Part shown: piece by piece, positions 1 to 63,771 of the stretch
How positions within the stretch are numbered: position 1 is the first letter of the stretch
Layout of the letters: the number at the start of each line of letters is the position of its first letter
Source of the DNA: a virus
DNA: 63,771 bases
Reading direction: 5' to 3' (one strand)
IMG/VR virus record: IMGVR_UViG_3300020471_002176
Span: 1 to 63,771 of that record
The notes under the pieces: model-generated
What the model saw: only the letters and a program-made list of their open reading frames with translations
Database searches by the model: none
What the model was told of the DNA's origin: nothing
Translations under genes and position numbers: made by a program

Positions 1-1
1 T

Positions 2-763
2 GACCTGGACGTATCTGATTTAGATAAGCTCGATGGCATCACTAATGGCACCGCTGCCGCAGGCAAGGCCTTGGTCGTTGACTCAAACAAGGATATTGGA
101 ACCATTAGAAACCTTACCATTGATGGTGTTTTCACTGATGGTAACTATACTTTTGATACAAGCGGCAACGTAACTGGCTTGGGCACTGTTGGTTGTGGTG
201 CAATCACCTCGACTGGGGCTTCAAGCATGGGTTCCTTAAATGTCGGCGGCACCCTTGCTTGCGACACTAGTTTTACGCTAGATTCCACCGTAATTAACGC
301 AACGGAGCTAGGCTACATTGATGGCGTCACTGCTGGCACTGCTGCAGCAAGCAAAGCCTTGGTTCTTGACGGTTCCAAGAATATTGCTACAATCGGAACG
401 GTTGGCTGCGGTGCAATCACCTCAACTGGTGTTTCTAGCTTTGCGGGCTTAAGCGGCGCCGCCATCGGCGCCGGCTTAACAGAAACATCCGGTGTTTTGA
501 GTATTGATTGGGTGAGTCAAACCTTCGCCGTCTCCGCTACTGCGGATGCTACTGCACTTGTGAGTGGTTCCACTGAGGCATTTATATCAGAAACACCTCT
601 GGCAGATTCCGTTCAGGTTTTCTTGAACGGCGCCCTGCAGAGGAAGTCAGGTTCTGCTGGCTACTATGATTATAAGCTTCATGATGATAATCGCCGCATC
701 AAATTCGAGGATGCACTTGAGGTTGCGGATGTGCTTATAGTCAACTACATTGCAAATAGTTGA
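2..763 (+). CDS. Tail fibre / repeat-rich virion appendage protein (5' partial)
   Basis: The reading frame is open from the first bases of the window, so the gene starts upstream; about 253 codons are visible. The protein is rich in Gly, Thr, Ser and Ala and contains imperfect repeats: LDGITNGTAAAGKALV near the start recurs as IDGVTAGTAAASKALV, and GTVGCGAITSTG occurs twice. This low-complexity beta-type repeat with conserved LDG/KALVLD blocks is typical of marine phage fibre or surface appendage proteins. The last 60 residues (VQVFLNGALQRK, RIKFEDAL, DVLIVNYIA) look like a terminal globular domain found on such proteins. Role in host attachment is inferred from repeats and its place before the sheath gene. 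Confidence 0.7.
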   Translation, partial: DLDVSDLDKLDGITNGTAAAGKALVVDSNKDIGTIRNLTIDGVFTDGNYTFDTSGNVTGLGTVGCGAITSTGASSMGSLNVGGTLACDTSFTLDSTVINATELGYIDGVTAGTAAASKALVLDGSKNIATIGTVGCGAITSTGVSSFAGLSGAAIGAGLTETSGVLSIDWVSQTFAVSATADATALVSGSTEAFISETPLADSVQVFLNGALQRKSGSAGYYDYKLHDDNRRIKFEDALEVADVLIVNYIANS

Positions 764-792
764 TAACTCACAATAACTAATCCCACCTTTAG

Positions 793-825
793 CCGGGGGC
801 ATCTGCCCCCGGTTTCCTTTTGTTT
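793..825 (+). terminator. Rho-independent terminator after the fibre gene
   Basis: Eight-base stem CCGGGGGC / GCCCCCGG with a 4-base loop, followed by a T-rich tract (TTTCCTTTTGTTT). It separates the fibre gene from the sheath operon. Confidence 0.85.
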
Positions 826-855
826 CTCACCCGGCTTGATTTTTAATTCCTTTGG

Positions 856-880
856 CTAAATTTAAAACTATTTACTTAAG
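856..880 (+). promoter_or_regulatory. Candidate late promoter (ACTATTTA motif) upstream of sheath gene
   Basis: TTTAAAACTATTTACTTAAG lies 45-70 bases before the sheath start. The AAACTATTTA core recurs before the genes at 30886 and 37008 and resembles the downstream half of the T4 late promoter TATAAATACTATT. No TTGAC/TATAAT pair is seen here, in contrast to the accessory genes. Confidence 0.35.
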
Positions 881-924
881 TAAAACACTATGTATTAGTC
901 TTTTCCACAAGGAGAACCCCAAAG

Positions 925-3852
925 ATGTCGGTAAGAAAGTATAAATTTGTATCACCTGGAATATTTTTAAGAGAAATAGACAATTCACAGCTTCCGGCTG
1001 ATGCCCGAGCTATAGGTCCAGTTATTATTGGTCGAACTGAAAAAGGCCCAGCATTGAAGCCAATCATCGTAAAAGATATGGATGACTTCTCTAGAGTATT
1101 CGGCCTCACTGTTCCTGGTGGCGGCGCCGATACAAATGACCCATGGAGAGACGGCAACTCCACTCTGGCACCAGCTTATGTAGGGTACGCCGCTCAGGCT
1201 TATTTTGCAGCGGGCAACGAGACCCCGCTAACAGTGGTTCGTCTCCTAGGAGCCCAAGATCCCCAGGCCAATGCCGCGACCGCCGGAGCCGAAGCCGGGT
1301 GGCACGCAGCTTACGTTCATGGTGTTTTTGGCACCTTGGCATCGTCGGCCGGTAACAACATTCAACACGGTGTGACAAGCGGATCCTCGATCTACCCGTT
1401 AGCCTTATTTTACAGTAACGATGAAAATTTTGATGTTGGCCTGAAGGGCACCGCCTTTCATGGTGCCACCGCTTATGGCACCGGCTCACAAAACACTGGA
1501 TCACTCTTCAAGGCCGCGGCCGACGGCACCATTACGATAGGTGTAGGCTCAGGCTCGGGACCAGCCTATACGTGGAAGAAATGCACATTTGGTTCGCCCA
1601 CGGACAGAAATTATATTAGAAGAAGCTTCAACACAAATGCAGCTGCTACAAACGCAAGCATCTCACATGACATTGAAAATTATTGGCTCGGTGAAGTTTT
1701 CGAGGGAGCTATGGTTGATCTTGTCGCAGAAAAAGCAGATGATGAACAAGTGGTTTATTTTACAGCACCATTGTCAATAACCGGCAATGACGACCCAGAC
1801 ATGGGCGATCTGTCTTATCCAATGCAAGCGGCAAGAACGGGCTGGGTCATACACCAAGACCTAACCCACAATTCAGACCCAGAGACCGGGGAGGGATCAG
1901 GTTGGGACCCCAGGACAGACCTCAAGAAATTATTCAGAATTCACGCACTACACGAAGGAATTCAAGCATCTAAAGAGCTTGTGGTGCAGATTGAGGATAT
2001 AAAGATTGCAAACCCAGCAGCCCCAGATCCATATAGCAGTTTCACTGTAAAGGTCTATAACGCAGCTGAACTTTGCTTGGGCCTCGAAGCGAGAGAAACT
2101 TATTCTCTCTGCAACCTCAACCCAAACAGCCCAAAATATGTTGCTAGACAAATTGGAGATATGTATGCCAAGTGGCAACAATCAGAAAAGAGAAACAGAT
2201 TTTATGGGGAGAATCCAAATAGATCCCAACTAATCAGAGTGGAGATGCACCCAGACGTTGAAAACGGCCAACTTCCAGATACTTCTGTCGTTCCATTTGG
2301 TTTTTGGGGCCCTTCGGTACCTCATGATATCTTGCTTAGAGACACTATATTGCCGGGCTCCGCAAATGATTGGATATCGGGCTCCTTTTCTGCAGAGCAA
2401 GGAGGCTTCACAACCGAAGTCAATTCACAAACTCTCTACGGCACTGGCTCATTAAAGTGGCCAAGAATCCCCTTGATTGTTTCAGCTTCTAACGATGGCG
2501 GCCCTTTTGGCGTTCGTGTTGGCACTAACGCCGCCGGCTCGCGAGGAACACAGGTGGATCCTGGTTATGTAGATTATATCAGAAGGTTACCTCAGTTTTA
2601 TGAGATAGCCCAAAATCAAGACCTGGGCAAATCCTGGCCAGGCGCCGGCGCAAAAGCTTCTTTTGTGTTTACGTTGAATGACATAGTTGTTAGCGGCTCG
2701 AATCTTACTACCGCCGATGCACTAGTTGAGCATGCGTATTACAAATCTGGTTCATATGAGCTTGGAGATGCATTTACCTCTACTGGTTCCGCTTATGCAT
2801 CTCACCTTTTAGAGCTAGGTTACGACAAGTTCGCCATGCCACTGGTTGGGGGCTTTGACGGAATAAACATACTGGAAGCCAACCCGTTTAATAACTCAAC
2901 TCGAACCCTATCTGGCAAGTCCTCCCGAGAGTCGTATGCATATGCATCCGTTGAGCGCGCCATTGATACCATTTCCAATCCGGAAATAGTGGAACACAAC
3001 GTTGCATTGATGCCAGGAATAACGGTCCCCGGCTTAACAAAGAAGTTGGTTCAGGCCTGTGAAGCTAGATCTGATTCGTTGGCAATTATAGATCTGCCAA
3101 ATATTTATGTTCCTCCAACTGAAGAAAAGTGTGATGCTTTTCACGAGAGACTAAAAACAAATCCAAAGGCCGCGGCCAAAGAGCTTGTTGAGCGCCAACT
3201 AAACTCAAGTTATGGTTGCTCGTATTATCCTTGGGTCAAGGTTGCGGACCCGCACCAAGATGGCAAGCTTGTTTGGGTTCCGCCATCAGTTGTAGCTTTG
3301 GGTGTTTTTGCAAACACAGATAAGAGAGACGTGTGGTTTGCACCCGCAGGGTTTAATCGAGGCGGCCTTACCCTCGCTAATTGCGGATTACAGGTTACTC
3401 GCGTCTCGGAGCAGTTACTCTCAAAGGATCGAGACGCTTTGTACGAAGCGGGGATCAATCCGATCGCCTCGTTCGTGGGAGAGGGCATTGTTGTTTTTGG
3501 TCAAAAGACACTTCAATTGACCAGATCAGCTCTAGACAGGATAAATGTTCGAAGGCTGCTGATTTATGTAAAGAAGGAGATTTCTTTCTATGCAACCGAT
3601 ATATTATTCGACCAGAACGTTAAAGTTACTTGGAATAGGTTCTTACAAAGAGTGGTGCCATTCTTGGAGGGCGTTAAGACTCGATTAGGTCTTTCCGACT
3701 TCAAGGTTATCTTAGATGAGACAACCACAACTCCAGATCTTGTTGACAGAAATGTTTTGTATGCCAAGGTATTTTTAAAGCCTGCAAGGGCCATAGAGTT
3801 TATTGCCGTTGATTTCGTAATTACCCGAACCGGTGCCGCTTGGCAGGACTAG
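925..3852 (+). CDS. Tail sheath protein (T4 gp18-like)
   Basis: 975-residue contractile sheath subunit. The N-terminus (YKFVSPGIFLREID) matches the conserved start of phage sheath proteins, and the C-terminal third carries the usual sheath blocks: a SVERAID/ISNPEIVEHNVALMPG stretch, SDSLAIIDLPN, YPWVKVADP, VWVPPSVVALGVFA and the glycine-rich WFAPAGFNRGGL. It is about 300 residues longer than T4 gp18 (659 aa); the extra length sits mainly between about residues 100 and 600, probably as surface insertions. ATG start preceded by AAGGAG at about 910. It is followed directly by the tube gene, the usual sheath-tube order. Identification of the family is firm; insert function is unknown. Confidence 0.93.
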   Translation: MSVRKYKFVSPGIFLREIDNSQLPADARAIGPVIIGRTEKGPALKPIIVKDMDDFSRVFGLTVPGGGADTNDPWRDGNSTLAPAYVGYAAQAYFAAGNETPLTVVRLLGAQDPQANAATAGAEAGWHAAYVHGVFGTLASSAGNNIQHGVTSGSSIYPLALFYSNDENFDVGLKGTAFHGATAYGTGSQNTGSLFKAAADGTITIGVGSGSGPAYTWKKCTFGSPTDRNYIRRSFNTNAAATNASISHDIENYWLGEVFEGAMVDLVAEKADDEQVVYFTAPLSITGNDDPDMGDLSYPMQAARTGWVIHQDLTHNSDPETGEGSGWDPRTDLKKLFRIHALHEGIQASKELVVQIEDIKIANPAAPDPYSSFTVKVYNAAELCLGLEARETYSLCNLNPNSPKYVARQIGDMYAKWQQSEKRNRFYGENPNRSQLIRVEMHPDVENGQLPDTSVVPFGFWGPSVPHDILLRDTILPGSANDWISGSFSAEQGGFTTEVNSQTLYGTGSLKWPRIPLIVSASNDGGPFGVRVGTNAAGSRGTQVDPGYVDYIRRLPQFYEIAQNQDLGKSWPGAGAKASFVFTLNDIVVSGSNLTTADALVEHAYYKSGSYELGDAFTSTGSAYASHLLELGYDKFAMPLVGGFDGINILEANPFNNSTRTLSGKSSRESYAYASVERAIDTISNPEIVEHNVALMPGITVPGLTKKLVQACEARSDSLAIIDLPNIYVPPTEEKCDAFHERLKTNPKAAAKELVERQLNSSYGCSYYPWVKVADPHQDGKLVWVPPSVVALGVFANTDKRDVWFAPAGFNRGGLTLANCGLQVTRVSEQLLSKDRDALYEAGINPIASFVGEGIVVFGQKTLQLTRSALDRINVRRLLIYVKKEISFYATDILFDQNVKVTWNRFLQRVVPFLEGVKTRLGLSDFKVILDETTTTPDLVDRNVLYAKVFLKPARAIEFIAVDFVITRTGAAWQD

Positions 3853-3910
3853 GGATTATAAAATATAAAAATTATATTTAAGAAACTATATATTACAGGA
3901 GATACAAAAC

Positions 3911-4531
3911 ATGGCCGAAGGAAATAGCCCCGCATTCTGGAATGTAACTAGCGTTGAGCCAAAAAGGCAATTCAGATGGTTTTTGACTGTCAACGGGATC
4001 CCTCAGTGGGTTTTAAAGACGGCAAAGAAGCCATCATTTAAGGTTACTGAGACTCCACATGATTTTTTGAACTACAAGTTCCATTATCCTGGCAGAATCG
4101 AGTGGGAACCAATAGACATAACACTAGTCGACCCCGTGCAGCCTGACTCAACCCAGATATTGTATAAGATGCTTCTAGATGGCGGCTATGTTTTGCCATC
4201 AAACTACCAAGCTCAGGCAGCCGCCACCAAACCGCGGACGATCTCAAAGAATTCTTTTGTAAAGGCTTTTTCGGGGGGCGGTGAAGTTTACCTGGAGCAG
4301 ATCTCCTCTAATGACCCAAACGAGGGCGGACAAACGGGCATGCTTGAGAAATGGGCAATTAAGAACCCATTCATTACGAGTTGTAATTTTGGTGATTTGA
4401 GTTATGAAAATGACGGCCTAGTAGAAATCAGCTTAACCATTAGGTATGACTTCGCAGAGTGCCTGATCGGCCCCGACACCGGAGGTGACCGCACAACCGG
4501 ATACACGCCCCCTAGAGGCACCACAGAATAG
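3911..4531 (+). CDS. Tail tube protein (T4 gp19-like)
   Basis: 206-residue protein directly after the sheath gene, the standard position for the inner tail tube subunit. The N-terminal half (RQFRWFLTV, KPSFKVTE, FHYPGRIEWEPIDITLVD) fits the gp19-like tube family, and the C-terminal part (SCNFGDLSYENDGLVEISLTIRYD) is the typical closing beta-strand pair. Length is close to T4 gp19 (163 aa) plus a short C-terminal extension. A good Shine-Dalgarno (ACAGGAGA) precedes the ATG. It would polymerise around the tape measure protein. Confidence 0.92.
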   Translation: MAEGNSPAFWNVTSVEPKRQFRWFLTVNGIPQWVLKTAKKPSFKVTETPHDFLNYKFHYPGRIEWEPIDITLVDPVQPDSTQILYKMLLDGGYVLPSNYQAQAAATKPRTISKNSFVKAFSGGGEVYLEQISSNDPNEGGQTGMLEKWAIKNPFITSCNFGDLSYENDGLVEISLTIRYDFAECLIGPDTGGDRTTGYTPPRGTTE

Positions 4532-4567
4532 ATTTTGAGTTTTTGATAAAGAAGAAAGAGAGTACAA

Positions 4568-5443
4568 GTGTCTAGAAATAAAAATAGAATAATCAGAGAA
4601 ACCGCAGAATTAGAGCCCCCAACAAGTCATACACCTCCAACACCACCAACGCCAACAAGGGAAGCAAACCCTTTTGGCCTATCTTTTGTTGAACCAACCG
4701 AGGTGGTGGAACTGCCATCAGCAGGTCGTTTTTACCCTGAGGACCATCCTCTTCACGGGGTATCTAGTATAGAAATAAAACAAATGACAGCAAAAGAGGA
4801 AGATATCCTCGCGAACAACAACTATATCGATAGTGGCCAGGTTTATGAAAGGTTGTTGGACAGTATAATAGTAAACAAGAGTATCAAATCGAAAGATTTG
4901 TTGCCTGGCGATCAAGACGCCTTGCTTCTTCGAGCCCGACGCTCTGGCTACGGTGATGAAATTGAAAACAACGAGTTCTGCCCATCGTGCGGAAAGCGAG
5001 TTGATGTGAAATATGACTTATCTTCAGTCGAAAACAAACAAACAGACCTCCCATTGGGTGTTCATTTTGAAGAGTCAAGCTCTACTTTTGCTTTCACTTT
5101 GCCAAAGAGCAATATCAAAGTATCAATGAGACTTCTGACGGGAACAGAAAAAGAATACATGAGAAAACAAAGAGAGAATAAAGAAAGACTCAATATAGAG
5201 ACGAATGACACGATTGACTTCCTGAGACAAGCCATAGTCTCAGCAAACGGGATTACAGACCCCGGCTTATTGAATCAGTTGGTAGAGGTCCTTCCAGCTA
5301 TTGATTCTCGTAAAATAAGGATCATGCAAAAAAGATTATCACCTTCAATCGACACGAGCCAGACAGCAACTTGTCCAAGTTGCGGAAGCGACATTGAGGG
5401 TGAAATTCCGTTTAACCTAAATTTTTTTTGGCCTGAATTATGA
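4568..5443 (+). CDS. T4 gp26-like baseplate hub / tail assembly chaperone
   Basis: 291 residues with a GTG start. After a Pro/Thr-rich N-terminus comes VVELPSAGRFYPEDHPL and IEIKQMTAKEEDILANNNYI, the signature of the T4 gp26-type baseplate family. Two CxxC pairs (FCPSCGK near residue 139 and TCPSCGS near residue 279) could form zinc-binding knuckles. The gene lies between tube and tape measure, where tail assembly chaperones are encoded in many phages. Its 3' end contains an eight-T run, and an open frame without a credible start follows in the +1 frame, so a longer frameshift product is likely. The short form ends in FFWPEL. Confidence 0.8.
   Translation: MSRNKNRIIRETAELEPPTSHTPPTPPTPTREANPFGLSFVEPTEVVELPSAGRFYPEDHPLHGVSSIEIKQMTAKEEDILANNNYIDSGQVYERLLDSIIVNKSIKSKDLLPGDQDALLLRARRSGYGDEIENNEFCPSCGKRVDVKYDLSSVENKQTDLPLGVHFEESSSTFAFTLPKSNIKVSMRLLTGTEKEYMRKQRENKERLNIETNDTIDFLRQAIVSANGITDPGLLNQLVEVLPAIDSRKIRIMQKRLSPSIDTSQTATCPSCGSDIEGEIPFNLNFFWPEL
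5422..5430 (+). promoter_or_regulatory. Candidate programmed frameshift site (T8 run)
   Basis: AAT TTT TTT TGG at the end of the gp26-like gene. A +1 or -2 slip on the eight T residues moves the ribosome into the frame reading GLNYEYVEKV and on to the stop at 5592, adding about 54 residues. Frameshifting between tube and tape measure is a known feature of tail assembly chaperone genes; its use here is inferred. Confidence 0.5.
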
Positions 5444-5594
5444 ATATGTAGAAAAAGTGACCTATGAGGAGATCTTTTTTCTAAAAATGCACGGCAATTG
5501 GTCTTTTCAAGAGGCCTACAACCTACCAATACAATTAAGAAAGTGGTTTTGCAAGAGGCTATCAAAACACTTTGAGCAGATTAATCCTGAATAA
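5430..5594 (+). CDS. Frameshift extension of gp26-like protein (gpGT/gp51-type tail)
   Basis: 54 open codons in the +1 frame after the T run. The translation contains FFLKMHGNWSFQEAYNLPIQ and LRKWFCKRLSKHFEQINPE. The W-S-F-x-E-x-Y-N-L-P-I-x-L-R pattern resembles a short conserved segment of phage tail assembly/baseplate proteins. There is no Shine-Dalgarno before its only internal starts (GTG 5457, ATG 5488), and an ATG start would remove conserved residues. Expression by frameshift from the upstream gene is therefore the best explanation; independent translation remains possible. Confidence 0.55.
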   Translation, partial: GLNYEYVEKVTYEEIFFLKMHGNWSFQEAYNLPIQLRKWFCKRLSKHFEQINPE

Positions 5595-5633
5595 TCTTGT
5601 GTCAACATAATTATAATAAGGGGGTACTTATCC

Positions 5634-7358
5634 ATGACGCGCGAAGAAATGATCGCCGAAATCAATAGACTGAAGGGAGAAATCAAACTTCTCAGGAGCA
5701 CCCGCACCCGGGCTGAGACTTTCGATTCTGACGTCCCCAACCCGTCCGAATTCGCCACGCAACTGACTCAAAGCTACAATGACAATGTCTTTGGGAAGAT
5801 CTCAAAAGATTTCTCCGCGGCCATGAAACAGATGCAAATCGATGGCAATTCGTTTTTTTTAAACTTTGAGGAAGGTGGCAAGTTTCAATCTGGCTTAATG
5901 AGAGCAATGGATGTATCTCAAAAGATCACTGGGAACTACAAAGTCGGATCCGAGGTGATGAAAAAGCTGTCAGGAAACATGAAGACCTTTGTGAGTCTTA
6001 GCGAAAGTGGCCTTCAGTCTTTGACGAAGCAAAGTATCATATTCCAAAAGTTGGGACTTGATGCTTCTACTTATGGAAAAATATTAGATTCTGCTCGTTT
6101 AGCTTACGGTCAGAGTGAACAAGAAGCTGAACAACTAGGCAATTCATTGATGGCGCTGTCCATTAAGCTTTCTATACCTGCGCAGGTTTTGGCAACAGAT
6201 TTCAACAAGGCGCAAAAATCAATGGCGTATGATGCAGAAAAGTTAAACAATATTTTTCACAAATTGCAGTACACCTCTCGAACAACGGGTATAAATTTTG
6301 ATACACTGACTAGCAAGTTTGGCGATACGATGGATAATTTTAAAGGCTCCGCGGACATCGCTGGCCGCTTGAATGCTGTTTTGGGTGATTCTGTATTTAA
6401 TTCGATTGAGTTGCTGGGTATGAATGAAGCAGAGAGAGTTGGCACGATCACAGATAGAGTAAGAGCCAGCTTGCAAGCAAGAGGTAAAAATGTAAACGAA
6501 CTTGGCAAGTTCGAATTAAAAGCATTGGCCTCAAGCATTGGTTTGTCTCCTGAAGATACGAGACGCCTGCTGAGTGGAGAGTCTGTAGATGTAGAGCGCG
6601 CCCTAGAAAGTATGTCAGGTGGCAACCTGAAGGAACCTTCTGAGGCCGCAGCAAAAGGTTTGAAATTTTTCGAAAATACACTGAGACGGACCCGGAGTGA
6701 ACTAGAAAACTTTAATATAGACCTAAACGCCAGTCTTTTCGAGCGCCGCCGCACGGAAAGCGTAACGGGAACCGGCGCAATGGCCGGCTCATCCTTCTTT
6801 GCAGCGGATTATCTCAAAACTACCCGGGGATTGACGGACGCCATGGCCAAACGAATTGATGCGGCCTTGAAGCCATTCAGTATGGATGAGTTTCAAAAAA
6901 GGCAGGTTTCCGATATTGCAATAAGAGATTTTCGAATAATAAAAAGGCTTGAGGCTATCACTGCCCAAGGCCGCCAGGGCGAAAAAGGCCTATTACGGAG
7001 AGTTATAAATGAATTTAGAACCGCGAAACCTGCAGGCCCCGCTGGAGATTTTGATGATAGAAAGCGCGGCGTCCGCGTAGACCAGCGGAAGACAATTGAT
7101 GCGTACAAAGACTTCGCGGCTCTGCAAACCATCCTCACCCCCAACTTGGTAAGCGCCGCGGCCAGAGTCCAAAAAAAGCACATTGAGGCTCTTGGTGCCC
7201 ATTCGGCCGCACTGACCGCGTGGGCTGACGCCTCAGGCGCAGCCGTGGTGAATTTGAACGTCACCACCACCGGAGGACGCCCTCAACCGGTCCCGCTGAC
7301 CACCGCCCAGAAGGCGGCAATAGTGGACGATGTACTTGAAATTCTGAGGAGAAGGTAA
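5634..7358 (+). CDS. Tape-measure-like tail protein
   Basis: 574 residues, ATG start after a GGGGG-containing leader. The N-terminal 60 residues are coiled-coil-like (EEMIAEINRLKGEIKLLRS). The middle (ITGNYKVGSEVMKKLSGNMK, FQKLGLDASTYGKILDSARL, NSLMALSIKLSIP, YTSRTTGINFDTL) resembles the helical core of phage tape measure proteins. Position after tube and chaperone genes and before baseplate genes supports this. At 574 aa it would specify a short tail or be only part of a split tape measure. An Ala/Pro-rich C-terminus follows residue 450. No lytic domain is visible. Confidence 0.65.
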   Translation: MTREEMIAEINRLKGEIKLLRSTRTRAETFDSDVPNPSEFATQLTQSYNDNVFGKISKDFSAAMKQMQIDGNSFFLNFEEGGKFQSGLMRAMDVSQKITGNYKVGSEVMKKLSGNMKTFVSLSESGLQSLTKQSIIFQKLGLDASTYGKILDSARLAYGQSEQEAEQLGNSLMALSIKLSIPAQVLATDFNKAQKSMAYDAEKLNNIFHKLQYTSRTTGINFDTLTSKFGDTMDNFKGSADIAGRLNAVLGDSVFNSIELLGMNEAERVGTITDRVRASLQARGKNVNELGKFELKALASSIGLSPEDTRRLLSGESVDVERALESMSGGNLKEPSEAAAKGLKFFENTLRRTRSELENFNIDLNASLFERRRTESVTGTGAMAGSSFFAADYLKTTRGLTDAMAKRIDAALKPFSMDEFQKRQVSDIAIRDFRIIKRLEAITAQGRQGEKGLLRRVINEFRTAKPAGPAGDFDDRKRGVRVDQRKTIDAYKDFAALQTILTPNLVSAAARVQKKHIEALGAHSAALTAWADASGAAVVNLNVTTTGGRPQPVPLTTAQKAAIVDDVLEILRRR

Positions 7359-7379
7359 TAACTAACAGGAGGATACAAA

Positions 7380-8114
7380 ATGACAAGGCGAGGAAACCCA
7401 ATAACGGACACAAGGCAAAAATCATCCGGATTTTTTAATTTTAACGAGCTTGCCGAAGCGAAAGAGCAAACAGTTGAGTTTACGCACGTCATGACTGGCA
7501 AAAACGTAAAGTTCCCAGCATTTATCACTCAGTATTCCGATGATTATTCTTTAACCTGGGGCAGCGAAACAATATTCGGGAGAATGGATTCAGTGAGGCC
7601 ATATTCAGGCACACAAAGAAAAATACAACTGGCATTTAAAGTTCTAGCCCCCGACTTGCAACATGCAAAGTATAATTTTAGAAAACAAAGTTTGCTTTCT
7701 CAAATGATGTACCCTGTCTATAGTGAGCTCCTTTCAAAAGGCAACAACACAGGTAGGACGATTAAAGCCCCTCCGCTTCTTAGGATAAAATTTATGAACT
7801 TGGTGCAAAATAAAGCAACAATAAATGCCGGGGGTCTCTTGGGCACTGCGCAGGGATTTCAATTTACTCCGAATGTTGAAGCCGGCTGGTATATGGATGA
7901 GCGCGATACAAAGCTGTACCCAAAGGAATACACTTTGTCTTTTACTTTTGATGTTCTTCATGAAGAAACACCAGGGTTCGATGAAACAGGAGAATTTATG
8001 ATAAAAGATTTTCCTTACGGCACTCAACCAACCACGAAAGATGATACTCCTTTTGGGGCCGTAACCACCCGCGACCAGCGTCGCGCTGCCGATGAGGAGG
8101 TAATGTATTCATGA
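7380..8114 (+). CDS. Baseplate / tail-tube-associated protein
   Basis: 244 residues, strong AGGAGG ribosome site. Conserved-looking blocks are FPAFITQYSDDYSLTWGSE, RMDSVRPYSGTQRKI and YPKEYTLSFTFDVLHEETPG. The mix of beta strands and the gene order (tape measure, this gene, LysM-like wedge gene, hub) match the tube-initiator/gpU-like baseplate proteins of contractile tails. I cannot assign it to a specific T4 gene. Its stop overlaps the next start by 4 bases (ATGA), indicating translational coupling. Confidence 0.6.
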   Translation: MTRRGNPITDTRQKSSGFFNFNELAEAKEQTVEFTHVMTGKNVKFPAFITQYSDDYSLTWGSETIFGRMDSVRPYSGTQRKIQLAFKVLAPDLQHAKYNFRKQSLLSQMMYPVYSELLSKGNNTGRTIKAPPLLRIKFMNLVQNKATINAGGLLGTAQGFQFTPNVEAGWYMDERDTKLYPKEYTLSFTFDVLHEETPGFDETGEFMIKDFPYGTQPTTKDDTPFGAVTTRDQRRAADEEVMYS

Positions 8115-8455
8115 CAGATAGGAACCTTGAAAGGATTATTTACAGGAACGACAACGATTTGTATCGTAGGCGCCTGCAAGACAAAAATGTAAAAGAGTTT
8201 TATCACTATGGAAAGCTCAGGCTCAACCCCATCACAATAGAAGAGAGAAAAACCCTAACAACAAGAATGCATTCTTGGGGCCCAACGGATACTTTGTATA
8301 AGTTGTCATTCGAGTATTACGGTATAAAGGATTATTGGTGGCTTATCGGCTGGTACAACAAGAAGCCTATGGATTTCATGTATCAGCAGTCCGAGATGCT
8401 ACACATACCTTTCCCCCTGGAGGATGCACTCAGGCTAGCAACAAGGGAAACTTGA
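8111..8455 (+). CDS. LysM-like baseplate wedge protein (T4 gp53-like)
   Basis: 114 residues. The segment TLYKLSFEYYGIKDYWWLIG followed by WYNKKPMDF and a closing IPFP is the LysM-type fold used by gp53/gpX baseplate proteins (pattern: YYG-x-x-x-YWW-x-I-x-WYN-K-P). In T4, gp53 clamps wedge to hub. The gene overlaps its upstream neighbour by 4 bases and ends 1 base before the next gene, so the three are co-translated. Confidence 0.75.
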   Translation: MTDRNLERIIYRNDNDLYRRRLQDKNVKEFYHYGKLRLNPITIEERKTLTTRMHSWGPTDTLYKLSFEYYGIKDYWWLIGWYNKKPMDFMYQQSEMLHIPFPLEDALRLATRET

Positions 8456-8456
8456 T

Positions 8457-10700
8457 ATGGCAAAGGTATTACAAGCAAAATATGACTCGCAGGCTTTATT
8501 AATTTTTGCAAAGTATTTTTTGCAAAAAGGCGGTTTCAAGGAGTCGGATATAAAAGAAAAAGGCATACTCAAGGTAAAGGGGGCATATCAGCCTTCGGGT
8601 TTTATATCCAAAATTACTCAACCTAAGGCTGCCAGGAATATAACAAAAAATTTCTTTAATCTGCCAAATCACAAGTTGAATTCTCTAGTTCCAGAGGTTA
8701 GACTATATAAAGTGCACAAGTCTGGGAGGTATCAGCCGTTTTATTTCCCAACGGCAACTGATGTGGAGACATCAATTTCGAACAAGCCCTTTGGCATGAG
8801 TCACGCAGGTATTAAAACTTTTGATATAAACTTCGTCGGCCAGGATACTTTCACCGCAAAAAGGTTTTTAGACTGCAAGCTTACGATTTATGTTGATAAC
8901 CTAGAGTTCATATTCAGAGAACCGCCCGCGGGCTCTGATTATGCTGTCCTTGCAGATTTGTTCACAATCTCAAGAGCAAAGGGCAACAAAGCGCTAAAGT
9001 CGAAACAATCTGCCAAGCCGATTTCCAGTTCTGAGGTTTTTAACGCATCAAAGTACGAAATTGGCGCTATTGTAGGTTGGACAGGAGGCGAATCGGTGCT
9101 CACTTCAGCGGAGATCTCAGACATAGAAGAAACAAAACTATCTCTAAGAATGACGCTTTCGGATCACACTATAAACGTCGGAAAAGATGGCTCCGCAACA
9201 ATAGATATAAGCTACACAGCCCGTGTTTCGACGGTTTTGTCTTCAACTTTCTTTGACATAACAACAACTCCTTCTAATCTCGTCAATGCTGCCGTTGCTA
9301 TTGATATGGATTTAGCAGAAGCAAAAGAAATTGCTGACCCAAAAGTCCGCGCCGCAGCCATAAAAGAAATAAACGACAGAAAGAAGTCACAATTTCATAG
9401 GTCAATATCTGAGAAAATCTTGAAGCCTCTTGAAAAGTCTGGAAAAGTCCACTATATTATAGGTAATGATTTTCTTGCCGACTACTACAACGCAAGCAAA
9501 AAAGAAGATTTAGATTTAGCTGAGGGTATTGAAGATGAAGATGTTAAAAAAGCGGCAAAGAAAGAAATAAATGCGCCTCCGGCTACCCAGACGACCAAGG
9601 GGAAAAAGAAAAAAACTTCTGCATCGCTGCAGCAGGCACGCCACCCCCGCACTCAGCCGATATCTTATGTGAATTATGGTGATTTTTTGGAGCAAATATT
9701 CAAGTTTGCAAAAGAGAACATTCACGCCGCTATCAAGACAGTTAAAACGAAAAAACCGGCTGACATGAAAAAGAGAATTGCAGCATTACAAGAAAAGGCT
9801 CAAGAGATTGACCAAACCAAAGTGCTTTTGACTGATGTGTTGCTGACCTTAAAAGACGACCACACAGTCACAACGAACATCGCAGATATACCTATATCGA
9901 TGAAGACGCTGCAAGTTTTCTTTTTTCAAGAACTGGCGAACAAAAGGAAGTATTCTTTTACTTTGAAAGATGCTTTGCACCTAAGCGTCACAAAAGTGCT
10001 GCCACGGGCGCTTTCTAAATTTACAGCAAGTTCAGCGACTTTTCTTGACGCAGGGGTTAATTTGTCGTATATTTCAATATCGGGTAAAAAAATAAAAGAT
10101 AAAGGACCAGAAATCGATATTTCCAAGTTACCATCCTTTTTAAAGAGAAAGACACTGAAGCACAAAAAGGAGGAAATGGAATACTTTATAATCTACTCTC
10201 CACCTTCGAGGACAATAGGGTATAAGGGCGCTGGGATTCTGGGGCAAGATATGGTAAACGGCATATACCACTTTAACCTTAGTAAAGATCGCGGCCTAAT
10301 AAAAAGCATTGATTTTAAAAAATTTGACGTTAAATATAGAAGAGAGGGATTGATGGTCGACTCAGTGAGTCTTTATGACGAACTAAAGATGCCCTACAGC
10401 GCGAACATTTCAATGTTTGGTAACACTTTGTTTTTCCCTGGGTCTCAAATATTTATAGATCCAACTACAATAGGTTTTGGTGATCCAAGGAAATACGACT
10501 CTGCTGCATTTCGTATAGGGCTAGGTGGGTACTATACGGTGATCAGTGTAAGCCACTCTTTCAACGGCCCAGAGTATACCACAAACCTAGAGTGCTCATT
10601 TGGATCCTGGAAAGAGGACCGCGGCGGCGGAATGTTGGCATCGATGGCGGCCTCAGAGCTTGGAATAATTCCGGGTGAAAAAACGAGGAAATTGGGATGA
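8457..10700 (+). CDS. Baseplate hub-like structural protein
   Basis: 747 residues. The N-terminal region (about 95-160: TDVETSISNKPFGMSHAGIK, FDINFVGQDTF, LTIYVDNLEFIF) and the C-terminal region (SANISMFGNTLFFPGSQIFI, DPTTIGFGD, YYTVISVSHSF, TTNLECSF) resemble beta-rich hub proteins at the centre of contractile tail baseplates. The middle (about 280-430) is Lys/Ala-rich and helical, likely a linker or insertion. The position after the LysM-like gene is the usual hub position. No lysozyme domain is seen. The exact equivalence to T4 gp27 or P2 gpD is not established. Confidence 0.6.
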   Translation: MAKVLQAKYDSQALLIFAKYFLQKGGFKESDIKEKGILKVKGAYQPSGFISKITQPKAARNITKNFFNLPNHKLNSLVPEVRLYKVHKSGRYQPFYFPTATDVETSISNKPFGMSHAGIKTFDINFVGQDTFTAKRFLDCKLTIYVDNLEFIFREPPAGSDYAVLADLFTISRAKGNKALKSKQSAKPISSSEVFNASKYEIGAIVGWTGGESVLTSAEISDIEETKLSLRMTLSDHTINVGKDGSATIDISYTARVSTVLSSTFFDITTTPSNLVNAAVAIDMDLAEAKEIADPKVRAAAIKEINDRKKSQFHRSISEKILKPLEKSGKVHYIIGNDFLADYYNASKKEDLDLAEGIEDEDVKKAAKKEINAPPATQTTKGKKKKTSASLQQARHPRTQPISYVNYGDFLEQIFKFAKENIHAAIKTVKTKKPADMKKRIAALQEKAQEIDQTKVLLTDVLLTLKDDHTVTTNIADIPISMKTLQVFFFQELANKRKYSFTLKDALHLSVTKVLPRALSKFTASSATFLDAGVNLSYISISGKKIKDKGPEIDISKLPSFLKRKTLKHKKEEMEYFIIYSPPSRTIGYKGAGILGQDMVNGIYHFNLSKDRGLIKSIDFKKFDVKYRREGLMVDSVSLYDELKMPYSANISMFGNTLFFPGSQIFIDPTTIGFGDPRKYDSAAFRIGLGGYYTVISVSHSFNGPEYTTNLECSFGSWKEDRGGGMLASMAASELGIIPGEKTRKLG

Positions 10701-11896
10701 GTGAGGATAACTTTTTAGCAGGAAGCACATCCACGCTTTCAGAAGAGTTCTTGCAGAGGGCAAATTACAAGGAGCGCTTTTTAGAATTAATAAATGACCA
10801 TGACTTGCGATCTATGTTTGTCGACTTGTGGTATACGCGCCCAAATTATGGCTTGTTGAATGAAAAGTTCGAACCAGTTGTATTGTTGGTTGATGACGAT
10901 CGTTCGGCCCTCAAGCCTTTTGGTGGCCCATCAGATAATGTTTTCGCCGCATCCTTTACTGTCAATATGTTTAATAAATTTAGGAGCGAATATTTAGAAA
11001 AAATATCAAATAGCGACCTTCAGGTGCCTAGGTTCCTAAATCCGAACCTCGCAGTACAAACTGGGTATACAGAATTCGACCAAGCGGAAGGCTCACTCAC
11101 CCTTTACAGGGAATATATAATCAACTATTATTTCTTCGCCTTGAAGGACGAGGAATTTTATGACTTTAGAGGATTCTATGAAAGGTATCTCAAACTTGCA
11201 GAAGAAAATTTGCATAAATTTCCAATAACCAGAAGTGGTTTTGCGCTTAGCCAGCACTGCCCGGTGACGGTTTCTGGGATAGTTGTTGAATTGGCAACTT
11301 TGGATTATAGCGAAGATTCGATAAAACAGATGGTTGTCGATAGTGTCGATTTTCACTGCTTCGCAGAGCATTGCAACGGCTACGGTCTTATGATAGATAA
11401 AAACGCGCCTTGGAGACTGTTGGTAGATTTCGATTCAGTCACTTTTGAGGAACAAATGAAGTTGCAACAATCAAACACTGCAGCGACTAACACACTTAAT
11501 CATTGGTACAGAACTAAGACACATTATGATGACATATTTGAAGTAAAAGAACTGCTGTCTGCTGTCTATAACAGAATCGTTGAAGATCAGCCATTCTTCA
11601 ACAATCAGGTGAGACCTTCGGCCCCTGAAACGCTAGAGGATGAAAAATATTGGATAGATGTTCTGTGGAAAACAAGAACACTGGAACTTCAGGTATCGGA
11701 CCAATACGAACAGCACAGAAATGAGATACTTGTTTATCACGACCTCTACAGAAACACTTATGCTTCTAATCCGTTTAAGCCGGTTTCCGGAAAAATTGGG
11801 GAAATATGTGCGAATTTTATTGAAACCAAGCACAAAGTGCACTATAATATAAATACTGAAGAACCACTATATTTGAAAGACTATTATTCTAGATGA
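10697..11896 (+). CDS. Conserved phage protein, probably virion-associated
   Basis: 399 residues rich in aromatic and acidic residues (DLWYTRPNYGLLNEKFEPVV, FYDFRGFYERYLK, HWYRTKTHYDDIFEVKELL). I recognise no catalytic motif. The gene overlaps the hub-like gene by 4 bases and the polymerase gene by 4 bases, so it sits at the border between virion and replication genes. A structural role is inferred from position only. Confidence 0.5.
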   Translation: MSEDNFLAGSTSTLSEEFLQRANYKERFLELINDHDLRSMFVDLWYTRPNYGLLNEKFEPVVLLVDDDRSALKPFGGPSDNVFAASFTVNMFNKFRSEYLEKISNSDLQVPRFLNPNLAVQTGYTEFDQAEGSLTLYREYIINYYFFALKDEEFYDFRGFYERYLKLAEENLHKFPITRSGFALSQHCPVTVSGIVVELATLDYSEDSIKQMVVDSVDFHCFAEHCNGYGLMIDKNAPWRLLVDFDSVTFEEQMKLQQSNTAATNTLNHWYRTKTHYDDIFEVKELLSAVYNRIVEDQPFFNNQVRPSAPETLEDEKYWIDVLWKTRTLELQVSDQYEQHRNEILVYHDLYRNTYASNPFKPVSGKIGEICANFIETKHKVHYNINTEEPLYLKDYYSR

Positions 11897-13020
11897 TCGT
11901 ACAAGCCCTTGATATAAAAGACAACTGTAAAGGGGTCTTTTTCGATGGCCATCTAATGACCAACGACTATCAACAAAAGATAAGCGAAGCTAAATACGCA
12001 TGGAAATATTCCGGCATTTTTGAGGGGATGAGCCACGATTTTCTCTATATCCTGACAAGGGGGGCTCCCCTTGAAGAGTTTTCGAAGGAAAAACAACAGT
12101 TTAGAGAAGTTAAGCAAATTTTAGAAGCACATCAGCGGGCCAGTGTCACTGCAAAAGTCGAGATGTCTGAAAACTGCTTTTATGATTTGTTGCCTGCAGG
12201 CTTGCTGAGTAGATATTTCTTATTGAGAGAAAGGGCGATGATCAATCTTTTAGAGAACAGGAATTTTGCAGAAGACAAACAAATTTTACACAAGGCCCAC
12301 ATTTTAACCAGCAGGCTCTCGCGACGACAAATTTTGGTTAATTCCGTCCCTAGGCAGATAAGCTATAATATTTTTGGAACAAAAACTGGCCGGTTTACAA
12401 ATTCCCGAACCAGCGTTCCAATATTGACTATGAAAAGGGATGACAGGGGAGGCTTGTCTCCAAAGAATAGTGTTTTTTTGGAGTTAGATTATAATGCAGC
12501 GGAATTAAGGACGCTTTTGGCCCTGCAGGGCACTGCGCAACCCGAAGAGGACTTGCATTTTTGGAATATGAAAAATATATATTCTAGCAAAATGACTAGA
12601 GACGAAGCCAAAAGGAAAATTTTTGCCTGGCTGTATAACTCCAAACTGCATGACAAACAGATAGAGGGTATCTATAACAGAGAGCATGTGCAGTCACAAT
12701 TTTGGTCTTCTGGATACATAAGCACTCCTTTCGGAAGAAAAATAGAAGTAGAGAGAAAAAATAGTTTAAATTACTTGCTCCAGTCGACAACTAATGATAT
12801 AGTGATAGAAAACGCCTTAAAGATATCGGAAGCACTAAAGGGTAAGAGAAGCTTTGTTTGCTTTACGATGCACGATTCGGTGGTTTTGGATTTTTGTAGA
12901 TCCGAAACGAAATTACTTAAAGATATTAAGGGGCTATTTATGAACAACAGATTAGGTCGCTATCCATGCAATATTGCAATTGGGAAAAACTATGGCGCGA
13001 TGAGGAAAGTGAAAATTTGA
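11893..13020 (+). CDS. Compact family A DNA polymerase (no exonuclease domain)
   Basis: 375 residues, far shorter than Klenow-type polymerases (about 600). The family A polymerase motifs are present: GTKTGRF (about 162-168), motif A LELDYNAAELR (Asp199), motif B with R236, K240, F244 and Y248 in the exact R-x3-K-x3-F-x3-Y spacing, NYLLQSTTNDI and motif C MHDSVVLD (His327, Asp328). Motif C has Ser where most family members have Glu. The first 150 residues show no 3'-5' exonuclease motifs. It overlaps both neighbours. Because the window also encodes a Pol III alpha subunit, this enzyme may be for repair, gap filling or primer processing; that is inference. Confidence 0.8.
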   Translation: MIVQALDIKDNCKGVFFDGHLMTNDYQQKISEAKYAWKYSGIFEGMSHDFLYILTRGAPLEEFSKEKQQFREVKQILEAHQRASVTAKVEMSENCFYDLLPAGLLSRYFLLRERAMINLLENRNFAEDKQILHKAHILTSRLSRRQILVNSVPRQISYNIFGTKTGRFTNSRTSVPILTMKRDDRGGLSPKNSVFLELDYNAAELRTLLALQGTAQPEEDLHFWNMKNIYSSKMTRDEAKRKIFAWLYNSKLHDKQIEGIYNREHVQSQFWSSGYISTPFGRKIEVERKNSLNYLLQSTTNDIVIENALKISEALKGKRSFVCFTMHDSVVLDFCRSETKLLKDIKGLFMNNRLGRYPCNIAIGKNYGAMRKVKI

Positions 13021-13865
13021 AAGCAATCTTAGGTATTGGCACCGCGGGATCAAACATTGCGAATAGCTTTAAAAAGTTTAAAGCGTATGATGTCTATACG
13101 GTATCCAATCAAAATCAAAAAAATACAAAATTCAATTTAAAACTACCTACCTTTGATCACCCCGAAGAATATGAGAGTCATGTTGAGCCAAAACTTAAAG
13201 GCTTTATGGCCAAAATCTTTGGCCCGGTGGATGTTTTCCTGTGCGGTGCCAACTGCTCTACCGCAATATCCCTGCGCGCCCTCAAGCACTTACACGACCG
13301 AGGACAGAAAATTAATGTCTTTTATGTCGAGCCAGAGATAGAGGTACTGGGAAAGATTCAAACCCTACAAGAAAGAGCTTCCCGCGGTATTCTGCAACAA
13401 TACGCACGCTCAGGGTTGTTCGAATCAATAACGATATTATCAAATAAGTCTGTGGAGGTCTTTCTTGATTCTGTCACAATAATGAACTATTATAAGAAAC
13501 TAAATGAATGTATATCTTCGACATGCCATATGATTAACACTTTCAAAAAATCAGAATCAGTTGTCAGTACGTTTTCTAAGTTGCCGGAATCCTGCAAGAT
13601 AAAGACAATTGGGGTTTCATCTTGTGACGATCCCCGCGATGAGATGTTTTACCCCTTTGATGAGGAAAAAGAGGTGAGATATTACTTTGGTATAAGTAGG
13701 AGCAAACTAGAACAAGAAGAAGGTCTGCATAGAAAAATAATGGACAAAGTAACCAATAGGATGAAAGAGGGCATCACAGTGTCTTACTCTATTATACCCA
13801 CCGAATACGAAGAGGACTATGTTTACGTCGAATATTACTCTTCAAAAATTCAAGAAAACACTTGA
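13017..13865 (+). CDS. Divergent FtsZ/tubulin-like protein
   Basis: 282 residues from a TTG start that overlaps the polymerase stop and has GAGGAAAG upstream; an in-frame ATG at 12966 would add 17 non-conserved residues. The start MKAILGIGTAGSNIANSF matches the first strand and glycine loop of FtsZ. VDVFLCGANCSTAISLRALK (71-90) followed by KINVFYVEPEIEVLGK and ILSNKSVE aligns with the FtsZ T4-loop, S5 and nucleotide-contact region. The GGGTGTG signature is replaced by GANCSTA, so GTP binding is doubtful. The C-terminal half is unassigned. A tubulin fold is an inference from pattern and order of motifs. Confidence 0.5.
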   Translation: MKAILGIGTAGSNIANSFKKFKAYDVYTVSNQNQKNTKFNLKLPTFDHPEEYESHVEPKLKGFMAKIFGPVDVFLCGANCSTAISLRALKHLHDRGQKINVFYVEPEIEVLGKIQTLQERASRGILQQYARSGLFESITILSNKSVEVFLDSVTIMNYYKKLNECISSTCHMINTFKKSESVVSTFSKLPESCKIKTIGVSSCDDPRDEMFYPFDEEKEVRYYFGISRSKLEQEEGLHRKIMDKVTNRMKEGITVSYSIIPTEYEEDYVYVEYYSSKIQENT

Positions 13866-13890
13866 ATTTGAAATTAACCAATGTTAATAT
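13862..13890 (+). promoter_or_regulatory. Sigma70-like promoter for the SSB gene
   Basis: TTGAAT, 17-base spacer, TAATAT. It lies about 75 bases before the gp32-like gene, leaving room for a structured leader. Confidence 0.5.
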
Positions 13891-13901
13891 AAGATTTAGT
13901 T

Positions 13902-13921
13902 GGTCGGGATATTTGCCGACC
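13902..13921 (+). promoter_or_regulatory. Leader hairpin before the SSB gene
   Basis: GGTCGG / CCGACC stem with an 8-base loop in the 5' leader. T4 gene 32 is autoregulated through a leader pseudoknot; a similar role here is speculative. There is no T run, so it is not a terminator. Confidence 0.4.
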
Positions 13922-13965
13922 TGCTTTAGCCTGTAAGAGCAAAAAAACAATAAGGAGGTTTTAAA

Positions 13966-14715
13966 ATGGCTATCAATTTAGACGCAATGCGTGAAAAACT
14001 AAACAAGTTAAACGGAAAAGGAGAAAAGAAGCAGTTCTGGCGCCCGGAAGAGGGCGAAAACAACATCCGAGTAGTCTCAATGCCCGACGGAGATCCTTTC
14101 AAGGAAAGGTATTTTCACTATAATGTTGGGACATCTGGTTTCTTATGTCCAAAAAAGAATTTTGGGGATGACTGCCCAGTTTGTAATTTTGGTAACAAGC
14201 TGTGGAATGAAGGAACGGAAGAGAGCAGAAAACAGGCAAAGGATTTCTTTGCAAAGCAGAGGTTCTTTTCTCCAGTCCTCGTCAGAGGAGAAGAAGACCA
14301 GGGGATTCGAATTTGGGGTTATGGAAAAATGGCCTACGAAAAGTTGCTGACAATCGTTTTGGACCCCGACTATGGTGATATCACAGATCCGGAAACTGGC
14401 AATGATCTGAAGATCATGTACGGAAAATTACCGGGTGCATCGTTCCCCCGGACAGATATTAGACCTAGACCAAGAAAGACTGTGTTGTGCGATGATGCAG
14501 TAGGTGGTGACGACCGCTGCGCAGAACTTTTAGAGTCGGTCCCTGATTTTGAAACTATTTTCGAGAGAAAGACAACTGAAGATGTTTCTTTGATTTTGGA
14601 GCAATTTTTATCTAGTGACAATGGAAGTGACGATGTTGAGAAGTATGGCAACGACAGCGCCACCACCTCGCCCGATGATGTTGAGGCTGCCTTTAATGAT
14701 CTGCTAAATTCTTGA
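13966..14715 (+). CDS. Single-stranded DNA-binding protein (T4 gp32-like)
   Basis: 249 residues. NIRVVSMPDGDPFKERYFHY opens an OB-type fold; CPKKNFGDDCPVC (about 56-68) is the zinc-binding region expected in gp32-like proteins. The C-terminus is acidic (SSDNGSDDVEKYGND ... DVEAAFNDLLNS), as in SSBs that recruit replication partners through an acidic tail. A very strong AAGGAGG ribosome site suggests high expression, fitting the stoichiometric role of SSB. It is followed by uvsX, helicase and nuclease genes. Confidence 0.85.
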   Translation: MAINLDAMREKLNKLNGKGEKKQFWRPEEGENNIRVVSMPDGDPFKERYFHYNVGTSGFLCPKKNFGDDCPVCNFGNKLWNEGTEESRKQAKDFFAKQRFFSPVLVRGEEDQGIRIWGYGKMAYEKLLTIVLDPDYGDITDPETGNDLKIMYGKLPGASFPRTDIRPRPRKTVLCDDAVGGDDRCAELLESVPDFETIFERKTTEDVSLILEQFLSSDNGSDDVEKYGNDSATTSPDDVEAAFNDLLNS

Positions 14716-14726
14716 GGTAGATACTT

Positions 14727-15854
14727 ATGTCAAGAAAAAAGAAACTGAAAAAGGGAGCTTTAGACATTGCTGCTGTGCGTGACATCATAAACAAAAAAGT
14801 CGGTCGCGACGTCGCACACTCGCTCCTTCACGATAACCCGACAGAGGTGAAGCAGTGGATTTCCACTGGTTCACGCTGGCTGGACTCAATAATCTGCAAA
14901 GGTAAGAGAGCAGGCATTCCAGTAGGAAAGATTTCAGAAATTGCAGGTCTTGAGGCTACTGGTAAAAGCTTTCTAGCTGCGCAGGTAGCCTCCAACGCCC
15001 AGGATCTGGGAATTGACGTTGTGTACTTTGATTCGGAATCGGCTATAGATCCTGACTTCCTGCAAAGAACAGGTTGTGACCTAGATAGACTGATGTATGT
15101 TCAAGCTGAATCCGTAGAATTTGTCTTAGAAACAATCGAAGAGCTGCTGTCTACGGGTAATAAATGGTTGTTCATTTGGGACTCACTAGCCCTAACGCCA
15201 TCGCTATCGGATGTGTCAGGAGACTATGATCCTCAATCGACAATGGCAATGAAGGCCAGAATTTTATCGAAAGGTATGTCAAAACTTGTCGTCCCAATCG
15301 CCAACGCCGATGCCACTTTGTTAGTGCTGAATCAGTTGAAAACGAATATCACTCGGTCTCCGTCAGAGGCGATGACCACCCCATACATGACTCCCGGCGG
15401 AAAAACGCTACCGTATTCGTATTCTCTGCGGGTGTGGCTAACAGGAAGAAAAGCAAAAGCGTCGTTTATCGTGGACGATAACGGTTACAGGATAGGTTCG
15501 GAAGTTAAAGTTAAATTGGAGAAATCCAGATTTGGCACAGCCGGCCGTACATGTAATTTTAAAATTCTATGGGGTGATGAATCTATCGGGGTCCAAGACG
15601 AGGAAAGTTGGTTTGACGCAATACAAATTTCTGATAGATTGAAGCAATCTGGTGCTTGGTTCACTCTCGTTAAGAACGATGGAACCGAAGAGAAGTTCCA
15701 GAGAAAGCAATGGATCACTAAGTTGAAGTCGGAAAGCTTTAGAGAAAGTGTATTGACAATCATGGATAATGATGTTATTATGAAATTCAAGAATAGAGAA
15801 GGCAAAGCTGACGACTTTTACGATACGGAACACCCACCAGTAGAAGCTGTCTAA
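14727..15854 (+). CDS. uvsX: RecA/UvsX recombinase
   Basis: 375 residues. Walker A is GLEATGKS (74-81), followed by DVVYFDSESAIDPDF, and the Walker B-like strand WLFIWDSLA. VLNQLKTNI and the glycine/proline loop TPYMTPGGKTLPY correspond to DNA-binding loop regions of RecA/UvsX proteins. It forms filaments on SSB-coated DNA for strand exchange and recombination-dependent replication. The gene starts 11 bases after the SSB gene and is closed by a terminator. Confidence 0.9.
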   Translation: MSRKKKLKKGALDIAAVRDIINKKVGRDVAHSLLHDNPTEVKQWISTGSRWLDSIICKGKRAGIPVGKISEIAGLEATGKSFLAAQVASNAQDLGIDVVYFDSESAIDPDFLQRTGCDLDRLMYVQAESVEFVLETIEELLSTGNKWLFIWDSLALTPSLSDVSGDYDPQSTMAMKARILSKGMSKLVVPIANADATLLVLNQLKTNITRSPSEAMTTPYMTPGGKTLPYSYSLRVWLTGRKAKASFIVDDNGYRIGSEVKVKLEKSRFGTAGRTCNFKILWGDESIGVQDEESWFDAIQISDRLKQSGAWFTLVKNDGTEEKFQRKQWITKLKSESFRESVLTIMDNDVIMKFKNREGKADDFYDTEHPPVEAV

Positions 15855-15866
15855 AACCATAGCTAC

Positions 15867-15890
15867 AGCCCGGCTCTTGCCGGGCTTTTT
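15867..15890 (+). terminator. Rho-independent terminator after uvsX
   Basis: AGCCCGGC / GCCGGGCT stem with TCTT loop and a five-T tail. It may attenuate rather than stop transcription, because the next gene starts only 15 bases later with no visible promoter. Confidence 0.85.
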
Positions 15891-15904
15891 AATAGGAGAA
15901 TAGT

Positions 15905-16900
15905 GTGACTAAGAGAATAATGATTGTTGACGCATACAACCAGTTTGTTCGTGGCTATATTGTTGACCCGAGCAAGAACACCAATGGCCAGCCCATCGGA
16001 GGTATTCGCACGTTTATTAATATACTCAACAAAATCTCTAGAGAAGTCAGCCCTGATATGATTGTGGTAGTTTGGGATGGTCAGGGCGGATCCCAAACTA
16101 GAAGAAAAATCAATAAAAATTACAAAGAGGGTAGAAAACCACTAAGAGTGAATTGGTCAACAGAGGAGATGACGCCCCAGGACACAGACAACAATAGGCT
16201 GTGGCAACAATTGAGATTGGTAGAATATCTGAATCAGACTCCCGTTATCCAATTCATGGAGCCATCTGTTGAAGCCGATGATGTCATCTCTTATATCAAA
16301 TCTTCATCAATGTTTGAGGATTGGCAAAAAGTGATAGTATCGGCAGATAAGGATTTCATCCAGCTGCTAGACGACAAGACTTTATTGTATAGGCCCGTTC
16401 AAAAGGAGATCCTCAATAAAAACATGGTTGTAGAGAAGTTTGGTATTCATCCAAGAAACTTCGCCCTCGCCCGGGCAATTGCCGGAGACCCTAGTGACAA
16501 CTTACCAGGGGTACCTAGAGTTGGCTTGGGGACGGTGGCAAAAAGATTTTCGTTCTTGAAGAACGAAAAAGATTATTTTATCGAAGATTTGCTGGAAAAG
16601 TGTGACTCCAAGGAGAATAAAAAATTAAAAATTTATAAAAATATTTTAGAATCACAATCACTGATTAGGGAAAATTATGCAATAATGCAACTTTCTTCCC
16701 CTTCTTTGTCTATACAGGCTAAGAACAGGATAGACTCAGTGTTTGAGAATTACACACCCCAATATAATCAAACTGAAATTAGAAAAAGGATGCTAAAAGA
16801 CGGCGTTCTGACCGTCAATATGGTATCTTTGGAGCAAGGATTTAATAACGCGATCAACTTTCACTCTTCAGAAAACAACAAAAACCAAAAGCAAAAGTAA
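15905..16900 (+). CDS. 5'-3' flap exonuclease (T4 RNase H-like)
   Basis: 331 residues, GTG start. N-terminal IMIVDAYNQFVRGY and VVVWDGQGG, central VEADDVISYI and IVSADKDFIQLLD, and the helix-hairpin-helix segment GDPSDNLPGVPRVG are the ordered motifs of the FEN/5'-exonuclease family, with the metal-binding acidic residues in place. It would remove RNA primers and flaps during lagging-strand synthesis. It precedes the helicase gene by 5 bases. Confidence 0.88.
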   Translation: MTKRIMIVDAYNQFVRGYIVDPSKNTNGQPIGGIRTFINILNKISREVSPDMIVVVWDGQGGSQTRRKINKNYKEGRKPLRVNWSTEEMTPQDTDNNRLWQQLRLVEYLNQTPVIQFMEPSVEADDVISYIKSSSMFEDWQKVIVSADKDFIQLLDDKTLLYRPVQKEILNKNMVVEKFGIHPRNFALARAIAGDPSDNLPGVPRVGLGTVAKRFSFLKNEKDYFIEDLLEKCDSKENKKLKIYKNILESQSLIRENYAIMQLSSPSLSIQAKNRIDSVFENYTPQYNQTEIRKRMLKDGVLTVNMVSLEQGFNNAINFHSSENNKNQKQK

Positions 16901-16905
16901 GTAGA

Positions 16906-18288
16906 ATGCAGCAAACTGTAGATTTCTCTAAATTTGGAAAAACCTTTCAGGAGGACTTGTGCCATCTAATCCTAAATGATCGCTCCTTTGCGGATCAAAT
17001 GTTTGAAGTCCTAGACTTAGGCTTTTTGGAATTAAAGCACTTGAGAGTTTTCGTGGAGAAGATCTTGGACTATCGATTGAAATATGGGGTGCACCCAACT
17101 TCAAAGATTATGAGATCGATCATAAGGACAGACCTCGAAGATCAACTAGAGTCTGTAAAAATAAGAATAAGGGAATACTACGCACGAGTCCTTTCTGCTG
17201 GCAACGAACCCTCATCTTCAGAGTATATAAAAGATACCGCCCTAGATTTTTGCAAAAAACAAAAGTTGAAAGGTGCACTAATACAGTCTGTAGATTTAAT
17301 AAAGTCTTCTTCGTTCGATGAGGTTTCGAAAGTTATAAATGATGCATTGAAGCTTGGGTCAGATAACTCTCTGGGTTATGACTATATGGCTGATTTCGAA
17401 ACAAGATTCGAAATTAGAAGCAGGAACCCAGTGACATCAGGGTGGAAGCAAATTGATGACATAACGAAAGGTGGCCTAGGCCGCGGCGAGCTGGGCGTTG
17501 TTGTTGCGCCGACAGGTGCAGGTAAGTCAATGGTGCTGGTGCACCTAGGCGCCCGGGCTTTGAAGTCCGGAAAAAATGTTTTACATTACACTTTGGAATT
17601 GTCGGATACGGTGGTTGCCGGTCGCTATGATTCTTCCATCACTGGCGTGGAACTCAAGAACCTATCTGTCTTTAAGGAAAAGATATACGAGGAAATTAGA
17701 GAGATTGAAGGTAGGCTCATTATAAAAGAATATCCGACTCGATCTGCATCAATACAGACCATCAAAAATCATGTGGAAAAACTAAAGGTGCGTGGTTTCG
17801 AGCCGGATCTAATCATTGTTGACTATGGGGACCTAATAAAGCCTGAGTTTTCTAAAAAAGACGAAAAAAGGCACCAACTGGAGACTATTTACGAAGAACT
17901 CAGGGGTTTGGCACAGATCTGCGATTGTCCACTGTGGACTGCCTCGCAAACGAACAGGTCAGGCTTGAACGCTGAGGTTATCACCATGGAGTCTATCTCG
18001 GAGGCCTTTAATAAGTGTTTTGTAGCGGATTTTATCTTTTCGGTCTCAAGAACAATAGAGGACAAAAATACAAATACGGGTAGGGTCTTTGTGGCGAAGA
18101 ATCGCAACGGCCCAGATGGCTTAGTGTACCCTATCTTTATGGACACTAGCAATGTGAAGATAAAGGTTTTAGATCGAACCGATGAGACGGTCGGTGAGAT
18201 TATGGAAAAATCAGCGAAAGAGAGATTAGAAAATTTAAAGCAGAAATACGCGAATTACAAAAAACAAAAAAAGGAAGGAGAAAATTAA
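16906..18288 (+). CDS. Replicative DNA helicase (DnaB / T4 gp41-like)
   Basis: 460 residues. An N-terminal helical domain (about 1-150) precedes a RecA-like ATPase domain: Walker A APTGAGKSM (201-209), HYTLELSD, Walker B DLIIVDYGDL and WTASQTNRSG (H4-like sensor). GWKQIDDITKGGLGRGELG is the typical linker entry of DnaB-type helicases. It would be the hexameric fork helicase; no primase is seen in this window. The C-terminus is Lys-rich. Confidence 0.88.
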   Translation: MQQTVDFSKFGKTFQEDLCHLILNDRSFADQMFEVLDLGFLELKHLRVFVEKILDYRLKYGVHPTSKIMRSIIRTDLEDQLESVKIRIREYYARVLSAGNEPSSSEYIKDTALDFCKKQKLKGALIQSVDLIKSSSFDEVSKVINDALKLGSDNSLGYDYMADFETRFEIRSRNPVTSGWKQIDDITKGGLGRGELGVVVAPTGAGKSMVLVHLGARALKSGKNVLHYTLELSDTVVAGRYDSSITGVELKNLSVFKEKIYEEIREIEGRLIIKEYPTRSASIQTIKNHVEKLKVRGFEPDLIIVDYGDLIKPEFSKKDEKRHQLETIYEELRGLAQICDCPLWTASQTNRSGLNAEVITMESISEAFNKCFVADFIFSVSRTIEDKNTNTGRVFVAKNRNGPDGLVYPIFMDTSNVKIKVLDRTDETVGEIMEKSAKERLENLKQKYANYKKQKKEGEN

Positions 18289-18291
18289 AAT

Positions 18292-20154
18292 ATGGAATTG
18301 TCAAGCAAGATATTATCGGACATAACTGTGCACATGAAATATGCAAGGTACCTAGATTCAGAAAACCGCCGCGAAACGTGGGATGAATTAGTAACCAGGA
18401 ATATGAATATGCATCTAAAGAAGTTCCCTGAGATGGAACTTCAGATCAGGAAAGCCTACAAGATGGTATACAACAAAAAGGTTCTCCCTTCTATGAGATC
18501 CATGCAGTTTGGCGGGAAGCCAATTGAGGTGGCGCCAAATAGGATCTTTAATTGCGCTTTCATGCCGATTGACGATTGGCGCGCCTTCGGAGAAACAATG
18601 TTTCTTCTATTGGGGGGCACAGGGGTAGGCTACAGCGTTCAAAACCACCATGTTGAAAAATTGCCTGAAATCACTAAGCCGAATAGTAAGAGAACAAGAA
18701 GATTTCTAGTAAATGATTCCATTGAGGGCTGGGCAGATTCGGTCAAGGCGTTGTTTCGTAGTTATTTTTACGGAGGCAGCAAGTTGAGATTCGACTATTC
18801 AGATATTCGCCCGAAGGGATCACTGCTCATCACCTCGGGCGGAAAAGCTCCAGGCCCCCAGCCCTTGCGAGAGTGCCTCGTAAAACTAGAAGGTATGCTT
18901 TCCCTCAAGGAAAATGGAGATAAATTAACCTCGATAGAGGTCCACGACATGGTTTGCCATATCGCTGATGCTGTGCTTGCCGGAGGTATCCGCCGAGCAG
19001 CTTTGATTTCTTTGTTTTCTGCGGATGACCAGGAGATGCTGTCAGCAAAGACGGGAAATTGGTGGGAGAGAAACCCTCAACGTGGCCGCGCAAACAATTC
19101 AGTTGTTTTGCTGAGGCACAAGATTAACAAAGAATATTTTATGAATCTCTGGGATCGAGTGAAGGCATCAAACGCCGGCGAACCCGGCTTTTATTTTTCC
19201 AACGACAAAGATTGGGGTACGAATCCGTGCTGTGAGATCGGACTTAGACCCTTTCAGTTCTGCAATCTGACAGAAGTCAACGTATCGGACCTTGAGGATC
19301 AATCAGATTTCAATGAGAGAGTTCGAGCAGGGGCATTTATTGGCACATTGCAGGCTAGCTATACGGATTTTCACTATTTACGAGATATTTGGCGCCGCAC
19401 TACCGAGAGGGACTCGCTGATTGGTGTGTCTATGACTGGAATAGCCTCGGGCGCAGTCCTGACCTTAGATATGTCAGAGGCCGCCAATATCGTTAAAGAG
19501 GAAAACGACAGAGTATCTAAACTAATAGGGGTTAAACCAGCGGCTCGCACGACCTGTGTTAAGCCCGCCGGCACAACCAGCTTGACCTTGGGCACTAGCT
19601 CTGGAATACACCCTTGGCATGGTGAGTTCTACATAAGGCGCCTCCGCGTTGGAAAAAATGAACCAATTTACAGGTACCTGAAAACAAACCACCCTGATCT
19701 AGTGGAAGACGAGTATTTTAGCCCACATACTACTGCAGTAATCTCCGTCCCTCAACGCGCTCCAGAGGGGGCCATCACGAGAAACGAGTCAGCCCTGCAG
19801 CTGCTCAAGAGAGTCAAGAGGGTTACGGACGAATGGGTCCGCCCTGGATTTCGTAAGGGTCAGAATACTCACAATATATCCGCGACAGTATCCATCAAGG
19901 ATGCCGAGTGGGTTGACGTTGGAGAGTGGATGTGGGATAATAGAAACAGCTATAACGGACTATCGGTTTTACCTTATGACGGTGGCACCTATACCCAAGC
20001 ACCATTTGAAGATTGCTCAAAAGAAACATATGAAGTGATGATGAAGAGCCTTCAGACCATTGACCTCACAAAGGTGGAAGAGCAAGAAGACAACACCGAT
20101 CTCAAAGGTGAAGCTGCCTGCGCCGGCGGCGCTTGTGAAATTAATTTTATTTAA
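18292..20154 (+). CDS. nrdJ: Adenosylcobalamin-dependent ribonucleotide reductase (class II)
   Basis: 620 residues. RIFNCAFMPIDD holds the first active-site cysteine, LLLGGTGVGYSVQ is a conserved RNR block, and NPCCEIGLRPFQFCNLTEVN contains the N-P-C-x-E radical motif and the partner Cys. VKPAGTTSLTLGTSSGIHPW is the conserved substrate-phosphate loop. The C-terminus ends in a redox pair CAGGAC. This layout matches monomeric class II ribonucleoside-triphosphate reductase, which needs host B12 and is oxygen-independent. It would supply dNTPs for phage DNA synthesis. No B12 riboswitch is apparent upstream. Confidence 0.88.
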   Translation: MELSSKILSDITVHMKYARYLDSENRRETWDELVTRNMNMHLKKFPEMELQIRKAYKMVYNKKVLPSMRSMQFGGKPIEVAPNRIFNCAFMPIDDWRAFGETMFLLLGGTGVGYSVQNHHVEKLPEITKPNSKRTRRFLVNDSIEGWADSVKALFRSYFYGGSKLRFDYSDIRPKGSLLITSGGKAPGPQPLRECLVKLEGMLSLKENGDKLTSIEVHDMVCHIADAVLAGGIRRAALISLFSADDQEMLSAKTGNWWERNPQRGRANNSVVLLRHKINKEYFMNLWDRVKASNAGEPGFYFSNDKDWGTNPCCEIGLRPFQFCNLTEVNVSDLEDQSDFNERVRAGAFIGTLQASYTDFHYLRDIWRRTTERDSLIGVSMTGIASGAVLTLDMSEAANIVKEENDRVSKLIGVKPAARTTCVKPAGTTSLTLGTSSGIHPWHGEFYIRRLRVGKNEPIYRYLKTNHPDLVEDEYFSPHTTAVISVPQRAPEGAITRNESALQLLKRVKRVTDEWVRPGFRKGQNTHNISATVSIKDAEWVDVGEWMWDNRNSYNGLSVLPYDGGTYTQAPFEDCSKETYEVMMKSLQTIDLTKVEEQEDNTDLKGEAACAGGACEINFI

Positions 20155-20157
20155 AAC

Positions 20158-20186
20158 TTGACACATCAAGCTGTATACTATACAAT
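20158..20186 (+). promoter_or_regulatory. Sigma70-like promoter
   Basis: TTGACA, 17 bases, TACAAT. It drives the small gene at 20228 and the GroES-like gene. Confidence 0.75.
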
Positions 20187-20227
20187 ATATAATATACTCT
20201 AATAGAAAACCAATAAAAGGAGAAATC

Positions 20228-20488
20228 TTGAATACTACAAATGATCAAAAAGAAAAAGAACAGCATATGTCTGACTACATTAAACAGTTAGCTGCAATTG
20301 AAAATGCTATTGAACCCTTCAAGGAACAGAAGAAGGATTTGAGGGAATCGTTTCACGAGAACGGCTGGTTAACGAAGGAGGAAATGAGACTAGCAGTGAA
20401 AGCCTATAGGCTTGTCAAGTCGGACACTGATATGGATGAGCTGGTAGATTGCTTTCAGAGATTGAAGAAAGCTAGGGTGACGATTTGA
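20228..20488 (+). CDS. Small helical protein, unknown function
   Basis: 86 residues from a TTG with AAGGAG 5 bases upstream; an internal ATG at 20267 is an alternative. Charged and helical (IENAIEPFKEQKKDLRESFH), with no motif I recognise. It overlaps the GroES-like gene by 4 bases, so it may be coupled to chaperonin expression. Confidence 0.65.
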   Translation: MNTTNDQKEKEQHMSDYIKQLAAIENAIEPFKEQKKDLRESFHENGWLTKEEMRLAVKAYRLVKSDTDMDELVDCFQRLKKARVTI

Positions 20489-20805
20489 AGATCACGAAAT
20501 TCAAACCAGTAAATAGACACATACACATTGTACCCCACACCGAAGAACCAAAGCAAGAATCAGGAGTACTCCTGCCAGAAAACTATAACCCTGAGCAAAC
20601 AAAATATGTGACAGCTAATGTTATTGCCGTCGCCGCGGACTGTAATAGCCAAATACAGAAAAGCTTCCGAGCCGGCCTAGGGTCCCTTAAGATTATTGTT
20701 GATAGATCAATGATAGAATTAGTGGAAACTAAAAATAAAAAACTTCATGTGATCCTGGAAAACTATGTTGTGGGCTTGTTAGACACACCAGATATTTTAG
20801 ACTAA
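20485..20805 (+). CDS. GroES-like co-chaperonin
   Basis: 106 residues, TTG start. FKPVNRHIHIVPHTEE followed by ESGVLLPENY matches the GroES start (P-L-x-D-R-V-x-V ... GGI-x-LP), and the end HVILENYVVGLLD resembles the last strands of the Cpn10 barrel. Central IIVDRSMIELVE is a plausible beta strand. Compared with GroES the mobile loop is rearranged, as in phage co-chaperonins such as T4 gp31. Its partner could be the phage GroEL at 33893 or the host GroEL. Family placement is from pattern, not alignment. Confidence 0.7.
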   Translation: MKITKFKPVNRHIHIVPHTEEPKQESGVLLPENYNPEQTKYVTANVIAVAADCNSQIQKSFRAGLGSLKIIVDRSMIELVETKNKKLHVILENYVVGLLDTPDILD

Positions 20806-20817
20806 TAAGGATTTTCA

Positions 20818-22932
20818 ATGAAAAATAGCATAATTTTATTTGTGGCGTTGCTTTTGGTGTCCTGCGAAGACAACGCGAAGACACATTCGCCAGAAGCGGC
20901 CAATCAATTTGAGGACCTAGGGAGGCTGCATATACCACCTGACGCCGCCCCTGAAGAGTCCCCGGACGCCTATCTCATTAGGCAGTGGGATTCTGCAGTG
21001 GACGCTCTTGTCGACGCAGCACCCGAGCGCGTCTGCGAGAATCTGTACGGCCGAGCACCATGTGAGATAGAGGGGTTAGTTGGTCCTTGCGCTATCGGTG
21101 AGAAAATTTGCTATTTAACACATTGGGGCCAGTGCTCACCCACAGCTTTTCCTAGACAAGAGGTGTGTAATGCAGTCGACGATGACTGTGACGGCAGGCT
21201 AAATGAGTCACCCTCTAATTTGGTAGAAGATCCGCAGATAGAGTTACTTTCTAGGGCTTGCTATACCGGTCCCCCTGGGACGCAAAAGTTTGGCCCCTGT
21301 CGCCCGGGAATCAGGCTTTGTACGCTATTAACAAGACAAACAGACGCCGGCGTAGAGGAGTACTATGGCTTTGGTGAGTGTGAGGGAGAAACGCCCCCTG
21401 GAGAGGAGCAGTGCGATTCAATTGACAATGATTGCGACGGATTGACTGATGAGGGGGTACTAAATGTCTGCAGCCAGTGCGGCCCAGACCCGATTGAGGT
21501 CTGTGACGGCGAAACAGATGAAGACTGCGATGGTTTGGTCGATGAAGGGGTTAGAAATATCTGCGATCTATGTGGCCCGGACCCAATAGAGCAGTGCGAT
21601 GGATTAGACAATGACTGTGACGATTCTGTCGATGAGGGGCTGTTAAACGATTGCGGAGAATGCGGGCCCCTTCCGCGTGAGCTTTGCGACTTTGTTGACA
21701 ACGATTGCGACGGCCATGTTGACGAGGATTTTGCTGAGGAGGTCTGTGCGTGTGACCATCCGGATTATGTACCTCAGCCCGAGATATGCAATGGCGCCGA
21801 CGAAGACTGCGACGGATTTGTTGACGAAGGGCCAAATGGCGGACCACTATCAATGCTCTGCTCTACTGATATCCTTACAAACGAGGTGTTGACTTATGAA
21901 AACCGTGCCGACGGCCCAGAATACGTAGCTGGTGATTGCAGATTGGGAGCGGCCTTCTGTGAACAGAGACGTAACGCCGACGGCGAATTACAATATGGCT
22001 ATTTCGAATGCCAGCAAGAAATAAGGCCTTCAGTCGAGCGCTGCGATAACGAGGATAACGATTGTGATGGTTCTGCGGACGAAGACTTTCAACAAGGTCG
22101 TGTTGCAGTTATGATGATCGTAGACATCTCTGGCTCAATGGACGACGGAGAGCTGGGTGCCGCTTTTGATGCTACACGAAATTCGGTCCGAAGACTGTTC
22201 AATGATGGCATCGAAGATGTGTGTTATATGCTTGCAGTTGTCGGAAACGATGATATGCCAGACCCCTACTTATCTTACCCTGGGGATAATTGCGTCCCTG
22301 GCGTAGAAGATCCGCCAATTGTGCCGATTGAGGATATGACAAACGCGGTAAATACACTCAGAAGACAGATTCAAGCTGGCGCCGTCAATCAAGGCGGAGC
22401 TTCAGAAAATACCCTCGATGCTCTAGGGAAGTTCTTCACAGACGACAGGATCGACTGGGACCGAGACGGTATCAACGATAACGTTCTCTGGAACACCAGT
22501 CGCCCAGAAGCCGCAATTCAAGGAATTGAGGACCAGTGGGAGGTTGATTTGAGTCTCTATACTCACAGGATCGCAATAGTTATCGGTGACGAGCCTGCAC
22601 AGGGGAGCGAGTTCAATAATCACGCTGCAGCTTCCGCCATGGCTCATGCAAATGGTATGGCGTTTATTATTGGAAATAGACAAAATGTTAATTCATATCA
22701 GCCATTAATTGACTTCGGCGCCGTTCATGTCGAGGGGCTGCAAGGATTTAGAAATAACAATGTGCAGCAAATAATTGATGTGGTAACCGAGGCTATCGAA
22801 GAGGCAGCTTGCATCAACAACCGACAAGGGCAGCAGGATGCAAGTCTATTCAGGCGGGGCAACTCTTCTATATACAGTTATGTGGCAAATATTTACGGGC
22901 ACTATAGTGAAAAACTTCAAATATGTTTGTAG
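20818..22932 (+). CDS. Lipoprotein with seven MopE-type repeats and a vWA domain
   Basis: 704 residues. The start MKNSIILFVALLLVSC is a lipoprotein signal peptide with lipobox (Cys16). Residues about 110-420 carry seven copies of a C-[ND]-x3-D-[ND/ED]-DCD-G/D-x-x-[DN]-E motif (for example QCDSIDNDCDGLTDEG, VDNDCDGHVDEDF), as in MopE-type metal-binding proteins common in myxobacteria and relatives. A von Willebrand A domain follows (VAVMMIVDISGSMDDG, MIDAS at Asp436-Ser440) to about residue 650. The protein should be exported and anchored in the outer membrane or sit on a virion. Such a protein is unusual in a phage replication cluster; surface modification, adhesion or superinfection exclusion are possibilities only. 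It overlaps the next gene by 10 bases. Confidence 0.8.
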   Translation: MKNSIILFVALLLVSCEDNAKTHSPEAANQFEDLGRLHIPPDAAPEESPDAYLIRQWDSAVDALVDAAPERVCENLYGRAPCEIEGLVGPCAIGEKICYLTHWGQCSPTAFPRQEVCNAVDDDCDGRLNESPSNLVEDPQIELLSRACYTGPPGTQKFGPCRPGIRLCTLLTRQTDAGVEEYYGFGECEGETPPGEEQCDSIDNDCDGLTDEGVLNVCSQCGPDPIEVCDGETDEDCDGLVDEGVRNICDLCGPDPIEQCDGLDNDCDDSVDEGLLNDCGECGPLPRELCDFVDNDCDGHVDEDFAEEVCACDHPDYVPQPEICNGADEDCDGFVDEGPNGGPLSMLCSTDILTNEVLTYENRADGPEYVAGDCRLGAAFCEQRRNADGELQYGYFECQQEIRPSVERCDNEDNDCDGSADEDFQQGRVAVMMIVDISGSMDDGELGAAFDATRNSVRRLFNDGIEDVCYMLAVVGNDDMPDPYLSYPGDNCVPGVEDPPIVPIEDMTNAVNTLRRQIQAGAVNQGGASENTLDALGKFFTDDRIDWDRDGINDNVLWNTSRPEAAIQGIEDQWEVDLSLYTHRIAIVIGDEPAQGSEFNNHAAASAMAHANGMAFIIGNRQNVNSYQPLIDFGAVHVEGLQGFRNNNVQQIIDVVTEAIEEAACINNRQGQQDASLFRRGNSSIYSYVANIYGHYSEKLQICL

Positions 22933-23693
22933 AGAACCTGGTGATTGGCAGCTCTTACGAATCTTATTTATATAGTTTTCTAAAGGGCTACCATCACTTG
23001 AGCAACGGAGCCTTGGGTCCGCTCTTTTACGAGACAGCTAGAGTTGGGTTTTTTGGAGAAAAGAACAAGAAAGCTGCCCTGACTCACATTAAGATATTAC
23101 TGTCAATCGCAGGTAGGAGTTTTGATTTCCTAGACCTAGAAAAGATTAAAATAGAGGACTCCATGTTGCGGGTATATTCTGATTACCCTACTGTAAAATA
23201 CTCTTTTGGGTGTTGTTATATTTTCGACAAACAAAACGTAGTTCATGAAAACGAGATAGTTGGCAAACCTGAAATTATGTATAAGGTTGTAGATGATTTT
23301 GAAGTTAGAAATTTACCCAGAAGCCAGAAAACTATCCCGGCATTTAGTGAAGGCTTCTTGAAAGCTGTGAATTTTTATACGTCAGATCGTGTGCTTGGGG
23401 CGAAACATATAACTGACTGCGTAGCAGAATCTGTACTTTCAAGCGAACAAATATCCAGTTTGGAGTACTCTGATACAGTTGCTAAATTCTTGATTCAAAG
23501 CAAATTAAAATCCTTGGGGTACCTAGGTCGTATTTCCGGCAAGAGAGATAACGGAAAACACAAGTATTTGTCACCTGAAGTCACCCACGTTAACAGGTAT
23601 GTGTACAGTTTAGATCACAGCACTTATAAGAACACTGAGAGCGTGCTTTTTCTCAACTTATCGGAACACGAAATACTCAATAGTTATGTTTAG
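22923..23693 (+). CDS. Unknown protein, possible Rossmann-like start
   Basis: 256 residues. FVENLVIGSSYESYLYSFLK resembles a strand-turn-helix of nucleotide-binding folds, but the usual GxGxxG is absent. No other motif is recognised. It overlaps both neighbours (10 and 8 bases) and sits in the run leading to Pol III alpha. Confidence 0.6.
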   Translation: MFVENLVIGSSYESYLYSFLKGYHHLSNGALGPLFYETARVGFFGEKNKKAALTHIKILLSIAGRSFDFLDLEKIKIEDSMLRVYSDYPTVKYSFGCCYIFDKQNVVHENEIVGKPEIMYKVVDDFEVRNLPRSQKTIPAFSEGFLKAVNFYTSDRVLGAKHITDCVAESVLSSEQISSLEYSDTVAKFLIQSKLKSLGYLGRISGKRDNGKHKYLSPEVTHVNRYVYSLDHSTYKNTESVLFLNLSEHEILNSYV

Positions 23694-24540
23694 CGCGACT
23701 AAAGGGAGGAATGTTGCAGGGATAATACCACTAGCAGGGTACCAAAATAATCTCGGCTCACCACTGCCAGATTACCTCCAGCTAATATCAAGCGAATATA
23801 CAGCCTTAGAAAGAAGCGTATATGAGTGTTGTTTTGCGGGATGCGACTCGATATGGATTGTATGCAATGACGATGTCAGTCCTGTGGTTCGCTCTCTCAT
23901 TGGCGACTACGTCATGAATCCGAAAATATATAAAACTTGGAATAAATTGAAAAATCACGAAGAACACAAAGAGTATATACCTGTTTTTTACGTGCCAGTT
24001 TTAAGAAAACACAGGAACAGAAGAGACAGCTTGGGCTGGTCGATATTAGATGGTTCGCTGACGGCATACAAGATCAGCAAGTCTATCACCAAATGGTCAA
24101 CACCAAGTAAATATTATGTTTCTTTCCCGTGCTCTATTTATAATCCAGAGGCGGTTTTCCCTTTTAGGGCGAAAATACGCGGCCCTGAGTCTTTTTATCT
24201 CTCACACGAGAATCAGACCGTCAAGGATGGCAAGTATTTGGGCTTCACTTTTTCGCCTGAAGATTGGCGCGTCTACAAGAAGTTCATCAGAGAAAACTGC
24301 ACAGGTGGATCCAAAGATCTGCACCCGAAAGAAAGGTGGTCTTCAAGGAACTTTAGTGTTGACAAAATATTTAATCGTGATACAATAAGCATTGATATCA
24401 AAATAGAACTAGATTCGTATTTTGATATGAATTCGTGGAATCACTTAATTGAGTACTATAGATCAGACTCAAAGTTAATGAAACCACATAAAGATATAAT
24501 AAAACCTTACAGAAAGAAAGATTGTTATGAAACAAAGTAA
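23686..24540 (+). CDS. Putative nucleotidyltransferase-fold protein
   Basis: 284 residues. The start VAGIIPLAGYQNNLGSPLP, followed by ALERSVYECCFAGCDSIWIV and CNDDVSPVVRSLIGDYV, has the pattern of GT-A type nucleotidyltransferases (LAGG loop, then an aaG-x-x-x-I-x-IV helix-strand). The canonical GGxGTRL loop is degenerate, so activity is uncertain. It overlaps the Pol III alpha gene by 14 bases. Confidence 0.4.
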   Translation: MFSATKGRNVAGIIPLAGYQNNLGSPLPDYLQLISSEYTALERSVYECCFAGCDSIWIVCNDDVSPVVRSLIGDYVMNPKIYKTWNKLKNHEEHKEYIPVFYVPVLRKHRNRRDSLGWSILDGSLTAYKISKSITKWSTPSKYYVSFPCSIYNPEAVFPFRAKIRGPESFYLSHENQTVKDGKYLGFTFSPEDWRVYKKFIRENCTGGSKDLHPKERWSSRNFSVDKIFNRDTISIDIKIELDSYFDMNSWNHLIEYYRSDSKLMKPHKDIIKPYRKKDCYETK

Positions 24541-27500
24541 AATTAAGTTTGTAGGCCTGCACGCACATTCCGTAGCCGGCTCGCCATTTGATGCCCTGGG
24601 ATACCCGCAAGAGCATATGGATTTTGCGTATGACAACGGAATGGATGCCTTAGCGTTAACCGATCACGGAAATGCAAATGGTTTAGCCTATCAGGTTCTG
24701 CATGCAAAAAAAATGAACAAGGAGGGGAGGACCTTCAAGCCGATTTATGGCGTAGAGGCTTACTTTATTCCCTCGGTAGCAAACTGGAAAAAGGACTATG
24801 AGGAAGTGAGGGCAAATGCCAAGAGAAAGTCTGAATATGAAAAAGTCTTTTCGGGAACCCAGGTAGAAAACGAAGAATCAAAAAAGAAGATCAAGTCGGC
24901 ACTTAATCGAAGGCGACACTTGATTTTATTAGCCCAAAACCAAACAGGCTTGAAAAACATATTCAAAATGATATCAAGTTCTTATGTTGGCGATAATTTT
25001 TATCGATACCCCCGCGTTGATTACTCCCTACTCAAGAAATACAATGAAGGGGTCATAGCAGCTTCTGCGTGTCTTGGTGGGGTTTATGCCGGCGACTACT
25101 GGGAAAACAGAGACCTTGGACCCGACGCAGTATTGGAAGCTATGAGAAAAACAACATCAAAGATGAGAAGAATCTTCGGAGACAGGTGGTACGGCGAGCT
25201 GCAATGGAACAATGTTCCAGAGCAACACGACTTAAACAAGTATATAATTCAAATGCATCGCGAGACAGGCATGGAGCTCATCTCAACAGCAGATTCCCAC
25301 TACTATAACCCAGAGGTTTGGAAAGACAGGGAGTTGTACAAAAGGCTTGGTTGGCTTGGTAAAGGCCGCCCTGATTATATGTCGGAGAGTTTGCCACTAT
25401 CAGTCGAGGAAGTTGGATACGAATTGTATCCTAAAAACGGCGACCAAATGTGGGACTCGTACAAGAGATACTCTGCACTTGCAGGGGTAGAGTACGAGGA
25501 TGATTTGGTGATGCGCTCAATAACGAACACATACGATATCGCACACTCCAGAATAGAGCACTTCTTTCCGGATAACACGGTCAGACTTCCAGGATTTATT
25601 GTGCCAGAAGGCGCCTCCGCAGGTCAGACTCTCGCGGCCTTGTGTGCGGAAGGTCTGCGTAGCCTAGGCCTTGCACAGAACAAGGAATACGTTGATCGTA
25701 TTCGTTTTGAGATAGACACCATTGATTCAAGGGGTTTTTCAAAATATTTCTTAACAATGAAAGCAATTTCGGACATGGCTGTAGAGAAGCAACTCGTTGG
25801 CCCGGGCCGCGGCTCAGCGGCTGGGTCCCTTGTGTCTTACGTGTTAGGTATAACCCAAGTGGACCCGATTGTACACGGCCTTCAGTTTGAGAGGTTCTTG
25901 ACTAAAGGGGGTCAGGGTTACCCAGATATTGACTATGACGTATCTGACCCAATGGCTCTAAAAGAGTTTCTCATTGATGAGTGGGGAGATAACACAGTGG
26001 TGCCGATCACTAACTGGAACACTCTTCAGCTTAGATCTTTGATCAAGGATATATCAAAGTTTTATGGGATAAATTTCACTGAAGTTAACAATGTCACAAG
26101 CAAGATGGTTTTTGAGGCGACACCGCTAGCAAAGAAGGCCCATGGCATTTCCGCAGGGGTTTATGTCCCAACCTTTGAGGAATTGATGATGTACTCTGAA
26201 ACGCTTCAAAAATTCTTGGAAAAATACCCAGATATCAAGATTCATGTTGAAAAGTTGTATGGCCAAACAAGATCAGCAAGCCGGCATGCAGGCGGCGTGG
26301 TAATAGGTGAAAATCTTGATGAGTGGATGCCGTTAATAAACAGCGGCGGTGTGCGCCAGACTCCTTGGTCTGAAGGCCAGAATGTCCGCCACCTTGAACC
26401 CATGGGCTTCATCAAATTCGACATTTTAGGCTTGGCATCTCTTAGAATGATGGAGGGCGCCATCGAAAGGATCTTGAGGAGGCATTTCGGTGTAGAAAAT
26501 CCCTCGTTTAAAGAAATTAAAGATTTCTACGACGAAAATTTACACCCAGAAAAGATAGATCTAAAAGATGAAAAAGTTTGGCAAAACGTGTTTCACGAAG
26601 GCAAGTGGGCAGGCATCTTCCAGTTTACAGAGCCTGGCGCCCAGGCTTTTTGCAAAAATGCAAAACCAAACAACATCACAGACTTGGCAGCAATAACCAG
26701 TATTTATCGTCCTGGCCCCCTTTCGGCTGGAGTAGATAAGATGTATATAGGGGCGAAACAAAACCCAGAAGAGGTGGAATATCAAAGCAGTATCGCAAGA
26801 GAGGTCACAGAAGAGACCTATGGCTTCCTGATCTTTCAGGAGCAGATCGCCCTACTTGCACACAGGCTGGGTAAGAATCTAACCCTCGATGAGGGGAATA
26901 AGCTTCGAAAGCTCTTAACTAAGAAGGGCACTGGCGAAGTCCAAGAGAAAAAAGACAAAATTTGGTCTAAATTCCAAGAAGGTTGCTTAGAGAAGGGTAT
27001 GCCAAAGTGGCAAGCAAAGGAGCTATGGGATAAGTTCGAGTACTTTTCAGGATACGGGTTCAATAAATCGCACGCAGTCTCTTATTGCATGTTGTCTTTT
27101 CAATGTGCTTGGTTGTTAAATTATTACGAGGCCGAGTGGTTGTCAGCATTCCTAGACAAGGAGCCGGAGACGAGGAAGGAGCGAGCAATATCTACTGCTA
27201 GGTCTTTTGGATATAATATAGAGCCACTTAACGTGAATACTTCTGGTGTAGCCTGGGAAATTGCAGATGACAACTCAACACTCATACAGCCCCTCACCTC
27301 AATTAAGGGCTTAGGTTCAGTCGCTATCGACCAGATTGTCAAGAATAGACCATTCAACACAATCGAGGATTTTCTTTTCAATGCAGACATAAAGTATTCC
27401 AAACTAAACAAAAAGGCCCTTGATGCACTATGTAGAGCGCAAGCATTAAATGTTCTGGTGGATTCGAGATTCTCTGGGTTAAAGCATTTTTGGTCAGCTT

Positions 27501-27949
27501 GCGTGGTAGATCGACCCAGAAAAGAGAAGAATCTGCAAGAAAATATAGAAAAATACTACGGAGAAGGAGACTTCTCTGAAGAAGAGAAGCTTGAATACAT
27601 GGTTAGTTTGACTGGTGTTTTCCCGATCAGCGTCGTCATCACTCCTCGCGTCCGGGAGAAACTAGACGAGCTTTGTGTGCCTCCAATTTCAGAGTTTGAT
27701 GAGCAGTTGGGCGTAACCTGGTTCATACCGAGGGAATGCAAACTTAAAAAGACTAAGAACGGTAAAAAGTTTTTTGTTGTAAAAGTCATTGATGATAATA
27801 ACGAAACAAACACAATAAGGTGCTGGGGGGTCGACCCCGAGAAAGACGTGGTGCACATAAATCGTCCGTACATGGCGAGATTAAAATATGACCCTAATTG
27901 GGGATTCTCGACATTTAGTGTGAGAAAGATGTTTAAGTTACTAGGTTGA
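24527..27949 (+). CDS. dnaE: DNA polymerase III alpha subunit (DnaE-like)
   Basis: 1140 residues, close to bacterial DnaE (1160). The N-terminal PHP domain has GLHAHSVAGSPFDAL and LALTDHGNANG. The catalytic C-family core has GPGRGSAAGSLVSYVLG, YPDIDYD (Asp467, Asp469) and IKFDILGLASLRM (Asp632). Further conserved blocks are SIYRPGPLSAG, YGFLIFQEQ and FNKSHAVSYCMLSFQCAWL, followed by a helix-hairpin-helix region (IKGLGSVAIDQI) and an OB-like C-terminus. This is most likely the main replicase; Pol III alpha is uncommon in phages with T4-type tails. The HNH gene starts just after its stop. Confidence 0.93.
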   Translation: MKQSKIKFVGLHAHSVAGSPFDALGYPQEHMDFAYDNGMDALALTDHGNANGLAYQVLHAKKMNKEGRTFKPIYGVEAYFIPSVANWKKDYEEVRANAKRKSEYEKVFSGTQVENEESKKKIKSALNRRRHLILLAQNQTGLKNIFKMISSSYVGDNFYRYPRVDYSLLKKYNEGVIAASACLGGVYAGDYWENRDLGPDAVLEAMRKTTSKMRRIFGDRWYGELQWNNVPEQHDLNKYIIQMHRETGMELISTADSHYYNPEVWKDRELYKRLGWLGKGRPDYMSESLPLSVEEVGYELYPKNGDQMWDSYKRYSALAGVEYEDDLVMRSITNTYDIAHSRIEHFFPDNTVRLPGFIVPEGASAGQTLAALCAEGLRSLGLAQNKEYVDRIRFEIDTIDSRGFSKYFLTMKAISDMAVEKQLVGPGRGSAAGSLVSYVLGITQVDPIVHGLQFERFLTKGGQGYPDIDYDVSDPMALKEFLIDEWGDNTVVPITNWNTLQLRSLIKDISKFYGINFTEVNNVTSKMVFEATPLAKKAHGISAGVYVPTFEELMMYSETLQKFLEKYPDIKIHVEKLYGQTRSASRHAGGVVIGENLDEWMPLINSGGVRQTPWSEGQNVRHLEPMGFIKFDILGLASLRMMEGAIERILRRHFGVENPSFKEIKDFYDENLHPEKIDLKDEKVWQNVFHEGKWAGIFQFTEPGAQAFCKNAKPNNITDLAAITSIYRPGPLSAGVDKMYIGAKQNPEEVEYQSSIAREVTEETYGFLIFQEQIALLAHRLGKNLTLDEGNKLRKLLTKKGTGEVQEKKDKIWSKFQEGCLEKGMPKWQAKELWDKFEYFSGYGFNKSHAVSYCMLSFQCAWLLNYYEAEWLSAFLDKEPETRKERAISTARSFGYNIEPLNVNTSGVAWEIADDNSTLIQPLTSIKGLGSVAIDQIVKNRPFNTIEDFLFNADIKYSKLNKKALDALCRAQALNVLVDSRFSGLKHFWSACVVDRPRKEKNLQENIEKYYGEGDFSEEEKLEYMVSLTGVFPISVVITPRVREKLDELCVPPISEFDEQLGVTWFIPRECKLKKTKNGKKFFVVKVIDDNNETNTIRCWGVDPEKDVVHINRPYMARLKYDPNWGFSTFSVRKMFKLLG

Positions 27950-27951
27950 TT

Positions 27952-28596
27952 ATGAATACGAAGATTTGCTCTAAATGTAAAAAGGCAAAGTGCCTGAATG
28001 AGTTTTACGTCCGCCGCGGCGCCAAGTACGCAGATGATGCACGTAGATCCGAATGCAAGGAATGTGGACTCCGTGCAGTTATAGAGTGGAAGAGCACCCC
28101 TGCCGGAAAAGCTTCTACTGAAAAGTATAAAAAAAGTGAAAAAGGCAAAGCCGCCAGGCAAGAGTACTACAAAAAAAATAAAGAAAAATTTAAAGAATAT
28201 AATAAGCAGTATAGAATAAAAAACAAAGATATTCTTGCAAAGAAACGGGAACAGTGGTACTCTGAAAATAGAGATGAGATTCTGGCAAAAAGAAGGTTGT
28301 GGAACCTTACGCCGGAAGGTAGATACAAGCAGTACAAATACAAGGCAAAAGAGAGAGGCCTTTCTTTTGAGTTGTCATTCGAGGAGTTTTGTAACTTGTG
28401 GAAAAAGCCTTGCACATACTGTGGTGCATCGATTGATACCATCGGAATAGACAGAGTTGACAATAACATTGGTTATAATATTAAAAATATAGTTTCTTGT
28501 TGTTCCTCCTGCAATACAAAGAAGGGGCAAATGACTTGCGAACAGTGGAATAGAATTTTGAAAAAGGAGACAAAAAATGACACTAAAAGTTTATAA
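27952..28596 (+). CDS. HNH homing endonuclease with N-terminal zinc finger
   Basis: 214 residues from ATG 27952. An N-terminal CSKCKK ... CKECG zinc-binding pair is followed by a very basic Lys/Tyr repeat region (KGKAARQEYYKKNKEKFKEY), then CTYCGASIDTIGIDRVDNNI ... NIVSCCSSCNTKKG, the HNH/zinc core with IDRVDN as the catalytic strand. It is wedged between Pol III alpha and dUTPase, overlapping the latter by 20 bases, typical for free-standing homing nucleases. Confidence 0.85.
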   Translation: MNTKICSKCKKAKCLNEFYVRRGAKYADDARRSECKECGLRAVIEWKSTPAGKASTEKYKKSEKGKAARQEYYKKNKEKFKEYNKQYRIKNKDILAKKREQWYSENRDEILAKRRLWNLTPEGRYKQYKYKAKERGLSFELSFEEFCNLWKKPCTYCGASIDTIGIDRVDNNIGYNIKNIVSCCSSCNTKKGQMTCEQWNRILKKETKNDTKSL

Positions 28597-29026
28597 GGTT
28601 AGAAAAAACGCAAAGATTCCGGAAAGAGCACACCCAACAGATGCGGGGATGGACTTTTTTTTCTGCCCAGATGAAGAGGTGGCAATCACAATCCCGCCAG
28701 GCTCCAGCACGCTTTTGATGACAGGGGTCAAGGTTGAAGTGCCAGAGTCATGTATGCTTCAAATTATGAACAAATCCGGCATTGCCTCAAAGCGTTCGCT
28801 GGTGACAGGCGCCTGCGTTGTTGATAGTGGGTATGATGGAGAGATATTTGTGAATATACACAACATAGGCAAAACTCCGCAAACAATCTTACCTGGACAC
28901 AAAATAGCTCAAGGAGTTTTTGTTGAAATCCGACGCCCGATGCTCGTCGAAACGACTTCAAGTAGCGTTTATGGCAGCGAGACATCCCGCGGTCATGGCG
29001 CATTGGGCTCAACAGGAGATAAGTGA
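28577..29026 (+). CDS. dut: dUTPase (trimeric type)
   Basis: 149 residues. Motif 1 AHPTDAGMDFF, motif 2 NKSGIASKRSL, motif 3 GACVVDSGYDGEIFV (catalytic Asp), motif 4 PGHKIAQGVFV and motif 5 SSVYGSETSRGHGALGSTG (the Gly-rich arm over the active site) are all present. It converts dUTP to dUMP, preventing uracil incorporation and feeding dTMP synthesis. Confidence 0.93.
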   Translation: MTLKVYKVRKNAKIPERAHPTDAGMDFFFCPDEEVAITIPPGSSTLLMTGVKVEVPESCMLQIMNKSGIASKRSLVTGACVVDSGYDGEIFVNIHNIGKTPQTILPGHKIAQGVFVEIRRPMLVETTSSSVYGSETSRGHGALGSTGDK

Positions 29027-29247
29027 TGACGTCTTTCTCAAGACAGCTACGCCGCAAAAAAAGAAACAGGTTTATGAAAACTTTCAAAAAGACTATGAAA
29101 AATTTCAAAAAGTCAGTTAAATGCTCTCAGTGCTCTCGCGAGCCCCGAGAAGGGGAGACGATCGATGCTTGGCTGATGCAAAGGTACTCTGATAGGATCT
29201 TGCTCGCATGCCCGGAGTGCTCCCAGGGGGATGAGCAAAATGTCTGA
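29026..29247 (+). CDS. Small zinc-ribbon protein
   Basis: 73 residues, ATG overlapping the dUTPase stop by 1 base. A basic N-terminus (RQLRRKKRNRFMKTFKK) precedes CSQCSREP ... ACPECSQ, a CxxC-x(n)-CxxC zinc ribbon. Possibly nucleic acid or protein binding. Overlaps the IMPDH-like gene. Confidence 0.6.
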   Translation: MTSFSRQLRRKKRNRFMKTFKKTMKNFKKSVKCSQCSREPREGETIDAWLMQRYSDRILLACPECSQGDEQNV

Positions 29248-30265
29248 ACAACCTTTTCAGATGACGTTCTCATTCGACGACGTGTTGCTGGTTCCAAAGT
29301 TTAGCGACATAGGATCGAGAAAAGAGATAGACATCTCCTCACAAGTCGGAAGTCATAAATTTTCGTTACCTATAATTTCCAGCCCGATGGATACAGTTAC
29401 CGGAACAAATATGGCTAAGACTATTTTTAATCATGGTGGCCTTGGAGTTCTACATAGGTACAATACAATACACGAACAGTGCAAAATGGCCACAGACGCG
29501 GGCTCTGTTACATTGGCAGCCGCCGTCGGCGTCAGTGGAGACTTAATGGATAGGGTGGCCGCTCTGTGGACTGTAGGTGTTAAGATTGTTTGTGTTGATG
29601 TTGCTCACGGGCACCATTCAAATGTCGAGCAGGCCATAAAAAAAATTAAAGACCTGTATGCGGAAGACATGACAATAATCGCCGGCAATGTAGCCACACC
29701 AGAAGGGTTTAGTGATTTACAGTCTTGGGGCGCTGATGCGATTAGAGTTGGCATCGGCGGAGGCTCCATATGTAGTACTCGAATTCAGACAGGACACGGT
29801 ATCCCAACATTCCATTCAGTCTATGCCTGCAGTCAGGTGAAGGGGAGGGCTAGTTTGATAGCAGATGGGGGAATAAAAGCGACAGGCGACATCGTCAAAT
29901 CTATCGCCGCCGGCGCAGATTTTGTTATGCTGGGCTCGATGTTGGCAGGCACTGCCGAATCCCCAGGTGAGGTTATGAACTCCACCGGCGGCAAGAGATA
30001 CAAAGTCTATAGGGGGATGGCTTCCAGGGCTGCCCAAGAGGAATGGAGAGGCGAAGCAAGGTCGCTTGAGGGTATCTCTACGACGATACCATATAAGGGG
30101 TCTGTAGAAAATATCCTGACAGATTTAAAACAGAACATTAGAAGCGGTTTTTCGTATTCGGGAGCACGAAACAAGGAACAGTTCCAGAAATCTCCAGTCT
30201 TCATAAGGCAAACATCCTCAGGCGCCTCAGAGAGCGGCACGCATATTTTGAGTAAAAATGAGTGA
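29231..30265 (+). CDS. IMP dehydrogenase / GMP reductase family enzyme
   Basis: 344 residues; a second ATG at 29240 is an alternative start. [63 protein letters not shown] and [20 protein letters not shown] (catalytic Cys loop) are hallmark blocks, followed by [27 protein letters not shown] and [10 protein letters not shown]. The CBS domains of bacterial IMPDH are absent, so length matches GMP reductase or CBS-less IMPDH. It interconverts purine nucleotides in the GTP branch; direction cannot be decided from sequence. Confidence 0.85.
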
Positions 30266-30584
30266 TGATCAGTGGAGAAAATTGGTGTTCTATGAAACCA
30301 CCAGGAATTCAATAGAACTAAAGATCAGGCTTAGGTATGATTCAATTAGCCAGGGTTTGTTTTTTCGATCTCTAATCGACCGATATATCGCAGGTGACCC
30401 GAGAATTATAGAAATAGTTTCGGAGGTAAAGGAGAATAGCACTTCGATGGGTAAGAGAAACATAAAAAACTCTACAAGTGAAATCACCCAGGGAAAAGAT
30501 TTCGCAAGCGATTTGGGCCTTTCTGATCAGGAGAGACAAAAAATTTATGATATTTTAGAAACAGGAGATTGGGATTGGGAATAA
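30258..30584 (+). CDS. Small phage protein, unknown function
   Basis: 108 residues, overlapping the IMPDH-like gene by 8 bases and the sigma-like gene by 10. N-terminal half (NSIELKIRLRYDSISQGLFFR, SLIDRYIAGD) is compatible with a ribbon-helix-helix-like element, but no firm assignment is possible. Confidence 0.6.
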   Translation: MSDDQWRKLVFYETTRNSIELKIRLRYDSISQGLFFRSLIDRYIAGDPRIIEIVSEVKENSTSMGKRNIKNSTSEITQGKDFASDLGLSDQERQKIYDILETGDWDWE

Positions 30585-30811
30585 AAAAACAAGAAACTTG
30601 CTGCACCTGCGAGTGTAATGGGCTGCCAAAAGAGCAGTGCAGATATTATATAGACTACGAAAAAGATGATAATTGTTGTTTAGTTGCAATAGAAAAGAAC
30701 GATAAAATGACTTTAAAACAAATATCAGAAAGATTAGGCATTAGTTTAGTTAGGGTTTCCCAGATAGAGAAAAAGGCACTGAGTAAGCTCTACAAAAAGA
30801 TAAAAATATAG
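30575..30811 (+). CDS. Sigma-70 region 4-like regulator
   Basis: 78 residues from TTG 30575 (AGGAG 7 bases upstream). The C-terminal half MTLKQISERLGISLVRVSQI followed by EKKALSKLYKK closely follows sigma region 4.2 (L-T-L-x-E-I-G-x-x-L-G-x-S-x-x-R-V-x-Q-I-E-x-x-A-L), which reads the -35 element. The N-terminus has CCTCECNGLPKEQCRYY, a Cys-rich putative metal site. Region 2 is missing, so it cannot act as a full sigma factor; a late-transcription specificity factor is an attractive guess. Confidence 0.7.
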   Translation: MGIKKQETCCTCECNGLPKEQCRYYIDYEKDDNCCLVAIEKNDKMTLKQISERLGISLVRVSQIEKKALSKLYKKIKI

Positions 30812-30820
30812 CTTTTTTGT

Positions 30821-30840
30821 TATCTAAATACTATTTATTA
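30821..30840 (+). promoter_or_regulatory. Candidate late promoter
   Basis: TATCTAAATACTATTTATTA, about 50 bases before the acidic protein gene. The core TAAATACTATT equals 11 of the 13 bases of the T4 late consensus TATAAATACTATT. Confidence 0.4.
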
Positions 30841-30885
30841 CTGTAATAAAAGCACACTTGTGTACCAACAAAAGGAGAAAAAAGA

Positions 30886-31419
30886 ATGAGTGGTAAAAAA
30901 TTGCTTTCGGAAAATACCGTGAGAAGGTTCATGCAGCTGGCTTCTATAGAGCCTTTAAGCAATAAGTTTATTGCTGAATCGCCAGCATATAAGGGAGAAT
31001 ACGACGACGATAAAGATCCGATGGAGGAGGCTCTAGAGGACGAGGAAGAACTCGAACTTGACGACGCCGACGACGAGATGGACTTAGACCCAGAACTTGG
31101 CGCCGAAGATGATGAGATGGACCTAGACCCAGAAATGGACGCCGAAGAGCCAGGTATGGCTGATATGTCTTTGACTGAGGAAGAGGCAAGAATTCTGATC
31201 GATCTTGGCAAGAGACTGGAGGAGGCTCTAGGAGAAGAGGGGGATTTGGCTGCCGATGACGATCTAGATGTTGCCCCTGTGGACGATGCCCCTGTGGATG
31301 CCGAAATGGACGCCGAAGAAGAGGTGGAAGATGAAGAAGAGCCACCTATGGCGGAATCCTTGGTTAACGAAGTCCTAAAAAGAGTGACCAAGAGAATTAT
31401 TAAAGAAAAGCTCAGATAG
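30886..31419 (+). CDS. Very acidic protein, possible prohead core / scaffold component
   Basis: 177 residues. A short basic/hydrophobic start (KKLLSENTVRRFMQLASIEP) and end (ESLVNEVLKRVTKRIIKEKL) flank an extremely Asp/Glu-rich middle with the repeat DDEMDLDPE. Similar architecture (amphipathic ends, acidic core) is seen in phage prohead core proteins, and the gene has a late-type promoter motif and its own terminator. Function is inferred. Confidence 0.6.
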   Translation: MSGKKLLSENTVRRFMQLASIEPLSNKFIAESPAYKGEYDDDKDPMEEALEDEEELELDDADDEMDLDPELGAEDDEMDLDPEMDAEEPGMADMSLTEEEARILIDLGKRLEEALGEEGDLAADDDLDVAPVDDAPVDAEMDAEEEVEDEEEPPMAESLVNEVLKRVTKRIIKEKLR

Positions 31420-31452
31420 GGCAAAACTTCATGATCTCATTCTTTTAAAAAA

Positions 31453-31474
31453 AGCCGCACTTGTGCGGCTTTTT
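31453..31474 (+). terminator. Rho-independent terminator after the acidic protein gene
   Basis: AGCCGCAC / GTGCGGCT stem with 2-base loop, preceded by an A run and followed by TTTT. Confidence 0.88.
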
Positions 31475-31475
31475 G

Positions 31476-31504
31476 TTTACTAGCTCGGCAGATCGTGATA
31501 TAAT
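31476..31504 (+). promoter_or_regulatory. Sigma70-like promoter for the ClpP-like gene
   Basis: TTTACT, 17 bases, perfect TATAAT, directly after the terminator. Predicted start of transcription near 31511 excludes the ATG at 31509 as initiator. Confidence 0.65.
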
Positions 31505-31541
31505 AGACATGCAACCCATCAAACGAAAAGAGAATAAAATT

Positions 31542-32240
31542 TTGAAAGAGAACAAGAAAGAGAACAAGAAAGAGAACAAGAAAGAGAAGAAGAAAGAGAA
31601 CAAGAAAGGTAAAAAGTCAAAAGAAGAACAAATTATCATCGTTAACAACATTCAGGCATCCTCGCCGCCTGAAGACAACCTTAGAACTGTCACTCTATAT
31701 GGCGACGTCACAGAAGACTCTGCCAAAGAGATTGTCTCTGGCTTGCTATATCTGGAGAGCACCTCGCAAGTATCCCAATACAAAGACCCCAGCGATCCGG
31801 ATTCTGAAATAGAACTAAGAAACTTAGATATAAATTTACTTGTCTCAACAAACGGCGGCTCTGCATCCGACATGTTCTCTATAGTGGATACAATGAAGAT
31901 GATCCAAGAAAAGACATGTGATGTTTCGACGCTAGGTCTAGGGAAGGTGTTTTCAGCTGGCGTGCCAATCTTGGCTTCCGGCACAAAGGGCAAAAGAAAC
32001 ATAGCAAAAAACTGCAGGGTAATGATTCACAATGTGTCCTCTGGCGTAGCCGGAACACTGGATACAATGGAGAATGAGATTCATGAAATTCGCTGGATTG
32101 AAGACAGTTATATAAATTGTTTGGTCGAAAATACCAAACTAACAGAAAAGAAGCTGAGAAAAATGCTGAACTCCAAAAAGGAAGTCTATATATCAGCCGA
32201 ACAAGCTATAAAACTGGGAATTGCGGACAATTTAGTCTAA
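31542..32240 (+). CDS. clpP: ClpP-like serine protease
   Basis: 232 residues from TTG 31542, chosen because the promoter's start site falls after the in-frame ATG at 31509. A Lys/Glu/Asn repeat (five 12-base units) forms residues 2-21. The rest is a ClpP fold: LLVSTNGGSASDMFSIVDTM, GLGKVFSAGVPILASG with nucleophile Ser138, VMIHNVSSG with His163, and ISAEQAIKLGIADNLV. The catalytic Asp position appears as Glu (KKEVYIS). No ClpX/ClpA partner is seen, so it may use host unfoldases or act in prohead maturation. Confidence 0.82.
   Translation: MKENKKENKKENKKEKKKENKKGKKSKEEQIIIVNNIQASSPPEDNLRTVTLYGDVTEDSAKEIVSGLLYLESTSQVSQYKDPSDPDSEIELRNLDINLLVSTNGGSASDMFSIVDTMKMIQEKTCDVSTLGLGKVFSAGVPILASGTKGKRNIAKNCRVMIHNVSSGVAGTLDTMENEIHEIRWIEDSYINCLVENTKLTEKKLRKMLNSKKEVYISAEQAIKLGIADNLV
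31545..31604 (+). repeat. Five 12-base tandem repeats in the ClpP-like gene
   Basis: Unit AAAGAGAACAAG (K-E-N-K), one copy with AAGAAG at its end. In-frame microsatellite that could vary in copy number and change the length of the N-terminal tail. Confidence 0.9.
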
Positions 32241-32260
32241 TTACTATAAGGAGATAAAAA

Positions 32261-33829
32261 GTGGATTGGTTTAATTATTATAATAAAAAGCCGCAGGTTA
32301 CTAAATCTGAGGATTTCTTTTCTATTTTCGAAGAAGTTTGGAAAGAAAATGGAAATAGTCTTACAAAAAAGCAGAAATCGCTTCTTAGGGACGATTTTTT
32401 CCAAAATACTTTAAAAGAAATTTTCTCCGGTATTGACTATACTAGCATCGCCCGGCGCCCAATTAACGAGAACAAGAGCTTGGTAGACCTCCTTCGGGAA
32501 GAGGAGGAAGAATATACGATGCAGGAGATTCGGCTAGGTTTGCCAAAACTGAGGATATCGGAGGACTGGGGCAAGCCAGAATCAAACGATCGCCAAATTA
32601 TTCAAAGGTTTACTGCGTCGATCCCTGGAGACACACTTCAGCAAAAACTGGAATCGGTAAACAATGTAGCCACGGGCCAAGTTCAGATGGCATCACTGGG
32701 TCAAATCCTGGGCAGCCTAGTGGTCTTAGAAGTGTTGTATACGATTTTAGCACAATATACGGAATCTGCTGGCGGCTTTATCTTTGAAGGTTTCCTCGCA
32801 GGGTTATTTGGCAAAGACTCAGTTCAAATTACAGACGTTGGAGAAGACGATGGAGAAGCCACAGGAAAGCCCATAACAGACGTTCAATTAGGGGATAAGG
32901 AATATTCTCTAAAACTTCTCGGACCCGGAACATCTGTGAAGGGGTCTTGGAGAAACATGACAGAGCATTTTGCAGGCCCAAGAAACCACGTTGTTTATTT
33001 GGACGCCCGGCGCTCCAATCCTGGTGCAACTGATAGTCTTGAATTTGGTGAGTTTGTAATCACTTTGCCAAACTTTATGGATATATTTTATGAACCCTTC
33101 AAGGGCTTTGTTCCCCAGGAGGCCCCTGTAAAGACAAAAGAACAACTCATGAAGACTCTAGACAAGTACGGAGAGCTGGCTTTCGGAGTTCAATTTTCTG
33201 GACCCTTCGGCGGTAGAGGAAAGGGAGGCTTCAGTCTAAAAGGAGTGAAAAAAGAAAAGGATATGGCTATCCTTATGAGGGCTCTCGAAAACCACCCAGA
33301 AGAAAATATTGATGCAAAAGTTTTGTGGTCTAAAGAAGATTTTACAGCTAGTACTAAGGCGACATATCTCTTTGGTTCTGCAGCGCAGTTTAATGCAGTC
33401 CAGAGAGCCATCAAGACCGGCAAAAAGGAAAGAATCATAGCCGCACTCCGCAAGACGGATGGCTATATAAAGAAGAGGCAATTTGAATTCACCAGGAATC
33501 AGGCTGAGTCCATTTCAAATTTCCAGCACTTATCTACTATCATGCTGGGCGAGGAACAACTCAAAAAAACTTGGATGCTGTATGGGGACATTCTCAGAAA
33601 AACGGTAACACCGGTATATATGGCTATAGCACGTTTCAACGAAAATGTGTCAAAATATTTTATGGGCTCCGAAGAAGGCCTCCAGCGTAAGGCCCTGGCA
33701 CTGGCCGCTCAGCAAGACCTGGGAACGCTCAAGGAGGCGACGGATGAAGCAATATCACAAGTAGAGCAGTCAGAGAAAGATGAATATGCCCCAGAGAACA
33801 TAGACAGTCAATTAGCCGCGGCCGAATAA
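32261..33829 (+). CDS. Large unknown protein, possible PD-(D/E)XK-like core
   Basis: 522 residues. SAGGFIFEGFLAGLFG followed by PITDVQLGDKEYSLKLLGPG resembles the E...D...(S)LK arrangement of PD-(D/E)XK nuclease folds, although the acidic pair is not certain. The N-terminal 110 residues are charged and helical; the C-terminus ends with an acidic Gln/Glu-rich tail. The ribosome site AAGGAG is strong. It lies between the ClpP-like and GroEL genes; a virion or scaffold role is equally possible. Confidence 0.5.
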   Translation: MDWFNYYNKKPQVTKSEDFFSIFEEVWKENGNSLTKKQKSLLRDDFFQNTLKEIFSGIDYTSIARRPINENKSLVDLLREEEEEYTMQEIRLGLPKLRISEDWGKPESNDRQIIQRFTASIPGDTLQQKLESVNNVATGQVQMASLGQILGSLVVLEVLYTILAQYTESAGGFIFEGFLAGLFGKDSVQITDVGEDDGEATGKPITDVQLGDKEYSLKLLGPGTSVKGSWRNMTEHFAGPRNHVVYLDARRSNPGATDSLEFGEFVITLPNFMDIFYEPFKGFVPQEAPVKTKEQLMKTLDKYGELAFGVQFSGPFGGRGKGGFSLKGVKKEKDMAILMRALENHPEENIDAKVLWSKEDFTASTKATYLFGSAAQFNAVQRAIKTGKKERIIAALRKTDGYIKKRQFEFTRNQAESISNFQHLSTIMLGEEQLKKTWMLYGDILRKTVTPVYMAIARFNENVSKYFMGSEEGLQRKALALAAQQDLGTLKEATDEAISQVEQSEKDEYAPENIDSQLAAAE

Positions 33830-33835
33830 AAAAGC

Positions 33836-33863
33836 TTGACTTTTTTCTAAAATACCTTATAAT
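33836..33863 (+). promoter_or_regulatory. Sigma70-like promoter for groEL
   Basis: TTGACT, 16 bases, TATAAT, 30 bases before the GroEL start. Confidence 0.78.
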
Positions 33864-33892
33864 ATAAACATAGACTTAAAAGCGAGGAAATC

Positions 33893-35461
33893 TTGAACAC
33901 AAAACTAGAACACGGAAATGAACTTAGAAGCAAAATTCTTAAAGGTGTAAATCTTTTGGCAGATTATGTTTCTGCCACGATGGGTCCAAAGGGCCAGAAT
34001 GTAATCATTCACAAAAAAGACAGAAGACCATTTGTCACAAAGGACGGAGTAACCGTCGCCCGAAACTTGTCTTTCGACGACCCGTTTGTAAACGTCGGCG
34101 CCGAAGCAGTAAAACAAGTATCAGCAAAGACAAACCATGATGCAGGAGATGGCACAACTACCTCAACAGTTCTAGCCAGAGAGTTACTTAATCAGGCGGA
34201 CAAACACATTCGATCTGGCACTCCCCCGATTGAAATAAAGAGGGGCCTTGAGAAGTGCTTGGCAGTATCGCTGCTCTCGTTAGAGGAGACCTCAAAGAGG
34301 ATCTCTTCAGAAGAGGAGATTTTTGGAGTAGCATCAATCTCAGCAAACAACGATCCAGAGATTGGGCAGTTGGTCGCTGAGGCAGTTTCACGAATTGGGA
34401 AGAATGGCTCAGTCACTATCGCGGATGCTAGGTCAATGACCACTACGCTGGATCTGGTAGAGGGCTTTAAATTTTCTTCGGGATATGCGGCAAACGCGTT
34501 TGTAACAGATGAAAGGAAAGGGATCATTCAGTATGAGGATCCTCTGTTTTTGGTAACTGATTCAAGAATCGACACTGTTCAGGAGATATTGCCCGCTCTG
34601 GAGATTGCAGCGAGAGAGAACAAGCCGCTTGTCATCGTCGCGGACGATATTGAGGGCCAAGCATTGGCGGCCTTGATCATGAACACGGTGCGCGGAACAA
34701 TGAAGATAGCAGCAGTAAAGGCCCCTGACTACGGTGAAGCGCGAAGAGATACTCTATCCGATCTCGCGGTTTCAACTGGTGCGACATTCTTTCAAAAATC
34801 AAGCACCTCGCCAATCTCAGAAATTCAAATCTCTGATTTTGGTCAAGCTAAGAGTGTCGAGATTACGAAGTTTTCAACAACAGTCGTGGATGGCAACGGA
34901 GGCGACCAGGAAATACTCTCCTTAATGGAGAAGCTGAAGAAAGAGGTTGCTGAAACAGAAGATTTAGATGAGGCAGCGAGAACCCAACAGAGGATTAGCA
35001 GGCTATCTTGTGGAGTGGCGATCATTAATGTGGGCGCTAGTACGGAGATAGAGATGATAGAAAAGAAGCACAGAATAGAAGACTCTCTAGAGGCTGTCCG
35101 CTCCGCACAGCAGGAGGGCATCGTTCCTGGCGGAGGATTAACCCTTTTGAACATTTCAGCCGATTTGGCAGTCGACTTTGATAACGAGGACCAAGCCGCG
35201 GCCCTAAATATATTCAAGAGAGCTCTCGAAGCCCCCTTCCGTGTTATGGCGGGCAACGCAGGAATCAATGCAGATGTTGCCCTGTTGAAAGTGCCAAAGG
35301 GTTCGGATGCTGTTGGTGTAGATTTCTCCACAGGGGAGGCCACAGATTTACTCGAAAGGGGCATCATAGATCCGACAAAAGTTACACGCTGTGCGCTGCA
35401 AAACGCAGTTTCGGTTGCGAATACTTTACTTTTGACAAATCACGGTATTATTGAAGTTTGA
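33893..35461 (+). CDS. groEL: GroEL chaperonin (Cpn60)
   Basis: 522 residues, TTG start with GCGAGGA upstream. Conserved blocks in order: ADYVSATMGPKGQNVII, TKDGVTVARNLSFDDP, TNHDAGDGTTTSTVLARELL (ATP site with Asp of DGTTT), ANNDPEIGQLVAEA, GYAANAFVTD, PLVIVADDIEGQALAALIMN, AAVKAPDYGEARRDTL, EGIVPGGGLTLL and the ending of the equatorial domain. The GGM-rich tail is absent and the protein is about 25 residues shorter than E. coli GroEL. With the GroES-like protein it could fold phage capsid or replication proteins. Confidence 0.93.
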   Translation: MNTKLEHGNELRSKILKGVNLLADYVSATMGPKGQNVIIHKKDRRPFVTKDGVTVARNLSFDDPFVNVGAEAVKQVSAKTNHDAGDGTTTSTVLARELLNQADKHIRSGTPPIEIKRGLEKCLAVSLLSLEETSKRISSEEEIFGVASISANNDPEIGQLVAEAVSRIGKNGSVTIADARSMTTTLDLVEGFKFSSGYAANAFVTDERKGIIQYEDPLFLVTDSRIDTVQEILPALEIAARENKPLVIVADDIEGQALAALIMNTVRGTMKIAAVKAPDYGEARRDTLSDLAVSTGATFFQKSSTSPISEIQISDFGQAKSVEITKFSTTVVDGNGGDQEILSLMEKLKKEVAETEDLDEAARTQQRISRLSCGVAIINVGASTEIEMIEKKHRIEDSLEAVRSAQQEGIVPGGGLTLLNISADLAVDFDNEDQAAALNIFKRALEAPFRVMAGNAGINADVALLKVPKGSDAVGVDFSTGEATDLLERGIIDPTKVTRCALQNAVSVANTLLLTNHGIIEV

Positions 35462-35500
35462 TTTCCTCATGACTAGTTAAGTTAATGGAGGGCCAAGTCA

Positions 35501-35761
35501 ATGACAAATCAAAAATCTCTTATTGAGTTTGACAAAAAATTAGATAAACTCTGCAACGGAATGGATATAATGAAAGAAAAACAAGATCAAATGGCAGAAG
35601 ACATAGTTAAAATCAAAGAAGCAGTATATAATCCAGACGAAGGGTTGTATGCCAGACTTAGAGAGCTGGAAACTTGGAAAGCTTCCAGTTCAAAGATGAT
35701 CTGGACCCTCTTTACGGCCGTCATTGGGCTAATTTCAGCTCTTGTGTTAAAGAGTTTTTGA
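35501..35761 (+). CDS. Tail-anchored membrane protein (XhlA/holin-associated type)
   Basis: 86 residues: N-terminal coiled coil (EFDKKLDKLCNGMDIMKEKQ), then a single C-terminal membrane helix MIWTLFTAVIGLISALVLKS. This layout matches phage XhlA-like proteins that assist lysis. Strong ribosome site GGAGG. A lysis role is inferred. Confidence 0.6.
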   Translation: MTNQKSLIEFDKKLDKLCNGMDIMKEKQDQMAEDIVKIKEAVYNPDEGLYARLRELETWKASSSKMIWTLFTAVIGLISALVLKSF

Positions 35762-35768
35762 GGCAGAA

Positions 35769-36038
35769 ATGCTGTTAAAGATCAATAAGTTACTCTTGCA
35801 AAGCTCAGGCACAGACCTAACTCCCGCGGTGCAAGAGATGTATATAAACACTGATATGATACAGACAATTCGTGCCTATCCTAAGGTGAAAGAATATCTT
35901 AGGTCTCATGGGGATTTCGCAACGAATGAGTACTCATTGATAGAATACGGAAACCAAGAAAAGGAAGAAATAATCGTGCAAGGCACCCCAGAGGAAATTT
36001 TAACAAAACGTGTTACCGCAAAGGTTTTGTATGGTTGA
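35769..36038 (+). CDS. Small unknown protein
   Basis: 89 residues with no recognised motif (MYINTDMIQTIRAYP, EEIIVQGTPEEIL). Overlaps the glutaredoxin gene by 8 bases. Confidence 0.6.
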   Translation: MLLKINKLLLQSSGTDLTPAVQEMYINTDMIQTIRAYPKVKEYLRSHGDFATNEYSLIEYGNQEKEEIIVQGTPEEILTKRVTAKVLYG

Positions 36039-36291
36039 TAGATATTTTATTTATGGCAGGTCTACTTGTCCCTTCTGTACTCTCGCTGAGAATTTTTTAT
36101 CCGCCCAAAAGAGGGAATTTTATTTTTTTGACTACGCCGAGGAGCTCGATTCTTTAGACGAGGTGAAGCGCTTCTATTCGTCTGAGACTGTTCCCATTAT
36201 CTTGGAAAATAACAAAAAAACAGGCGAAACAATCAAAATTGGCGGCTACACAGACTTGCTAGACTGGCACCGATTTCAGACAGGAGAATAA
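36031..36291 (+). CDS. Glutaredoxin
   Basis: 86 residues from ATG 36031. FIYGRSTCPFCTLAENFL contains the CPFC redox motif; SETVPIIL holds the cis-Pro loop and KIGGYTDLLDW the GG-[FY] C-terminal motif. Possible hydrogen donor to a host or phage reductase, although class II RNRs usually use thioredoxin. Confidence 0.82.
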   Translation: MVDRYFIYGRSTCPFCTLAENFLSAQKREFYFFDYAEELDSLDEVKRFYSSETVPIILENNKKTGETIKIGGYTDLLDWHRFQTGE

Positions 36292-36630
36292 TTGAAAGAA
36301 GATAAGCACATACCAGTAAAGGTTTCGGTATTCGAGAGAATATCGAAAAAGATGAAACCAATAAAGAACAAGGTGGGCTCTCTAATAGAGGGGCACTATA
36401 ACTCATCTTCAGTGTTTCCCGAGAGAGATTTGACGGTTTTGTTGGAGCTGCAAGTCTCTTGTACGATTCTATGTAATTTTCTAGATGAACTGAAGGAGCA
36501 GGCCACAGAGGCATCCACAGACGAACTTCAGCTACTGCCAGAGGAAGTTACACTATTGACCACCTTGGTGACCGCTGTTGAGTCTGCTTCTACCCATGGT
36601 CTTGGCAACACCAATCTTATGGATCATTAA
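36292..36630 (+). CDS. Small unknown helical protein
   Basis: 112 residues, TTG start with AGGAG 5 bases upstream. Helical, with LTVLLELQVSCTILCNFLDE and an acidic second half. No motif recognised. Its stop touches the next ATG. Confidence 0.6.
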   Translation: MKEDKHIPVKVSVFERISKKMKPIKNKVGSLIEGHYNSSSVFPERDLTVLLELQVSCTILCNFLDELKEQATEASTDELQLLPEEVTLLTTLVTAVESASTHGLGNTNLMDH

Positions 36631-36968
36631 TGAAATTAGTTGCAGGCATCTTGGCCTTCACGTTGGGTCAGATTTTCGGATGGTATCAACTTAACCTTCA
36701 GAACATTTCAGAGTGGTGGAAAGACAAGCCACTAGTTTCTGCCATAGTTTTTGGTATACCCACTAGTATGTTGTTTTGGTACGGTTGGAAATTTATTTAT
36801 GAATATTCAAGTGCAGCCTGGTCGGCGCGCTTCATTGGTTCTTGCACCGGTTATTTCGTTTTTGCAATATTGACATGGCAGGTCTTAGGCGAGTCTATGT
36901 TCACCCCAAAGACGCTTGTGTGTCTTGCGTTGGCAGCAATAATCCTTATAATCCAGGTTTTTTATTAA
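36630..36968 (+). CDS. Integral membrane protein, four predicted helices
   Basis: 112 residues; hydrophobic stretches at about 2-18, 37-55, 67-85 and 93-111 (for example VSAIVFGIPTSMLFWYGW, TLVCLALAAIILIIQVF). Conserved-looking W residues at membrane borders. Function unknown; holin-like or transporter-like are both possible. Confidence 0.65.
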   Translation: MKLVAGILAFTLGQIFGWYQLNLQNISEWWKDKPLVSAIVFGIPTSMLFWYGWKFIYEYSSAAWSARFIGSCTGYFVFAILTWQVLGESMFTPKTLVCLALAAIILIIQVFY

Positions 36969-36974
36969 ATTACA

Positions 36975-36996
36975 TTAAAAAAAACTATTTATTAAA
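36975..36996 (+). promoter_or_regulatory. Candidate late promoter
   Basis: TTAAAAAAAACTATTTATTA before the gene at 37008; shares ACTATTTATTA with the site at 30830. Confidence 0.35.
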
Positions 36997-37007
36997 GGAG
37001 AATCGTT

Positions 37008-37406
37008 ATGAGTTTTGATCAGATTTGGAGAAAATTTCTTAAAGAAGACCTCTCTAGCGGGATCACCGAAGAAATAGGTCGGTCACGTCAGCGAGGTATA
37101 TATAAGTTCTATTGTATGTTATCGTATAATTTGACTACCTTGGAGGGCAAGTCCAGAGGTCTTGACGACATATTAGCGGATCTCAGAGCTTTGCCAAACG
37201 TAACGATCGTCACGGTTGTAGTGAGAAACCAGAAAATATCAGAAAGAAACTATGTAGCGGGTTTGTCTGTGAAATTCATACCTAGTATACCTGGGCAATT
37301 CAACTCCCCCGAAGATGTGAAACAGAGAATATTGCGAGATATCAGAAAGCTTGCTAATGTGGGGACCGTGTTTAAGATCTCTGCAGGTCTAGAAAGGCTG
37401 GAGTAG
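37008..37406 (+). CDS. Unknown protein, possible ferredoxin-like fold
   Basis: 132 residues. GIYKFYCMLSYNL, LDDILADLRALPNVTIVTVV and AGLSVKFIPS form a beta-alpha-beta pattern like small ferredoxin-like domains. Function unknown. Its last base overlaps the next GTG. Confidence 0.6.
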   Translation: MSFDQIWRKFLKEDLSSGITEEIGRSRQRGIYKFYCMLSYNLTTLEGKSRGLDDILADLRALPNVTIVTVVVRNQKISERNYVAGLSVKFIPSIPGQFNSPEDVKQRILRDIRKLANVGTVFKISAGLERLE

Positions 37407-38002
37407 TGAAGGACATATCGGAATCCAAGAGAGAGTCTTTGATGCCTTTAATTAGAGAGACTCTAAAAGAGGAGACAACGGAGATTATTCCTGTTTCAAT
37501 ATCTTGTTTGGAAGATTCAAAAACAGAGGGCACGCAGGTATCATTTTCCTTTGAAGAGCGTGCTTACGGCAAAACAAAAACACACACCTTTGAAGAGGTC
37601 GTAGGTTCTGGTTTTGTAGATTGTGTTTTTAGCGCTTGTCATAACCTCTACAGACAGCAATACAAAAGTCTGGAAAACATCAAATTAGTCGATCTCTTAG
37701 TTAAGCCCCTTTTCTTTTCGTCTAGAACAACGACTAATTCAGACGCTAAGACGAAAGTGGTATTGAAAGTTGAGATCAAAAAACATGGAGAGCAGGAATT
37801 TTACCACAAGTCTCGATCTATAATCCATTCTAGTTTTGTTAGTATATTATCTGCATTCGAGTTCTATGTGAATTGCGAAAAAAGTTTCCACAAACTTAGG
37901 GTCTTTATTGAAGAAGCACGAAATAGGAACAGATCAGATTTAGCCCAGGTCTACGTTTACAAGATAAGCGAATTAACGAGATACAATAATTATGAATACT
38001 AG
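37406..38002 (+). CDS. LeuA dimerisation/regulatory domain-like protein
   Basis: 198 residues, GTG start. EEVVGSGFVDCVFSACHNLY, KLVDLLVKPLFFSS, DAKTKVVLKVEIKKHGEQEF and SIIHSSFVSILSAFEFYVN follow the order of the C-terminal allosteric domain of 2-isopropylmalate synthase (G-x-GPVDAxxxA ... L-x-DY-x-V ... A-x-V-x-V ... S-x-D-I-x-x-AS-x-x-A). The catalytic TIM barrel is absent, so it is a stand-alone domain. It might bind a small molecule or the host enzyme. Assignment is by pattern only. Confidence 0.5.
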   Translation: MKDISESKRESLMPLIRETLKEETTEIIPVSISCLEDSKTEGTQVSFSFEERAYGKTKTHTFEEVVGSGFVDCVFSACHNLYRQQYKSLENIKLVDLLVKPLFFSSRTTTNSDAKTKVVLKVEIKKHGEQEFYHKSRSIIHSSFVSILSAFEFYVNCEKSFHKLRVFIEEARNRNRSDLAQVYVYKISELTRYNNYEY

Positions 38003-38060
38003 GACAGCTGTCGTAGCAGCTATTATTACAGTTGCCATTTTTTTACTTAGAAATGTTTAA
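37992..38060 (+). CDS. Tiny membrane peptide
   Basis: 22 residues, nearly all one hydrophobic helix (TAVVAAIITVAIFLLR). Starts inside the end of the previous gene (ATGAATACTAG). Expression not proven. Confidence 0.4.
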   Translation: MNTRTAVVAAIITVAIFLLRNV

Positions 38061-38163
38061 TAAAATTATCATGATTCTTTGGATATTATCCTTAATTACT
38101 TTAGGGGTGGTAGTTTATTGTGCCAAAGAAGATATCAACAACCAGAGGATTGAAGGTCGGTGA
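38053..38163 (+). CDS. Small membrane peptide ending in the KVGDLV junction
   Basis: 36 residues; helix IIMILWILSLITLGVVVY, then a polar tail ending IEGR. The last codons ATT GAA GGT CGG TGA overlap the KVGDLV motif of the next gene in the +1 frame, as at the 55-58 kb junctions. Confidence 0.45.
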   Translation: MFNKIIMILWILSLITLGVVVYCAKEDINNQRIEGR

Positions 38164-38383
38164 CCTCGTGTATCATCTTTTATATGGGAAAAGTTGGGTG
38201 GGTATTCTTTTGGATCTGAAAGAAGAGTCAAATGGGCTGTCTGCCCCCAGGGAAGTGGGTCTGGTTCAAGTCCAACCGGGAACCGACTATAGTGATTTTT
38301 TTAAGAAAAATGTTTCTAAGAAATATAGAGTCTCCGATAACATGGGCTATGTTTCGTTGAGTTGGTTGTTCAAGCTTGAGTAA
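38120..38383 (+). CDS. KVGDLV-family small protein
   Basis: 87 residues from GTG 38120 (GGGGTGG upstream); an internal TTG at 38150 would start exactly at LKVGDLV, as in other members. Contains GLKVGDLVYHLLYGKSWVGI and later VGLVQVQPG, compatible with a small SH3/KOW-like barrel. First of about 30 relatives in the window. Confidence 0.65.
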   Translation: MPKKISTTRGLKVGDLVYHLLYGKSWVGILLDLKEESNGLSAPREVGLVQVQPGTDYSDFFKKNVSKKYRVSDNMGYVSLSWLFKLE

Positions 38384-38591
38384 GATAAAGCAAAAAGACC
38401 TCCAACCCGGAGATATGATCATTGTGCTCAACAACAGCTTCTTGCTCGTTAAGGAGACTCCAACCTTCTGGTATTACTTGTGCAATGGCAGTCACTCAGG
38501 TCGGGTGCGAAAAGAAAAACTGCGGTCGAAGTTAAATTCTCCAGACTCAAAGATACTTATTAAGTACAACCACAAGGAGGAACAAAAATGA
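38376..38591 (+). CDS. Small SH3-like protein
   Basis: 71 residues, TTG start inside the previous gene. DLQPGDMIIVLNNSFLLVKE resembles the KVGDLV-type first strands. Basic C-terminus. Its stop overlaps the lysozyme start by 4 bases. Confidence 0.55.
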   Translation: MSKIKQKDLQPGDMIIVLNNSFLLVKETPTFWYYLCNGSHSGRVRKEKLRSKLNSPDSKILIKYNHKEEQK

Positions 38592-39418
38592 AAAATTGGA
38601 TCCACGAAATCGGCAGCTCCGGACAAGAAGTGCGCCGACTACAATCAGCACTAGGAAATATAGTGGTCGATGGCAGCTTCGGCCCCAAGACGGAGCAAGC
38701 ATTACAAGAATACCAGAGCAAAAATTCTCTTCAAGTTGACGGCCGTTCTGGCCCAGCAACACGGAGCACCTTGGAAATCGACATCTACCCAGGGATAGAC
38801 GTGAGCAAGTGGAACACGGTTAGCGACTGGTCAACTCTCAAGAACTCTGGGTTAGCTGAGTTTTGCTGGATCAAGGCAACGGAGGGCGGAGACTATATGT
38901 GCCAAGTGTTCGAAAAGCACGCCAAAGCTGCAGCTTCAGCCGGCATACCATATGGCGCTTATCACTTTGCCAGACCAGATTTGAATGACGATCCTCACCG
39001 CGAGGTTCGAAATTTTGTTAAAAATTGCCCGATTGAGAAGGGTCGCCTCCGCCCAGTACTGGATTTTGAAAAAGCAGGCGACCATTCTCCTGACTCTATT
39101 CGAGCCTGGGTTCTTGAGTTTTTACAGGAATTCGAAGCTCAGTCAGGTGTTAGGCCAATAATTTATACAGGGGGCAATATGACCAAATATCATCTCAATG
39201 GTGACACTACTGGCATAGACGATTATATTTTATGGCACGCATATTACAGCAAGAAAGCCCTTAAAAAAGGCATCAAAAAAGACCGCCTAGGAGGCTGGAA
39301 AGAGTGGACTGTTTGGCAATGGACTGGCTCAGGAGAGGTCCCTGGCCACGAGGGCGAGATAGATAGAAATTGGCTCGTGGGTGGCCCATCCGCTCTGAGA
39401 AAAATTAAAATAGAATAG
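38588..39418 (+). CDS. GH25 lysozyme with peptidoglycan-binding domain (endolysin)
   Basis: 276 residues. Residues 5-58 form a PG_binding_1 domain (GSSGQEVRRLQSALG, VDGSFGPKTEQALQEYQ, VDGRSGPATRSTL). Residues 63-265 are a glycoside hydrolase 25 barrel: GIDVSKWNTVSDW, CWIKATEGGDY, GAYHFARPD, RPVLDFEKAGDHS with the catalytic acidic pair, PIIYTG and EWTVWQWTGSGEVPG. It cleaves the MurNAc-GlcNAc bond. No signal peptide, so it needs a holin or acts from within. Ribosome site AAGGAGG. Confidence 0.9.
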   Translation: MKNWIHEIGSSGQEVRRLQSALGNIVVDGSFGPKTEQALQEYQSKNSLQVDGRSGPATRSTLEIDIYPGIDVSKWNTVSDWSTLKNSGLAEFCWIKATEGGDYMCQVFEKHAKAAASAGIPYGAYHFARPDLNDDPHREVRNFVKNCPIEKGRLRPVLDFEKAGDHSPDSIRAWVLEFLQEFEAQSGVRPIIYTGGNMTKYHLNGDTTGIDDYILWHAYYSKKALKKGIKKDRLGGWKEWTVWQWTGSGEVPGHEGEIDRNWLVGGPSALRKIKIE

Positions 39419-39420
39419 TG

Positions 39421-39449
39421 TTGACACCTGGCTTTTTTCCTGATATGAT
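39421..39449 (+). promoter_or_regulatory. Sigma70-like promoter
   Basis: TTGACA, 17 bases, TATGAT, upstream of the small lipoprotein gene and tRNA-Leu. Confidence 0.75.
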
Positions 39450-39485
39450 GAAATCACACTTAAATTAAAAGAAAGGAAAATACAG

Positions 39486-39818
39486 TTGAAAATCAACGTA
39501 TTGTGTGTAGTTGCGATTTTGTTTTTATCTTCCTGTATCCACGACGAAAGTCAACAAAATGAAATCAATGAAACTGAGGAAATCTGGGTCTGTTATAACC
39601 CCAAATCCGAAAGGCACGGTAAGCCATGCAAAAAAGATTTCAATCCATCACTAGGAGAGTATGAAACCTGCCACTGGTCAATGAGTGGGTCGTCGCTGGC
39701 TCTCGACGAGAGCGCCTTTTGTTGGCTTCTTGAGAGGCGAGATTGCAGCCCACAGGCAGATTCCGACCTCGGATGGCAGGAATGGCAAGAAAAACATTGC
39801 CCTCTTTTTAGTGAGTGA
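39486..39818 (+). CDS. Small Cys-rich lipoprotein
   Basis: 110 residues, TTG start with GAAAGGA upstream. VLCVVAILFLSSC is a lipoprotein signal with the lipid-modified Cys at about residue 17. The mature part has at least five Cys (VCYNPK, GKPCKKD, ETCHWS, FCWLL, RRDCSP), suggesting disulfides in the periplasm. Next to the endolysin, an outer-membrane spanin-like or immunity role is possible but unsupported by motif. Confidence 0.65.
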   Translation: MKINVLCVVAILFLSSCIHDESQQNEINETEEIWVCYNPKSERHGKPCKKDFNPSLGEYETCHWSMSGSSLALDESAFCWLLERRDCSPQADSDLGWQEWQEKHCPLFSE

Positions 39819-39825
39819 TACCTTC

Positions 39826-39907
39826 GGGGATATGGCGGAACAGGTAGACGCAGGAGACTTAAAATCTCCCGACTTCGGTCGTGTGGGTTCGATTCCCTCT
39901 ATCCCTA
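39826..39907 (+). tRNA. tRNA-Leu (anticodon TAA)
   Basis: Full cloverleaf with a long variable arm: acceptor GGGGATA/TATCCCT, anticodon stem GGAGA/TCTCC with loop CTTAAAA, T arm with GGTTCGATTCC. CCA is not encoded. Confidence 0.93.
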
Positions 39908-39938
39908 CAACAAACTTAAGAAACTTGATCATTTTCAC

Positions 39939-39967
39939 TTGACACTCGCCAAGGGGTGATTATTGTA
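39939..39967 (+). promoter_or_regulatory. Promoter for dnaK
   Basis: TTGACA followed by TATTGT (17 bases) or TATATT (21 bases); the -10 assignment is uncertain. Confidence 0.55.
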
Positions 39968-39997
39968 TATTAAACCTACTGAACAAAGGAGAAAAAT

Positions 39998-41854
39998 ATG
40001 AGTAAGGTAATCGGAATAGACTTAGGGACAAGTAACTCTTGTGTCGCTGTTATGGAGGGCGGCTCACCAAAAGTCATCAACAATGAAGAGGGCCAGAGAA
40101 CTACGCCTTCGATGGTCGCATTTGGCAAGGGCGAGACAATGGTAGGCTCACCTGCCCGCCGCCAAGCTGTCACAAACCCAAAAGAGACAATTTATTCTGC
40201 TAAGAGGTTTATAGGTATGAAATTTAGCGAAGTGAAAAAAGAAGCTGAATCTATGCCCTTCGAGGTAAAGAAGAATAAATTAGGCATGTGCACCATCACC
40301 GCGAACGGTAAGGATGTGACCCCACAGGAAATCTCTGCAAGTATTTTGAGCAAAATGAAAACAGCAGCAGAAAAGTACCTAGGGGAGACTGTCGAAAGGG
40401 CAGTGATTACCGTGCCTGCGTATTTCAACGACTCGCAGAGGCAAGCAACGCGTGATGCAGGTAAAATTGCTGGACTCAAAGTGGAGAGGATTATAAACGA
40501 ACCCACCGCGGCTGCTCTTGCTTACGGCTTGAACAAGGGCGACCAAAGAAACATTCTTGTTTATGATCTTGGTGGTGGAACCTTTGACGTTTCTGTACTG
40601 GAGATCGGAGACGGAGTAGTGGAAGTGCTCAGCACCAACGGCAACACTCATCTAGGCGGCGACGATGTAGATAAGGTCCTTATCGAATGGCTCGTGTCGG
40701 AATTCAAGGGCTCAACTGGGGTCGATGTCTCCGGAGACTCGATGGTGATGCAACGCTTAAGAGAAGCAGCAGAAAAGGCGAAGATTGAACTCTCAAGCAC
40801 ACAGCAAACAAACATTAACTTGCCGTTTTTGACAGCAGACAACACAGGGCCAAAACATTTGGTGACAGACCTTAGTAGACCTGATTTTGAGAGAATGATA
40901 GATTCCCTCATTGAAGACACCATGGAGCCTGTGCAAAATGCACTTAAAGATGCTAATTTAGAAAAAAGTGCCATCGACGAGATCTTGTTAGTCGGAGGCT
41001 CAACGCGCATTCCAGCTGTTGTGGACAGGGTGGAGAAGTTTTTTGGCAAAAAGGTTTCGTCCTCCGTAAATCCGGATGAAGTGGTGGCCTTGGGCGCAGC
41101 GGTCCAAGGCGGCGTTTTCGTTGGCGAGGTTAATGATATCTTGTTGCTTGATGTCACTCCTTTATCGCTCGGGTTGGAGACTATGGGGGGAATTATGACA
41201 AGGTTAATCGACCGCAACACAACAATACCTTGCACTAAATCACAGGTGTTTACGACAGCAGAGGATAACCAATCGGCTGTAGACATCAAGGTACTCCAGG
41301 GAGAGAGGGAGTTTTCTAAAGATAATAAAATGTTGGGCACGTTTAAGCTTGATGGCATTATGCCTGCCCCGCGCGGCACGCCACAAATTGAAGTATCGTT
41401 TGACATTGACGCGAATGGTCTCGTGAGCGTGTCAGCAACAGACAAAAACACAGGAAAAGAGCAGAACATTACGATTACTGGCTCCGGCGCTATGTCTCCT
41501 GAGGAAATTGACAGACTTGTCGAAGAGGCACGCCAGAATGAGGAAGAGGATAGATCTAAAAAGAGGGAGATCGAGGAAAGAAATCAGCTGAGTGGCCTCG
41601 TGTTTCAGGCGGAGAAGTTTCTAAGAGATAACAAGGAAAAACTACCAGAAGAACAGCAGGAGCAGTTATCATCAGCTATCTCAAGGGCGTCTGAGTGTGC
41701 GAAAAGTGATTCAACCTCTGACTTTCAAGCCGAGATCTCCGCCCTCAGCGAAGCAATGCAGGAAGCAGGTAAGGCTGCCTACTCATCAGACGCAGAGCAA
41801 GAGCAGTCGCCACCTGATGAAGAAGTGATTGATGCAGAGTTTTCCGAGGCATGA
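39998..41854 (+). CDS. dnaK: DnaK (Hsp70) chaperone
   Basis: 618 residues, near full length. [71 protein letters not shown] and [20 protein letters not shown] are the Hsp70 ATPase signatures; [17 protein letters not shown] and [20 protein letters not shown] mark the linker and substrate-binding domain. It ends [11 protein letters not shown], the usual DnaK tail. No DnaJ or GrpE is seen, so host co-chaperones are expected. Good AAAGGAG ribosome site. Confidence 0.95.
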
Positions 41855-42060
41855 GCGGCCTCAAGAAAGACGTCAGGGTCGTGATATTGGACTATCCGTT
41901 TGGCAAGCCGCTAAATGTGACTGGTCACATTGTGGGTATACTTCCTGGAGACAGGTACAATGTCTTAATTGAGCACGGACTTCACGCAGGTCAGATTAAG
42001 AGCTACAAATACTGGAAACTACAGGTCATCAAGGACGACCAGCAAGGCCCAAATTGCTAG
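41851..42060 (+). CDS. Small SH3-like protein
   Basis: 69 residues, ATGA overlap with dna[36 protein letters not shown] suggests a small beta barrel like the KVGDLV group, though without that start. Confidence 0.6.
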
Positions 42061-42254
42061 AAGAAATAAGAGAGGTGATGCTGAGAACGTCTTCTGGTAA
42101 TTTTGTTGTACTGGAGCTAGTTCGACACAACAAGTTTGTCTCAATATCATTCGGCGATAAGAGGATAGACATTGACGCTGATAGTGCGTTTGATTTAGCC
42201 GACGCGTTGACGATGATTTCGAGCGATATTTTTTTAGAAATGGAATGGAAATAA
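42054..42254 (+). CDS. Small unknown protein
   Basis: 66 residues, TTG start inside the previous gene. Beta-rich first half (FVVLELVRHNKFVSISFGDK) and a helical end. Unknown function. Confidence 0.5.
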   Translation: MLEEIREVMLRTSSGNFVVLELVRHNKFVSISFGDKRIDIDADSAFDLADALTMISSDIFLEMEWK

Positions 42255-42255
42255 G

Positions 42256-42540
42256 ATGGATGATGAGTTTGAGGAAAGAAGGGGCCCTGGCGTGAAGTGG
42301 CAAATGCTGGCACGAAGAGGGACACAGGTCATATCAGGTTATACAGTAGATAACTTGGACAAAAAGACCATAGAAGAGGCAGATAGCCGTTTTGAGCTAA
42401 TTTTCATAGAGTCGAGGAGGGTACTGCAGCAGTGCGCTTCCATGTGCCTAGATAACGAATATGAGCGCTTAAATGTATGCCAAAAGTTAGCCAGGGCTCT
42501 GGACAGATCCCTTGGGAGGAGGCAAAATAATGACAAGTGA
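42256..42540 (+). CDS. Small unknown protein
   Basis: 94 residues, charged and helical (KKTIEEADSRFELIFIESRR, two Cys in QQCASMCLDN). No motif recognised. Overlaps the next gene by 11 bases. Confidence 0.55.
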   Translation: MDDEFEERRGPGVKWQMLARRGTQVISGYTVDNLDKKTIEEADSRFELIFIESRRVLQQCASMCLDNEYERLNVCQKLARALDRSLGRRQNNDK

Positions 42541-42802
42541 ATCTTCCGAAATCCTTCGAGGAGAATCAGTTATTGCCACACAGGACTACGACTTGTTTGG
42601 TAATAATGTTAATAATTGTCTGGGCATTTTCCTAAAAATCGACTCTCAGACAAATAAATCGTTAATTTATTTTCCTGAATTTGAAGAGTGGGCAGAGCTC
42701 ACACCTAGTCAATTTAAGAGAGAGGCTCCTGGTCGTATACCAAAAGAGAACAAAGAGTTCATTTCGAGGGTTAAAACTCTGGAGTATTCCTACGCACTAT
42801 GA
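42530..42802 (+). CDS. Small SH3-like protein
   Basis: 90 residues from ATG 42530 (GGGAGG upstream). RGESVIATQDYDLFG, NCLGIFLKI and SLIYFPEFEEWAEL give the strand order seen in the KVGDLV-like proteins. Function unknown. Confidence 0.55.
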   Translation: MTSESSEILRGESVIATQDYDLFGNNVNNCLGIFLKIDSQTNKSLIYFPEFEEWAELTPSQFKREAPGRIPKENKEFISRVKTLEYSYAL

Positions 42803-42987
42803 AATCAGAGCATGTTAAAGTCAACACCTTGTATTTCTCAAAAAGATTTAATTGCTATGGTATGTGCCTAGCGAAAGCCAGGTACATGGCCTATTTATTA
42901 TTCTCTGAAAATAACAAATCAGCATTTAGTGGTTGGTATCATTGCCAGGAGATAGAAAAAAGTCATAAAAAATTTGACAACTCTTGA
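42799..42987 (+). CDS. Small unknown protein
   Basis: 62 residues, ATGA overlap. HVKVNTLYFSKRFNCYGMCL suggests a divergent KVGDLV-like barrel. The next promoter lies within its 3' end. Confidence 0.5.
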   Translation: MKSEHVKVNTLYFSKRFNCYGMCLAKARYMAYLLFSENNKSAFSGWYHCQEIEKSHKKFDNS

Positions 42988-43002
42988 TTTTTGGCGTATA
43001 AT
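42974..43002 (+). promoter_or_regulatory. Strong sigma70-like promoter
   Basis: Perfect TTGACA, 17 bases, perfect TATAAT. It starts inside the preceding gene and drives the run from 43034. Confidence 0.9.
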
Positions 43003-43033
43003 TTAAGTAGGTTAAAAAATAAGGATCACAAAA

Positions 43034-43206
43034 TGAAGGCTGGAGATTTAGTGTCCCACAAGAAATCAAGCAAATTTGCAGTAGTGGTGGAAACAACAGA
43101 AACTGCCCTTTTTCGCCGCACCGACTCTTTGGTTAAAGTCTTGTTTGTCGGCTGCACAAAACCAAGATATGTGCTGGAGAACTCCCTGAAAGTGTTAAAT
43201 AAATGA
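43034..43206 (+). CDS. KVGDLV-family small protein
   Basis: 57 residues, ATG with AAGGA upstream, 30 bases after the -10 box. MKAGDLVSHKKSSKFAVVVE, then LVKVLFVGC. Same pattern as the array at 55-58 kb: GDLV start, a V-V-V-E strand, then a hydrophobic strand. Confidence 0.65.
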
Positions 43207-43841
43207 TCGAGCAAATAGAGTTAGTCCACGAACGCTGCCAGAGCCTCGACGGACCCCCTAGAGATATTGAATTTCTATCATCAATCAAGCAGTATTATAA
43301 ATCAAAGGGATCCCTGTCACCGGGCCAAACCCGGTGGTTTGAGTCTCTGAAAGAAAAGTATTCTCAATCTGCTGTGGAACAACATCAGATTTGGAATTTG
43401 CAGTTTTCTGACTTCCATCGCGAGACTGCTATCAACGTTGCCCACTACTATAGGCAAACGCAGTATTATCAAGCATTAGTCAGCAAAGTTTTTGCAGATG
43501 TTGAGAATTTTACACTTTCTCAGCGAGAGTGGAATAGGTTCTGTGAAAATAAGTATGCTCTGAAGGTTAGAAACGAGTACGAAAAAGAGCTTCGATTCAA
43601 AATTGGTGACGCCATACAAATTAGGGCCTCAAATAAAGTTCGAGAGGCTAATTACAATAGCGATGGTCGTAGCCCTTCCCTTGGGCGCTTGGTTAACCGC
43701 GTTGGGTTTGTTATCAAGACTGATGCGAAAAAGATAACAAAAGCAAGAAAAGGATCCAGGGTGTATCAGGTGCTTTTGATCGGTGATACTTCACCAATTT
43801 ATGCTCACGAAGCTGACTTAAAGAAGGCAAAGAAAGTATGA
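43203..43841 (+). CDS. Unknown protein with C-terminal KVGDLV-like domain
   Basis: 212 residues. The first 125 residues are helical and aromatic (QYYKSKGSLSPGQTRWFESL, HYYRQTQYYQALVSKVFADV). From about residue 131, RFKIGDAIQIRASNKV ... VGFVIKTDA ... YQVLLIGDTSP repeats the order of the small KVGDLV proteins, so this is a fusion of that domain to a helical module. The SPGQTRW stretch is reminiscent of small phage helical proteins. Function unknown. Confidence 0.6.
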   Translation: MIEQIELVHERCQSLDGPPRDIEFLSSIKQYYKSKGSLSPGQTRWFESLKEKYSQSAVEQHQIWNLQFSDFHRETAINVAHYYRQTQYYQALVSKVFADVENFTLSQREWNRFCENKYALKVRNEYEKELRFKIGDAIQIRASNKVREANYNSDGRSPSLGRLVNRVGFVIKTDAKKITKARKGSRVYQVLLIGDTSPIYAHEADLKKAKKV

Positions 43842-44203
43842 TAAAGTGTATTTCTTTTTTCTACAAAAACCAGAGAGTTGTGGTGAAAGCTGACTCTAGA
43901 GGCTTGTTTCGGGTACCCGTTTCTTACGTCAGGGATGCCTCGATTAAAACAGAATACAGAAATCTTAGGGCGATGCAAATAATCAAACACAAAATAATTA
44001 GAGATTGTGATCCTGTTATCACTCTCCAATCAGGAGAAAAGGTCCGAGTCTTTCAGGGTGGCGACCCGAGTTATTTACCCGCGATGTCAGAGGGTATCTT
44101 ACAAAAGCATGATGATGCAAACAAAAGTAAGACTTCCTTTGTCAAACAAACTACTTTCTATGATTTAGACGACTGGGGAGCGATGCTTGGATACTCAGAT
44201 TAA
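43838..44203 (+). CDS. Unknown protein
   Basis: 121 residues, ATGA overlap. Basic and beta-rich (FFYKNQRVVVKADSRGLFRV, PVITLQSGEKVRVFQGG). No family recognised. Confidence 0.6.
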   Translation: MIKCISFFYKNQRVVVKADSRGLFRVPVSYVRDASIKTEYRNLRAMQIIKHKIIRDCDPVITLQSGEKVRVFQGGDPSYLPAMSEGILQKHDDANKSKTSFVKQTTFYDLDDWGAMLGYSD

Positions 44204-44411
44204 AATCGGAGACTTGGTCTGGGTCGTACCTGGACACAGATCCCTTACTGGGTGCCCGGAAACGCTGCTTTCAAAGGGCATAGTGATGTCCTCAGTTGGT
44301 GAAGACTGGTATAGGGTTTATCGTTCTTTCGGGAGGGAAAAGACTGACATTTCGGATTTTCCGTATTGGATGCTGAAGAGGGTAGAACAAAAAAGTTATG
44401 AAGGCGGGTGA
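44187..44411 (+). CDS. KVGDLV-family small protein
   Basis: 74 residues, TTG start with GGGGAG upstream. IKIGDLVWVVPGHRS ... KGIVMSS ... WYRVYRS. Family pattern present. Confidence 0.6.
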   Translation: MDTQIKIGDLVWVVPGHRSLTGCPETLLSKGIVMSSVGEDWYRVYRSFGREKTDISDFPYWMLKRVEQKSYEGG

Positions 44412-44595
44412 TTTAGTGATTCTTTCGCAGCGTGCACGTCGGATGGAAACATACCCAACGCGCGTTGAAGATGTTGGCATGATCTACGGGACACCTTTCT
44501 TTTGTTCATATACAGTAATCTGGTCGTCCGATCTGAAAATATCAGTAAATATAGATGAAAGAGACTTGGAGCGCGTCAGTGCAAAAAAACAATAA
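44398..44595 (+). CDS. KVGDLV-family small protein
   Basis: 65 residues, MKAGDLVILSQRARR start, central VGMIYG and YTVIWSSD. Overlaps both neighbours. Confidence 0.6.
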   Translation: MKAGDLVILSQRARRMETYPTRVEDVGMIYGTPFFCSYTVIWSSDLKISVNIDERDLERVSAKKQ

Positions 44596-44848
44596 ACCTG
44601 TTGAGATTGGTGATTTGGTTAGATGTTGCCACCGCAACACCCCAGAGTATGGCAAAACCGGAATCGTTTTAGATAGGATACACTATGTGGAACCTCTGGT
44701 CGTTGATGGCAGCCACCCTGACTCCTATAGCTGTAGGGTTCTCTTCGAAGAAGGCGAAAGGATGTACCGCGCCCGCTGGCTAGAGGTCGTATCAAGAAAA
44801 GTAAAGGAGGATCATAAATTGAAACATGAATACAAGACAGATATTTGA
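44579..44848 (+). CDS. KVGDLV-family small protein
   Basis: 89 residues from GTG 44579 (GGAG 8 bases upstream). VEIGDLVRCCHRNTPE ... KTGIVLDRI ... YSCRVLFEEGERM. The strand order GDLV / GIVL / C-R-V-L-F matches its relatives. Confidence 0.6.
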   Translation: MQKNNKPVEIGDLVRCCHRNTPEYGKTGIVLDRIHYVEPLVVDGSHPDSYSCRVLFEEGERMYRARWLEVVSRKVKEDHKLKHEYKTDI

Positions 44849-45053
44849 CATAGGCGATCTCGTGAAGATATGCCACCCAGTCAACAAGGCGGGGGTAGTG
44901 CTTGAGACAAAACTGATCTCAGAGAGGACACATCCCCATGACCACGCCTGGCACCCAGATGAATATAGGTGCAAAATTCAATACTTAAATTCAAGAGCAA
45001 CTACTTGGGTTAGGGCAAAAATGCTTGTTCATTTATCAAAAATAAATCAATAA
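44826..45053 (+). CDS. KVGDLV-family small protein
   Basis: 75 residues. FDIGDLVKICHPVNKAGVVL ... EYRCKIQYLNS. Close to its upstream neighbour in arrangement (HPxNxAGVVLE, H-P-D-x-Y-x-C), suggesting duplication. Confidence 0.6.
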   Translation: MNTRQIFDIGDLVKICHPVNKAGVVLETKLISERTHPHDHAWHPDEYRCKIQYLNSRATTWVRAKMLVHLSKINQ

Positions 45054-45058
45054 TATCA

Positions 45059-45087
45059 TTGACTTAACAAACAATTTCTGATAACAT
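45059..45087 (+). promoter_or_regulatory. Sigma70-like promoter with AAGAAAGG leader
   Basis: TTGACT, 17 bases, TAACAT; followed by ATAAAGAAAGGCTATTTT, the leader shared by several accessory genes. Confidence 0.65.
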
Positions 45088-45121
45088 GTAGATACACAAA
45101 ATAAAGAAAGGCTATTTTATA

Positions 45122-45970
45122 GTGAGTTATAACGGAACAGTACACTGCAGCTATTGTGGAAAAAGAGGACACAATCGTTTGGGTTGCCCAGAGAGAAGAA
45201 AGAAAGCCCTTTCGGATCCAGATAGTTATATCGGCAGGCAGTATGCCCGCGAGCAGGAAAAGAGGCAAAGGCAGATTGCAAATCGAGTCTGCTCTTACTG
45301 CAAGCAACCCGGCCATAACCGCCGCGGCTGCGCCCTGTTGAAAGAGGATATACAATTAGTAAAAAATAGACAAAAAGAGTACATTGATGAGTTCACTCAG
45401 TCATTGTCCTCAAAGGGGTTCGGCCCCGGTACTTTGGTCAAGGTGCCGCAAGGCAACCCCAATGACCCTTGGTCAAGGGGTTATTTGGGTATGATTGACT
45501 CCATTCAATGGGAAAATGTGGACTTCCTGGCACAAGACGAAGACCCCAGTCGTTCTTGGCAGGGCAAGGAGCGCACTCTCGCCAGAGCTAGGGTTGTCTC
45601 GACTTTCGGATACGAGAATCTTGACGATAACTATTGGAATAGGCCGCCTGCATTTAATGATAAAGTGAATATCTCCCTGATTCAGTTAAGTGATATTTTT
45701 CGAAACTTGTTTTTTGCGGACGCAGATTTCCGTGATGGGGCACATTCGACTTTGCAAATTGTCGGCACAACAAAAACGCAACTTTCAGTCCCCCAAAAAG
45801 CCCCAGAGATAACTTCCTATCTTGAAGACCGGTTTCGTTTTCGCCCTGGACCCAGGGCAGACGCCTATGACAAAGAGAGGCAAGCCTTGTGGCTAAGTTG
45901 TTGGTCGAAAATTAGACAGGAAGAATACGAGAAGCACTCCTCGGAAAGATCTGAAAAACGTGGCTGGTAA
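45122..45970 (+). CDS. Zinc-knuckle protein with SH3-like segment
   Basis: 282 residues, GTG start. Two CCHC zinc knuckles: CSYCGKRGHNRLGC (about 8-21) and CSYCKQPGHNRRGC (about 58-71), each C-x2-C-x4-H-x4-C, the nucleic-acid-binding module of retroviral Gag and some RNA-binding proteins. Residues 98-125 (FGPGTLVKVP ... GYLGMIDSI) resemble the KVGDLV proteins. The rest is unassigned. RNA or ssDNA binding is likely from the knuckles. Confidence 0.7.
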   Translation: MSYNGTVHCSYCGKRGHNRLGCPERRKKALSDPDSYIGRQYAREQEKRQRQIANRVCSYCKQPGHNRRGCALLKEDIQLVKNRQKEYIDEFTQSLSSKGFGPGTLVKVPQGNPNDPWSRGYLGMIDSIQWENVDFLAQDEDPSRSWQGKERTLARARVVSTFGYENLDDNYWNRPPAFNDKVNISLIQLSDIFRNLFFADADFRDGAHSTLQIVGTTKTQLSVPQKAPEITSYLEDRFRFRPGPRADAYDKERQALWLSCWSKIRQEEYEKHSSERSEKRGW

Positions 45971-46148
45971 ACCAAAAAACAACAATAATTACTTGACTTT
46001 ACAGCAACTTTTAGATATAATAGAAGAACAAAATATAAAAATAGATAATTTGAAGCCCCGAATTTGGGGCTTCAAAAGAGAAGACTTGAAGCATATCCTG
46101 TCAGAAATTTTAGAAAAGGCAAAAGATAAATGTCGCAAAAACTATTGA
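45960..46148 (+). CDS. Small helical protein overlapping a promoter
   Basis: 62 residues, GTG start. LTLQQLLDIIEEQNIKIDNL and a Lys-rich end. A TTGACT/TATAAT promoter and a 9-bp hairpin lie inside the frame, so coding status is less sure. Confidence 0.4.
   Translation: MAGKPKNNNNYLTLQQLLDIIEEQNIKIDNLKPRIWGFKREDLKHILSEILEKAKDKCRKNY
45993..46021 (+). promoter_or_regulatory. Sigma70-like promoter
   Basis: TTGACT, 17 bases, TATAAT. It is probably the promoter of the gene at 46130 and gives it a leader with a hairpin. Confidence 0.7.
46051..46074 (+). promoter_or_regulatory. Leader hairpin
   Basis: Perfect 9-bp stem TGAAGCCCC / GGGGCTTCA, 6-base loop, no T run. Located 30 bases after the predicted transcription start. 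Confidence 0.55.
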
Positions 46149-46711
46149 ACAATGTCTATCGAATGAATAACGCGGAGCTGATTGGCTTGGCCAAAAACTC
46201 CTTCCTCCCAGGTGAACTGCAATTAGCCATTGCCAAGACTGGATATCGACGAGGTCACGAGTACCTCGCAGCGAATGTAGGCTTAAGCAGAGAAGCAAGA
46301 GACTTCTTGTGGTCGGATGAGTGCAACAGGGGATATTCGCTAAAAGCGCTGATGTTATCGTACGGCCAGTTTTCAGATGGAAGTAAATACTGGGAATTTT
46401 ACAAGCGATACCCAAATGCTTGGAGTCGTTCATTCTGGCGTATGGCCGACGCATTTTTCGGCTCATATTGGCATCATAATGGCGCGGGTTCGCACACCCC
46501 CTCTGACCTGTTAAACGAGATTTATGACACTATCTTCCACAAGGCGCAGAGCATCGGCAGGAACGACATGCACTACCACAGAAACCATGGCTTATACCGT
46601 CTCGCGCGCCACCCGAATGTGGATCTTAAATTAGCAATTAAGCTATCGCAGTCAGGTGATGAGCGCAGCCAGAAGCTTGGATTTGATAAAATCGTCGAAT
46701 TATCAAGATAA
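46130..46711 (+). CDS. Unknown helical-repeat-like protein
   Basis: 193 residues. LIGLAKNSFLPGELQLAIAK, REARDFLWSDE and LYRLARHPNVDLKLAIKLSQ resemble short helical repeats (LRV/HEAT-like). His- and Trp-rich centre (SYWHHNGAG). No catalytic motif recognised. Confidence 0.6.
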   Translation: MSQKLLNNVYRMNNAELIGLAKNSFLPGELQLAIAKTGYRRGHEYLAANVGLSREARDFLWSDECNRGYSLKALMLSYGQFSDGSKYWEFYKRYPNAWSRSFWRMADAFFGSYWHHNGAGSHTPSDLLNEIYDTIFHKAQSIGRNDMHYHRNHGLYRLARHPNVDLKLAIKLSQSGDERSQKLGFDKIVELSR

Positions 46712-46740
46712 ATTTTCTTTGAAACTATTAAAATTATATC

Positions 46741-46769
46741 TTGACTTTGGGGTCTAGATATGGCATACT
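46741..46769 (+). promoter_or_regulatory. Sigma70-like promoter for the MoxR-vWA pair
   Basis: TTGACT, 17 bases, CATACT, about 50 bases before the MoxR gene. Confidence 0.6.
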
Positions 46770-46817
46770 TATTAAAGATGGAAAACAATTACTGCATAAC
46801 AACAAGGAGATTTTTCA

Positions 46818-47891
46818 ATGGCAGTTGATTTCAGAACTTTTTCGGATATTGTTTCTTTTGTTACCGACGTGCGAAAGCCAGTGCTTTTACGCGGCCGACA
46901 TGGCATCGGCAAATCTACAGTTGTGTACGATTTCGCCAGAAGCAAGGGGCTTGAGGTTGTTGAGCGTAGGGCTTCGCAGATGACAGAGGGCGACCTCGTG
47001 GGTCTTCCTGTGATCTCTGACAACAGTACAACTTTCAATCCGCCAGATTGGTTCAAGAAGGCATGTGATAGTCCTGTTATCTTGTTTCTCGACGAGGTAG
47101 ATCGAGCCACATTGGAAGTTCGTCAGGGTATTTTCGAGCTTACGGATTCTCGCAAGCTAAATGGCCATATTCTGCATGAGGGTACACTTGTTTTCGCCGC
47201 AGTTAACGGTGGGGAGCACGGCTCACAATATCAGGTTGGTGAGATGGACCCAGCAGAACTCGACCGTTGGACCGTGTTTGACATCGAACCCTCAGTTGAG
47301 GACTGGTTAGACTGGGCTAAAGACAGCAACGTGTCTGATGTTACCTGGGATTTTATCAACCAAAATAGAACCCACCTTGAGCATAAGGATGATTATGAGC
47401 CAAACAAGGTATATCCTTCTCGCCGCTCCTGGGAACGTCTAGATCAGTGTCTTCAGAGCGGCTCCATGCTCTCGGATGATAACCTCAGCTCCAGCCCAAG
47501 GTTGTATAATCTAGCTTCTGCTTTTGTTGGGTTTGAGGCAGCAGTTTCCTTCAATGATTTTGTTGGAAATTACGACAGGCAAGTCACTGTTGAGGATATT
47601 CTGGTCAAGGGTTCCTTCGAGAAGGTCGCTGATTTCGGCATCAATGATCACACAGCGTTAATTGATAAGTTTGAGGCTGCTGAATCCTTCAAAGAAGAAC
47701 TAGAACAAGCCCAAATCAACAACTTGGCTAGGTATTTTGTGATGCTCCCTTCAGAAGTTGCTATGAAGTTGTGGTCTGTTCTCGGCAATGGCGCTTTGAA
47801 TAACACGATCAAATTACATCAGTCAGAGGTTGATGGCAGTTCGGTTTCAGAGTTCTTGGTTACAATCTTGGCTGGTGATACGGAGAAATAA
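46818..47891 (+). CDS. MoxR-type AAA+ ATPase
   Basis: 357 residues. Walker A RGRHGIGKST (about 22-31), then ASQMTEGDLVGLPV, Walker B ILFLDEVDRA, sensor region LVFAAVNGGEHGSQYQVGEM and DPAELDRWTVFDIEP. These are typical of MoxR ATPases that act with a von Willebrand A partner. The partner gene follows 4 bases downstream. ATP-driven remodelling or metal-centre insertion is the known role of such pairs; the target here is unknown. Confidence 0.85.
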   Translation: MAVDFRTFSDIVSFVTDVRKPVLLRGRHGIGKSTVVYDFARSKGLEVVERRASQMTEGDLVGLPVISDNSTTFNPPDWFKKACDSPVILFLDEVDRATLEVRQGIFELTDSRKLNGHILHEGTLVFAAVNGGEHGSQYQVGEMDPAELDRWTVFDIEPSVEDWLDWAKDSNVSDVTWDFINQNRTHLEHKDDYEPNKVYPSRRSWERLDQCLQSGSMLSDDNLSSSPRLYNLASAFVGFEAAVSFNDFVGNYDRQVTVEDILVKGSFEKVADFGINDHTALIDKFEAAESFKEELEQAQINNLARYFVMLPSEVAMKLWSVLGNGALNNTIKLHQSEVDGSSVSEFLVTILAGDTEK

Positions 47892-47895
47892 GAGT

Positions 47896-49158
47896 ATGAG
47901 CACTGAGTATGATGCACAAAACAACAACTTTGACCTAAATTTGCACACGGCTAGACTGCTGATGGATGAGCCGTTTTTTGCATCTATCAGTAGGAGGATA
48001 GATAAACGCGCCTCATATTCAGTGCCGACCGCCGGAGTTATGGTGAACCCTGAAACTGGGCAATTTGAGATGCTCTATAATCCAGGCTTCTTTGCAAAGC
48101 TTACCGATGCCGAGCGCAGAGACGTGTTGAAGCATGAATATTACCACATCATCTTTCTTCATGTTACTGACAGGCTACCAGAAGGGGTGAATCCTCGTCT
48201 TTGGAATGTGGCTACGGACTTGGCCATCAATTCACACTTACACAATCTGCCAGCAGGAGGACTTATTCCTGGGGTGCATCCTTTCGACAACCTCCCTAGG
48301 GGCCAGTCAGCAGAGTGGTATTTGGCAAACTTGCCATCGTTTCAGGGTGGCGGTGATGATGCTCCAGAGCCCTCATCGGGTCAAGGTCAGGGCGAGTCAG
48401 GATCGGGTGACTCCTCGAACAAGGGAGGAGACAAGGAAGACGGCGATAGTAAATCGGATGATGGCATCCCCGACTCCCTCGACGATCACAGCGGCTGGGG
48501 CAACTGCAGCCAAGAAGTAAAGGATATGGCTAAAGAGAGATTAAAGGAGATCGTCAGGAAGTCTGCTGAGGAATGTGCACAGCGTAACTCCTGGGGTACT
48601 GTTTCTGCAGATGCTCGTGTGAAGATCATGAAGGTTCTCGAAACAAAGGTCGATTGGAAGAAAGTCTTGCGCTTTTTTGTCAAAGCAAGTCAGAAGGCGA
48701 ACAAGTCGTCCTCGATCAAGAGAATTAACAGGAGGTATGCTTATGTCCACCCTGGCCGCAAATCCAACAGAGTTGCAAAGATCGCGGTTTCGATTGACCA
48801 ATCAGGCTCCGTCAGCGACGCGATGCTTGCTAAGTTTTTCGCTGAATTGAACAAATTGGCCGAGGTAGCGGAGTTTACGGTGATTCCTTTTGATACTCGT
48901 GTCGATGAAAGTTTAATCTGGACATGGAAGAAAGGCTCCAAGGCTGGGCAAGAGAGGGTGATGTATGGTGGAACCTGTTTTGATGCCCCTACGGAATATG
49001 TAAACAAGAAAGGCGGCTTTGATGGTCACATTATTTTAACAGATATGTGCGCACCAAAACCCAAGCCAAGCAAATGTCAGCGCATGTGGATGACGACACC
49101 GGAACATGCCCGGAGACCCTATTTTGAGACCAAAGAAAGAACAGTCGTGGTTGATTGA
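47896..49158 (+). CDS. Metallopeptidase-like / von Willebrand A protein (MoxR partner)
   Basis: 420 residues from ATG 47896. VLKHEYYHIIFLH (HEYYH at 80-84) gives a zinc-peptidase-like HExxH, as in DUF2201-type proteins; LWNVATDLAINSHL follows. Residues 155-200 are a Gly/Ser/Asp-rich linker. The C-terminal vWA-like domain has AVSIDQSGSVSDAMLAKFF (MIDAS D301-S305), TVIPFDTRVDE, GGTCFDAPTEYV and IILTDMCAPKP. Together with the upstream ATPase it forms a MoxR-vWA module. Confidence 0.8.
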   Translation: MSTEYDAQNNNFDLNLHTARLLMDEPFFASISRRIDKRASYSVPTAGVMVNPETGQFEMLYNPGFFAKLTDAERRDVLKHEYYHIIFLHVTDRLPEGVNPRLWNVATDLAINSHLHNLPAGGLIPGVHPFDNLPRGQSAEWYLANLPSFQGGGDDAPEPSSGQGQGESGSGDSSNKGGDKEDGDSKSDDGIPDSLDDHSGWGNCSQEVKDMAKERLKEIVRKSAEECAQRNSWGTVSADARVKIMKVLETKVDWKKVLRFFVKASQKANKSSSIKRINRRYAYVHPGRKSNRVAKIAVSIDQSGSVSDAMLAKFFAELNKLAEVAEFTVIPFDTRVDESLIWTWKKGSKAGQERVMYGGTCFDAPTEYVNKKGGFDGHIILTDMCAPKPKPSKCQRMWMTTPEHARRPYFETKERTVVVD

Positions 49159-49424
49159 AATCCATAGCGGTTAGGTATGGTGTCGGTTGGTCAAACTTGC
49201 ACACAGCACCCAGCACACAACCTTGGTGCATAGTGGTGCCATGAGCAAGCAACCGGCGGATTCTTGGAAATTATAATAGGATTGGCGCGATTGTCTATAA
49301 CCGCGTCCGTGTTCTTGACGGGCCTTCGGAGAGTGGGACGAGAGAGAAAGAAAATAAAATAAGACATAGGCTGGCGAAAGTCAAGGCGGTGAGGACAGCC
49401 TGACCCAAGAATCTAGGAGGCAAA
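49159..49424 (+). ncRNA. Candidate structured RNA (gene-free, inverted-repeat-rich)
   Basis: A 266-base stretch with no credible gene. GATTCTTGG (49259-49267) and CCAAGAATC (49405-49413) form a perfect 9-bp closing stem around about 137 bases; inside, GGCTG (49369) pairs with CAGCC (49396). Upstream, CGGTTG (49183) can pair with CAACCG (49251) and GCACC with GGTGC. No known RNA family recognised. A regulatory leader for the next gene is an alternative. Confidence 0.35.
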
Positions 49425-49523
49425 ATGCAGGATATATTACATTGGGAGTATATCTGGAAGCTATTGATAGCGCTTCCGACTATTTTTATTTTTCTTTTGG
49501 TGTTTTTAGTTGTGGATGAATAA
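49425..49523 (+). CDS. Small membrane peptide
   Basis: 32 residues with a strong AGGAGG ribosome site. Single helix LLIALPTIFIFLLVFLVV ending in Asp-Glu. Function unknown. Confidence 0.6.
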   Translation: MQDILHWEYIWKLLIALPTIFIFLLVFLVVDE

Positions 49524-49608
49524 TTAAAATAGGTGCGTAAATTCTTGCGCACGCTTCACACACAGAGGGTACTAACTTGGGGTAATAACAGGGGTTTTTT
49601 TTGGTTTT

Positions 49609-50028
49609 TTGTATGCTAACTTCCTAGATTGGGGGGTTCATATTTTGCTGCATAAACCAAAAGGTCGATCTCGCTTCAAGTTTCACTGGAAACACCACGC
49701 AGTTGCAAGAAAGAATAAGAATCACGACCCTGATTATAAGCTTAAAATATGGCAAAACGAAACTTATCTAACAGCACTCGGAATAGCTTTGCATATACCT
49801 TTGATTTTCGTTTGGCCTGCTTTCGCGTTGACGGCTATATTTTATGGTCTTGTATATATGGTCCTTCATAGGATGACACATACTTACGTGGATTTTTTCA
49901 AAAAATGGATGCCTTGGCATTACGAACATCACATGGGCAAAAACCAGAATAAAAACTGGTGTGTTATTTGTCCTCTTATGGACCATATAATGGGAACGCG
50001 AGAAAAATGGCTCGACAAAGCTAATTAG
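49609..50028 (+). CDS. Fatty acid hydroxylase-like membrane protein
   Basis: 139 residues from TTG 49609. Histidine clusters HWKHHAVARKNKNHD, HRMTHTY and WHYEHHMGKNQNKNWCV, with GTREKW near the end, match the di-iron fatty acid hydroxylase/sterol desaturase family (HxxHH motifs). Hydrophobic stretch FVWPAFALTAIFYGLVYMVL is a membrane helix. The frame stays open upstream to 49576 and reads GVITGVFFGFLYANF, a plausible first membrane helix, but lacks a normal start codon there. It could modify host lipids or cell-surface compounds. Confidence 0.7.
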   Translation: MYANFLDWGVHILLHKPKGRSRFKFHWKHHAVARKNKNHDPDYKLKIWQNETYLTALGIALHIPLIFVWPAFALTAIFYGLVYMVLHRMTHTYVDFFKKWMPWHYEHHMGKNQNKNWCVICPLMDHIMGTREKWLDKAN

Positions 50029-50031
50029 ATT

Positions 50032-50238
50032 ATGTCTTTGGAAGTAGGAGATCTTGTCGCCTGTTATGTGACAAACACTAGCGAATACGAATCCCTTATG
50101 AGCTGGGGTGTAGTCTTAGACACCAATACTGTTGGTGACGTGCTAGTTGTTGATAACGCCGGGTACACTCGCTGGTGGCCACCGTCACGTTGGAGAATCT
50201 TGAACAAAAAAGAACCAAAACCTCTTGACAAAAACTAG
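50032..50238 (+). CDS. KVGDLV-family small protein
   Basis: 68 residues. MSLEVGDLVACYVTN ... WGVVLDTN ... DVLVVDNAGYTRWWP. Family pattern clear, Lys-rich end. Confidence 0.65.
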   Translation: MSLEVGDLVACYVTNTSEYESLMSWGVVLDTNTVGDVLVVDNAGYTRWWPPSRWRILNKKEPKPLDKN

Positions 50239-50253
50239 AAAATAGTATATTAT
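50225..50253 (+). promoter_or_regulatory. Sigma70-like promoter
   Basis: TTGACA, 17 bases, TATTAT, followed by ACAATCACGAAAGAAAGG leader. Confidence 0.7.
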
Positions 50254-50287
50254 TATAATAATGACAATCACGAAAGAAAGGTCTCAA

Positions 50288-50662
50288 ATGGGCTATAGAT
50301 CAGAAGTTTGTATTGGATTGACGGACGCAGCCAGTCGTTTGTTTCGAACGATGGTGGAGCACATGCCACCAGGGCATGAGGTTCATCAGCTACTAAGGGA
50401 TGCTCAATCAAATTTACACAACACTCCGTGGACAAACCAACACAAGGCGCCAAACGTCGATTGTGAAGACAAGATGTACTGGGAATATGTAAAGTGGTAT
50501 GAAGGCTACGAATGTGTAGACTTCATTGAAAACTTCCTTTCAGAGTGTATCCCCGAAGATGATTACAGGTTTATACGCATCGGGGAAGAAAGTGACGACG
50601 TTGAAGAGAGGGGTGAATTCTTCGATGCGGACATATATGTAACGAGGTCGATTTCATGGTGA
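50288..50662 (+). CDS. Conserved small phage protein (GYRSEV type)
   Basis: 124 residues from ATG 50288 (AAAGG 7 bases upstream). MGYRSEVCIGLTDAA opening is a recurrent start of small phage proteins of unknown function; WEYVKWYEGYECVDFIENFL and an acidic end follow. Confidence 0.65.
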   Translation: MGYRSEVCIGLTDAASRLFRTMVEHMPPGHEVHQLLRDAQSNLHNTPWTNQHKAPNVDCEDKMYWEYVKWYEGYECVDFIENFLSECIPEDDYRFIRIGEESDDVEERGEFFDADIYVTRSISW

Positions 50663-50985
50663 CTCTAGGCTCTCTGGTGAAAGAAGACTGCAGCATTGCG
50701 TCGAAGGCCCGCGTGGGTACGGTTGTCAAAGTTACAACGATCCCGTTGCATAATAATTATCAATGGCGCTCGGAAGTAGAGCGTTGGGTTTCCTACAATA
50801 ACCGAGCGGGAAATGAACAACCAGACATGAACATGTGTTACGTCATTCGCCCAGGAAAAGTGGCGACTGTAAGGTGGCAGAATGATTCTACAGATCGATC
50901 AGTACACATATTTTATGACGACTGCAATGGTCACTCTTTCTATAGTTATGGTAGCAACGGGGTGGAGGTCTTGAATGGAGACTGA
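50656..50985 (+). CDS. KVGDLV-like small protein, longer variant
   Basis: 109 residues. VTLGSLVKEDCSIASKARVG, TVVKVTT and KVATVRWQND follow the family strand order with a 30-residue insertion (EVERWVSYNNRAGNEQPD). Confidence 0.55.
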   Translation: MVTLGSLVKEDCSIASKARVGTVVKVTTIPLHNNYQWRSEVERWVSYNNRAGNEQPDMNMCYVIRPGKVATVRWQNDSTDRSVHIFYDDCNGHSFYSYGSNGVEVLNGD

Positions 50986-51178
50986 AGGCATGTTGATGTG
51001 GCTGTTTATCTCTGTTGTCGGTGTGTTTATACTCATGAGGCTGTCTTCGCTTGCGGAGCAAACTAGACTGAACAGTTTACAGGAAGATCTCATGAGAGAG
51101 ACAGTTCGGCGTCTGGTGCAAAAAAGAAAGCTTGATGAGCTTTATGGCAGAGGAGATGATGAAAATGAAAGTCGGTGA
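50975..51178 (+). CDS. Small single-pass membrane protein
   Basis: 67 residues. MLMWLFISVVGVFILMRLSS is a membrane helix; the rest is a charged helix. It ends NESR at the shared junction GTCGGTGA, although unrelated to the KVGDLV family, so the ESR ending is imposed by the overlap. Confidence 0.6.
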   Translation: METEGMLMWLFISVVGVFILMRLSSLAEQTRLNSLQEDLMRETVRRLVQKRKLDELYGRGDDENESR

Positions 51179-51383
51179 CTTAGTGACATTGTCGGCTTAT
51201 GGCAAGTCAGTTAAGAGAGCATCCTGGATCGGCGCCGATAATTTCGGATTGATTATAAAGGTCGTCCCCTGGGCCAGCGGTAATGATTGCGACTATATTG
51301 TGCGATGGCAGAAGCCTACCTTAAATCGCCGTTGGCATCACGAAAGATATAACCAAAGAAAGGATCTTAAGTACTTGAAATGA
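51165..51383 (+). CDS. KVGDLV-family small protein
   Basis: 72 residues from ATG 51165 (AGGAG upstream, within the previous gene). MKVGDLVTLSAYGKSV ... FGLIIKVVPWA ... YIVRWQKPT. The first exact copy of the TGAAAGTCGGTGA junction in the window. Confidence 0.7.
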   Translation: MKVGDLVTLSAYGKSVKRASWIGADNFGLIIKVVPWASGNDCDYIVRWQKPTLNRRWHHERYNQRKDLKYLK

Positions 51384-51880
51384 TTTGGGAAAATATCGAC
51401 AATCTAGTTTCGTATTTGCAAACTAGTGGCAAGTGCAAAAACATTGTAATGACGAGCGGTGGTTTTGACCCCGTGCACGTCGGTCATGTCCGGTGTATAG
51501 TTGAGTCGGCAAGTATCAGTAACAAATTAGAGGATTCGACCTTTGTGGTGGTTGCAAATGCAGATGAGTTCCTTCTCAGTAAGAAGGGGTTTATTTTTAT
51601 GCCCGAAGCGGAAAGGATGGAGATTTTGCAGGCAATTAAAGGTGTTGATCATGTTGTTAAGTGGTACGACGGGACGCAAACTTGCATAGGTGCGATTGAG
51701 AGGCTGGAGCCAACCTTCTTTACAAAAGGGGGGGATCGAAGCTCTAGAGACAGGATACCCGAGGCAGATATTTGCGATGCCATCGGTTGCAAAATTTTAT
51801 ATGGCATTGGTGGCAAGGATAAGGTACAATCTTCATCTTGGCTAACAAGTGAACACAACAAACATGAAGGAGAAGTTTAA
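51380..51880 (+). CDS. Cytidylyltransferase-like / RfaE2-type nucleotidyltransferase
   Basis: 166 residues. NIVMTSGGFDPVHVGHVRCI holds the (G)xFDxxHxGH signature; NADEFLLSKKG, MPEAERMEILQAIKGVDHV and TFFTKGGDR (RfaE2 KGGD) follow. It transfers NMP to a phosphorylated sugar or similar substrate, as in heptose or teichoic precursor activation. The usual C-terminal STTxII is replaced by SSSWLT. Substrate unknown. Confidence 0.78.
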   Translation: MIWENIDNLVSYLQTSGKCKNIVMTSGGFDPVHVGHVRCIVESASISNKLEDSTFVVVANADEFLLSKKGFIFMPEAERMEILQAIKGVDHVVKWYDGTQTCIGAIERLEPTFFTKGGDRSSRDRIPEADICDAIGCKILYGIGGKDKVQSSSWLTSEHNKHEGEV

Positions 51881-51963
51881 TGGGTACATTTTTCGCGGTA
51901 ATGTTCGGAGTCTTTTTCGGCAATTTACTTCTGGCACTTTTTATCGAATCAGGAAACAGATAA
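51880..51963 (+). CDS. Tiny membrane peptide
   Basis: 27 residues, GAAGGAGAA ribosome site. Helix FFAVMFGVFFGNLLLALFI. Function unknown. Confidence 0.5.
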   Translation: MGTFFAVMFGVFFGNLLLALFIESGNR

Positions 51964-51967
51964 ATTT

Positions 51968-52252
51968 ATGAATAACACTAACGAATCGTTTAGAAATGTC
52001 AGGAAGCAGGCTTCAAAGATTTTGAAGGATATTTCAAACTCATACAACACTGGTCTTCTCGATGACCCCAACTTTGCTGCAAATTTCACAGCATTGCTGG
52101 CTTGTATTTGCGAGGGTAAAGTCACTGGCCGCATAGACGAAACTGGAGACGTTGTACTTTGGTCCTTAACGCCTGAGTACGAAGCTCAGCTTCTGGAACA
52201 GAGAAGATCTATTGCAGAGTCCCTAAATAACACCATCAAGGGTCCGTGGTGA
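51968..52252 (+). CDS. Small unknown protein
   Basis: 94 residues, helical with an Asp/Gly turn (GKVTGRIDETGDVVLWSLTP). No motif recognised. Confidence 0.6.
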   Translation: MNNTNESFRNVRKQASKILKDISNSYNTGLLDDPNFAANFTALLACICEGKVTGRIDETGDVVLWSLTPEYEAQLLEQRRSIAESLNNTIKGPW

Positions 52253-52419
52253 AAAAGGGGGACATTGTTACTTATCTCAATCAGAGGGGACTGTTTGGTT
52301 TAGTGGTCGAAATCCTGGAGACAAGTAATTACGCCCCAACAATGGTAAGAGTGGCCTGGCTCCATAAGGAGCCGTCCGTGGAGCTAGTACCTCACTTGAG
52401 AATGTTGTCAAGCCAATGA
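52249..52419 (+). CDS. KVGDLV-family small protein
   Basis: 56 residues, GTG overlapping the previous stop. MKKGDIVTYLNQRGLFGLVV ... MVRVAWLHKE. Compact family member. Confidence 0.65.
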   Translation: MKKGDIVTYLNQRGLFGLVVEILETSNYAPTMVRVAWLHKEPSVELVPHLRMLSSQ

Positions 52420-52649
52420 AGTTAAACCCTGGAGATTGCGTTTACTATGGGGAGCATAGAGCCTTAGGTTTTTTGATTCGGCGTTTCACACCGAAAGACG
52501 ACCACAGAGTTCATTGGGAGTACGCTCTCAGGAGCCCACAGAGAGATGATTGGAGTAATATAATAGTGAGTATTCAGACTTCACCTGAAGCCTACTTTAT
52601 TCAGGGTTTTGAGGATAAGAGGCTGAATCTTTACAGGGCCCGACTATGA
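52416..52649 (+). CDS. Small SH3-like protein
   Basis: 77 residues, ATGA overlap. LNPGDCVYYGEHRALGFLIR ... HRVHWEYALRS. Variant of the KVGDLV pattern. Confidence 0.55.
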   Translation: MKLNPGDCVYYGEHRALGFLIRRFTPKDDHRVHWEYALRSPQRDDWSNIIVSIQTSPEAYFIQGFEDKRLNLYRARL

Positions 52650-52789
52650 TTTGGCACATATCCTATAGAATAGATAAAGGTGAAAAAAGACATATTTATG
52701 CTCTCAAGAAGATTTGCGAGCATAAGAAAAAACAGTTACTTGAAAAGTATGGCGAGAGGATAAAGTTCTCTCGCCTCGAAAAAGCATAG
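52646..52789 (+). CDS. Small basic protein
   Basis: 47 residues, ATGA overlap. Lys-rich (HIYALKKICEHKKKQLLEKY). Ends 2 bases before tRNA-Lys. Confidence 0.5.
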   Translation: MIWHISYRIDKGEKRHIYALKKICEHKKKQLLEKYGERIKFSRLEKA

Positions 52790-52791
52790 AC

Positions 52792-52864
52792 GGAGCACTG
52801 GCGCAATTGGTAGCGCATCGGACTTTTAATCCGCTGGTTCCGAGTTCGAGTCTCGGGTGCTCCA
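52792..52864 (+). tRNA. tRNA-Lys (anticodon TTT)
   Basis: Acceptor GGAGCAC/GTGCTCC, D arm with AATTGGTAGC, anticodon loop CTTTTAA, T arm GTTCGAGTC. CCA not encoded. Confidence 0.95.
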
Positions 52865-52885
52865 CAATACTTGGAGAAACAAAAA

Positions 52886-53038
52886 ATGTATGAAGTGGTA
52901 CTACGCCATGGCGATGAGATGAAGACAGAAATTGTCAAGGCAATAGTTTTTGCAGAGGCAGCAACAAAGGCGTATTCCTTGAGAACATCGCTGGGCTTAG
53001 ACTGGAAGATTATGTCAGTCAGGAGAATTGATAAATGA
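52886..53038 (+). CDS. Small unknown protein
   Basis: 50 residues with GGAG upstream. MYEVVLRHGDEMKTEIVKAI ... LGLDWKIMSVRRID, an alpha/beta pattern like small phage proteins. Function unknown. Confidence 0.5.
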   Translation: MYEVVLRHGDEMKTEIVKAIVFAEAATKAYSLRTSLGLDWKIMSVRRIDK

Positions 53039-53247
53039 GTAGGGATCCAAAGGAGCTTTCAGCTTCAGCTCAACAACTAGCCCGATTGCTTCTTGATGTA
53101 GACAGAACAAAAAGGCAGAAAATTATTTGGTGTTTGGATACAGACTTTCGGGCAGCTGTTATCAAAGAGGTAGTAGCTCTAGAGAGCGAGGGGTACACTG
53201 CAAATACCCATGCGACTCCCCCTGGCAGGATTCCAAATTGTTCGTAA
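53035..53247 (+). CDS. Small helical protein
   Basis: 70 residues, overlaps previous stop. SASAQQLARLLLDVDRTKRQ ... FRAAVIKEVVALESEG. Unknown function. Confidence 0.55.
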   Translation: MSRDPKELSASAQQLARLLLDVDRTKRQKIIWCLDTDFRAAVIKEVVALESEGYTANTHATPPGRIPNCS

Positions 53248-53345
53248 GAGATGTCGTGCTCCGGTGCACCTGTTTTATGGCAGGGTGCGCCCTTGTCGGG
53301 GCCGTTTTTTTGATGCCATATTTTTTAAGGAGAAGTGAACAATGA
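53238..53345 (+). CDS. Tiny membrane peptide
   Basis: 35 residues, TTG start with AGGA 7 bases upstream. CFMAGCALVGAVFLMPYFLR is a membrane helix. Confidence 0.45.
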   Translation: MFVRDVVLRCTCFMAGCALVGAVFLMPYFLRRSEQ

Positions 53346-53593
53346 CGACAATGAGAAATAGGCTCGTGGCGGAAGCCTGGTATGAAAACAAGGAGGCCAC
53401 AAACCACAGAGGCTCTTTGTGTACTGACGGGCAGCAACTATGGTCGTATCGACTGCTGATCGGAGATACGTGCTCGACTACGGGAAAAAAGGTTCTTAGA
53501 GACTACACCGCAAAGGGTACACACGGTTTCCAGTCTCAGACCACCTCGTGCCATGTTGGTCTTGCAGCACAATTTGCAGATATTATTGATTAG
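53342..53593 (+). CDS. Small conserved phage-type protein
   Basis: 83 residues; ATG 53351 is an alternative start. RLVAEAWYENKEATNHRGSL ... LWSYRLLIGDT ... DYTAKGTHGFQSQTTSCHVG. Looks like a small globular protein; no family name known to me. Confidence 0.6.
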   Translation: MTTMRNRLVAEAWYENKEATNHRGSLCTDGQQLWSYRLLIGDTCSTTGKKVLRDYTAKGTHGFQSQTTSCHVGLAAQFADIID

Positions 53594-53597
53594 TCAC

Positions 53598-53625
53598 TTG
53601 ACAGTCAAATTTATGTGATTATATT
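53598..53625 (+). promoter_or_regulatory. Promoter for the Hsp20 gene
   Basis: TTGACA, 16 bases, TATATT. About 70 bases of leader follow before the ATG. Confidence 0.65.
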
Positions 53626-53630
53626 TTTAT

Positions 53631-53665
53631 TAGCTGGCAAACTGCCGCAAGGGGAATGCCAGCTA
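53631..53665 (+). promoter_or_regulatory. Leader hairpin of the Hsp20 gene
   Basis: Perfect 9-bp stem TAGCTGGCA / TGCCAGCTA with a 17-base loop, followed by TTTTG. It begins at the predicted transcription start. Attenuator, stability stem or thermometer are possible; the ribosome site (AGGAGG at 53686) is not inside the stem. Confidence 0.65.
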
Positions 53666-53698
53666 TTTTGTAACTTGCTAAAATAGGAGGAAATTAAA

Positions 53699-54136
53699 AT
53701 GAATGCAATTACAGTCAGACGACACCCTGGCCTTTTGGGTCACAAATATATAACTGAGGCACTTGATAACCTGTTTGGTGATCAACACTTCATGGACGGA
53801 GCAATTAAACACTCCACGAAAGGATACCCCGTAGCCGATATTTACCGCGACGACGATGGTAGTACAATTATTGAATTCGCCCTGGCTGGATTTAAGAGAA
53901 AGGAGCTAACCATTGATGTCAAACCTGATAAACGCGCCATCACCGTTACTGGAACGGCGAACGAGTCAAATGAAAAGAGGCATAGGATAGCAAGACGAAA
54001 TTTTACTCGCACTTATGTAAATTATGACGACAACCTGGATCTATCATCCACAAAGGCCACGTTTGAAAATGGCCTCTTGACAGTGAGAGTACCTCAGCGC
54101 CCTGAGGTAAAGCCTCTAACTATTGAAATTAATTGA
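53699..54136 (+). CDS. Small heat-shock protein (Hsp20)
   Basis: 145 residues. The alpha-crystallin domain spans about 45-140: VADIYRDDDGSTIIEFALAG, FKRKELTIDVK, AITVTGTA, YDDNLDLSSTKATFENGLLT and VRVP (G-x-L-x-x-x-x-P hallmark). C-terminal TIEIN provides the I-x-I anchor. Very strong AGGAGG ribosome site. Hsp20 is found in several large phages; it holds unfolded proteins for DnaK and GroEL, both encoded here. Confidence 0.9.
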   Translation: MNAITVRRHPGLLGHKYITEALDNLFGDQHFMDGAIKHSTKGYPVADIYRDDDGSTIIEFALAGFKRKELTIDVKPDKRAITVTGTANESNEKRHRIARRNFTRTYVNYDDNLDLSSTKATFENGLLTVRVPQRPEVKPLTIEIN

Positions 54137-54208
54137 TTTTTTTCTTGACGAAAAGAGAGAAAAATGGTAGTGTATAAATATAACAATAACAAAAGAAAGG
54201 ACATTAGT

Positions 54209-54469
54209 ATGTCACCAGAACAAGCACAGGAATTATTAGAGCGACTTAATATCCTCGAAGCGGAGAATGCAAATCTCAAGGAAGCGCAAAAAAGAAACGG
54301 ACTTCAGATGAAAGTCTCACAGAAGGGAGCAGTGAGCGTTTACGGCATGGGGCGTTTCCCTGTGACTTTGTACGCAGATCAATGGAAGCGCATTGACGCG
54401 GAGTTGATTCAGTCAGGTGAGCTCGATAACTTCATCGAAGATAATAAATCCTCTCTCACGTTTAAGTGA
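54209..54469 (+). CDS. Small conserved phage protein
   Basis: 86 residues from ATG 54209 (AAAGG 8 bases upstream). Leucine-zipper-like start (LLERLNILEAENANLKEAQK), then QKGAVSVYGMGRFPVTLYAD and QWKRIDAELIQSGELDNFI. A TGTATAAAT extended -10-like box lies 35 bases upstream with TTGACG at a non-ideal 22-base distance. Confidence 0.65.
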   Translation: MSPEQAQELLERLNILEAENANLKEAQKRNGLQMKVSQKGAVSVYGMGRFPVTLYADQWKRIDAELIQSGELDNFIEDNKSSLTFK

Positions 54470-54477
54470 TTTTTTGT

Positions 54478-54542
54478 TGGTGAGCGGGGCAAGTGCCAGG
54501 GGGAACAACAAAAGCGGCCTCGTGCCCGACCCCCGCTCACCA
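54478..54542 (+). other. Long perfect inverted repeat
   Basis: TGGTGAGCGGGG at 54478 pairs with CCCCGCTCACCA at 54531, a 12-bp perfect stem around 41 bases. No T run follows, so it is not a simple terminator. It sits alone between two genes and would be a very stable RNA hairpin. Confidence 0.7.
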
Positions 54543-54561
54543 CTTTAACTAGGAAATCTTT

Positions 54562-54738
54562 ATGAGGCTCGGCAGTCTAGTTCATTTTTGTTCCTCCTTC
54601 AAAAAGTGGAGCGAGGAATACTCTCCTCGAAACCCTGGAATAGTATTAGAGGTCAGAAACAAAGCTGCTCGTGTGCTGTGGCGCACTGGAGAGACTAGCT
54701 GTGAGCACTTATCCTTTTTAAGAACCCTGAGCGAATAG
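54562..54738 (+). CDS. KVGDLV-like small protein
   Basis: 58 residues. MRLGSLVHFCSSFKKW ... NPGIVLEVRNKAARVLWRTG. Family strand order (GSLV / GIVLEV / ARVLWR). Confidence 0.6.
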   Translation: MRLGSLVHFCSSFKKWSEEYSPRNPGIVLEVRNKAARVLWRTGETSCEHLSFLRTLSE

Positions 54739-54768
54739 GGTTATTTTTGAATAAGAGTTGGAGGCGAA

Positions 54769-54996
54769 ATGAAAGTCGGAGACCTAGTGAAGCTATCCAG
54801 TTATGGCATCGCCCGCGGTTACAATGCGCGCTTAACCACAGAAGATGCGACGCAATTAGGTTTAATTGTCAAGGTGAGAATAAACGGATCTTATCCTTAT
54901 AAAGTTCGATGGTCAAAACTTAAACCTAGCTCCATGGACGTTGGCCATATGCGTAGAGAATTGAAATACGCATATAAGAACGGGCAAATGAGATGA
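54769..54996 (+). CDS. KVGDLV-family protein, first of the tandem array
   Basis: 75 residues, GGAGGCGAA ribosome site. MKVGDLVKLSSYGIARGYN ... LGLIVKVRING ... PYKVRWSKLK. Close to the member at 51165 (YG, L-I-x-K-V, VRW), suggesting duplication. Confidence 0.72.
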   Translation: MKVGDLVKLSSYGIARGYNARLTTEDATQLGLIVKVRINGSYPYKVRWSKLKPSSMDVGHMRRELKYAYKNGQMR

Positions 54997-55199
54997 AAGT
55001 CGGTGATTTGGTTCGTTGGACAATGGTTGAACACTGTTATCATATTGCTTGTGGCGTACCTGGATTAGACTTGACAGACGCAAGAAAACGTGGTATTATA
55101 GTAGATAACAATGGCATTAACTTTTTTGTTCGCTGGGAGAACGGCGATATCAAGGCGGCAAAACCAAACACAATCGAGGTAATCAGTGAAAGTCGGTGA
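54993..55199 (+). CDS. KVGDLV-family array member
   Basis: 68 residues. MKVGDLVRWTMVEHCYHIA ... RGIIVDNNGINFFVRWENGD, ending EVISESR. Starts by ATGA overlap with the previous gene; its last 14 bases are the start of the next. Confidence 0.75.
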   Translation: MKVGDLVRWTMVEHCYHIACGVPGLDLTDARKRGIIVDNNGINFFVRWENGDIKAAKPNTIEVISESR

Positions 55200-55374
55200 C
55201 TTGGTCAAGTATGAAAGTTGGCATACGGGATTGCAAGGTCTGGCAGGAGTTGTTATTGAATTTAGGCCACTACCATCCGGCGACCGCGCCCGCGTCCTAT
55301 GGTCTACTTCTCGACCAACACCTATTCGCTGGGACTGGGCTGAAGAATTAAGGATTGTCAATGAAAGTCGGTGA
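55186..55374 (+). CDS. KVGDLV-family array member
   Basis: 62 residues, GTG start inside the previous stop region. MKVGDLVKYESWHTGLQ ... LAGVVIEFRPLPSGDRARVL ... ELRIVNESR. Confidence 0.75.
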   Translation: MKVGDLVKYESWHTGLQGLAGVVIEFRPLPSGDRARVLWSTSRPTPIRWDWAEELRIVNESR

Positions 55375-55567
55375 TATAGTTACAGATGATTTCTACGAGG
55401 ACATCGGTCTCATTGTAGGCGGCCCAAGACTATCGGAAGATTGCGATTTTGTTCGATTCGGAACAATGATGGGCGATGTTTACGAAGTAGTAGATGTGCT
55501 GTGTCCAGATGGCACGTTAAGGTTGTTTACAACGGATGAATTAAGAGTTATCAGTGAAAGTCGGTGA
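55361..55567 (+). CDS. KVGDLV-family array member
   Basis: 68 residues, ATG start. MKVGDIVTDDFYEDIGLIVG, more acidic than its neighbours, ends ELRVISESR. Confidence 0.75.
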   Translation: MKVGDIVTDDFYEDIGLIVGGPRLSEDCDFVRFGTMMGDVYEVVDVLCPDGTLRLFTTDELRVISESR

Positions 55568-55742
55568 TTTAGTGAAGAACGGCCAGGGGCATACGGGGAT
55601 TGTGACAGGCATAGGGTACGTAGGCGCACTCAAGGCTTACGAGGAATCACCCAGCTTGAACCCAGACATTCACGTCATGACTCCGAATGGTTTTCGTCTC
55701 TGGTCATACAAGACTTTAAGGGTGATCAGTGAAAGTCGGTGA
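55554..55742 (+). CDS. KVGDLV-family array member
   Basis: 62 residues, GTG start. MKVGDLVKNGQGHTGIVTGI ... DIHVMTPNGFRLW ... LRVISESR. Confidence 0.75.
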   Translation: MKVGDLVKNGQGHTGIVTGIGYVGALKAYEESPSLNPDIHVMTPNGFRLWSYKTLRVISESR

Positions 55743-55905
55743 TTTGGTGAGATATTTTAATGCAGCTTATCACTCCACTCAGGTTGGTATCATTGTTGCT
55801 ACTGAGCATGGGCTTCAATCAATAAAGGTCCGATGGACGGACCACACGCCATCATCACGAGACTGGTATACCCAGTTTGAATTGAGAAAAGTGAAGGAGA
55901 TTTAG
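55729..55905 (+). CDS. KVGDLV-family array member (end of first block)
   Basis: 58 residues, GTG start. MKVGDLVRYFNAAYHSTQVG, IIVATEHGLQSIKVRWTDH. Ends RKVKEI without the ISESR junction, closing the first block of the array. Confidence 0.75.
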   Translation: MKVGDLVRYFNAAYHSTQVGIIVATEHGLQSIKVRWTDHTPSSRDWYTQFELRKVKEI

Positions 55906-55907
55906 AG

Positions 55908-56108
55908 ATGCCACTTGAAGACGATATTTTTGACGATTTTATGATGAATCGAGCATGTCAAGCTGCAATGTTTGCTGATTTTGTGGCTCTTCTAAATATG
56001 AAAGCAGTAGAGAACGTAAAAAACTCAGAAAAGATGGAACTTTTGACAGAGATCCTCAATGATTTGAAGCTTTTTACTAATCCTGCCATAAATGAGCTGA
56101 GCCACTGA
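55908..56108 (+). CDS. Small helical protein within the array
   Basis: 66 residues, GGAG upstream. Acidic helical (LEDDIFDDFMMNRACQAAMF, KMELLTEILNDLKLF). Unrelated to the flanking family. Confidence 0.6.
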   Translation: MPLEDDIFDDFMMNRACQAAMFADFVALLNMKAVENVKNSEKMELLTEILNDLKLFTNPAINELSH

Positions 56109-56342
56109 ATGATACGTTCTAGATCCGAGCGACCCAAAAAGACAAAGATCGAGCTTGATCTCACAGGCCCACAAGGCAATGCCTATTACTTATTGGGCGT
56201 AACCAAGCGCCTTGGTGAGCGCCTTGGTTATTCGAAAAAGAGAATTGAAGCGATTCAACATGTGATGTTGCTTACTAATTATGAAGGCCTGATTCACACG
56301 TTCGATAAAGAATTTGGTGATTATGTCATACTTTGGAGGTGA
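56109..56342 (+). CDS. Small unknown protein within the array
   Basis: 77 residues directly after the previous stop. KKTKIELDLTGPQGNAYYLL and GERLGYSKKRIEAIQHVMLL; a mixed alpha/beta protein of a type seen in phages, function unknown. Confidence 0.6.
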   Translation: MIRSRSERPKKTKIELDLTGPQGNAYYLLGVTKRLGERLGYSKKRIEAIQHVMLLTNYEGLIHTFDKEFGDYVILWR

Positions 56343-56345
56343 AAT

Positions 56346-56414
56346 ATGAGTTTCTGGGAGGCCCTCTTAAGAGGGTTAAAATTCTTCGATAAAAAAGAAA
56401 AGAAAAAAGCTTGA
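56346..56414 (+). CDS. Tiny basic peptide
   Basis: 22 residues, GGAGG upstream. MSFWEALLRGLKFFDKKEKK, amphipathic then poly-Lys. Its TGA stop lies inside the TTGACT -35 box of the next promoter. Confidence 0.5.
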   Translation: MSFWEALLRGLKFFDKKEKKKA

Positions 56415-56439
56415 CTCAGGCCCCTGATTTTGGTAAAAT
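56411..56439 (+). promoter_or_regulatory. Sigma70-like promoter with conserved leader
   Basis: TTGACT, 17 bases, TAAAAT, then ACAATCAAGAAAGGCTTATT. Drives the gene at 56472 and the second block of the array. Confidence 0.75.
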
Positions 56440-56471
56440 AGTATTACGACAATCAAGAAAGGCTTATTTCA

Positions 56472-56675
56472 ATGTCCCACGCAATTTGTATCAAGTGCCA
56501 GTGTAGTTTTAATCCTCGTCGCCTAGAACTCGGTTATCGAACCTGCTTATCTTGTGGTGGTGCAGCCGCTGAGAAAGAAAGATCACGCAAAGCAAAGTGT
56601 TCTGCGCCTGCCTATAACAAGGGCGCATACCAATACGTCGGCACCGTTCAGGCCGCCAAAGGAGTCGGTCGTTGA
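56472..56675 (+). CDS. Small zinc-finger protein
   Basis: 67 residues. CIKCQCSFNPRRLELGYRTC and LSCGG make a C-x2-C-x(n)-C-x2-C finger; the rest is basic with Lys/Arg. Ends GVGR at a degenerate junction with the next KVGDLV gene. Confidence 0.6.
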   Translation: MSHAICIKCQCSFNPRRLELGYRTCLSCGGAAAEKERSRKAKCSAPAYNKGAYQYVGTVQAAKGVGR

Positions 56676-56875
56676 AGGTTGGCGATATTATCGAGGCTAG
56701 ACACGGCGAAATTGGTATGGTTATCTCAGTCGAGTATATGTACCCGACCCACCCTCAGTCGCCGGCTTCTCGTGTCAAGGTCGATTGGATCAGTGAGCCG
56801 CCTCAATGGTGTCCGCCCGGTCTAATGTTTTCGACGTTTGCGATCAAACGAGTGGTGAGTCGTGCATCGAGGTGA
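56672..56875 (+). CDS. KVGDLV-family array member
   Basis: 67 residues, TTG start. MKVGDIIEARHGEIGMVISV ... SRVKVDWISEP, ends SRASR. The junction bases differ (TTGAAGGTTGGCGAT), so it may be an older copy. Confidence 0.7.
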   Translation: MKVGDIIEARHGEIGMVISVEYMYPTHPQSPASRVKVDWISEPPQWCPPGLMFSTFAIKRVVSRASR

Positions 56876-57026
56876 TTTAGTGAAGTATTACGGCTCCTGG
56901 AGCGATGTTGGCATTGTTCTCTTGGTTAATGACGAGGGAGGGACCGTCAAGGTACACCGCCTCCGAGAGAATGACACAAAGTGGTGGGTCACAAGCGGCT
57001 GTGAGGTCATCAGTGAAAGTCGGTGA
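56862..57026 (+). CDS. KVGDLV-family array member
   Basis: 54 residues, GTG start. MHRGDLVKYYGSWSDVGIVL, GGTVKVHRLREND, ends EVISESR. Confidence 0.7.
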   Translation: MHRGDLVKYYGSWSDVGIVLLVNDEGGTVKVHRLRENDTKWWVTSGCEVISESR

Positions 57027-57186
57027 CTTAGTGAGGGTCGAAAACTCCTATGTTAATCGTATTGGGATAATCGTTGCCAAGGCGGAACAAAACAGGTGTT
57101 ATCTTGTCCAATTCTGTGACGACAACAGCCCGATTCGGTGCTCTTATCATGTGAATGTTATCAGGAGAATCAGTGAAAGTCGGTGA
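57013..57186 (+). CDS. KVGDLV-family array member
   Basis: 57 residues, GTG start. MKVGDLVRVENSYVNRIGII, CYLVQFCDDNSP, ends IRRISESR. Confidence 0.75.
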   Translation: MKVGDLVRVENSYVNRIGIIVAKAEQNRCYLVQFCDDNSPIRCSYHVNVIRRISESR

Positions 57187-57373
57187 CTTAGTGACAATGG
57201 TCCCATTCAACGCTCCTCCGCAGTTGTATGGCGTGGGTGTAATCGTGGAAAAGCTACAGCTATGTCCTTCAAATCCAAATGCTGTAAGAGTGAAGGTAAG
57301 TTGGTCAGGCGGCCTCAATACTCCGCCGCGCATCGGGAATTGCCACCCTAGAGTTCTGGTCCCACTATCATGA
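57173..57373 (+). CDS. KVGDLV-family array member
   Basis: 66 residues, GTG start. MKVGDLVTMVPFNAPPQLYG, VGVIVEKLQ, VRVKVSWSGGL. Ends LVPLS rather than ESR and overlaps the next gene by ATGA. Confidence 0.75.
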   Translation: MKVGDLVTMVPFNAPPQLYGVGVIVEKLQLCPSNPNAVRVKVSWSGGLNTPPRIGNCHPRVLVPLS

Positions 57374-57546
57374 AGATCGGTGATCTAGTGCAACACGTTG
57401 ATATGCCGAAAGCGCATCGCATCTTGGGTATTGTGGTTGAAACATATGTCGATCTCGATACATGCGATGTTATTTGGCTCGATAGAGGTAGTGAGGTTTT
57501 TCATCATTACACTTTTTCTTTGGAGCTAATCAGTGAAAGTCGGTGA
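57370..57546 (+). CDS. KVGDLV-family array member
   Basis: 58 residues. MKIGDLVQHVDMPKAHRILG, IVVETYVDLDTCDVIWLDRG, ends ELISESR. Confidence 0.72.
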   Translation: MKIGDLVQHVDMPKAHRILGIVVETYVDLDTCDVIWLDRGSEVFHHYTFSLELISESR

Positions 57547-57715
57547 TTTGGTAAAATTGATGCCCCATTGCCGCGACAGTGATCGACTAGCGATGGTGGT
57601 AGAGATGCCAGGCCCATTGTTTGGGCTTAATTGTGTGAAAATAATGTTTCTTGACAACGGTAAAAGAACACCGGCCACTAAGAATAATCTGGAGATCATC
57701 AGTGAAAGTCGGTGA
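57533..57715 (+). CDS. KVGDLV-family array member
   Basis: 60 residues, GTG start. MKVGDLVKLMPHCRDSDRLA, MVVEMPG, CVKIMFLDNG, ends EIISESR. Confidence 0.75.
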   Translation: MKVGDLVKLMPHCRDSDRLAMVVEMPGPLFGLNCVKIMFLDNGKRTPATKNNLEIISESR

Positions 57716-57902
57716 TTTGGTATACTATTGTGATGACCTTAACGATGACACCAGACCAGGTCTTGTTTTAGAGATTATAAGTTGGGTCGATAAAGGCGCA
57801 CCTGATAGAAACTTCGGCCTTGATATCAAAGTACTCTGGCCAGACGGCAGTCGAATGCTTTGTGGCGAACATGAATTGAGAACTGTTGATGAAAGTCGGT
57901 GA
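57702..57902 (+). CDS. KVGDLV-family array member
   Basis: 66 residues, GTG start. MKVGDLVYYCDDLNDDTRPG, LVLEIISW, LDIKVLWPDGSRM, ends TVDESR. Confidence 0.75.
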   Translation: MKVGDLVYYCDDLNDDTRPGLVLEIISWVDKGAPDRNFGLDIKVLWPDGSRMLCGEHELRTVDESR

Positions 57903-58047
57903 CTTGGTAAGACACAAACGTAGAAACTGGCACGCTCTTATCGTGACTGTTGACCAACCTCGAAGGCATATCAAGCTTTTGGATGAGGAGGGCAGTGTGT
58001 TTTGGGAAAGGATGAGCGACTACGAGGTGATCAGTGAAAGTCGGTGA
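57889..58047 (+). CDS. KVGDLV-family array member (short)
   Basis: 52 residues, ATG start. MKVGDLVRHKRRNWHALIVT, HIKLLDEEGSVFW, ends EVISESR. Confidence 0.72.
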   Translation: MKVGDLVRHKRRNWHALIVTVDQPRRHIKLLDEEGSVFWERMSDYEVISESR

Positions 58048-58201
58048 TCTGATTGTGGATAAAGAGTATCCCACCGAGCCAGGTATTATTATAGAAGAGA
58101 GTTCAGTTAACTTCTTTGTACTTGACCCCACCGGCAAAGTTGTGCCGCTTACGAAGGAGTATATTGAGGATGATTGCGAGGTGATCAGTGAAAGTCGGTG
58201 A
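58034..58201 (+). CDS. KVGDLV-family array member
   Basis: 55 residues, GTG start after GAGGTGATCA. MKVGDLIVDKEYPTEPGIII, NFFVLDPTGKVVP, ends EVISESR. Confidence 0.72.
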   Translation: MKVGDLIVDKEYPTEPGIIIEESSVNFFVLDPTGKVVPLTKEYIEDDCEVISESR

Positions 58202-58352
58202 TTTGGTTAGACTAAAAAGATACCCAACAAGTATGTCAGCGGTGGTTATCAGTATACTGAACGGCAATGGATACCTAGATATGCGGAGAGCTGACGGAGT
58301 GGTATGTTTCGCACATGAAAGTTCCTTGGAGGTAATCAGTGAAAGTCGGTGA
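58188..58352 (+). CDS. KVGDLV-family array member
   Basis: 54 residues, GTG start after GAGGTGATCA. MKVGDLVRLKRYPTSMSAVV, GYLDMRRADGVV, ends EVISESR. Confidence 0.72.
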   Translation: MKVGDLVRLKRYPTSMSAVVISILNGNGYLDMRRADGVVCFAHESSLEVISESR

Positions 58353-58530
58353 TTTGGTTAGGTACACACCAGAGGGAACAATCGACGATCGCTGGGCTGA
58401 TTGGTATGGTCTGGTGGTTAGGATGATTCCAGGCACGTCCGAAATGACTGTGGTTAGGTGGAACAAGGACAACAATAACACATTATCAATCAGAAAAAAG
58501 GACTTAACTGTAGTCAATGAAAGTCGGTGA
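58339..58530 (+). CDS. KVGDLV-family array member
   Basis: 63 residues, GTG start. MKVGDLVRYTPEGTIDDRWA, YGLVVRMIPG, MTVVRWNKDN, ends TVVNESR. Confidence 0.75.
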   Translation: MKVGDLVRYTPEGTIDDRWADWYGLVVRMIPGTSEMTVVRWNKDNNNTLSIRKKDLTVVNESR

Positions 58531-58636
58531 TTTGGTGAAAAATAATCTTGAAGCAGCCTTCGCCATCTCAGTGGCTATACTGATACCAATTTTTGCAATA
58601 CTGATTGGCCTTGCACTAGGGGCAGTGGTTGTATGA
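58517..58636 (+). CDS. KVGDLV start fused to a membrane helix
   Basis: 39 residues, ATG start. MKVGDLVKN is followed at once by a hydrophobic helix ISVAILIPIFAILIGLALGA. The barrel is missing, so this is either a chimera created by recombination at the junction or a native membrane peptide that acquired the shared start. Confidence 0.6.
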   Translation: MKVGDLVKNNLEAAFAISVAILIPIFAILIGLALGAVVV

Positions 58637-58821
58637 CACTTAAAGTCGGTGATTTAGTAAAGGACAACCATCCGAGTTGGGCGGGTGCTGAAAGAATTGG
58701 CGTGATTGTCGGTCGGACAAAATCAGCACTGCACAACAAGTCATTCAAAGTCCTGTGGCGCAACGGCACCATCGGAAATAATGTTTGGGATTATGACTTA
58801 AAAATCATAAAAAGCTCTTGA
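58633..58821 (+). CDS. KVGDLV-family array member (last)
   Basis: 62 residues, ATG overlapping the previous stop. MTLKVGDLVKDNHPSWAG, RIGVIVGRTKS, SFKVLWRNG. Its TGA stop is part of the TTGACT -35 box of the next promoter. Confidence 0.72.
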   Translation: MTLKVGDLVKDNHPSWAGAERIGVIVGRTKSALHNKSFKVLWRNGTIGNNVWDYDLKIIKSS

Positions 58822-58846
58822 CTTTCAATAGTTTATCTGCTATACT
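58818..58846 (+). promoter_or_regulatory. Sigma70-like promoter with conserved leader
   Basis: TTGACT, 17 bases, TATACT, then AACAATCAAGAAAGGTTATT before the gene at 58883. Confidence 0.8.
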
Positions 58847-58882
58847 ATGTGAGTAGAAACAATCAAGAAAGGTTATTTTTCT

Positions 58883-59062
58883 ATGGCTGGCAAAGCAAGA
58901 ATGAGATTTATCGCGAGGTCGAATCGACTTCGTTTTGAGCGTGACAGTGGACACTATGCAGGTGCTAACCTTTACGGTGTCGAATGCATTTACTGTCACG
59001 AGTATTTCCCCAATGTAAAGAAGCCAGAGTTTGGCGGCCATGTGTGCAGGGGCTGCAAATGA
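58883..59062 (+). CDS. Small zinc-ribbon protein
   Basis: 59 residues. Basic start (KARMRFIARSNRLRFER), then CIYCHEYFPN ... HVCRGCK, a C-x2-C / C-x2-C ribbon. Confidence 0.65.
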   Translation: MAGKARMRFIARSNRLRFERDSGHYAGANLYGVECIYCHEYFPNVKKPEFGGHVCRGCK

Positions 59063-59253
59063 GGCATCGACTTGTTGAGGTTAAGTGGGATACCAACGAT
59101 GACCTTGGTATTTGGCATGACCCGCTAGACATCGGCCTGCCAGAAATCGTGACTGTGCCTGACCACATTGACGAGAATGATATAAGCGATTACCTTTCAG
59201 ACAGGTGGGGCTACTGCCACTTTGGTTGGAAGTTTGTAAAGGAGAGCGAATAA
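59059..59253 (+). CDS. Small acidic protein
   Basis: 64 residues, ATGA overlap. LVEVKWDTNDDLGIWHDPLD ... ISDYLSDRWGYCHFGWKFV. Unknown function. Confidence 0.55.
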   Translation: MRHRLVEVKWDTNDDLGIWHDPLDIGLPEIVTVPDHIDENDISDYLSDRWGYCHFGWKFVKESE

Positions 59254-59651
59254 TGTTTTATGGACCCTACACAAAACAAGAGTTTTATTCTGATGTATTA
59301 AAAGAATGGACCAACCCAGAAAACAAGACACATGGCGATGTTGTGTGTTCTTTGTTGAAAGGCAAATATAGTTGGGAAAGTCTCAAATCCCATTACACAA
59401 AAAACCCGTACATTGATGCTGAGCGTGGCCTATACGACTACCATTGCCAATTCGACGGGACAGCTGAAATTTACAGGCACGCTGACCGCGATGTGGCAAG
59501 AGATATTTTGTCGAGAATTGGCAGGTCAAATCCGGCCATGCAGAACAAGGTAACAGGTGCCATTAGGGCAATGAGAGCAAATGGGATTCATCTTTCACCG
59601 AAGACCAACAAGCCTGAAGTTGACTTCGCTTCACTGAGGAGCTGTAAATGA
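59253..59651 (+). CDS. Unknown phage protein
   Basis: 132 residues from ATG 59253 (AAGGAG upstream). FYGPYTKQEFYSDVLKEW, DVARDILSRIGRSNPAMQNK and VTGAIRAMRANGIHLS form a helical protein. No motif recognised. Confidence 0.6.
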   Translation: MFYGPYTKQEFYSDVLKEWTNPENKTHGDVVCSLLKGKYSWESLKSHYTKNPYIDAERGLYDYHCQFDGTAEIYRHADRDVARDILSRIGRSNPAMQNKVTGAIRAMRANGIHLSPKTNKPEVDFASLRSCK

Positions 59652-59881
59652 GAACAGTACAACAAATGGTTGAGGCTTACACGGAAATGAGAAGCCGGAG
59701 TGCTTTTGATAGTATGTATCAAGAGGCCATGTGGCAGTACATTGACATGGCCAAAGGCGGAGACGGAGGAGATCTCGGCTTTACCCGCGATGGAGAAACG
59801 ACCTGTCGAGGCATCAACTATCAGGGATACCCAGACGAGTTTTTTCAGCAGGTTTGTCTGAAAATGGGATGGCTCGGTTGA
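59648..59881 (+). CDS. Small unknown protein
   Basis: 77 residues, ATGA overlap. TVQQMVEAYTEMRSRSAFDS ... GDLGFTRDGETTCRGINYQG. Function unknown. Confidence 0.55.
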   Translation: MRTVQQMVEAYTEMRSRSAFDSMYQEAMWQYIDMAKGGDGGDLGFTRDGETTCRGINYQGYPDEFFQQVCLKMGWLG

Positions 59882-59883
59882 CT

Positions 59884-59994
59884 ATGGCTCAGATGATTGG
59901 GGATATTTTCTTGCTCTTGTGCATCATCTGTGCAGCCGTAGTGTTCATCATAGCAAACGTAAGATATTTACCAGAGGATAAAGAAGATGAATGA
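59884..59994 (+). CDS. Tiny membrane peptide
   Basis: 36 residues. Helix IGDIFLLLCIICAAVVFIIA and an acidic tail. Overlaps the next gene by 8 bases. Confidence 0.5.
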   Translation: MAQMIGDIFLLLCIICAAVVFIIANVRYLPEDKEDE

Positions 59995-60256
59995 GGAGCC
60001 CTGGCGTCCAAAACCAGGCGCATTAGTGCAGATTTGGGACCACTCAGCAGAAAAAGAGCCCGCGGAGCTTCCGATCGTCGGCCATGGCGAAGTGGGTTAT
60101 GTCGTCAGACGCTCATCAATGGAGCTGACGCCAGACGGCCCAATTTTTGAGGTTATTTGCTTTGGTGAAAGTGAAACGACAAGACATCATGTTTGGCATG
60201 GCTGGCTAAGAGAGATAAATAAGACTTCTGATATTAAAAAAATAAATGATGCATAA
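59987..60256 (+). CDS. KVGDLV-like small protein
   Basis: 89 residues. WRPKPGALVQIWDHSAEK ... GEVGYVVRRSS ... IFEVICFGE. Distant member of the SH3-like set. Confidence 0.55.
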   Translation: MNEEPWRPKPGALVQIWDHSAEKEPAELPIVGHGEVGYVVRRSSMELTPDGPIFEVICFGESETTRHHVWHGWLREINKTSDIKKINDA

Positions 60257-60259
60257 TTT

Positions 60260-60298
60260 CTCCGCGTTGGCAGCCACCCTTGTAAGACCAACGCGGAG
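60260..60298 (+). terminator. Strong hairpin upstream of tRNA-Arg
   Basis: Perfect 11-bp stem CTCCGCGTTGG / CCAACGCGGAG with 17-base loop. Followed by CTTCATTCTT, a weak T tract, so termination or RNA processing ahead of the tRNA. Confidence 0.55.
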
Positions 60299-60310
60299 CT
60301 TCATTCTTGT

Positions 60311-60384
60311 GCGCTCTTAGCTCAGTTGGATAGAGCAACGGCCTTCTAAGCCGTTGGTCGGAGGTTCGAGTCCTCCAGGGCGTG
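60311..60384 (+). tRNA. tRNA-Arg (anticodon TCT)
   Basis: Acceptor GCGCTCT/AGGGCGT, D arm AGCTCAGTTGGATAGAGC, anticodon loop CTTCTAA, T arm GGAGGTTCGAGTCCTCC. CCA not encoded. Reads AGA codons. Confidence 0.93.
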
Positions 60385-60390
60385 CTGCTT

Positions 60391-60647
60391 ATGGCATGTG
60401 CGATGCCTTCCCGCGAGTGGGTAAATCAAGGGGCTACGTAGCCTTGAAAGCACTGGTGAGTTTTCTATGGGGGTTCTCACTGAAACAAAAAAAACCCCTC
60501 GTTTATCCCGTGGGGGACATAGACCAGATTGGTGGTGGGTAAGACTCAATCGAGCAGTAAGCCATCAGGTGGTTGCGTAAGCGTGGGAGTGATTCCCAGG
60601 GTAGGCTATGTCCAGTTGTGAGAAGTTGGGAACTCGCGACATTTTTT
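60391..60647 (+). ncRNA. Candidate structured RNA downstream of tRNA-Arg
   Basis: 257 bases without a credible gene, dense in inverted repeats: GGCAT/ATGCC (60393/60403), palindrome GGCTACGTAGCC (60432), GTGAG/CTCAC (60456/60476), long-range GGACATAG/CTATGTCC (60515/60606) that encloses GATTG/CAATC (60527/60547) and GGGA/TCCC (60585/60594). It ends in an intrinsic terminator. It is likely co-transcribed with the tRNA. No known family recognised (not tmRNA, RNase P or 6S by signature). Confidence 0.5.
60615..60647 (+). terminator. Rho-independent terminator of the candidate RNA
   Basis: GTTGTGAG / CTCGCGAC stem (two G-T pairs), 10-base loop, then A and six T. Confidence 0.7.
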
Positions 60648-60666
60648 GTAAAAAAAGGAGAAAAGA

Positions 60667-60732
60667 ATGGTAGTTTCAGCAATAATTCTTGGAATTGTGA
60701 CGACATTGTTGCTTATTGCGGTCGCGGGTTAA
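60667..60732 (+). CDS. Tiny membrane peptide
   Basis: 21 residues with AAAGGAG ribosome site. VVSAIILGIVTTLLLIAVA is one helix. Function unknown. Confidence 0.5.
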   Translation: MVVSAIILGIVTTLLLIAVAG

Positions 60733-60782
60733 TCCCCGTCCCGCCCTCGCGCGATTTTTTTTCAATTCGCGGTATTTTTTTC

Positions 60783-60811
60783 TTGACCTAGCGGTCAAGA
60801 TAGGCTATAAT
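60783..60811 (+). promoter_or_regulatory. Sigma70-like promoter
   Basis: TTGACC, 17 bases, TATAAT, then ACAATCGAGAAAGG leader. The -35 is preceded by CAATTCGCGGTATTTTTTTC, also found before the promoter at 61815. Confidence 0.85.
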
Positions 60812-60841
60812 GGTAACACAAACAATCGAGAAAGGTAAAAA

Positions 60842-60928
60842 ATGTTGGACTTTGTTGCAACCGTCGCTGCAATCGCTATGGGACTCTGGGTAGGTCAGAT
60901 GTTAATCGACCGCTCTGGAAGGCGTTAG
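60842..60928 (+). CDS. Tiny membrane peptide
   Basis: 28 residues. FVATVAAIAMGLWVGQMLI then DRSGRR. Starts right after the conserved leader. Confidence 0.5.
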   Translation: MLDFVATVAAIAMGLWVGQMLIDRSGRR

Positions 60929-60929
60929 A

Positions 60930-61133
60930 GTGACACAAAAAAAATACAATCACGCATTTACGATTAGTTGGTCGTTCAACAGCGACTACTCAAAAGAAGA
61001 GTGGGAAGATAGGATCGACACACAGGAAGGGATCATGGAAGCCTGCGCCCACTTGTTTAAGCGCATCAATCAGGTAATGAAAGACCGTGAGGTTGATGCC
61101 TTTGATCTCTGGGATTCATACGAAAACCACTAG
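60930..61133 (+). CDS. Small unknown protein
   Basis: 67 residues, GTG start. HAFTISWSFNSDYSKEEWED ... CAHLFKRINQVMKDREV. Unknown function. Confidence 0.6.
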   Translation: MTQKKYNHAFTISWSFNSDYSKEEWEDRIDTQEGIMEACAHLFKRINQVMKDREVDAFDLWDSYENH

Positions 61134-61141
61134 GGGGAAAA

Positions 61142-61357
61142 ATGCCTGGTAAAACAAAGTTGTTGCTGCTAATAATTGCCTTTGCCTTGCAGGGCTGTCC
61201 ACTTGAGGATCAGGGTTGCGAAAAAAAAGTTATGCAGTGCGAAGATGATATAGAAATGTTTTGCGATAAAAACGATTCAGGGTGCGGTGAAGTTTGCCAG
61301 TATTACACCTACGAATATTGTTATGAAGTTTGCAAGGGAGAAAAAAATGATCTTTGA
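61142..61357 (+). CDS. Small Cys-rich lipoprotein
   Basis: 71 residues. LLLLIIAFALQGC is a lipoprotein signal (Cys about 19); the mature part has about eight more Cys (CEKKVMQC, FCDKNDSGCGEVC, YCYEVC), probably disulfide-linked. Third lipoprotein in the window. Confidence 0.65.
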   Translation: MPGKTKLLLLIIAFALQGCPLEDQGCEKKVMQCEDDIEMFCDKNDSGCGEVCQYYTYEYCYEVCKGEKNDL

Positions 61358-61526
61358 AGGTATGAATTGTGGCTTCCGCACGATGACGCGCGAATATATC
61401 GAGCGAATGACGCGAGACGAACTCGTCGAATGGCTGGAGTTTCGAGGCACGGCGTGTTATGATGATGAACCAACAAGTCTGCTGCGCGATTGTGCGTTGG
61501 ACGATTACGACTGCGAGGCAATGTAA
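61347..61526 (+). CDS. Small acidic protein
   Basis: 59 residues from ATG 61347, overlapping the previous gene. MTREYIERMTRDELVEWLEF ... LRDCALDDYDCEAM. Helical; unknown. Confidence 0.55.
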   Translation: MIFEGMNCGFRTMTREYIERMTRDELVEWLEFRGTACYDDEPTSLLRDCALDDYDCEAM

Positions 61527-61759
61527 TGAAAAAAGGCGATCTAGTCAAGCCACTAAATAGCTGTGGTGGGGAGCCAGGACAAATTCGATGCGAGACAGCG
61601 ATCGTCGTCGAGTCTCGACAAAATGGTCCATTCACCCCAGAGAATACATGGTGGATGAAAGCGTGGTGTCCATGTGGCACAATCGAGGATTATTCATGGC
61701 ACTTTGAAAAGCTTGGGGAGGTCGAGCCAGAACTGGCTTACAGCGCGGATCCGATGTAG
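61526..61759 (+). CDS. KVGDLV-family small protein
   Basis: 77 residues. MKKGDLVKPLNSCGGEPGQI, ETAIVVESRQNG, WWMKAWCPCGTIEDY. Two nearby Cys (CPC) are unusual for the family. Confidence 0.62.
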   Translation: MKKGDLVKPLNSCGGEPGQIRCETAIVVESRQNGPFTPENTWWMKAWCPCGTIEDYSWHFEKLGEVEPELAYSADPM

Positions 61760-61814
61760 GCTCGACACCTACAATGTGGGATAAAACTATTTGCAATTCG
61801 CCGCTATTTTTTTC

Positions 61815-61843
61815 TTGACTCTGAGGGTTAAATCGGTTACAAT
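61815..61843 (+). promoter_or_regulatory. Sigma70-like promoter
   Basis: TTGACT, 17 bases, TACAAT, then GAACAATCGAGGAG leader. Confidence 0.8.
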
Positions 61844-61876
61844 ATATATATTGAACAATCGAGGAGCGCCCGAAAC

Positions 61877-62068
61877 ATGAATCGACTTCACGTAGTGAGA
61901 GAACATAGCCGACAAGATCCGATACTTCATTTCCATTGCCGACACGGTTGCGTCGATGCGTGGGGCAATCGAGTCAGGGACTATGCTTGCCCTTGGCACC
62001 ATGATGATGGTAGTGCTAAGGATATGAGCTTACCACGTCACGAGCGCGACCTTCCGAGGGTCAAATAA
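61877..62068 (+). CDS. Small His-rich protein
   Basis: 63 residues. HFHCRHGCVDAWGNRVRDYA, CPWHHDDG: His/Cys clusters may bind metal. Unknown function. Confidence 0.55.
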   Translation: MNRLHVVREHSRQDPILHFHCRHGCVDAWGNRVRDYACPWHHDDGSAKDMSLPRHERDLPRVK

Positions 62069-62094
62069 ATCGACATGGGGGGGTCATTTTTTTA

Positions 62095-62123
62095 TTGACT
62101 TTCCCATGATTTTTTGATAGTAT
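62095..62123 (+). promoter_or_regulatory. Sigma70-like promoter
   Basis: TTGACT, 17 bases, TAGTAT. Shares GGTCATTTTTTTATTGACTT with the promoter at 62960. Confidence 0.7.
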
Positions 62124-62156
62124 ATATATACACAGAATGAGAAAGGGCTTTTTGCC

Positions 62157-62492
62157 ATGACAGAATCTACACGTTGGTATTACAGACTCGGCAATCAAGG
62201 CGGTCACGAATTTCTTTGGACGGGCGCCGTCACGGTTTCAGAGAAGATCTCCAAGGCGGAAGCGCGGCGCGTTGTTGCGAAGCACTGCCGCGTCGAGAGG
62301 CTGCCTGCTCGCACGATTGTTGTTAGTGACAGGGAACTCGCGAAGCGTAAGTGGTCCGAGGCTAAGATTCGACAGGCGACCAACAAGAACTCGCGTCCGA
62401 CACCCGTCGCGGTGGCACCAAAGGCATTCGAGGACGTTGGACCGTCGATGGACGAAATCCAAGCAATGCTCAAGAAACATGGTCTTGCGTGA
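62157..62492 (+). CDS. Unknown basic protein
   Basis: 111 residues. RWYYRLGNQGGHEFLWTGAV, KAEARRVVAKHCRVERLPAR; basic and helical, higher GC than the preceding genes. No motif recognised. Confidence 0.6.
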   Translation: MTESTRWYYRLGNQGGHEFLWTGAVTVSEKISKAEARRVVAKHCRVERLPARTIVVSDRELAKRKWSEAKIRQATNKNSRPTPVAVAPKAFEDVGPSMDEIQAMLKKHGLA

Positions 62493-62689
62493 TGCGCGTT
62501 TGGAGAACCTTAAAGGGTAGGCTCGCCCTAACCTACCCGCACACGGTCTTTTGTGGTCGTGCGGACAAATGGGGATTGAGTTATAGGCGGTACAACCTGC
62601 GAGTGAGTGAGGACACAACAACACCTTACAGTATCTTGCACGTTGGACCATATGAGTTTTTTATTCGACCGCAATCGGTCATCCTTTAA
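62492..62689 (+). CDS. Small unknown protein
   Basis: 65 residues. Basic start (MRVWRTLKGRLALTYPHTV) and a beta-rich end (ILHVGPYEFFIRPQSVIL). ATG overlaps the previous TGA. Confidence 0.5.
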   Translation: MRVWRTLKGRLALTYPHTVFCGRADKWGLSYRRYNLRVSEDTTTPYSILHVGPYEFFIRPQSVIL

Positions 62690-62704
62690 TCGGAGCGTTT
62701 AACA

Positions 62705-62917
62705 ATGAACAACACCACAACCTATCCAGTCGTATCCGTACCTTTCAAGGGCGGGTTTTACATGTGCGTCGCAGGCTCGAAGCGTGCCAATGTACTTGAG
62801 CGAGCCAATCGCGCTTGGGTCATGGGCTACGATGAGCTTTGCGCCGATCTTTACACCGAAGCGTTGCAGTCTCCAGGCTGCGCGTTCGAGGCTCGTGAGA
62901 ACAGCCGCCGCGACTAG
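62705..62917 (+). CDS. Small unknown protein
   Basis: 70 residues, GGAG upstream. YPVVSVPFKGGFYMCVAGSK, RANRAWVMGYDELCADLYTE. Function unknown. Confidence 0.6.
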   Translation: MNNTTTYPVVSVPFKGGFYMCVAGSKRANVLERANRAWVMGYDELCADLYTEALQSPGCAFEARENSRRD

Positions 62918-62959
62918 ATAGAAGCATCAAACTTTTTTCTAAAACAGGTCATTTTTTTA

Positions 62960-62988
62960 TTGACTTTCCCTAGTAGTTGGGGTATAAT
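62960..62988 (+). promoter_or_regulatory. Sigma70-like promoter
   Basis: TTGACT, 17 bases, TATAAT. The leader contains AGAATCGAGG and a GCCC/GGGC hairpin at about 63043-63054. Confidence 0.85.
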
Positions 62989-63071
62989 ATATACATATTG
63001 AGAATCGAGGTGGGCTTGATTTTCAGTCTAACACGCCCTCGCGGGCATCTTGTCTCGAAAGGACAAACATT

Positions 63072-63347
63072 ATGAAGCGCGTACAAAGCAACATCATCAA
63101 CATCGGTTTCACCATCATGAATCAGAAGCAGGAGGTCAAGGACGGTCAAGGTCGCCTAAAGGCTACGAAGCAATCAAAGCAGGGTGTCGAACTTAATCAG
63201 GCTGTCGTCAACGGCTCCAGCGCGGGATGCACCTTCCGCACCATTAACGGCGCTCAGAAGTCCGCGCAGATCAACCTCGACAACGAGGCTCTGCGCGACC
63301 TGCTCACCGCTGTCAACGAGATTCTCGCTGTCACGGATGGTGAATAA
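63072..63347 (+). CDS. Small unknown protein
   Basis: 91 residues, GAAAGGA upstream. NIGFTIMNQKQEVKDGQGRL, AGCTFRTINGAQKSAQINLD, ending in an acidic helix. Unknown function. Confidence 0.6.
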   Translation: MKRVQSNIINIGFTIMNQKQEVKDGQGRLKATKQSKQGVELNQAVVNGSSAGCTFRTINGAQKSAQINLDNEALRDLLTAVNEILAVTDGE

Positions 63348-63348
63348 T

Positions 63349-63474
63349 ATGTTTATTCAACGCGAGCGCGGTCGCCTTCGCGACATCTCCCATATTGCAA
63401 TGAGGGCGGCAAACCGCCCTCGACACAAGAAGTTTGTCAATCGCCCCATTCGACTATCCGAGGAGCTAAAATAA
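63349..63474 (+). CDS. Small basic peptide
   Basis: 41 residues from ATG 63349. Arg-rich (RERGRLRDISHIAMRAANRP). Likely nucleic-acid binding or a decoy; unknown. Confidence 0.5.
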   Translation: MFIQRERGRLRDISHIAMRAANRPRHKKFVNRPIRLSEELK

Positions 63475-63475
63475 T

Positions 63476-63664
63476 ATGTTTGTTCAATCAAAGGCGGGAA
63501 CGTCATTCACTGAGAGATCGGGCGTTGCTATTAAGCAGCGACGCGGAAACCAAGAAACCCTAGTCCAGTGGTCGAACGGCGATCAGCGCTGGGTGCCTAC
63601 TGCAGACCTTGCTGGTGAGATTCGTCTCATCGGCGATAAGAGCGAGGAGTACCACAATGGCTAA
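63476..63664 (+). CDS. Small SH3-like protein
   Basis: 62 residues. FVQSKAGTSFTERSGVAIKQ, ETLVQWSNGDQRWVPTADLA: G-V-A-I-K then L-V-Q-W-x-N-G as in KVGDLV proteins, with a different start. Confidence 0.6.
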   Translation: MFVQSKAGTSFTERSGVAIKQRRGNQETLVQWSNGDQRWVPTADLAGEIRLIGDKSEEYHNG

Positions 63665-63713
63665 ACGCTCCAAGGTAAGCAGAGCATGGTCCAAAACAAA
63701 AAAGAAAGGGTGA
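63657..63713 (+). CDS. Tiny basic peptide
   Basis: 18 residues, KRSKVSRAWSKTKKKG. Overlaps the previous gene. Coding is uncertain. Confidence 0.35.
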   Translation: MAKRSKVSRAWSKTKKKG

Positions 63714-63718
63714 TGCAC

Positions 63719-63734
63719 TGCCCCCTTGGGGGGG
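63719..63734 (+). other. Short GC-rich hairpin near window end
   Basis: GCCCCC TT GGGGGGGC; no following T run, so termination is uncertain. Confidence 0.4.
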
Positions 63735-63771
63735 CTAACGCCTAAGAAAAAAAGCTCTTTTGTCCAAAAAA

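Follow-up and report, generated by a model that had tools for sequence, protein, structure and literature searches.

The window, by which we mean the whole 63,771-nucleotide stretch of viral DNA analysed, carries on its plus strand a chain of small genes between 54769 and 58821, whose outermost ORFs, starting at 54769 upstream and at 58633 downstream of the array, belong to the same gene family. The chain opens with member 1 (54769..54996; MKVGDLVKLSSYG...NGQMR), joined by a 4-nt ATGA overlap to member 2 (54993..55199), the C-terminus of which, ...EVISESR, lies in a short repeated block. There follow member 3 (55186..55374), with a GTG start in the block and the C-terminus ...IVNESR, member 4 (55361..55567), with an ATG start in the block, member 5 (55554..55742) and member 6 (55729..55905), which closes the first of two sub-arrays. 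These are separated by non-family genes at 55908..56675 (55908-56108, 56109-56342, a short ORF at about 56346 and a CxxC protein at 56472-56675), and a Pfam scan of three of the genes in this interval gave no match. The second sub-array begins with member 7 (56672..56875; TTG start, MKVGDII...) and member 8 (56862..57026; MHRGDLV..., C-terminus EVISESR), and continues with members 9 (57013..57186), 10 (57173..57373; ATGA 4-nt overlap with the next gene), 11 (57370..57546; MKIGDLV), 12 (57533..57715), 13 (57702..57902), 14 (57889..58047), 15 (58034..58201), 16 (58188..58352) and 17 (58339..58530). Next comes a gene with a hydrophobic, membrane-type body behind an MKVGDLV start (58517..58636), that is, a non-barrel body on the same start block, and finally the last member (58633..58821).

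The exact 13-nt block TGAAAGTCGGTGA occurs 15 times on the plus strand of the window and not at all on its minus strand. Fourteen copies fall within 54994-58530, as an earlier note on this DNA had counted, and the 15th, at 51166, belongs to a separate family member (51165..51383, plus strand); there the upstream ORF has its C-terminus, ...DENESR, in the block. The pattern in reversed order gives 0 matches. When up to two mismatches are allowed, the window holds 21 matches, against a mean of 1.7 and a largest value of 6 in shuffled windows. The same note overstated the extent of the repeat in placing most copies inside the exact 20-mer ATCAGTGAAAGTCGGTGATT, which is found in only 6 of the 14; ATCAGTGAAAGTCGGTGA holds 10 of the 14. 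Its two-frame reading of the block is correct, however, since each array copy is the 14-nt overlap of two ORFs, in which ...E-V-I-S-E-S-R-stop is superimposed on an ATG or GTG start followed by K-V-G-D: in the frame of the upstream gene the block reads AGT-GAA-AGT-CGG-TGA (S-E-S-R-stop), and in that of the downstream gene GTG/ATG-AAA-GTC-GGT-GAY (M-K-V-G-D). The Shine-Dalgarno motif that it had seen in several copies is present, as GAGGT or GGAGGT-like sequence 5-6 nt upstream of the start, in most copies of the window, and a match of at least 4 nt precedes 467 of the 530 overlap-14 junctions that we collected from related virus contigs. One complete junction, at 55176..55205 on the plus strand, contains the Shine-Dalgarno (GAGGT), the start of the next gene and the stop of the previous one (GAGGTAATCAGTGAAAGTCGGTGACTTGGT), and the other overlap-14 junctions have a like anatomy. 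Because the ORFs overlap by 14 nt, the spacing of the blocks is 1 modulo 3; the claim that adjacent spacings always obey this rule stands for such junctions and fails for the unit 57173-57370, which has the 4-nt ATGA overlap instead and a length of 2 modulo 3.

Selection on this site may extend to the DNA itself. Where the third position of V3 is C or A, 89% of cases have C, whereas two-frame codon use predicts 28%, which points to conservation beyond coding. A junction hairpin of about -4 to -5.5 kcal/mol was considered as a coupling or recombination structure and rejected as unsupported, with a mean z of only -0.63 and pairing equal to independence. Searches for promoter-like sites in the region found none in overlap-14 junctions except a weak 9/12 match starting at 58517, and there were no terminator-like sites at the junctions. 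That the next gene lies in the +1 frame and that the stop is a TGA after CGG could also be read as a programmed +1 frameshift producing polyproteins of linked barrels, but the distance of the Shine-Dalgarno fits the start codon, and we regard this as the most improbable of the alternatives. The motif also lies, we presume, too far upstream of the stop for a prfB-type frameshift site.

The bodies between the blocks are mostly one diverged family, predicted to be SH3/KOW-like barrels. The genes are thus mainly diverged paralogs and not independent, as had been proposed, although in some cases the block links genes of other origin, and a few that are unrelated to the barrel family likewise end in it. 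The AF2 model of the last member is a predicted five-strand SH3-like barrel (pLDDT 88.9, pTM 0.75), with YorP, HspQ, PetP and PsaE as its closest solved folds at E-values of 0.006 and weaker. Sequence-profile searches of the members returned isolated weak matches such as KOW, SH3_15 and YccV-like, and the family profile matches an Spt5 chain (E 0.001); PHROGs and Pfam searches yielded no usable family. The bodies are under purifying selection (dN/dS 0.15), with 722, 490 and 1810 differences at codon positions 1, 2 and 3. The array proteins would be small binding domains of the SH3/KOW-like type, probably accessory proteins that are directed at the host and maintained as a set open to change. 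KOW/SH3-like phage proteins, of which the KOW domain of T4 MotB is an example (PMC7827196), share the predicted barrel fold, but here the domains stand alone at 50-70 aa, lack an OB domain and have no match above the cut-off.

Related virus contigs contributed 1,139 such genes, with 530 overlap-14 and 68 overlap-4 junctions and up to 17 exact 13-mer blocks per contig. In the alignment test that the earlier note had proposed, breakpoints cluster at the block: between contigs, which were mostly gathered with a block-containing pattern and whose pairs are not independent, 64-77% of alignment ends fall there (526/818 at an identity of at least 80%, 273/376 at 85% and 98/127 at 92%), versus 6% expected and a maximum of 75/818 for shifted positions. 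The other 23-36% lie away from blocks, i.e., other breakpoints occur. Outside the arrays there is no preference for gene starts, with 12 of 99 alignment ends near ORF starts against 13% at random. The small Hsp20-anchored subset, which is free of the block-pattern bias, has 55 junctions, 37 of them exact, and at least three members at 9 of its 40 loci. Nor do relatives keep the same genes in the same order, since shared array members are collinear in 95 of 132 cases (72%) as opposed to 862 of 876 (98%) for other genes, and the immediate successor is kept for 32 of 103 array members as opposed to 66 of 91 other genes.

These order data bear directly on plain tandem duplication with divergence in place, in which the junction would be conserved only for its two-frame reading and Shine-Dalgarno. 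The paralogy of most members, the dual coding of the block and the two related copies found inside single arrays (L211, L146) all speak for duplication, which certainly had a part in how the family arose. It does not, however, predict the scrambled order of orthologous modules, where recurring modules have 50 distinct downstream neighbours in 56 adjacencies, nor one-module insertions, a 95%-identical module in diverged viruses or the synonymous bias at the dual-coding site; as a full account it is refuted by the order data, and we hold it to be very unlikely.

Individual cases show how the arrays differ. The nearly identical contigs L130 and L132 differ by one 176-bp unit with its ends at the block, and L143 and L288 are 99% identical over 5 kb, beyond which modules have been inserted or have changed place, with their edges at blocks. 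In the window, member 9 is 95% identical in nucleotides, with blocks as edges, to module 11 of L120, a virus mostly 65-72% identical elsewhere, and member 11 is 81% identical to module 10 of L120, the immediate upstream neighbour, in that contig, of the module related to member 9. Member 14 is 87% identical in nucleotides to L108 module 1, again with blocks as edges, and member 5 has relatives of 67-71% protein identity at different array places in at least 7 other contigs. Every contig is metagenomic, and the exact block recurs within them, so that a chimera caused by the repeat is possible for any single case. Joining of strains at the block during short-read assembly is nevertheless a highly improbable explanation of the whole: identical arrays of 8 and 2 blocks come from different metagenomes (L137/L139, L145/L206), the order in L130 and L132 agrees over all remaining modules, the extra L130 unit being a diverged copy and not a collapsed repeat, and most differences between contigs involve modules that are 80-95% identical, a divergence of 5-20%.

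We therefore consider it very likely that in this locus, in the accessory region of a T4-like virus, small-gene modules form a chain and can replace one another by exchange at a coding block. The cassette-like logic of short identical coding ends, permitting gain, loss and reshuffling without loss of frame, was upheld in every comparative test run, the refuting condition set by the earlier note among them; the interpretation first offered, partly supported as a whole, is largely right. Pairs with a common upstream module match as far as +13 and show no relationship from about +20, and pairs with a common downstream module show none up to 0 and match from the block onward; as judged from these alignments, crossovers between arrays are shown to lie inside a block of roughly 20 nt (start codon to TTGGT). 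The comparisons also show that whole modules have been gained by insertion or lost by deletion, have changed place and have passed between diverged viruses. A module runs from block to block and comprises its own body together with the Shine-Dalgarno and start codon of the following gene, which are contained in its last codons (E-V-I-S). With crossovers inside the block, the Shine-Dalgarno and start codon move with the upstream gene, and because stop and start frames are constant in every block, a block-to-block exchange spares both genes and the ribosome site. Since the ORFs overlap and carry a Shine-Dalgarno, downstream genes may be translated via coupling to the upstream ribosome.

The exchange itself may proceed by homologous or short-homology recombination or by template switching, with machinery of the phage RecA/UvsX-gp32 type, and would involve no site-specific recombinase; the window carries RecA-like and gp32-like genes. 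The sharp switch points within one short conserved block would also suit an integron-like site-specific system with the block as its site. However, no tyrosine or serine recombinase was detected in 20 contigs of up to 236 kb, in which positive controls were detected, junction pairing is without covariation and part of the breakpoints lie away from the block. The missing gene is weak evidence because many contigs are incomplete, and the search covered the tyrosine and serine classes of phage-borne enzymes; even so, we judge such a system decidedly improbable. More tentatively, and at somewhat less than an even chance, the junction could be a purely coding recombination adaptor kept by selection at the DNA level, with which the lineage swaps host-directed proteins and captures unrelated ORFs with translation intact, i.e., an integron-like platform that needs neither recombinase nor non-coding DNA.

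By analogy, the array resembles both integron cassettes and PeSL shuffling, with the difference that it consists wholly of coding DNA. PeSL cassettes in T4-type phages are reportedly the subject of Arbiol et al. 2010 and Comeau et al. 2014. PeSL (promoter early stem-loop) elements are described as mobile regulatory cassettes of T4-type phages (PMC4503421, PMC3950731). Both systems occur in T4-like phages, have a short element repeated where genes meet and shuffle small accessory genes; as with PeSL, modules here are shuffled among related T4-like phages and have their borders at the element. In contrast, PeSL is a non-coding promoter-terminator between genes, whereas the border here is wholly coding and passes on translation signals: two ORFs cover the junction, the early (sigma-70 type) promoter is absent bar the weak match at 58517, and the stem-loop/terminator has no counterpart beyond the weak hairpin. 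The interlinked genes of the lambda nin region are said to have been treated by Kroger and Hobom 1982. They are described as tightly packed small accessory genes with ATGA start/stop overlaps (PMC8022706). Overlapping stop and start codons throughout the chain are shared, but the 4-nt overlap is the lambda form, whereas here the overlap of 14 nt is about 8 times commoner than that of 4 nt, the block is conserved, the genes are mostly one paralogous family and crossovers can be placed inside the block. With integrons the arrays share exchangeable gene units with common ends, and whole units are gained or lost with exact ends, as in L130/L132 and L143/L288. They differ in that the tyrosine integrase domain PF00589 was found in 0 of 20 contigs (incomplete contigs, controls positive), that attC has folded inverted arms, whereas the block is coding and its short pairing is without covariation, and that unit ends here are coding, each gene's ribosome site being supplied by its neighbour. 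Short conserved boundary sequences have been discussed in phage mosaicism (PMC3029335), where recombination likewise falls at short shared sequences that lie on gene borders; there one or a few borders are concerned, whereas here the border recurs within a contig and is common to many related viruses. Our literature search found no earlier account of a coding junction of this kind.

Taken together, these observations indicate how a phage can reshuffle its accessory genes with frames and expression unbroken, the crossover zone being at once stop, ribosome site and start. They give the old idea of phage mosaicism via short boundary sequences a system in which junctions can be counted by the hundred and crossovers measured, for which the locus offers direct experimental handles, and they mark out, in T4-like viruses, a large and unannotated family of small proteins with a predicted barrel fold.

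In isolated phages the block search gives short matches only, e.g., on the opposite strand in a gene of a Salmonella phage, and tblastn of one member finds none. Among 40 bacterial genome contigs with the 20-mer pattern, real junctions are confined to L240, L248 and L270. A WOR-3 chromosome was considered as host (L270/L282) and rejected, the match being a phage-like fragment between N gaps that names no host. Among 34 contigs of the collection, T4-like markers are present as gp23 in 17 and as the sheath in 20.

The array in the window comprises 19 small ORFs at 54769-58821, each opening with M-K-V-G-D-L-V or a variant of it. At most junctions 14 bases are shared: they encode the end of the upstream ORF, down to its TGA, and also the opening codons of the one downstream. 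The E-V-I codons directly before them read GAG-GTN-ATC, i.e. a Shine-Dalgarno sequence. The exact 13-mer repeated at these junctions (the block) occurs only on the + strand, once at 51166 and, as an earlier note had counted, 14 times in the array. That note also placed most copies inside an exact 20-mer, of which only 6 are present; the 18-mer ATCAGTGAAAGTCGGTGA occurs 10 times. The 1-modulo-3 spacing it reported is an automatic result of the 14-nt overlap. Two joins (54993 and 57370) are 4-nt ATGA overlaps. The bodies are not unrelated, as most carry a common G-hydrophobic-hydrophobic and V-x-W-x-x-G pattern. With a dN/dS of 0.15 (138 comparisons) and changes falling mostly in third codon positions (722/490/1810), the array genes look real.

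The relatives, all of them metagenome contigs, carry the start block in at least 119 contig stretches by pattern scan, with up to 17 exact 13-mers per contig. A non-redundant collection of 156 loci holds 1,139 members, with 530 junctions of overlap 14 and 68 of overlap 4, a median unit of 175 bp and a longest unbroken array of 13 genes. In a subset anchored on Hsp20, a neighbouring gene that makes no use of the block, 37 of the 55 overlap-14 junctions contain the exact 13-mer, and only 9 of 40 loci have three or more members.

When contigs are compared with one another (comparisons that share contigs and are thus not independent), the alignment ends inside arrays cluster in a 25-base zone at the block, which takes in 64-77% of them as opposed to 6% for control positions shifted around the array. 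Outside arrays, alignment ends lie near ORF starts no more often than random points do (12% versus 13%), so the array pattern is not general gene-border mosaicism. In one pair of contigs, which match at 99-100% identity across about 19 kb, the difference amounts to exactly one 176-bp module, whose ends lie at the block. Likewise, contigs L143 and L288 agree at 99% identity for 5 kb and then show insertions, replacements and transpositions of modules that are 92-99% identical, with edges at blocks. The aligned contigs show exchange running from block to block. We considered whether these differences could be assembly chimeras, which is improbable given that contigs of different metagenomes carry identical arrays and that modules diverge by 5-20%.

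Gene order points the same way. Successive pairs are collinear for 95/132 shared members versus 862/876 other shared genes, and at identities of at least 85% the following gene is the same in 32/103 versus 66/91 cases; at the protein level collinearity is 381/628, not far off the 50% of random order. The earlier note had held that an unchanged order in related phages would speak against its cassette-like array, and this test came out in the note's favour: relatives of the window's members stand in a different order in contigs L133, L120 and L182. The module at 57013-57186 shares 95% identity with one in L120, the similarity being limited by the blocks on both sides, in a contig whose alignable sequence is otherwise mostly 65-72% identical to the window, apart from a further stretch (58746-59063) at 91%.

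The crossovers can be placed within the block. Junction pairs sharing only the upstream module agree as far as position +13, counted from the start codon, but are unrelated from about +20, whereas those sharing only the downstream module are unrelated up to the first start-codon base and agree after the block; this base (A or G) travels with the upstream module. Each module thus supplies its successor's ribosome site and start codon while using its predecessor's, and exchange would therefore be expression-neutral. In the valine codon, the third position is C in 89% of C/A cases, versus 28% predicted from codon use in both frames. Block conservation exceeds the needs of either protein, as expected if DNA identity itself were used or had recently been shared.

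The presence of RecA-like and gp32-like genes, together with a search of 20 contigs that turned up no tyrosine or serine recombinase, leads us to infer that exchange would proceed by homologous recombination or template switching, using the phage's own machinery. At 467/530 junctions at least 4 nt match the Shine-Dalgarno sequence, an anatomy that makes coupled translation across them likely; a junction hairpin received no covariation support. Shuffling at repeated borders is described for T4-like phages in the case of promoter early stem-loop cassettes (PMC4503421, PMC3950731), whose border is non-coding, whereas the border here is wholly coding. Overlapping gene chains are likewise described for lambda nin (as cited in PMC8022706). 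In the searchable literature we found no account of a border that is wholly coding, does triple duty, recurs throughout an array and has had crossovers placed within it.

The block also ends GIY-YIG nuclease genes in two contigs (L142, oriented position 3367, and L188, oriented position 12391; E 1e-16 and 6e-17; C-terminus ISEDR/ISESR), and closes a SWIM zinc finger gene and a cytidylyltransferase gene, while at window 58517-58636 a membrane-type body follows MKVGDLV. So the junction joins a wider range of genes, on the C-terminal side at any rate. Nuclease genes are known at phage exchange borders (PMC10448857), and those found here might help shuffling. A phage-like fragment with three blocks, flanked by N gaps, lies at about 11900-15600 of L282, the WOR-3 MAG chromosome CP070664.1, probably through a scaffolding error in this public bacterial chromosome.

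From an alignment of 99 members, a five-strand SH3-like barrel is confidently predicted (pLDDT 88.9), with YorP, HspQ, PetP and PsaE as nearest solved folds, and the family profile weakly matches Spt5/NusG KOW domains. A KOW domain is predicted in T4 MotB, an early DNA-binding protein (PMC7827196), and by analogy the array proteins could have a similar, host-directed role.

The 63,771-base window itself, an IMG/VR virus record, comes from a T4-like myovirus. Its tail sheath distantly matches T4-like and related phages, and its replication genes include RecA-like, gp32-like and others; across 34 records, comprising the window together with related contigs and a single bacterial genome, T4 gp23 was found in 17 and a sheath gene in 20. 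No close isolate turned up in the phage collection, where the matches listed are to a tRNA gene. Good sigma-70-like promoter matches at 50225, 56411 and 58818 are likely transcription starts between or after arrays; each is followed by a similar ACAATCA(A/C)GAAAG leader and then a short gene. The chaperone/protease complement is unusually full: Cpn60/GroEL-like (33893-35461), DnaK/Hsp70 (39998-41854, E 7e-251), Hsp20 (53699-54136) and ClpP-like (31461-32240). Also present are an IMP dehydrogenase (29231-30265), a ribonucleotide reductase-like gene (18292-20154) and, at 46818-49158, an AAA (MoxR-like) ATPase adjoining a DUF2201 metallopeptidase/VWA-like protein, a region also alignable to L120 and to contig L108. 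A 704-aa protein (20818-22932) with a signal-like start carries MopE-like metal-binding motifs, which are unusual for a phage.
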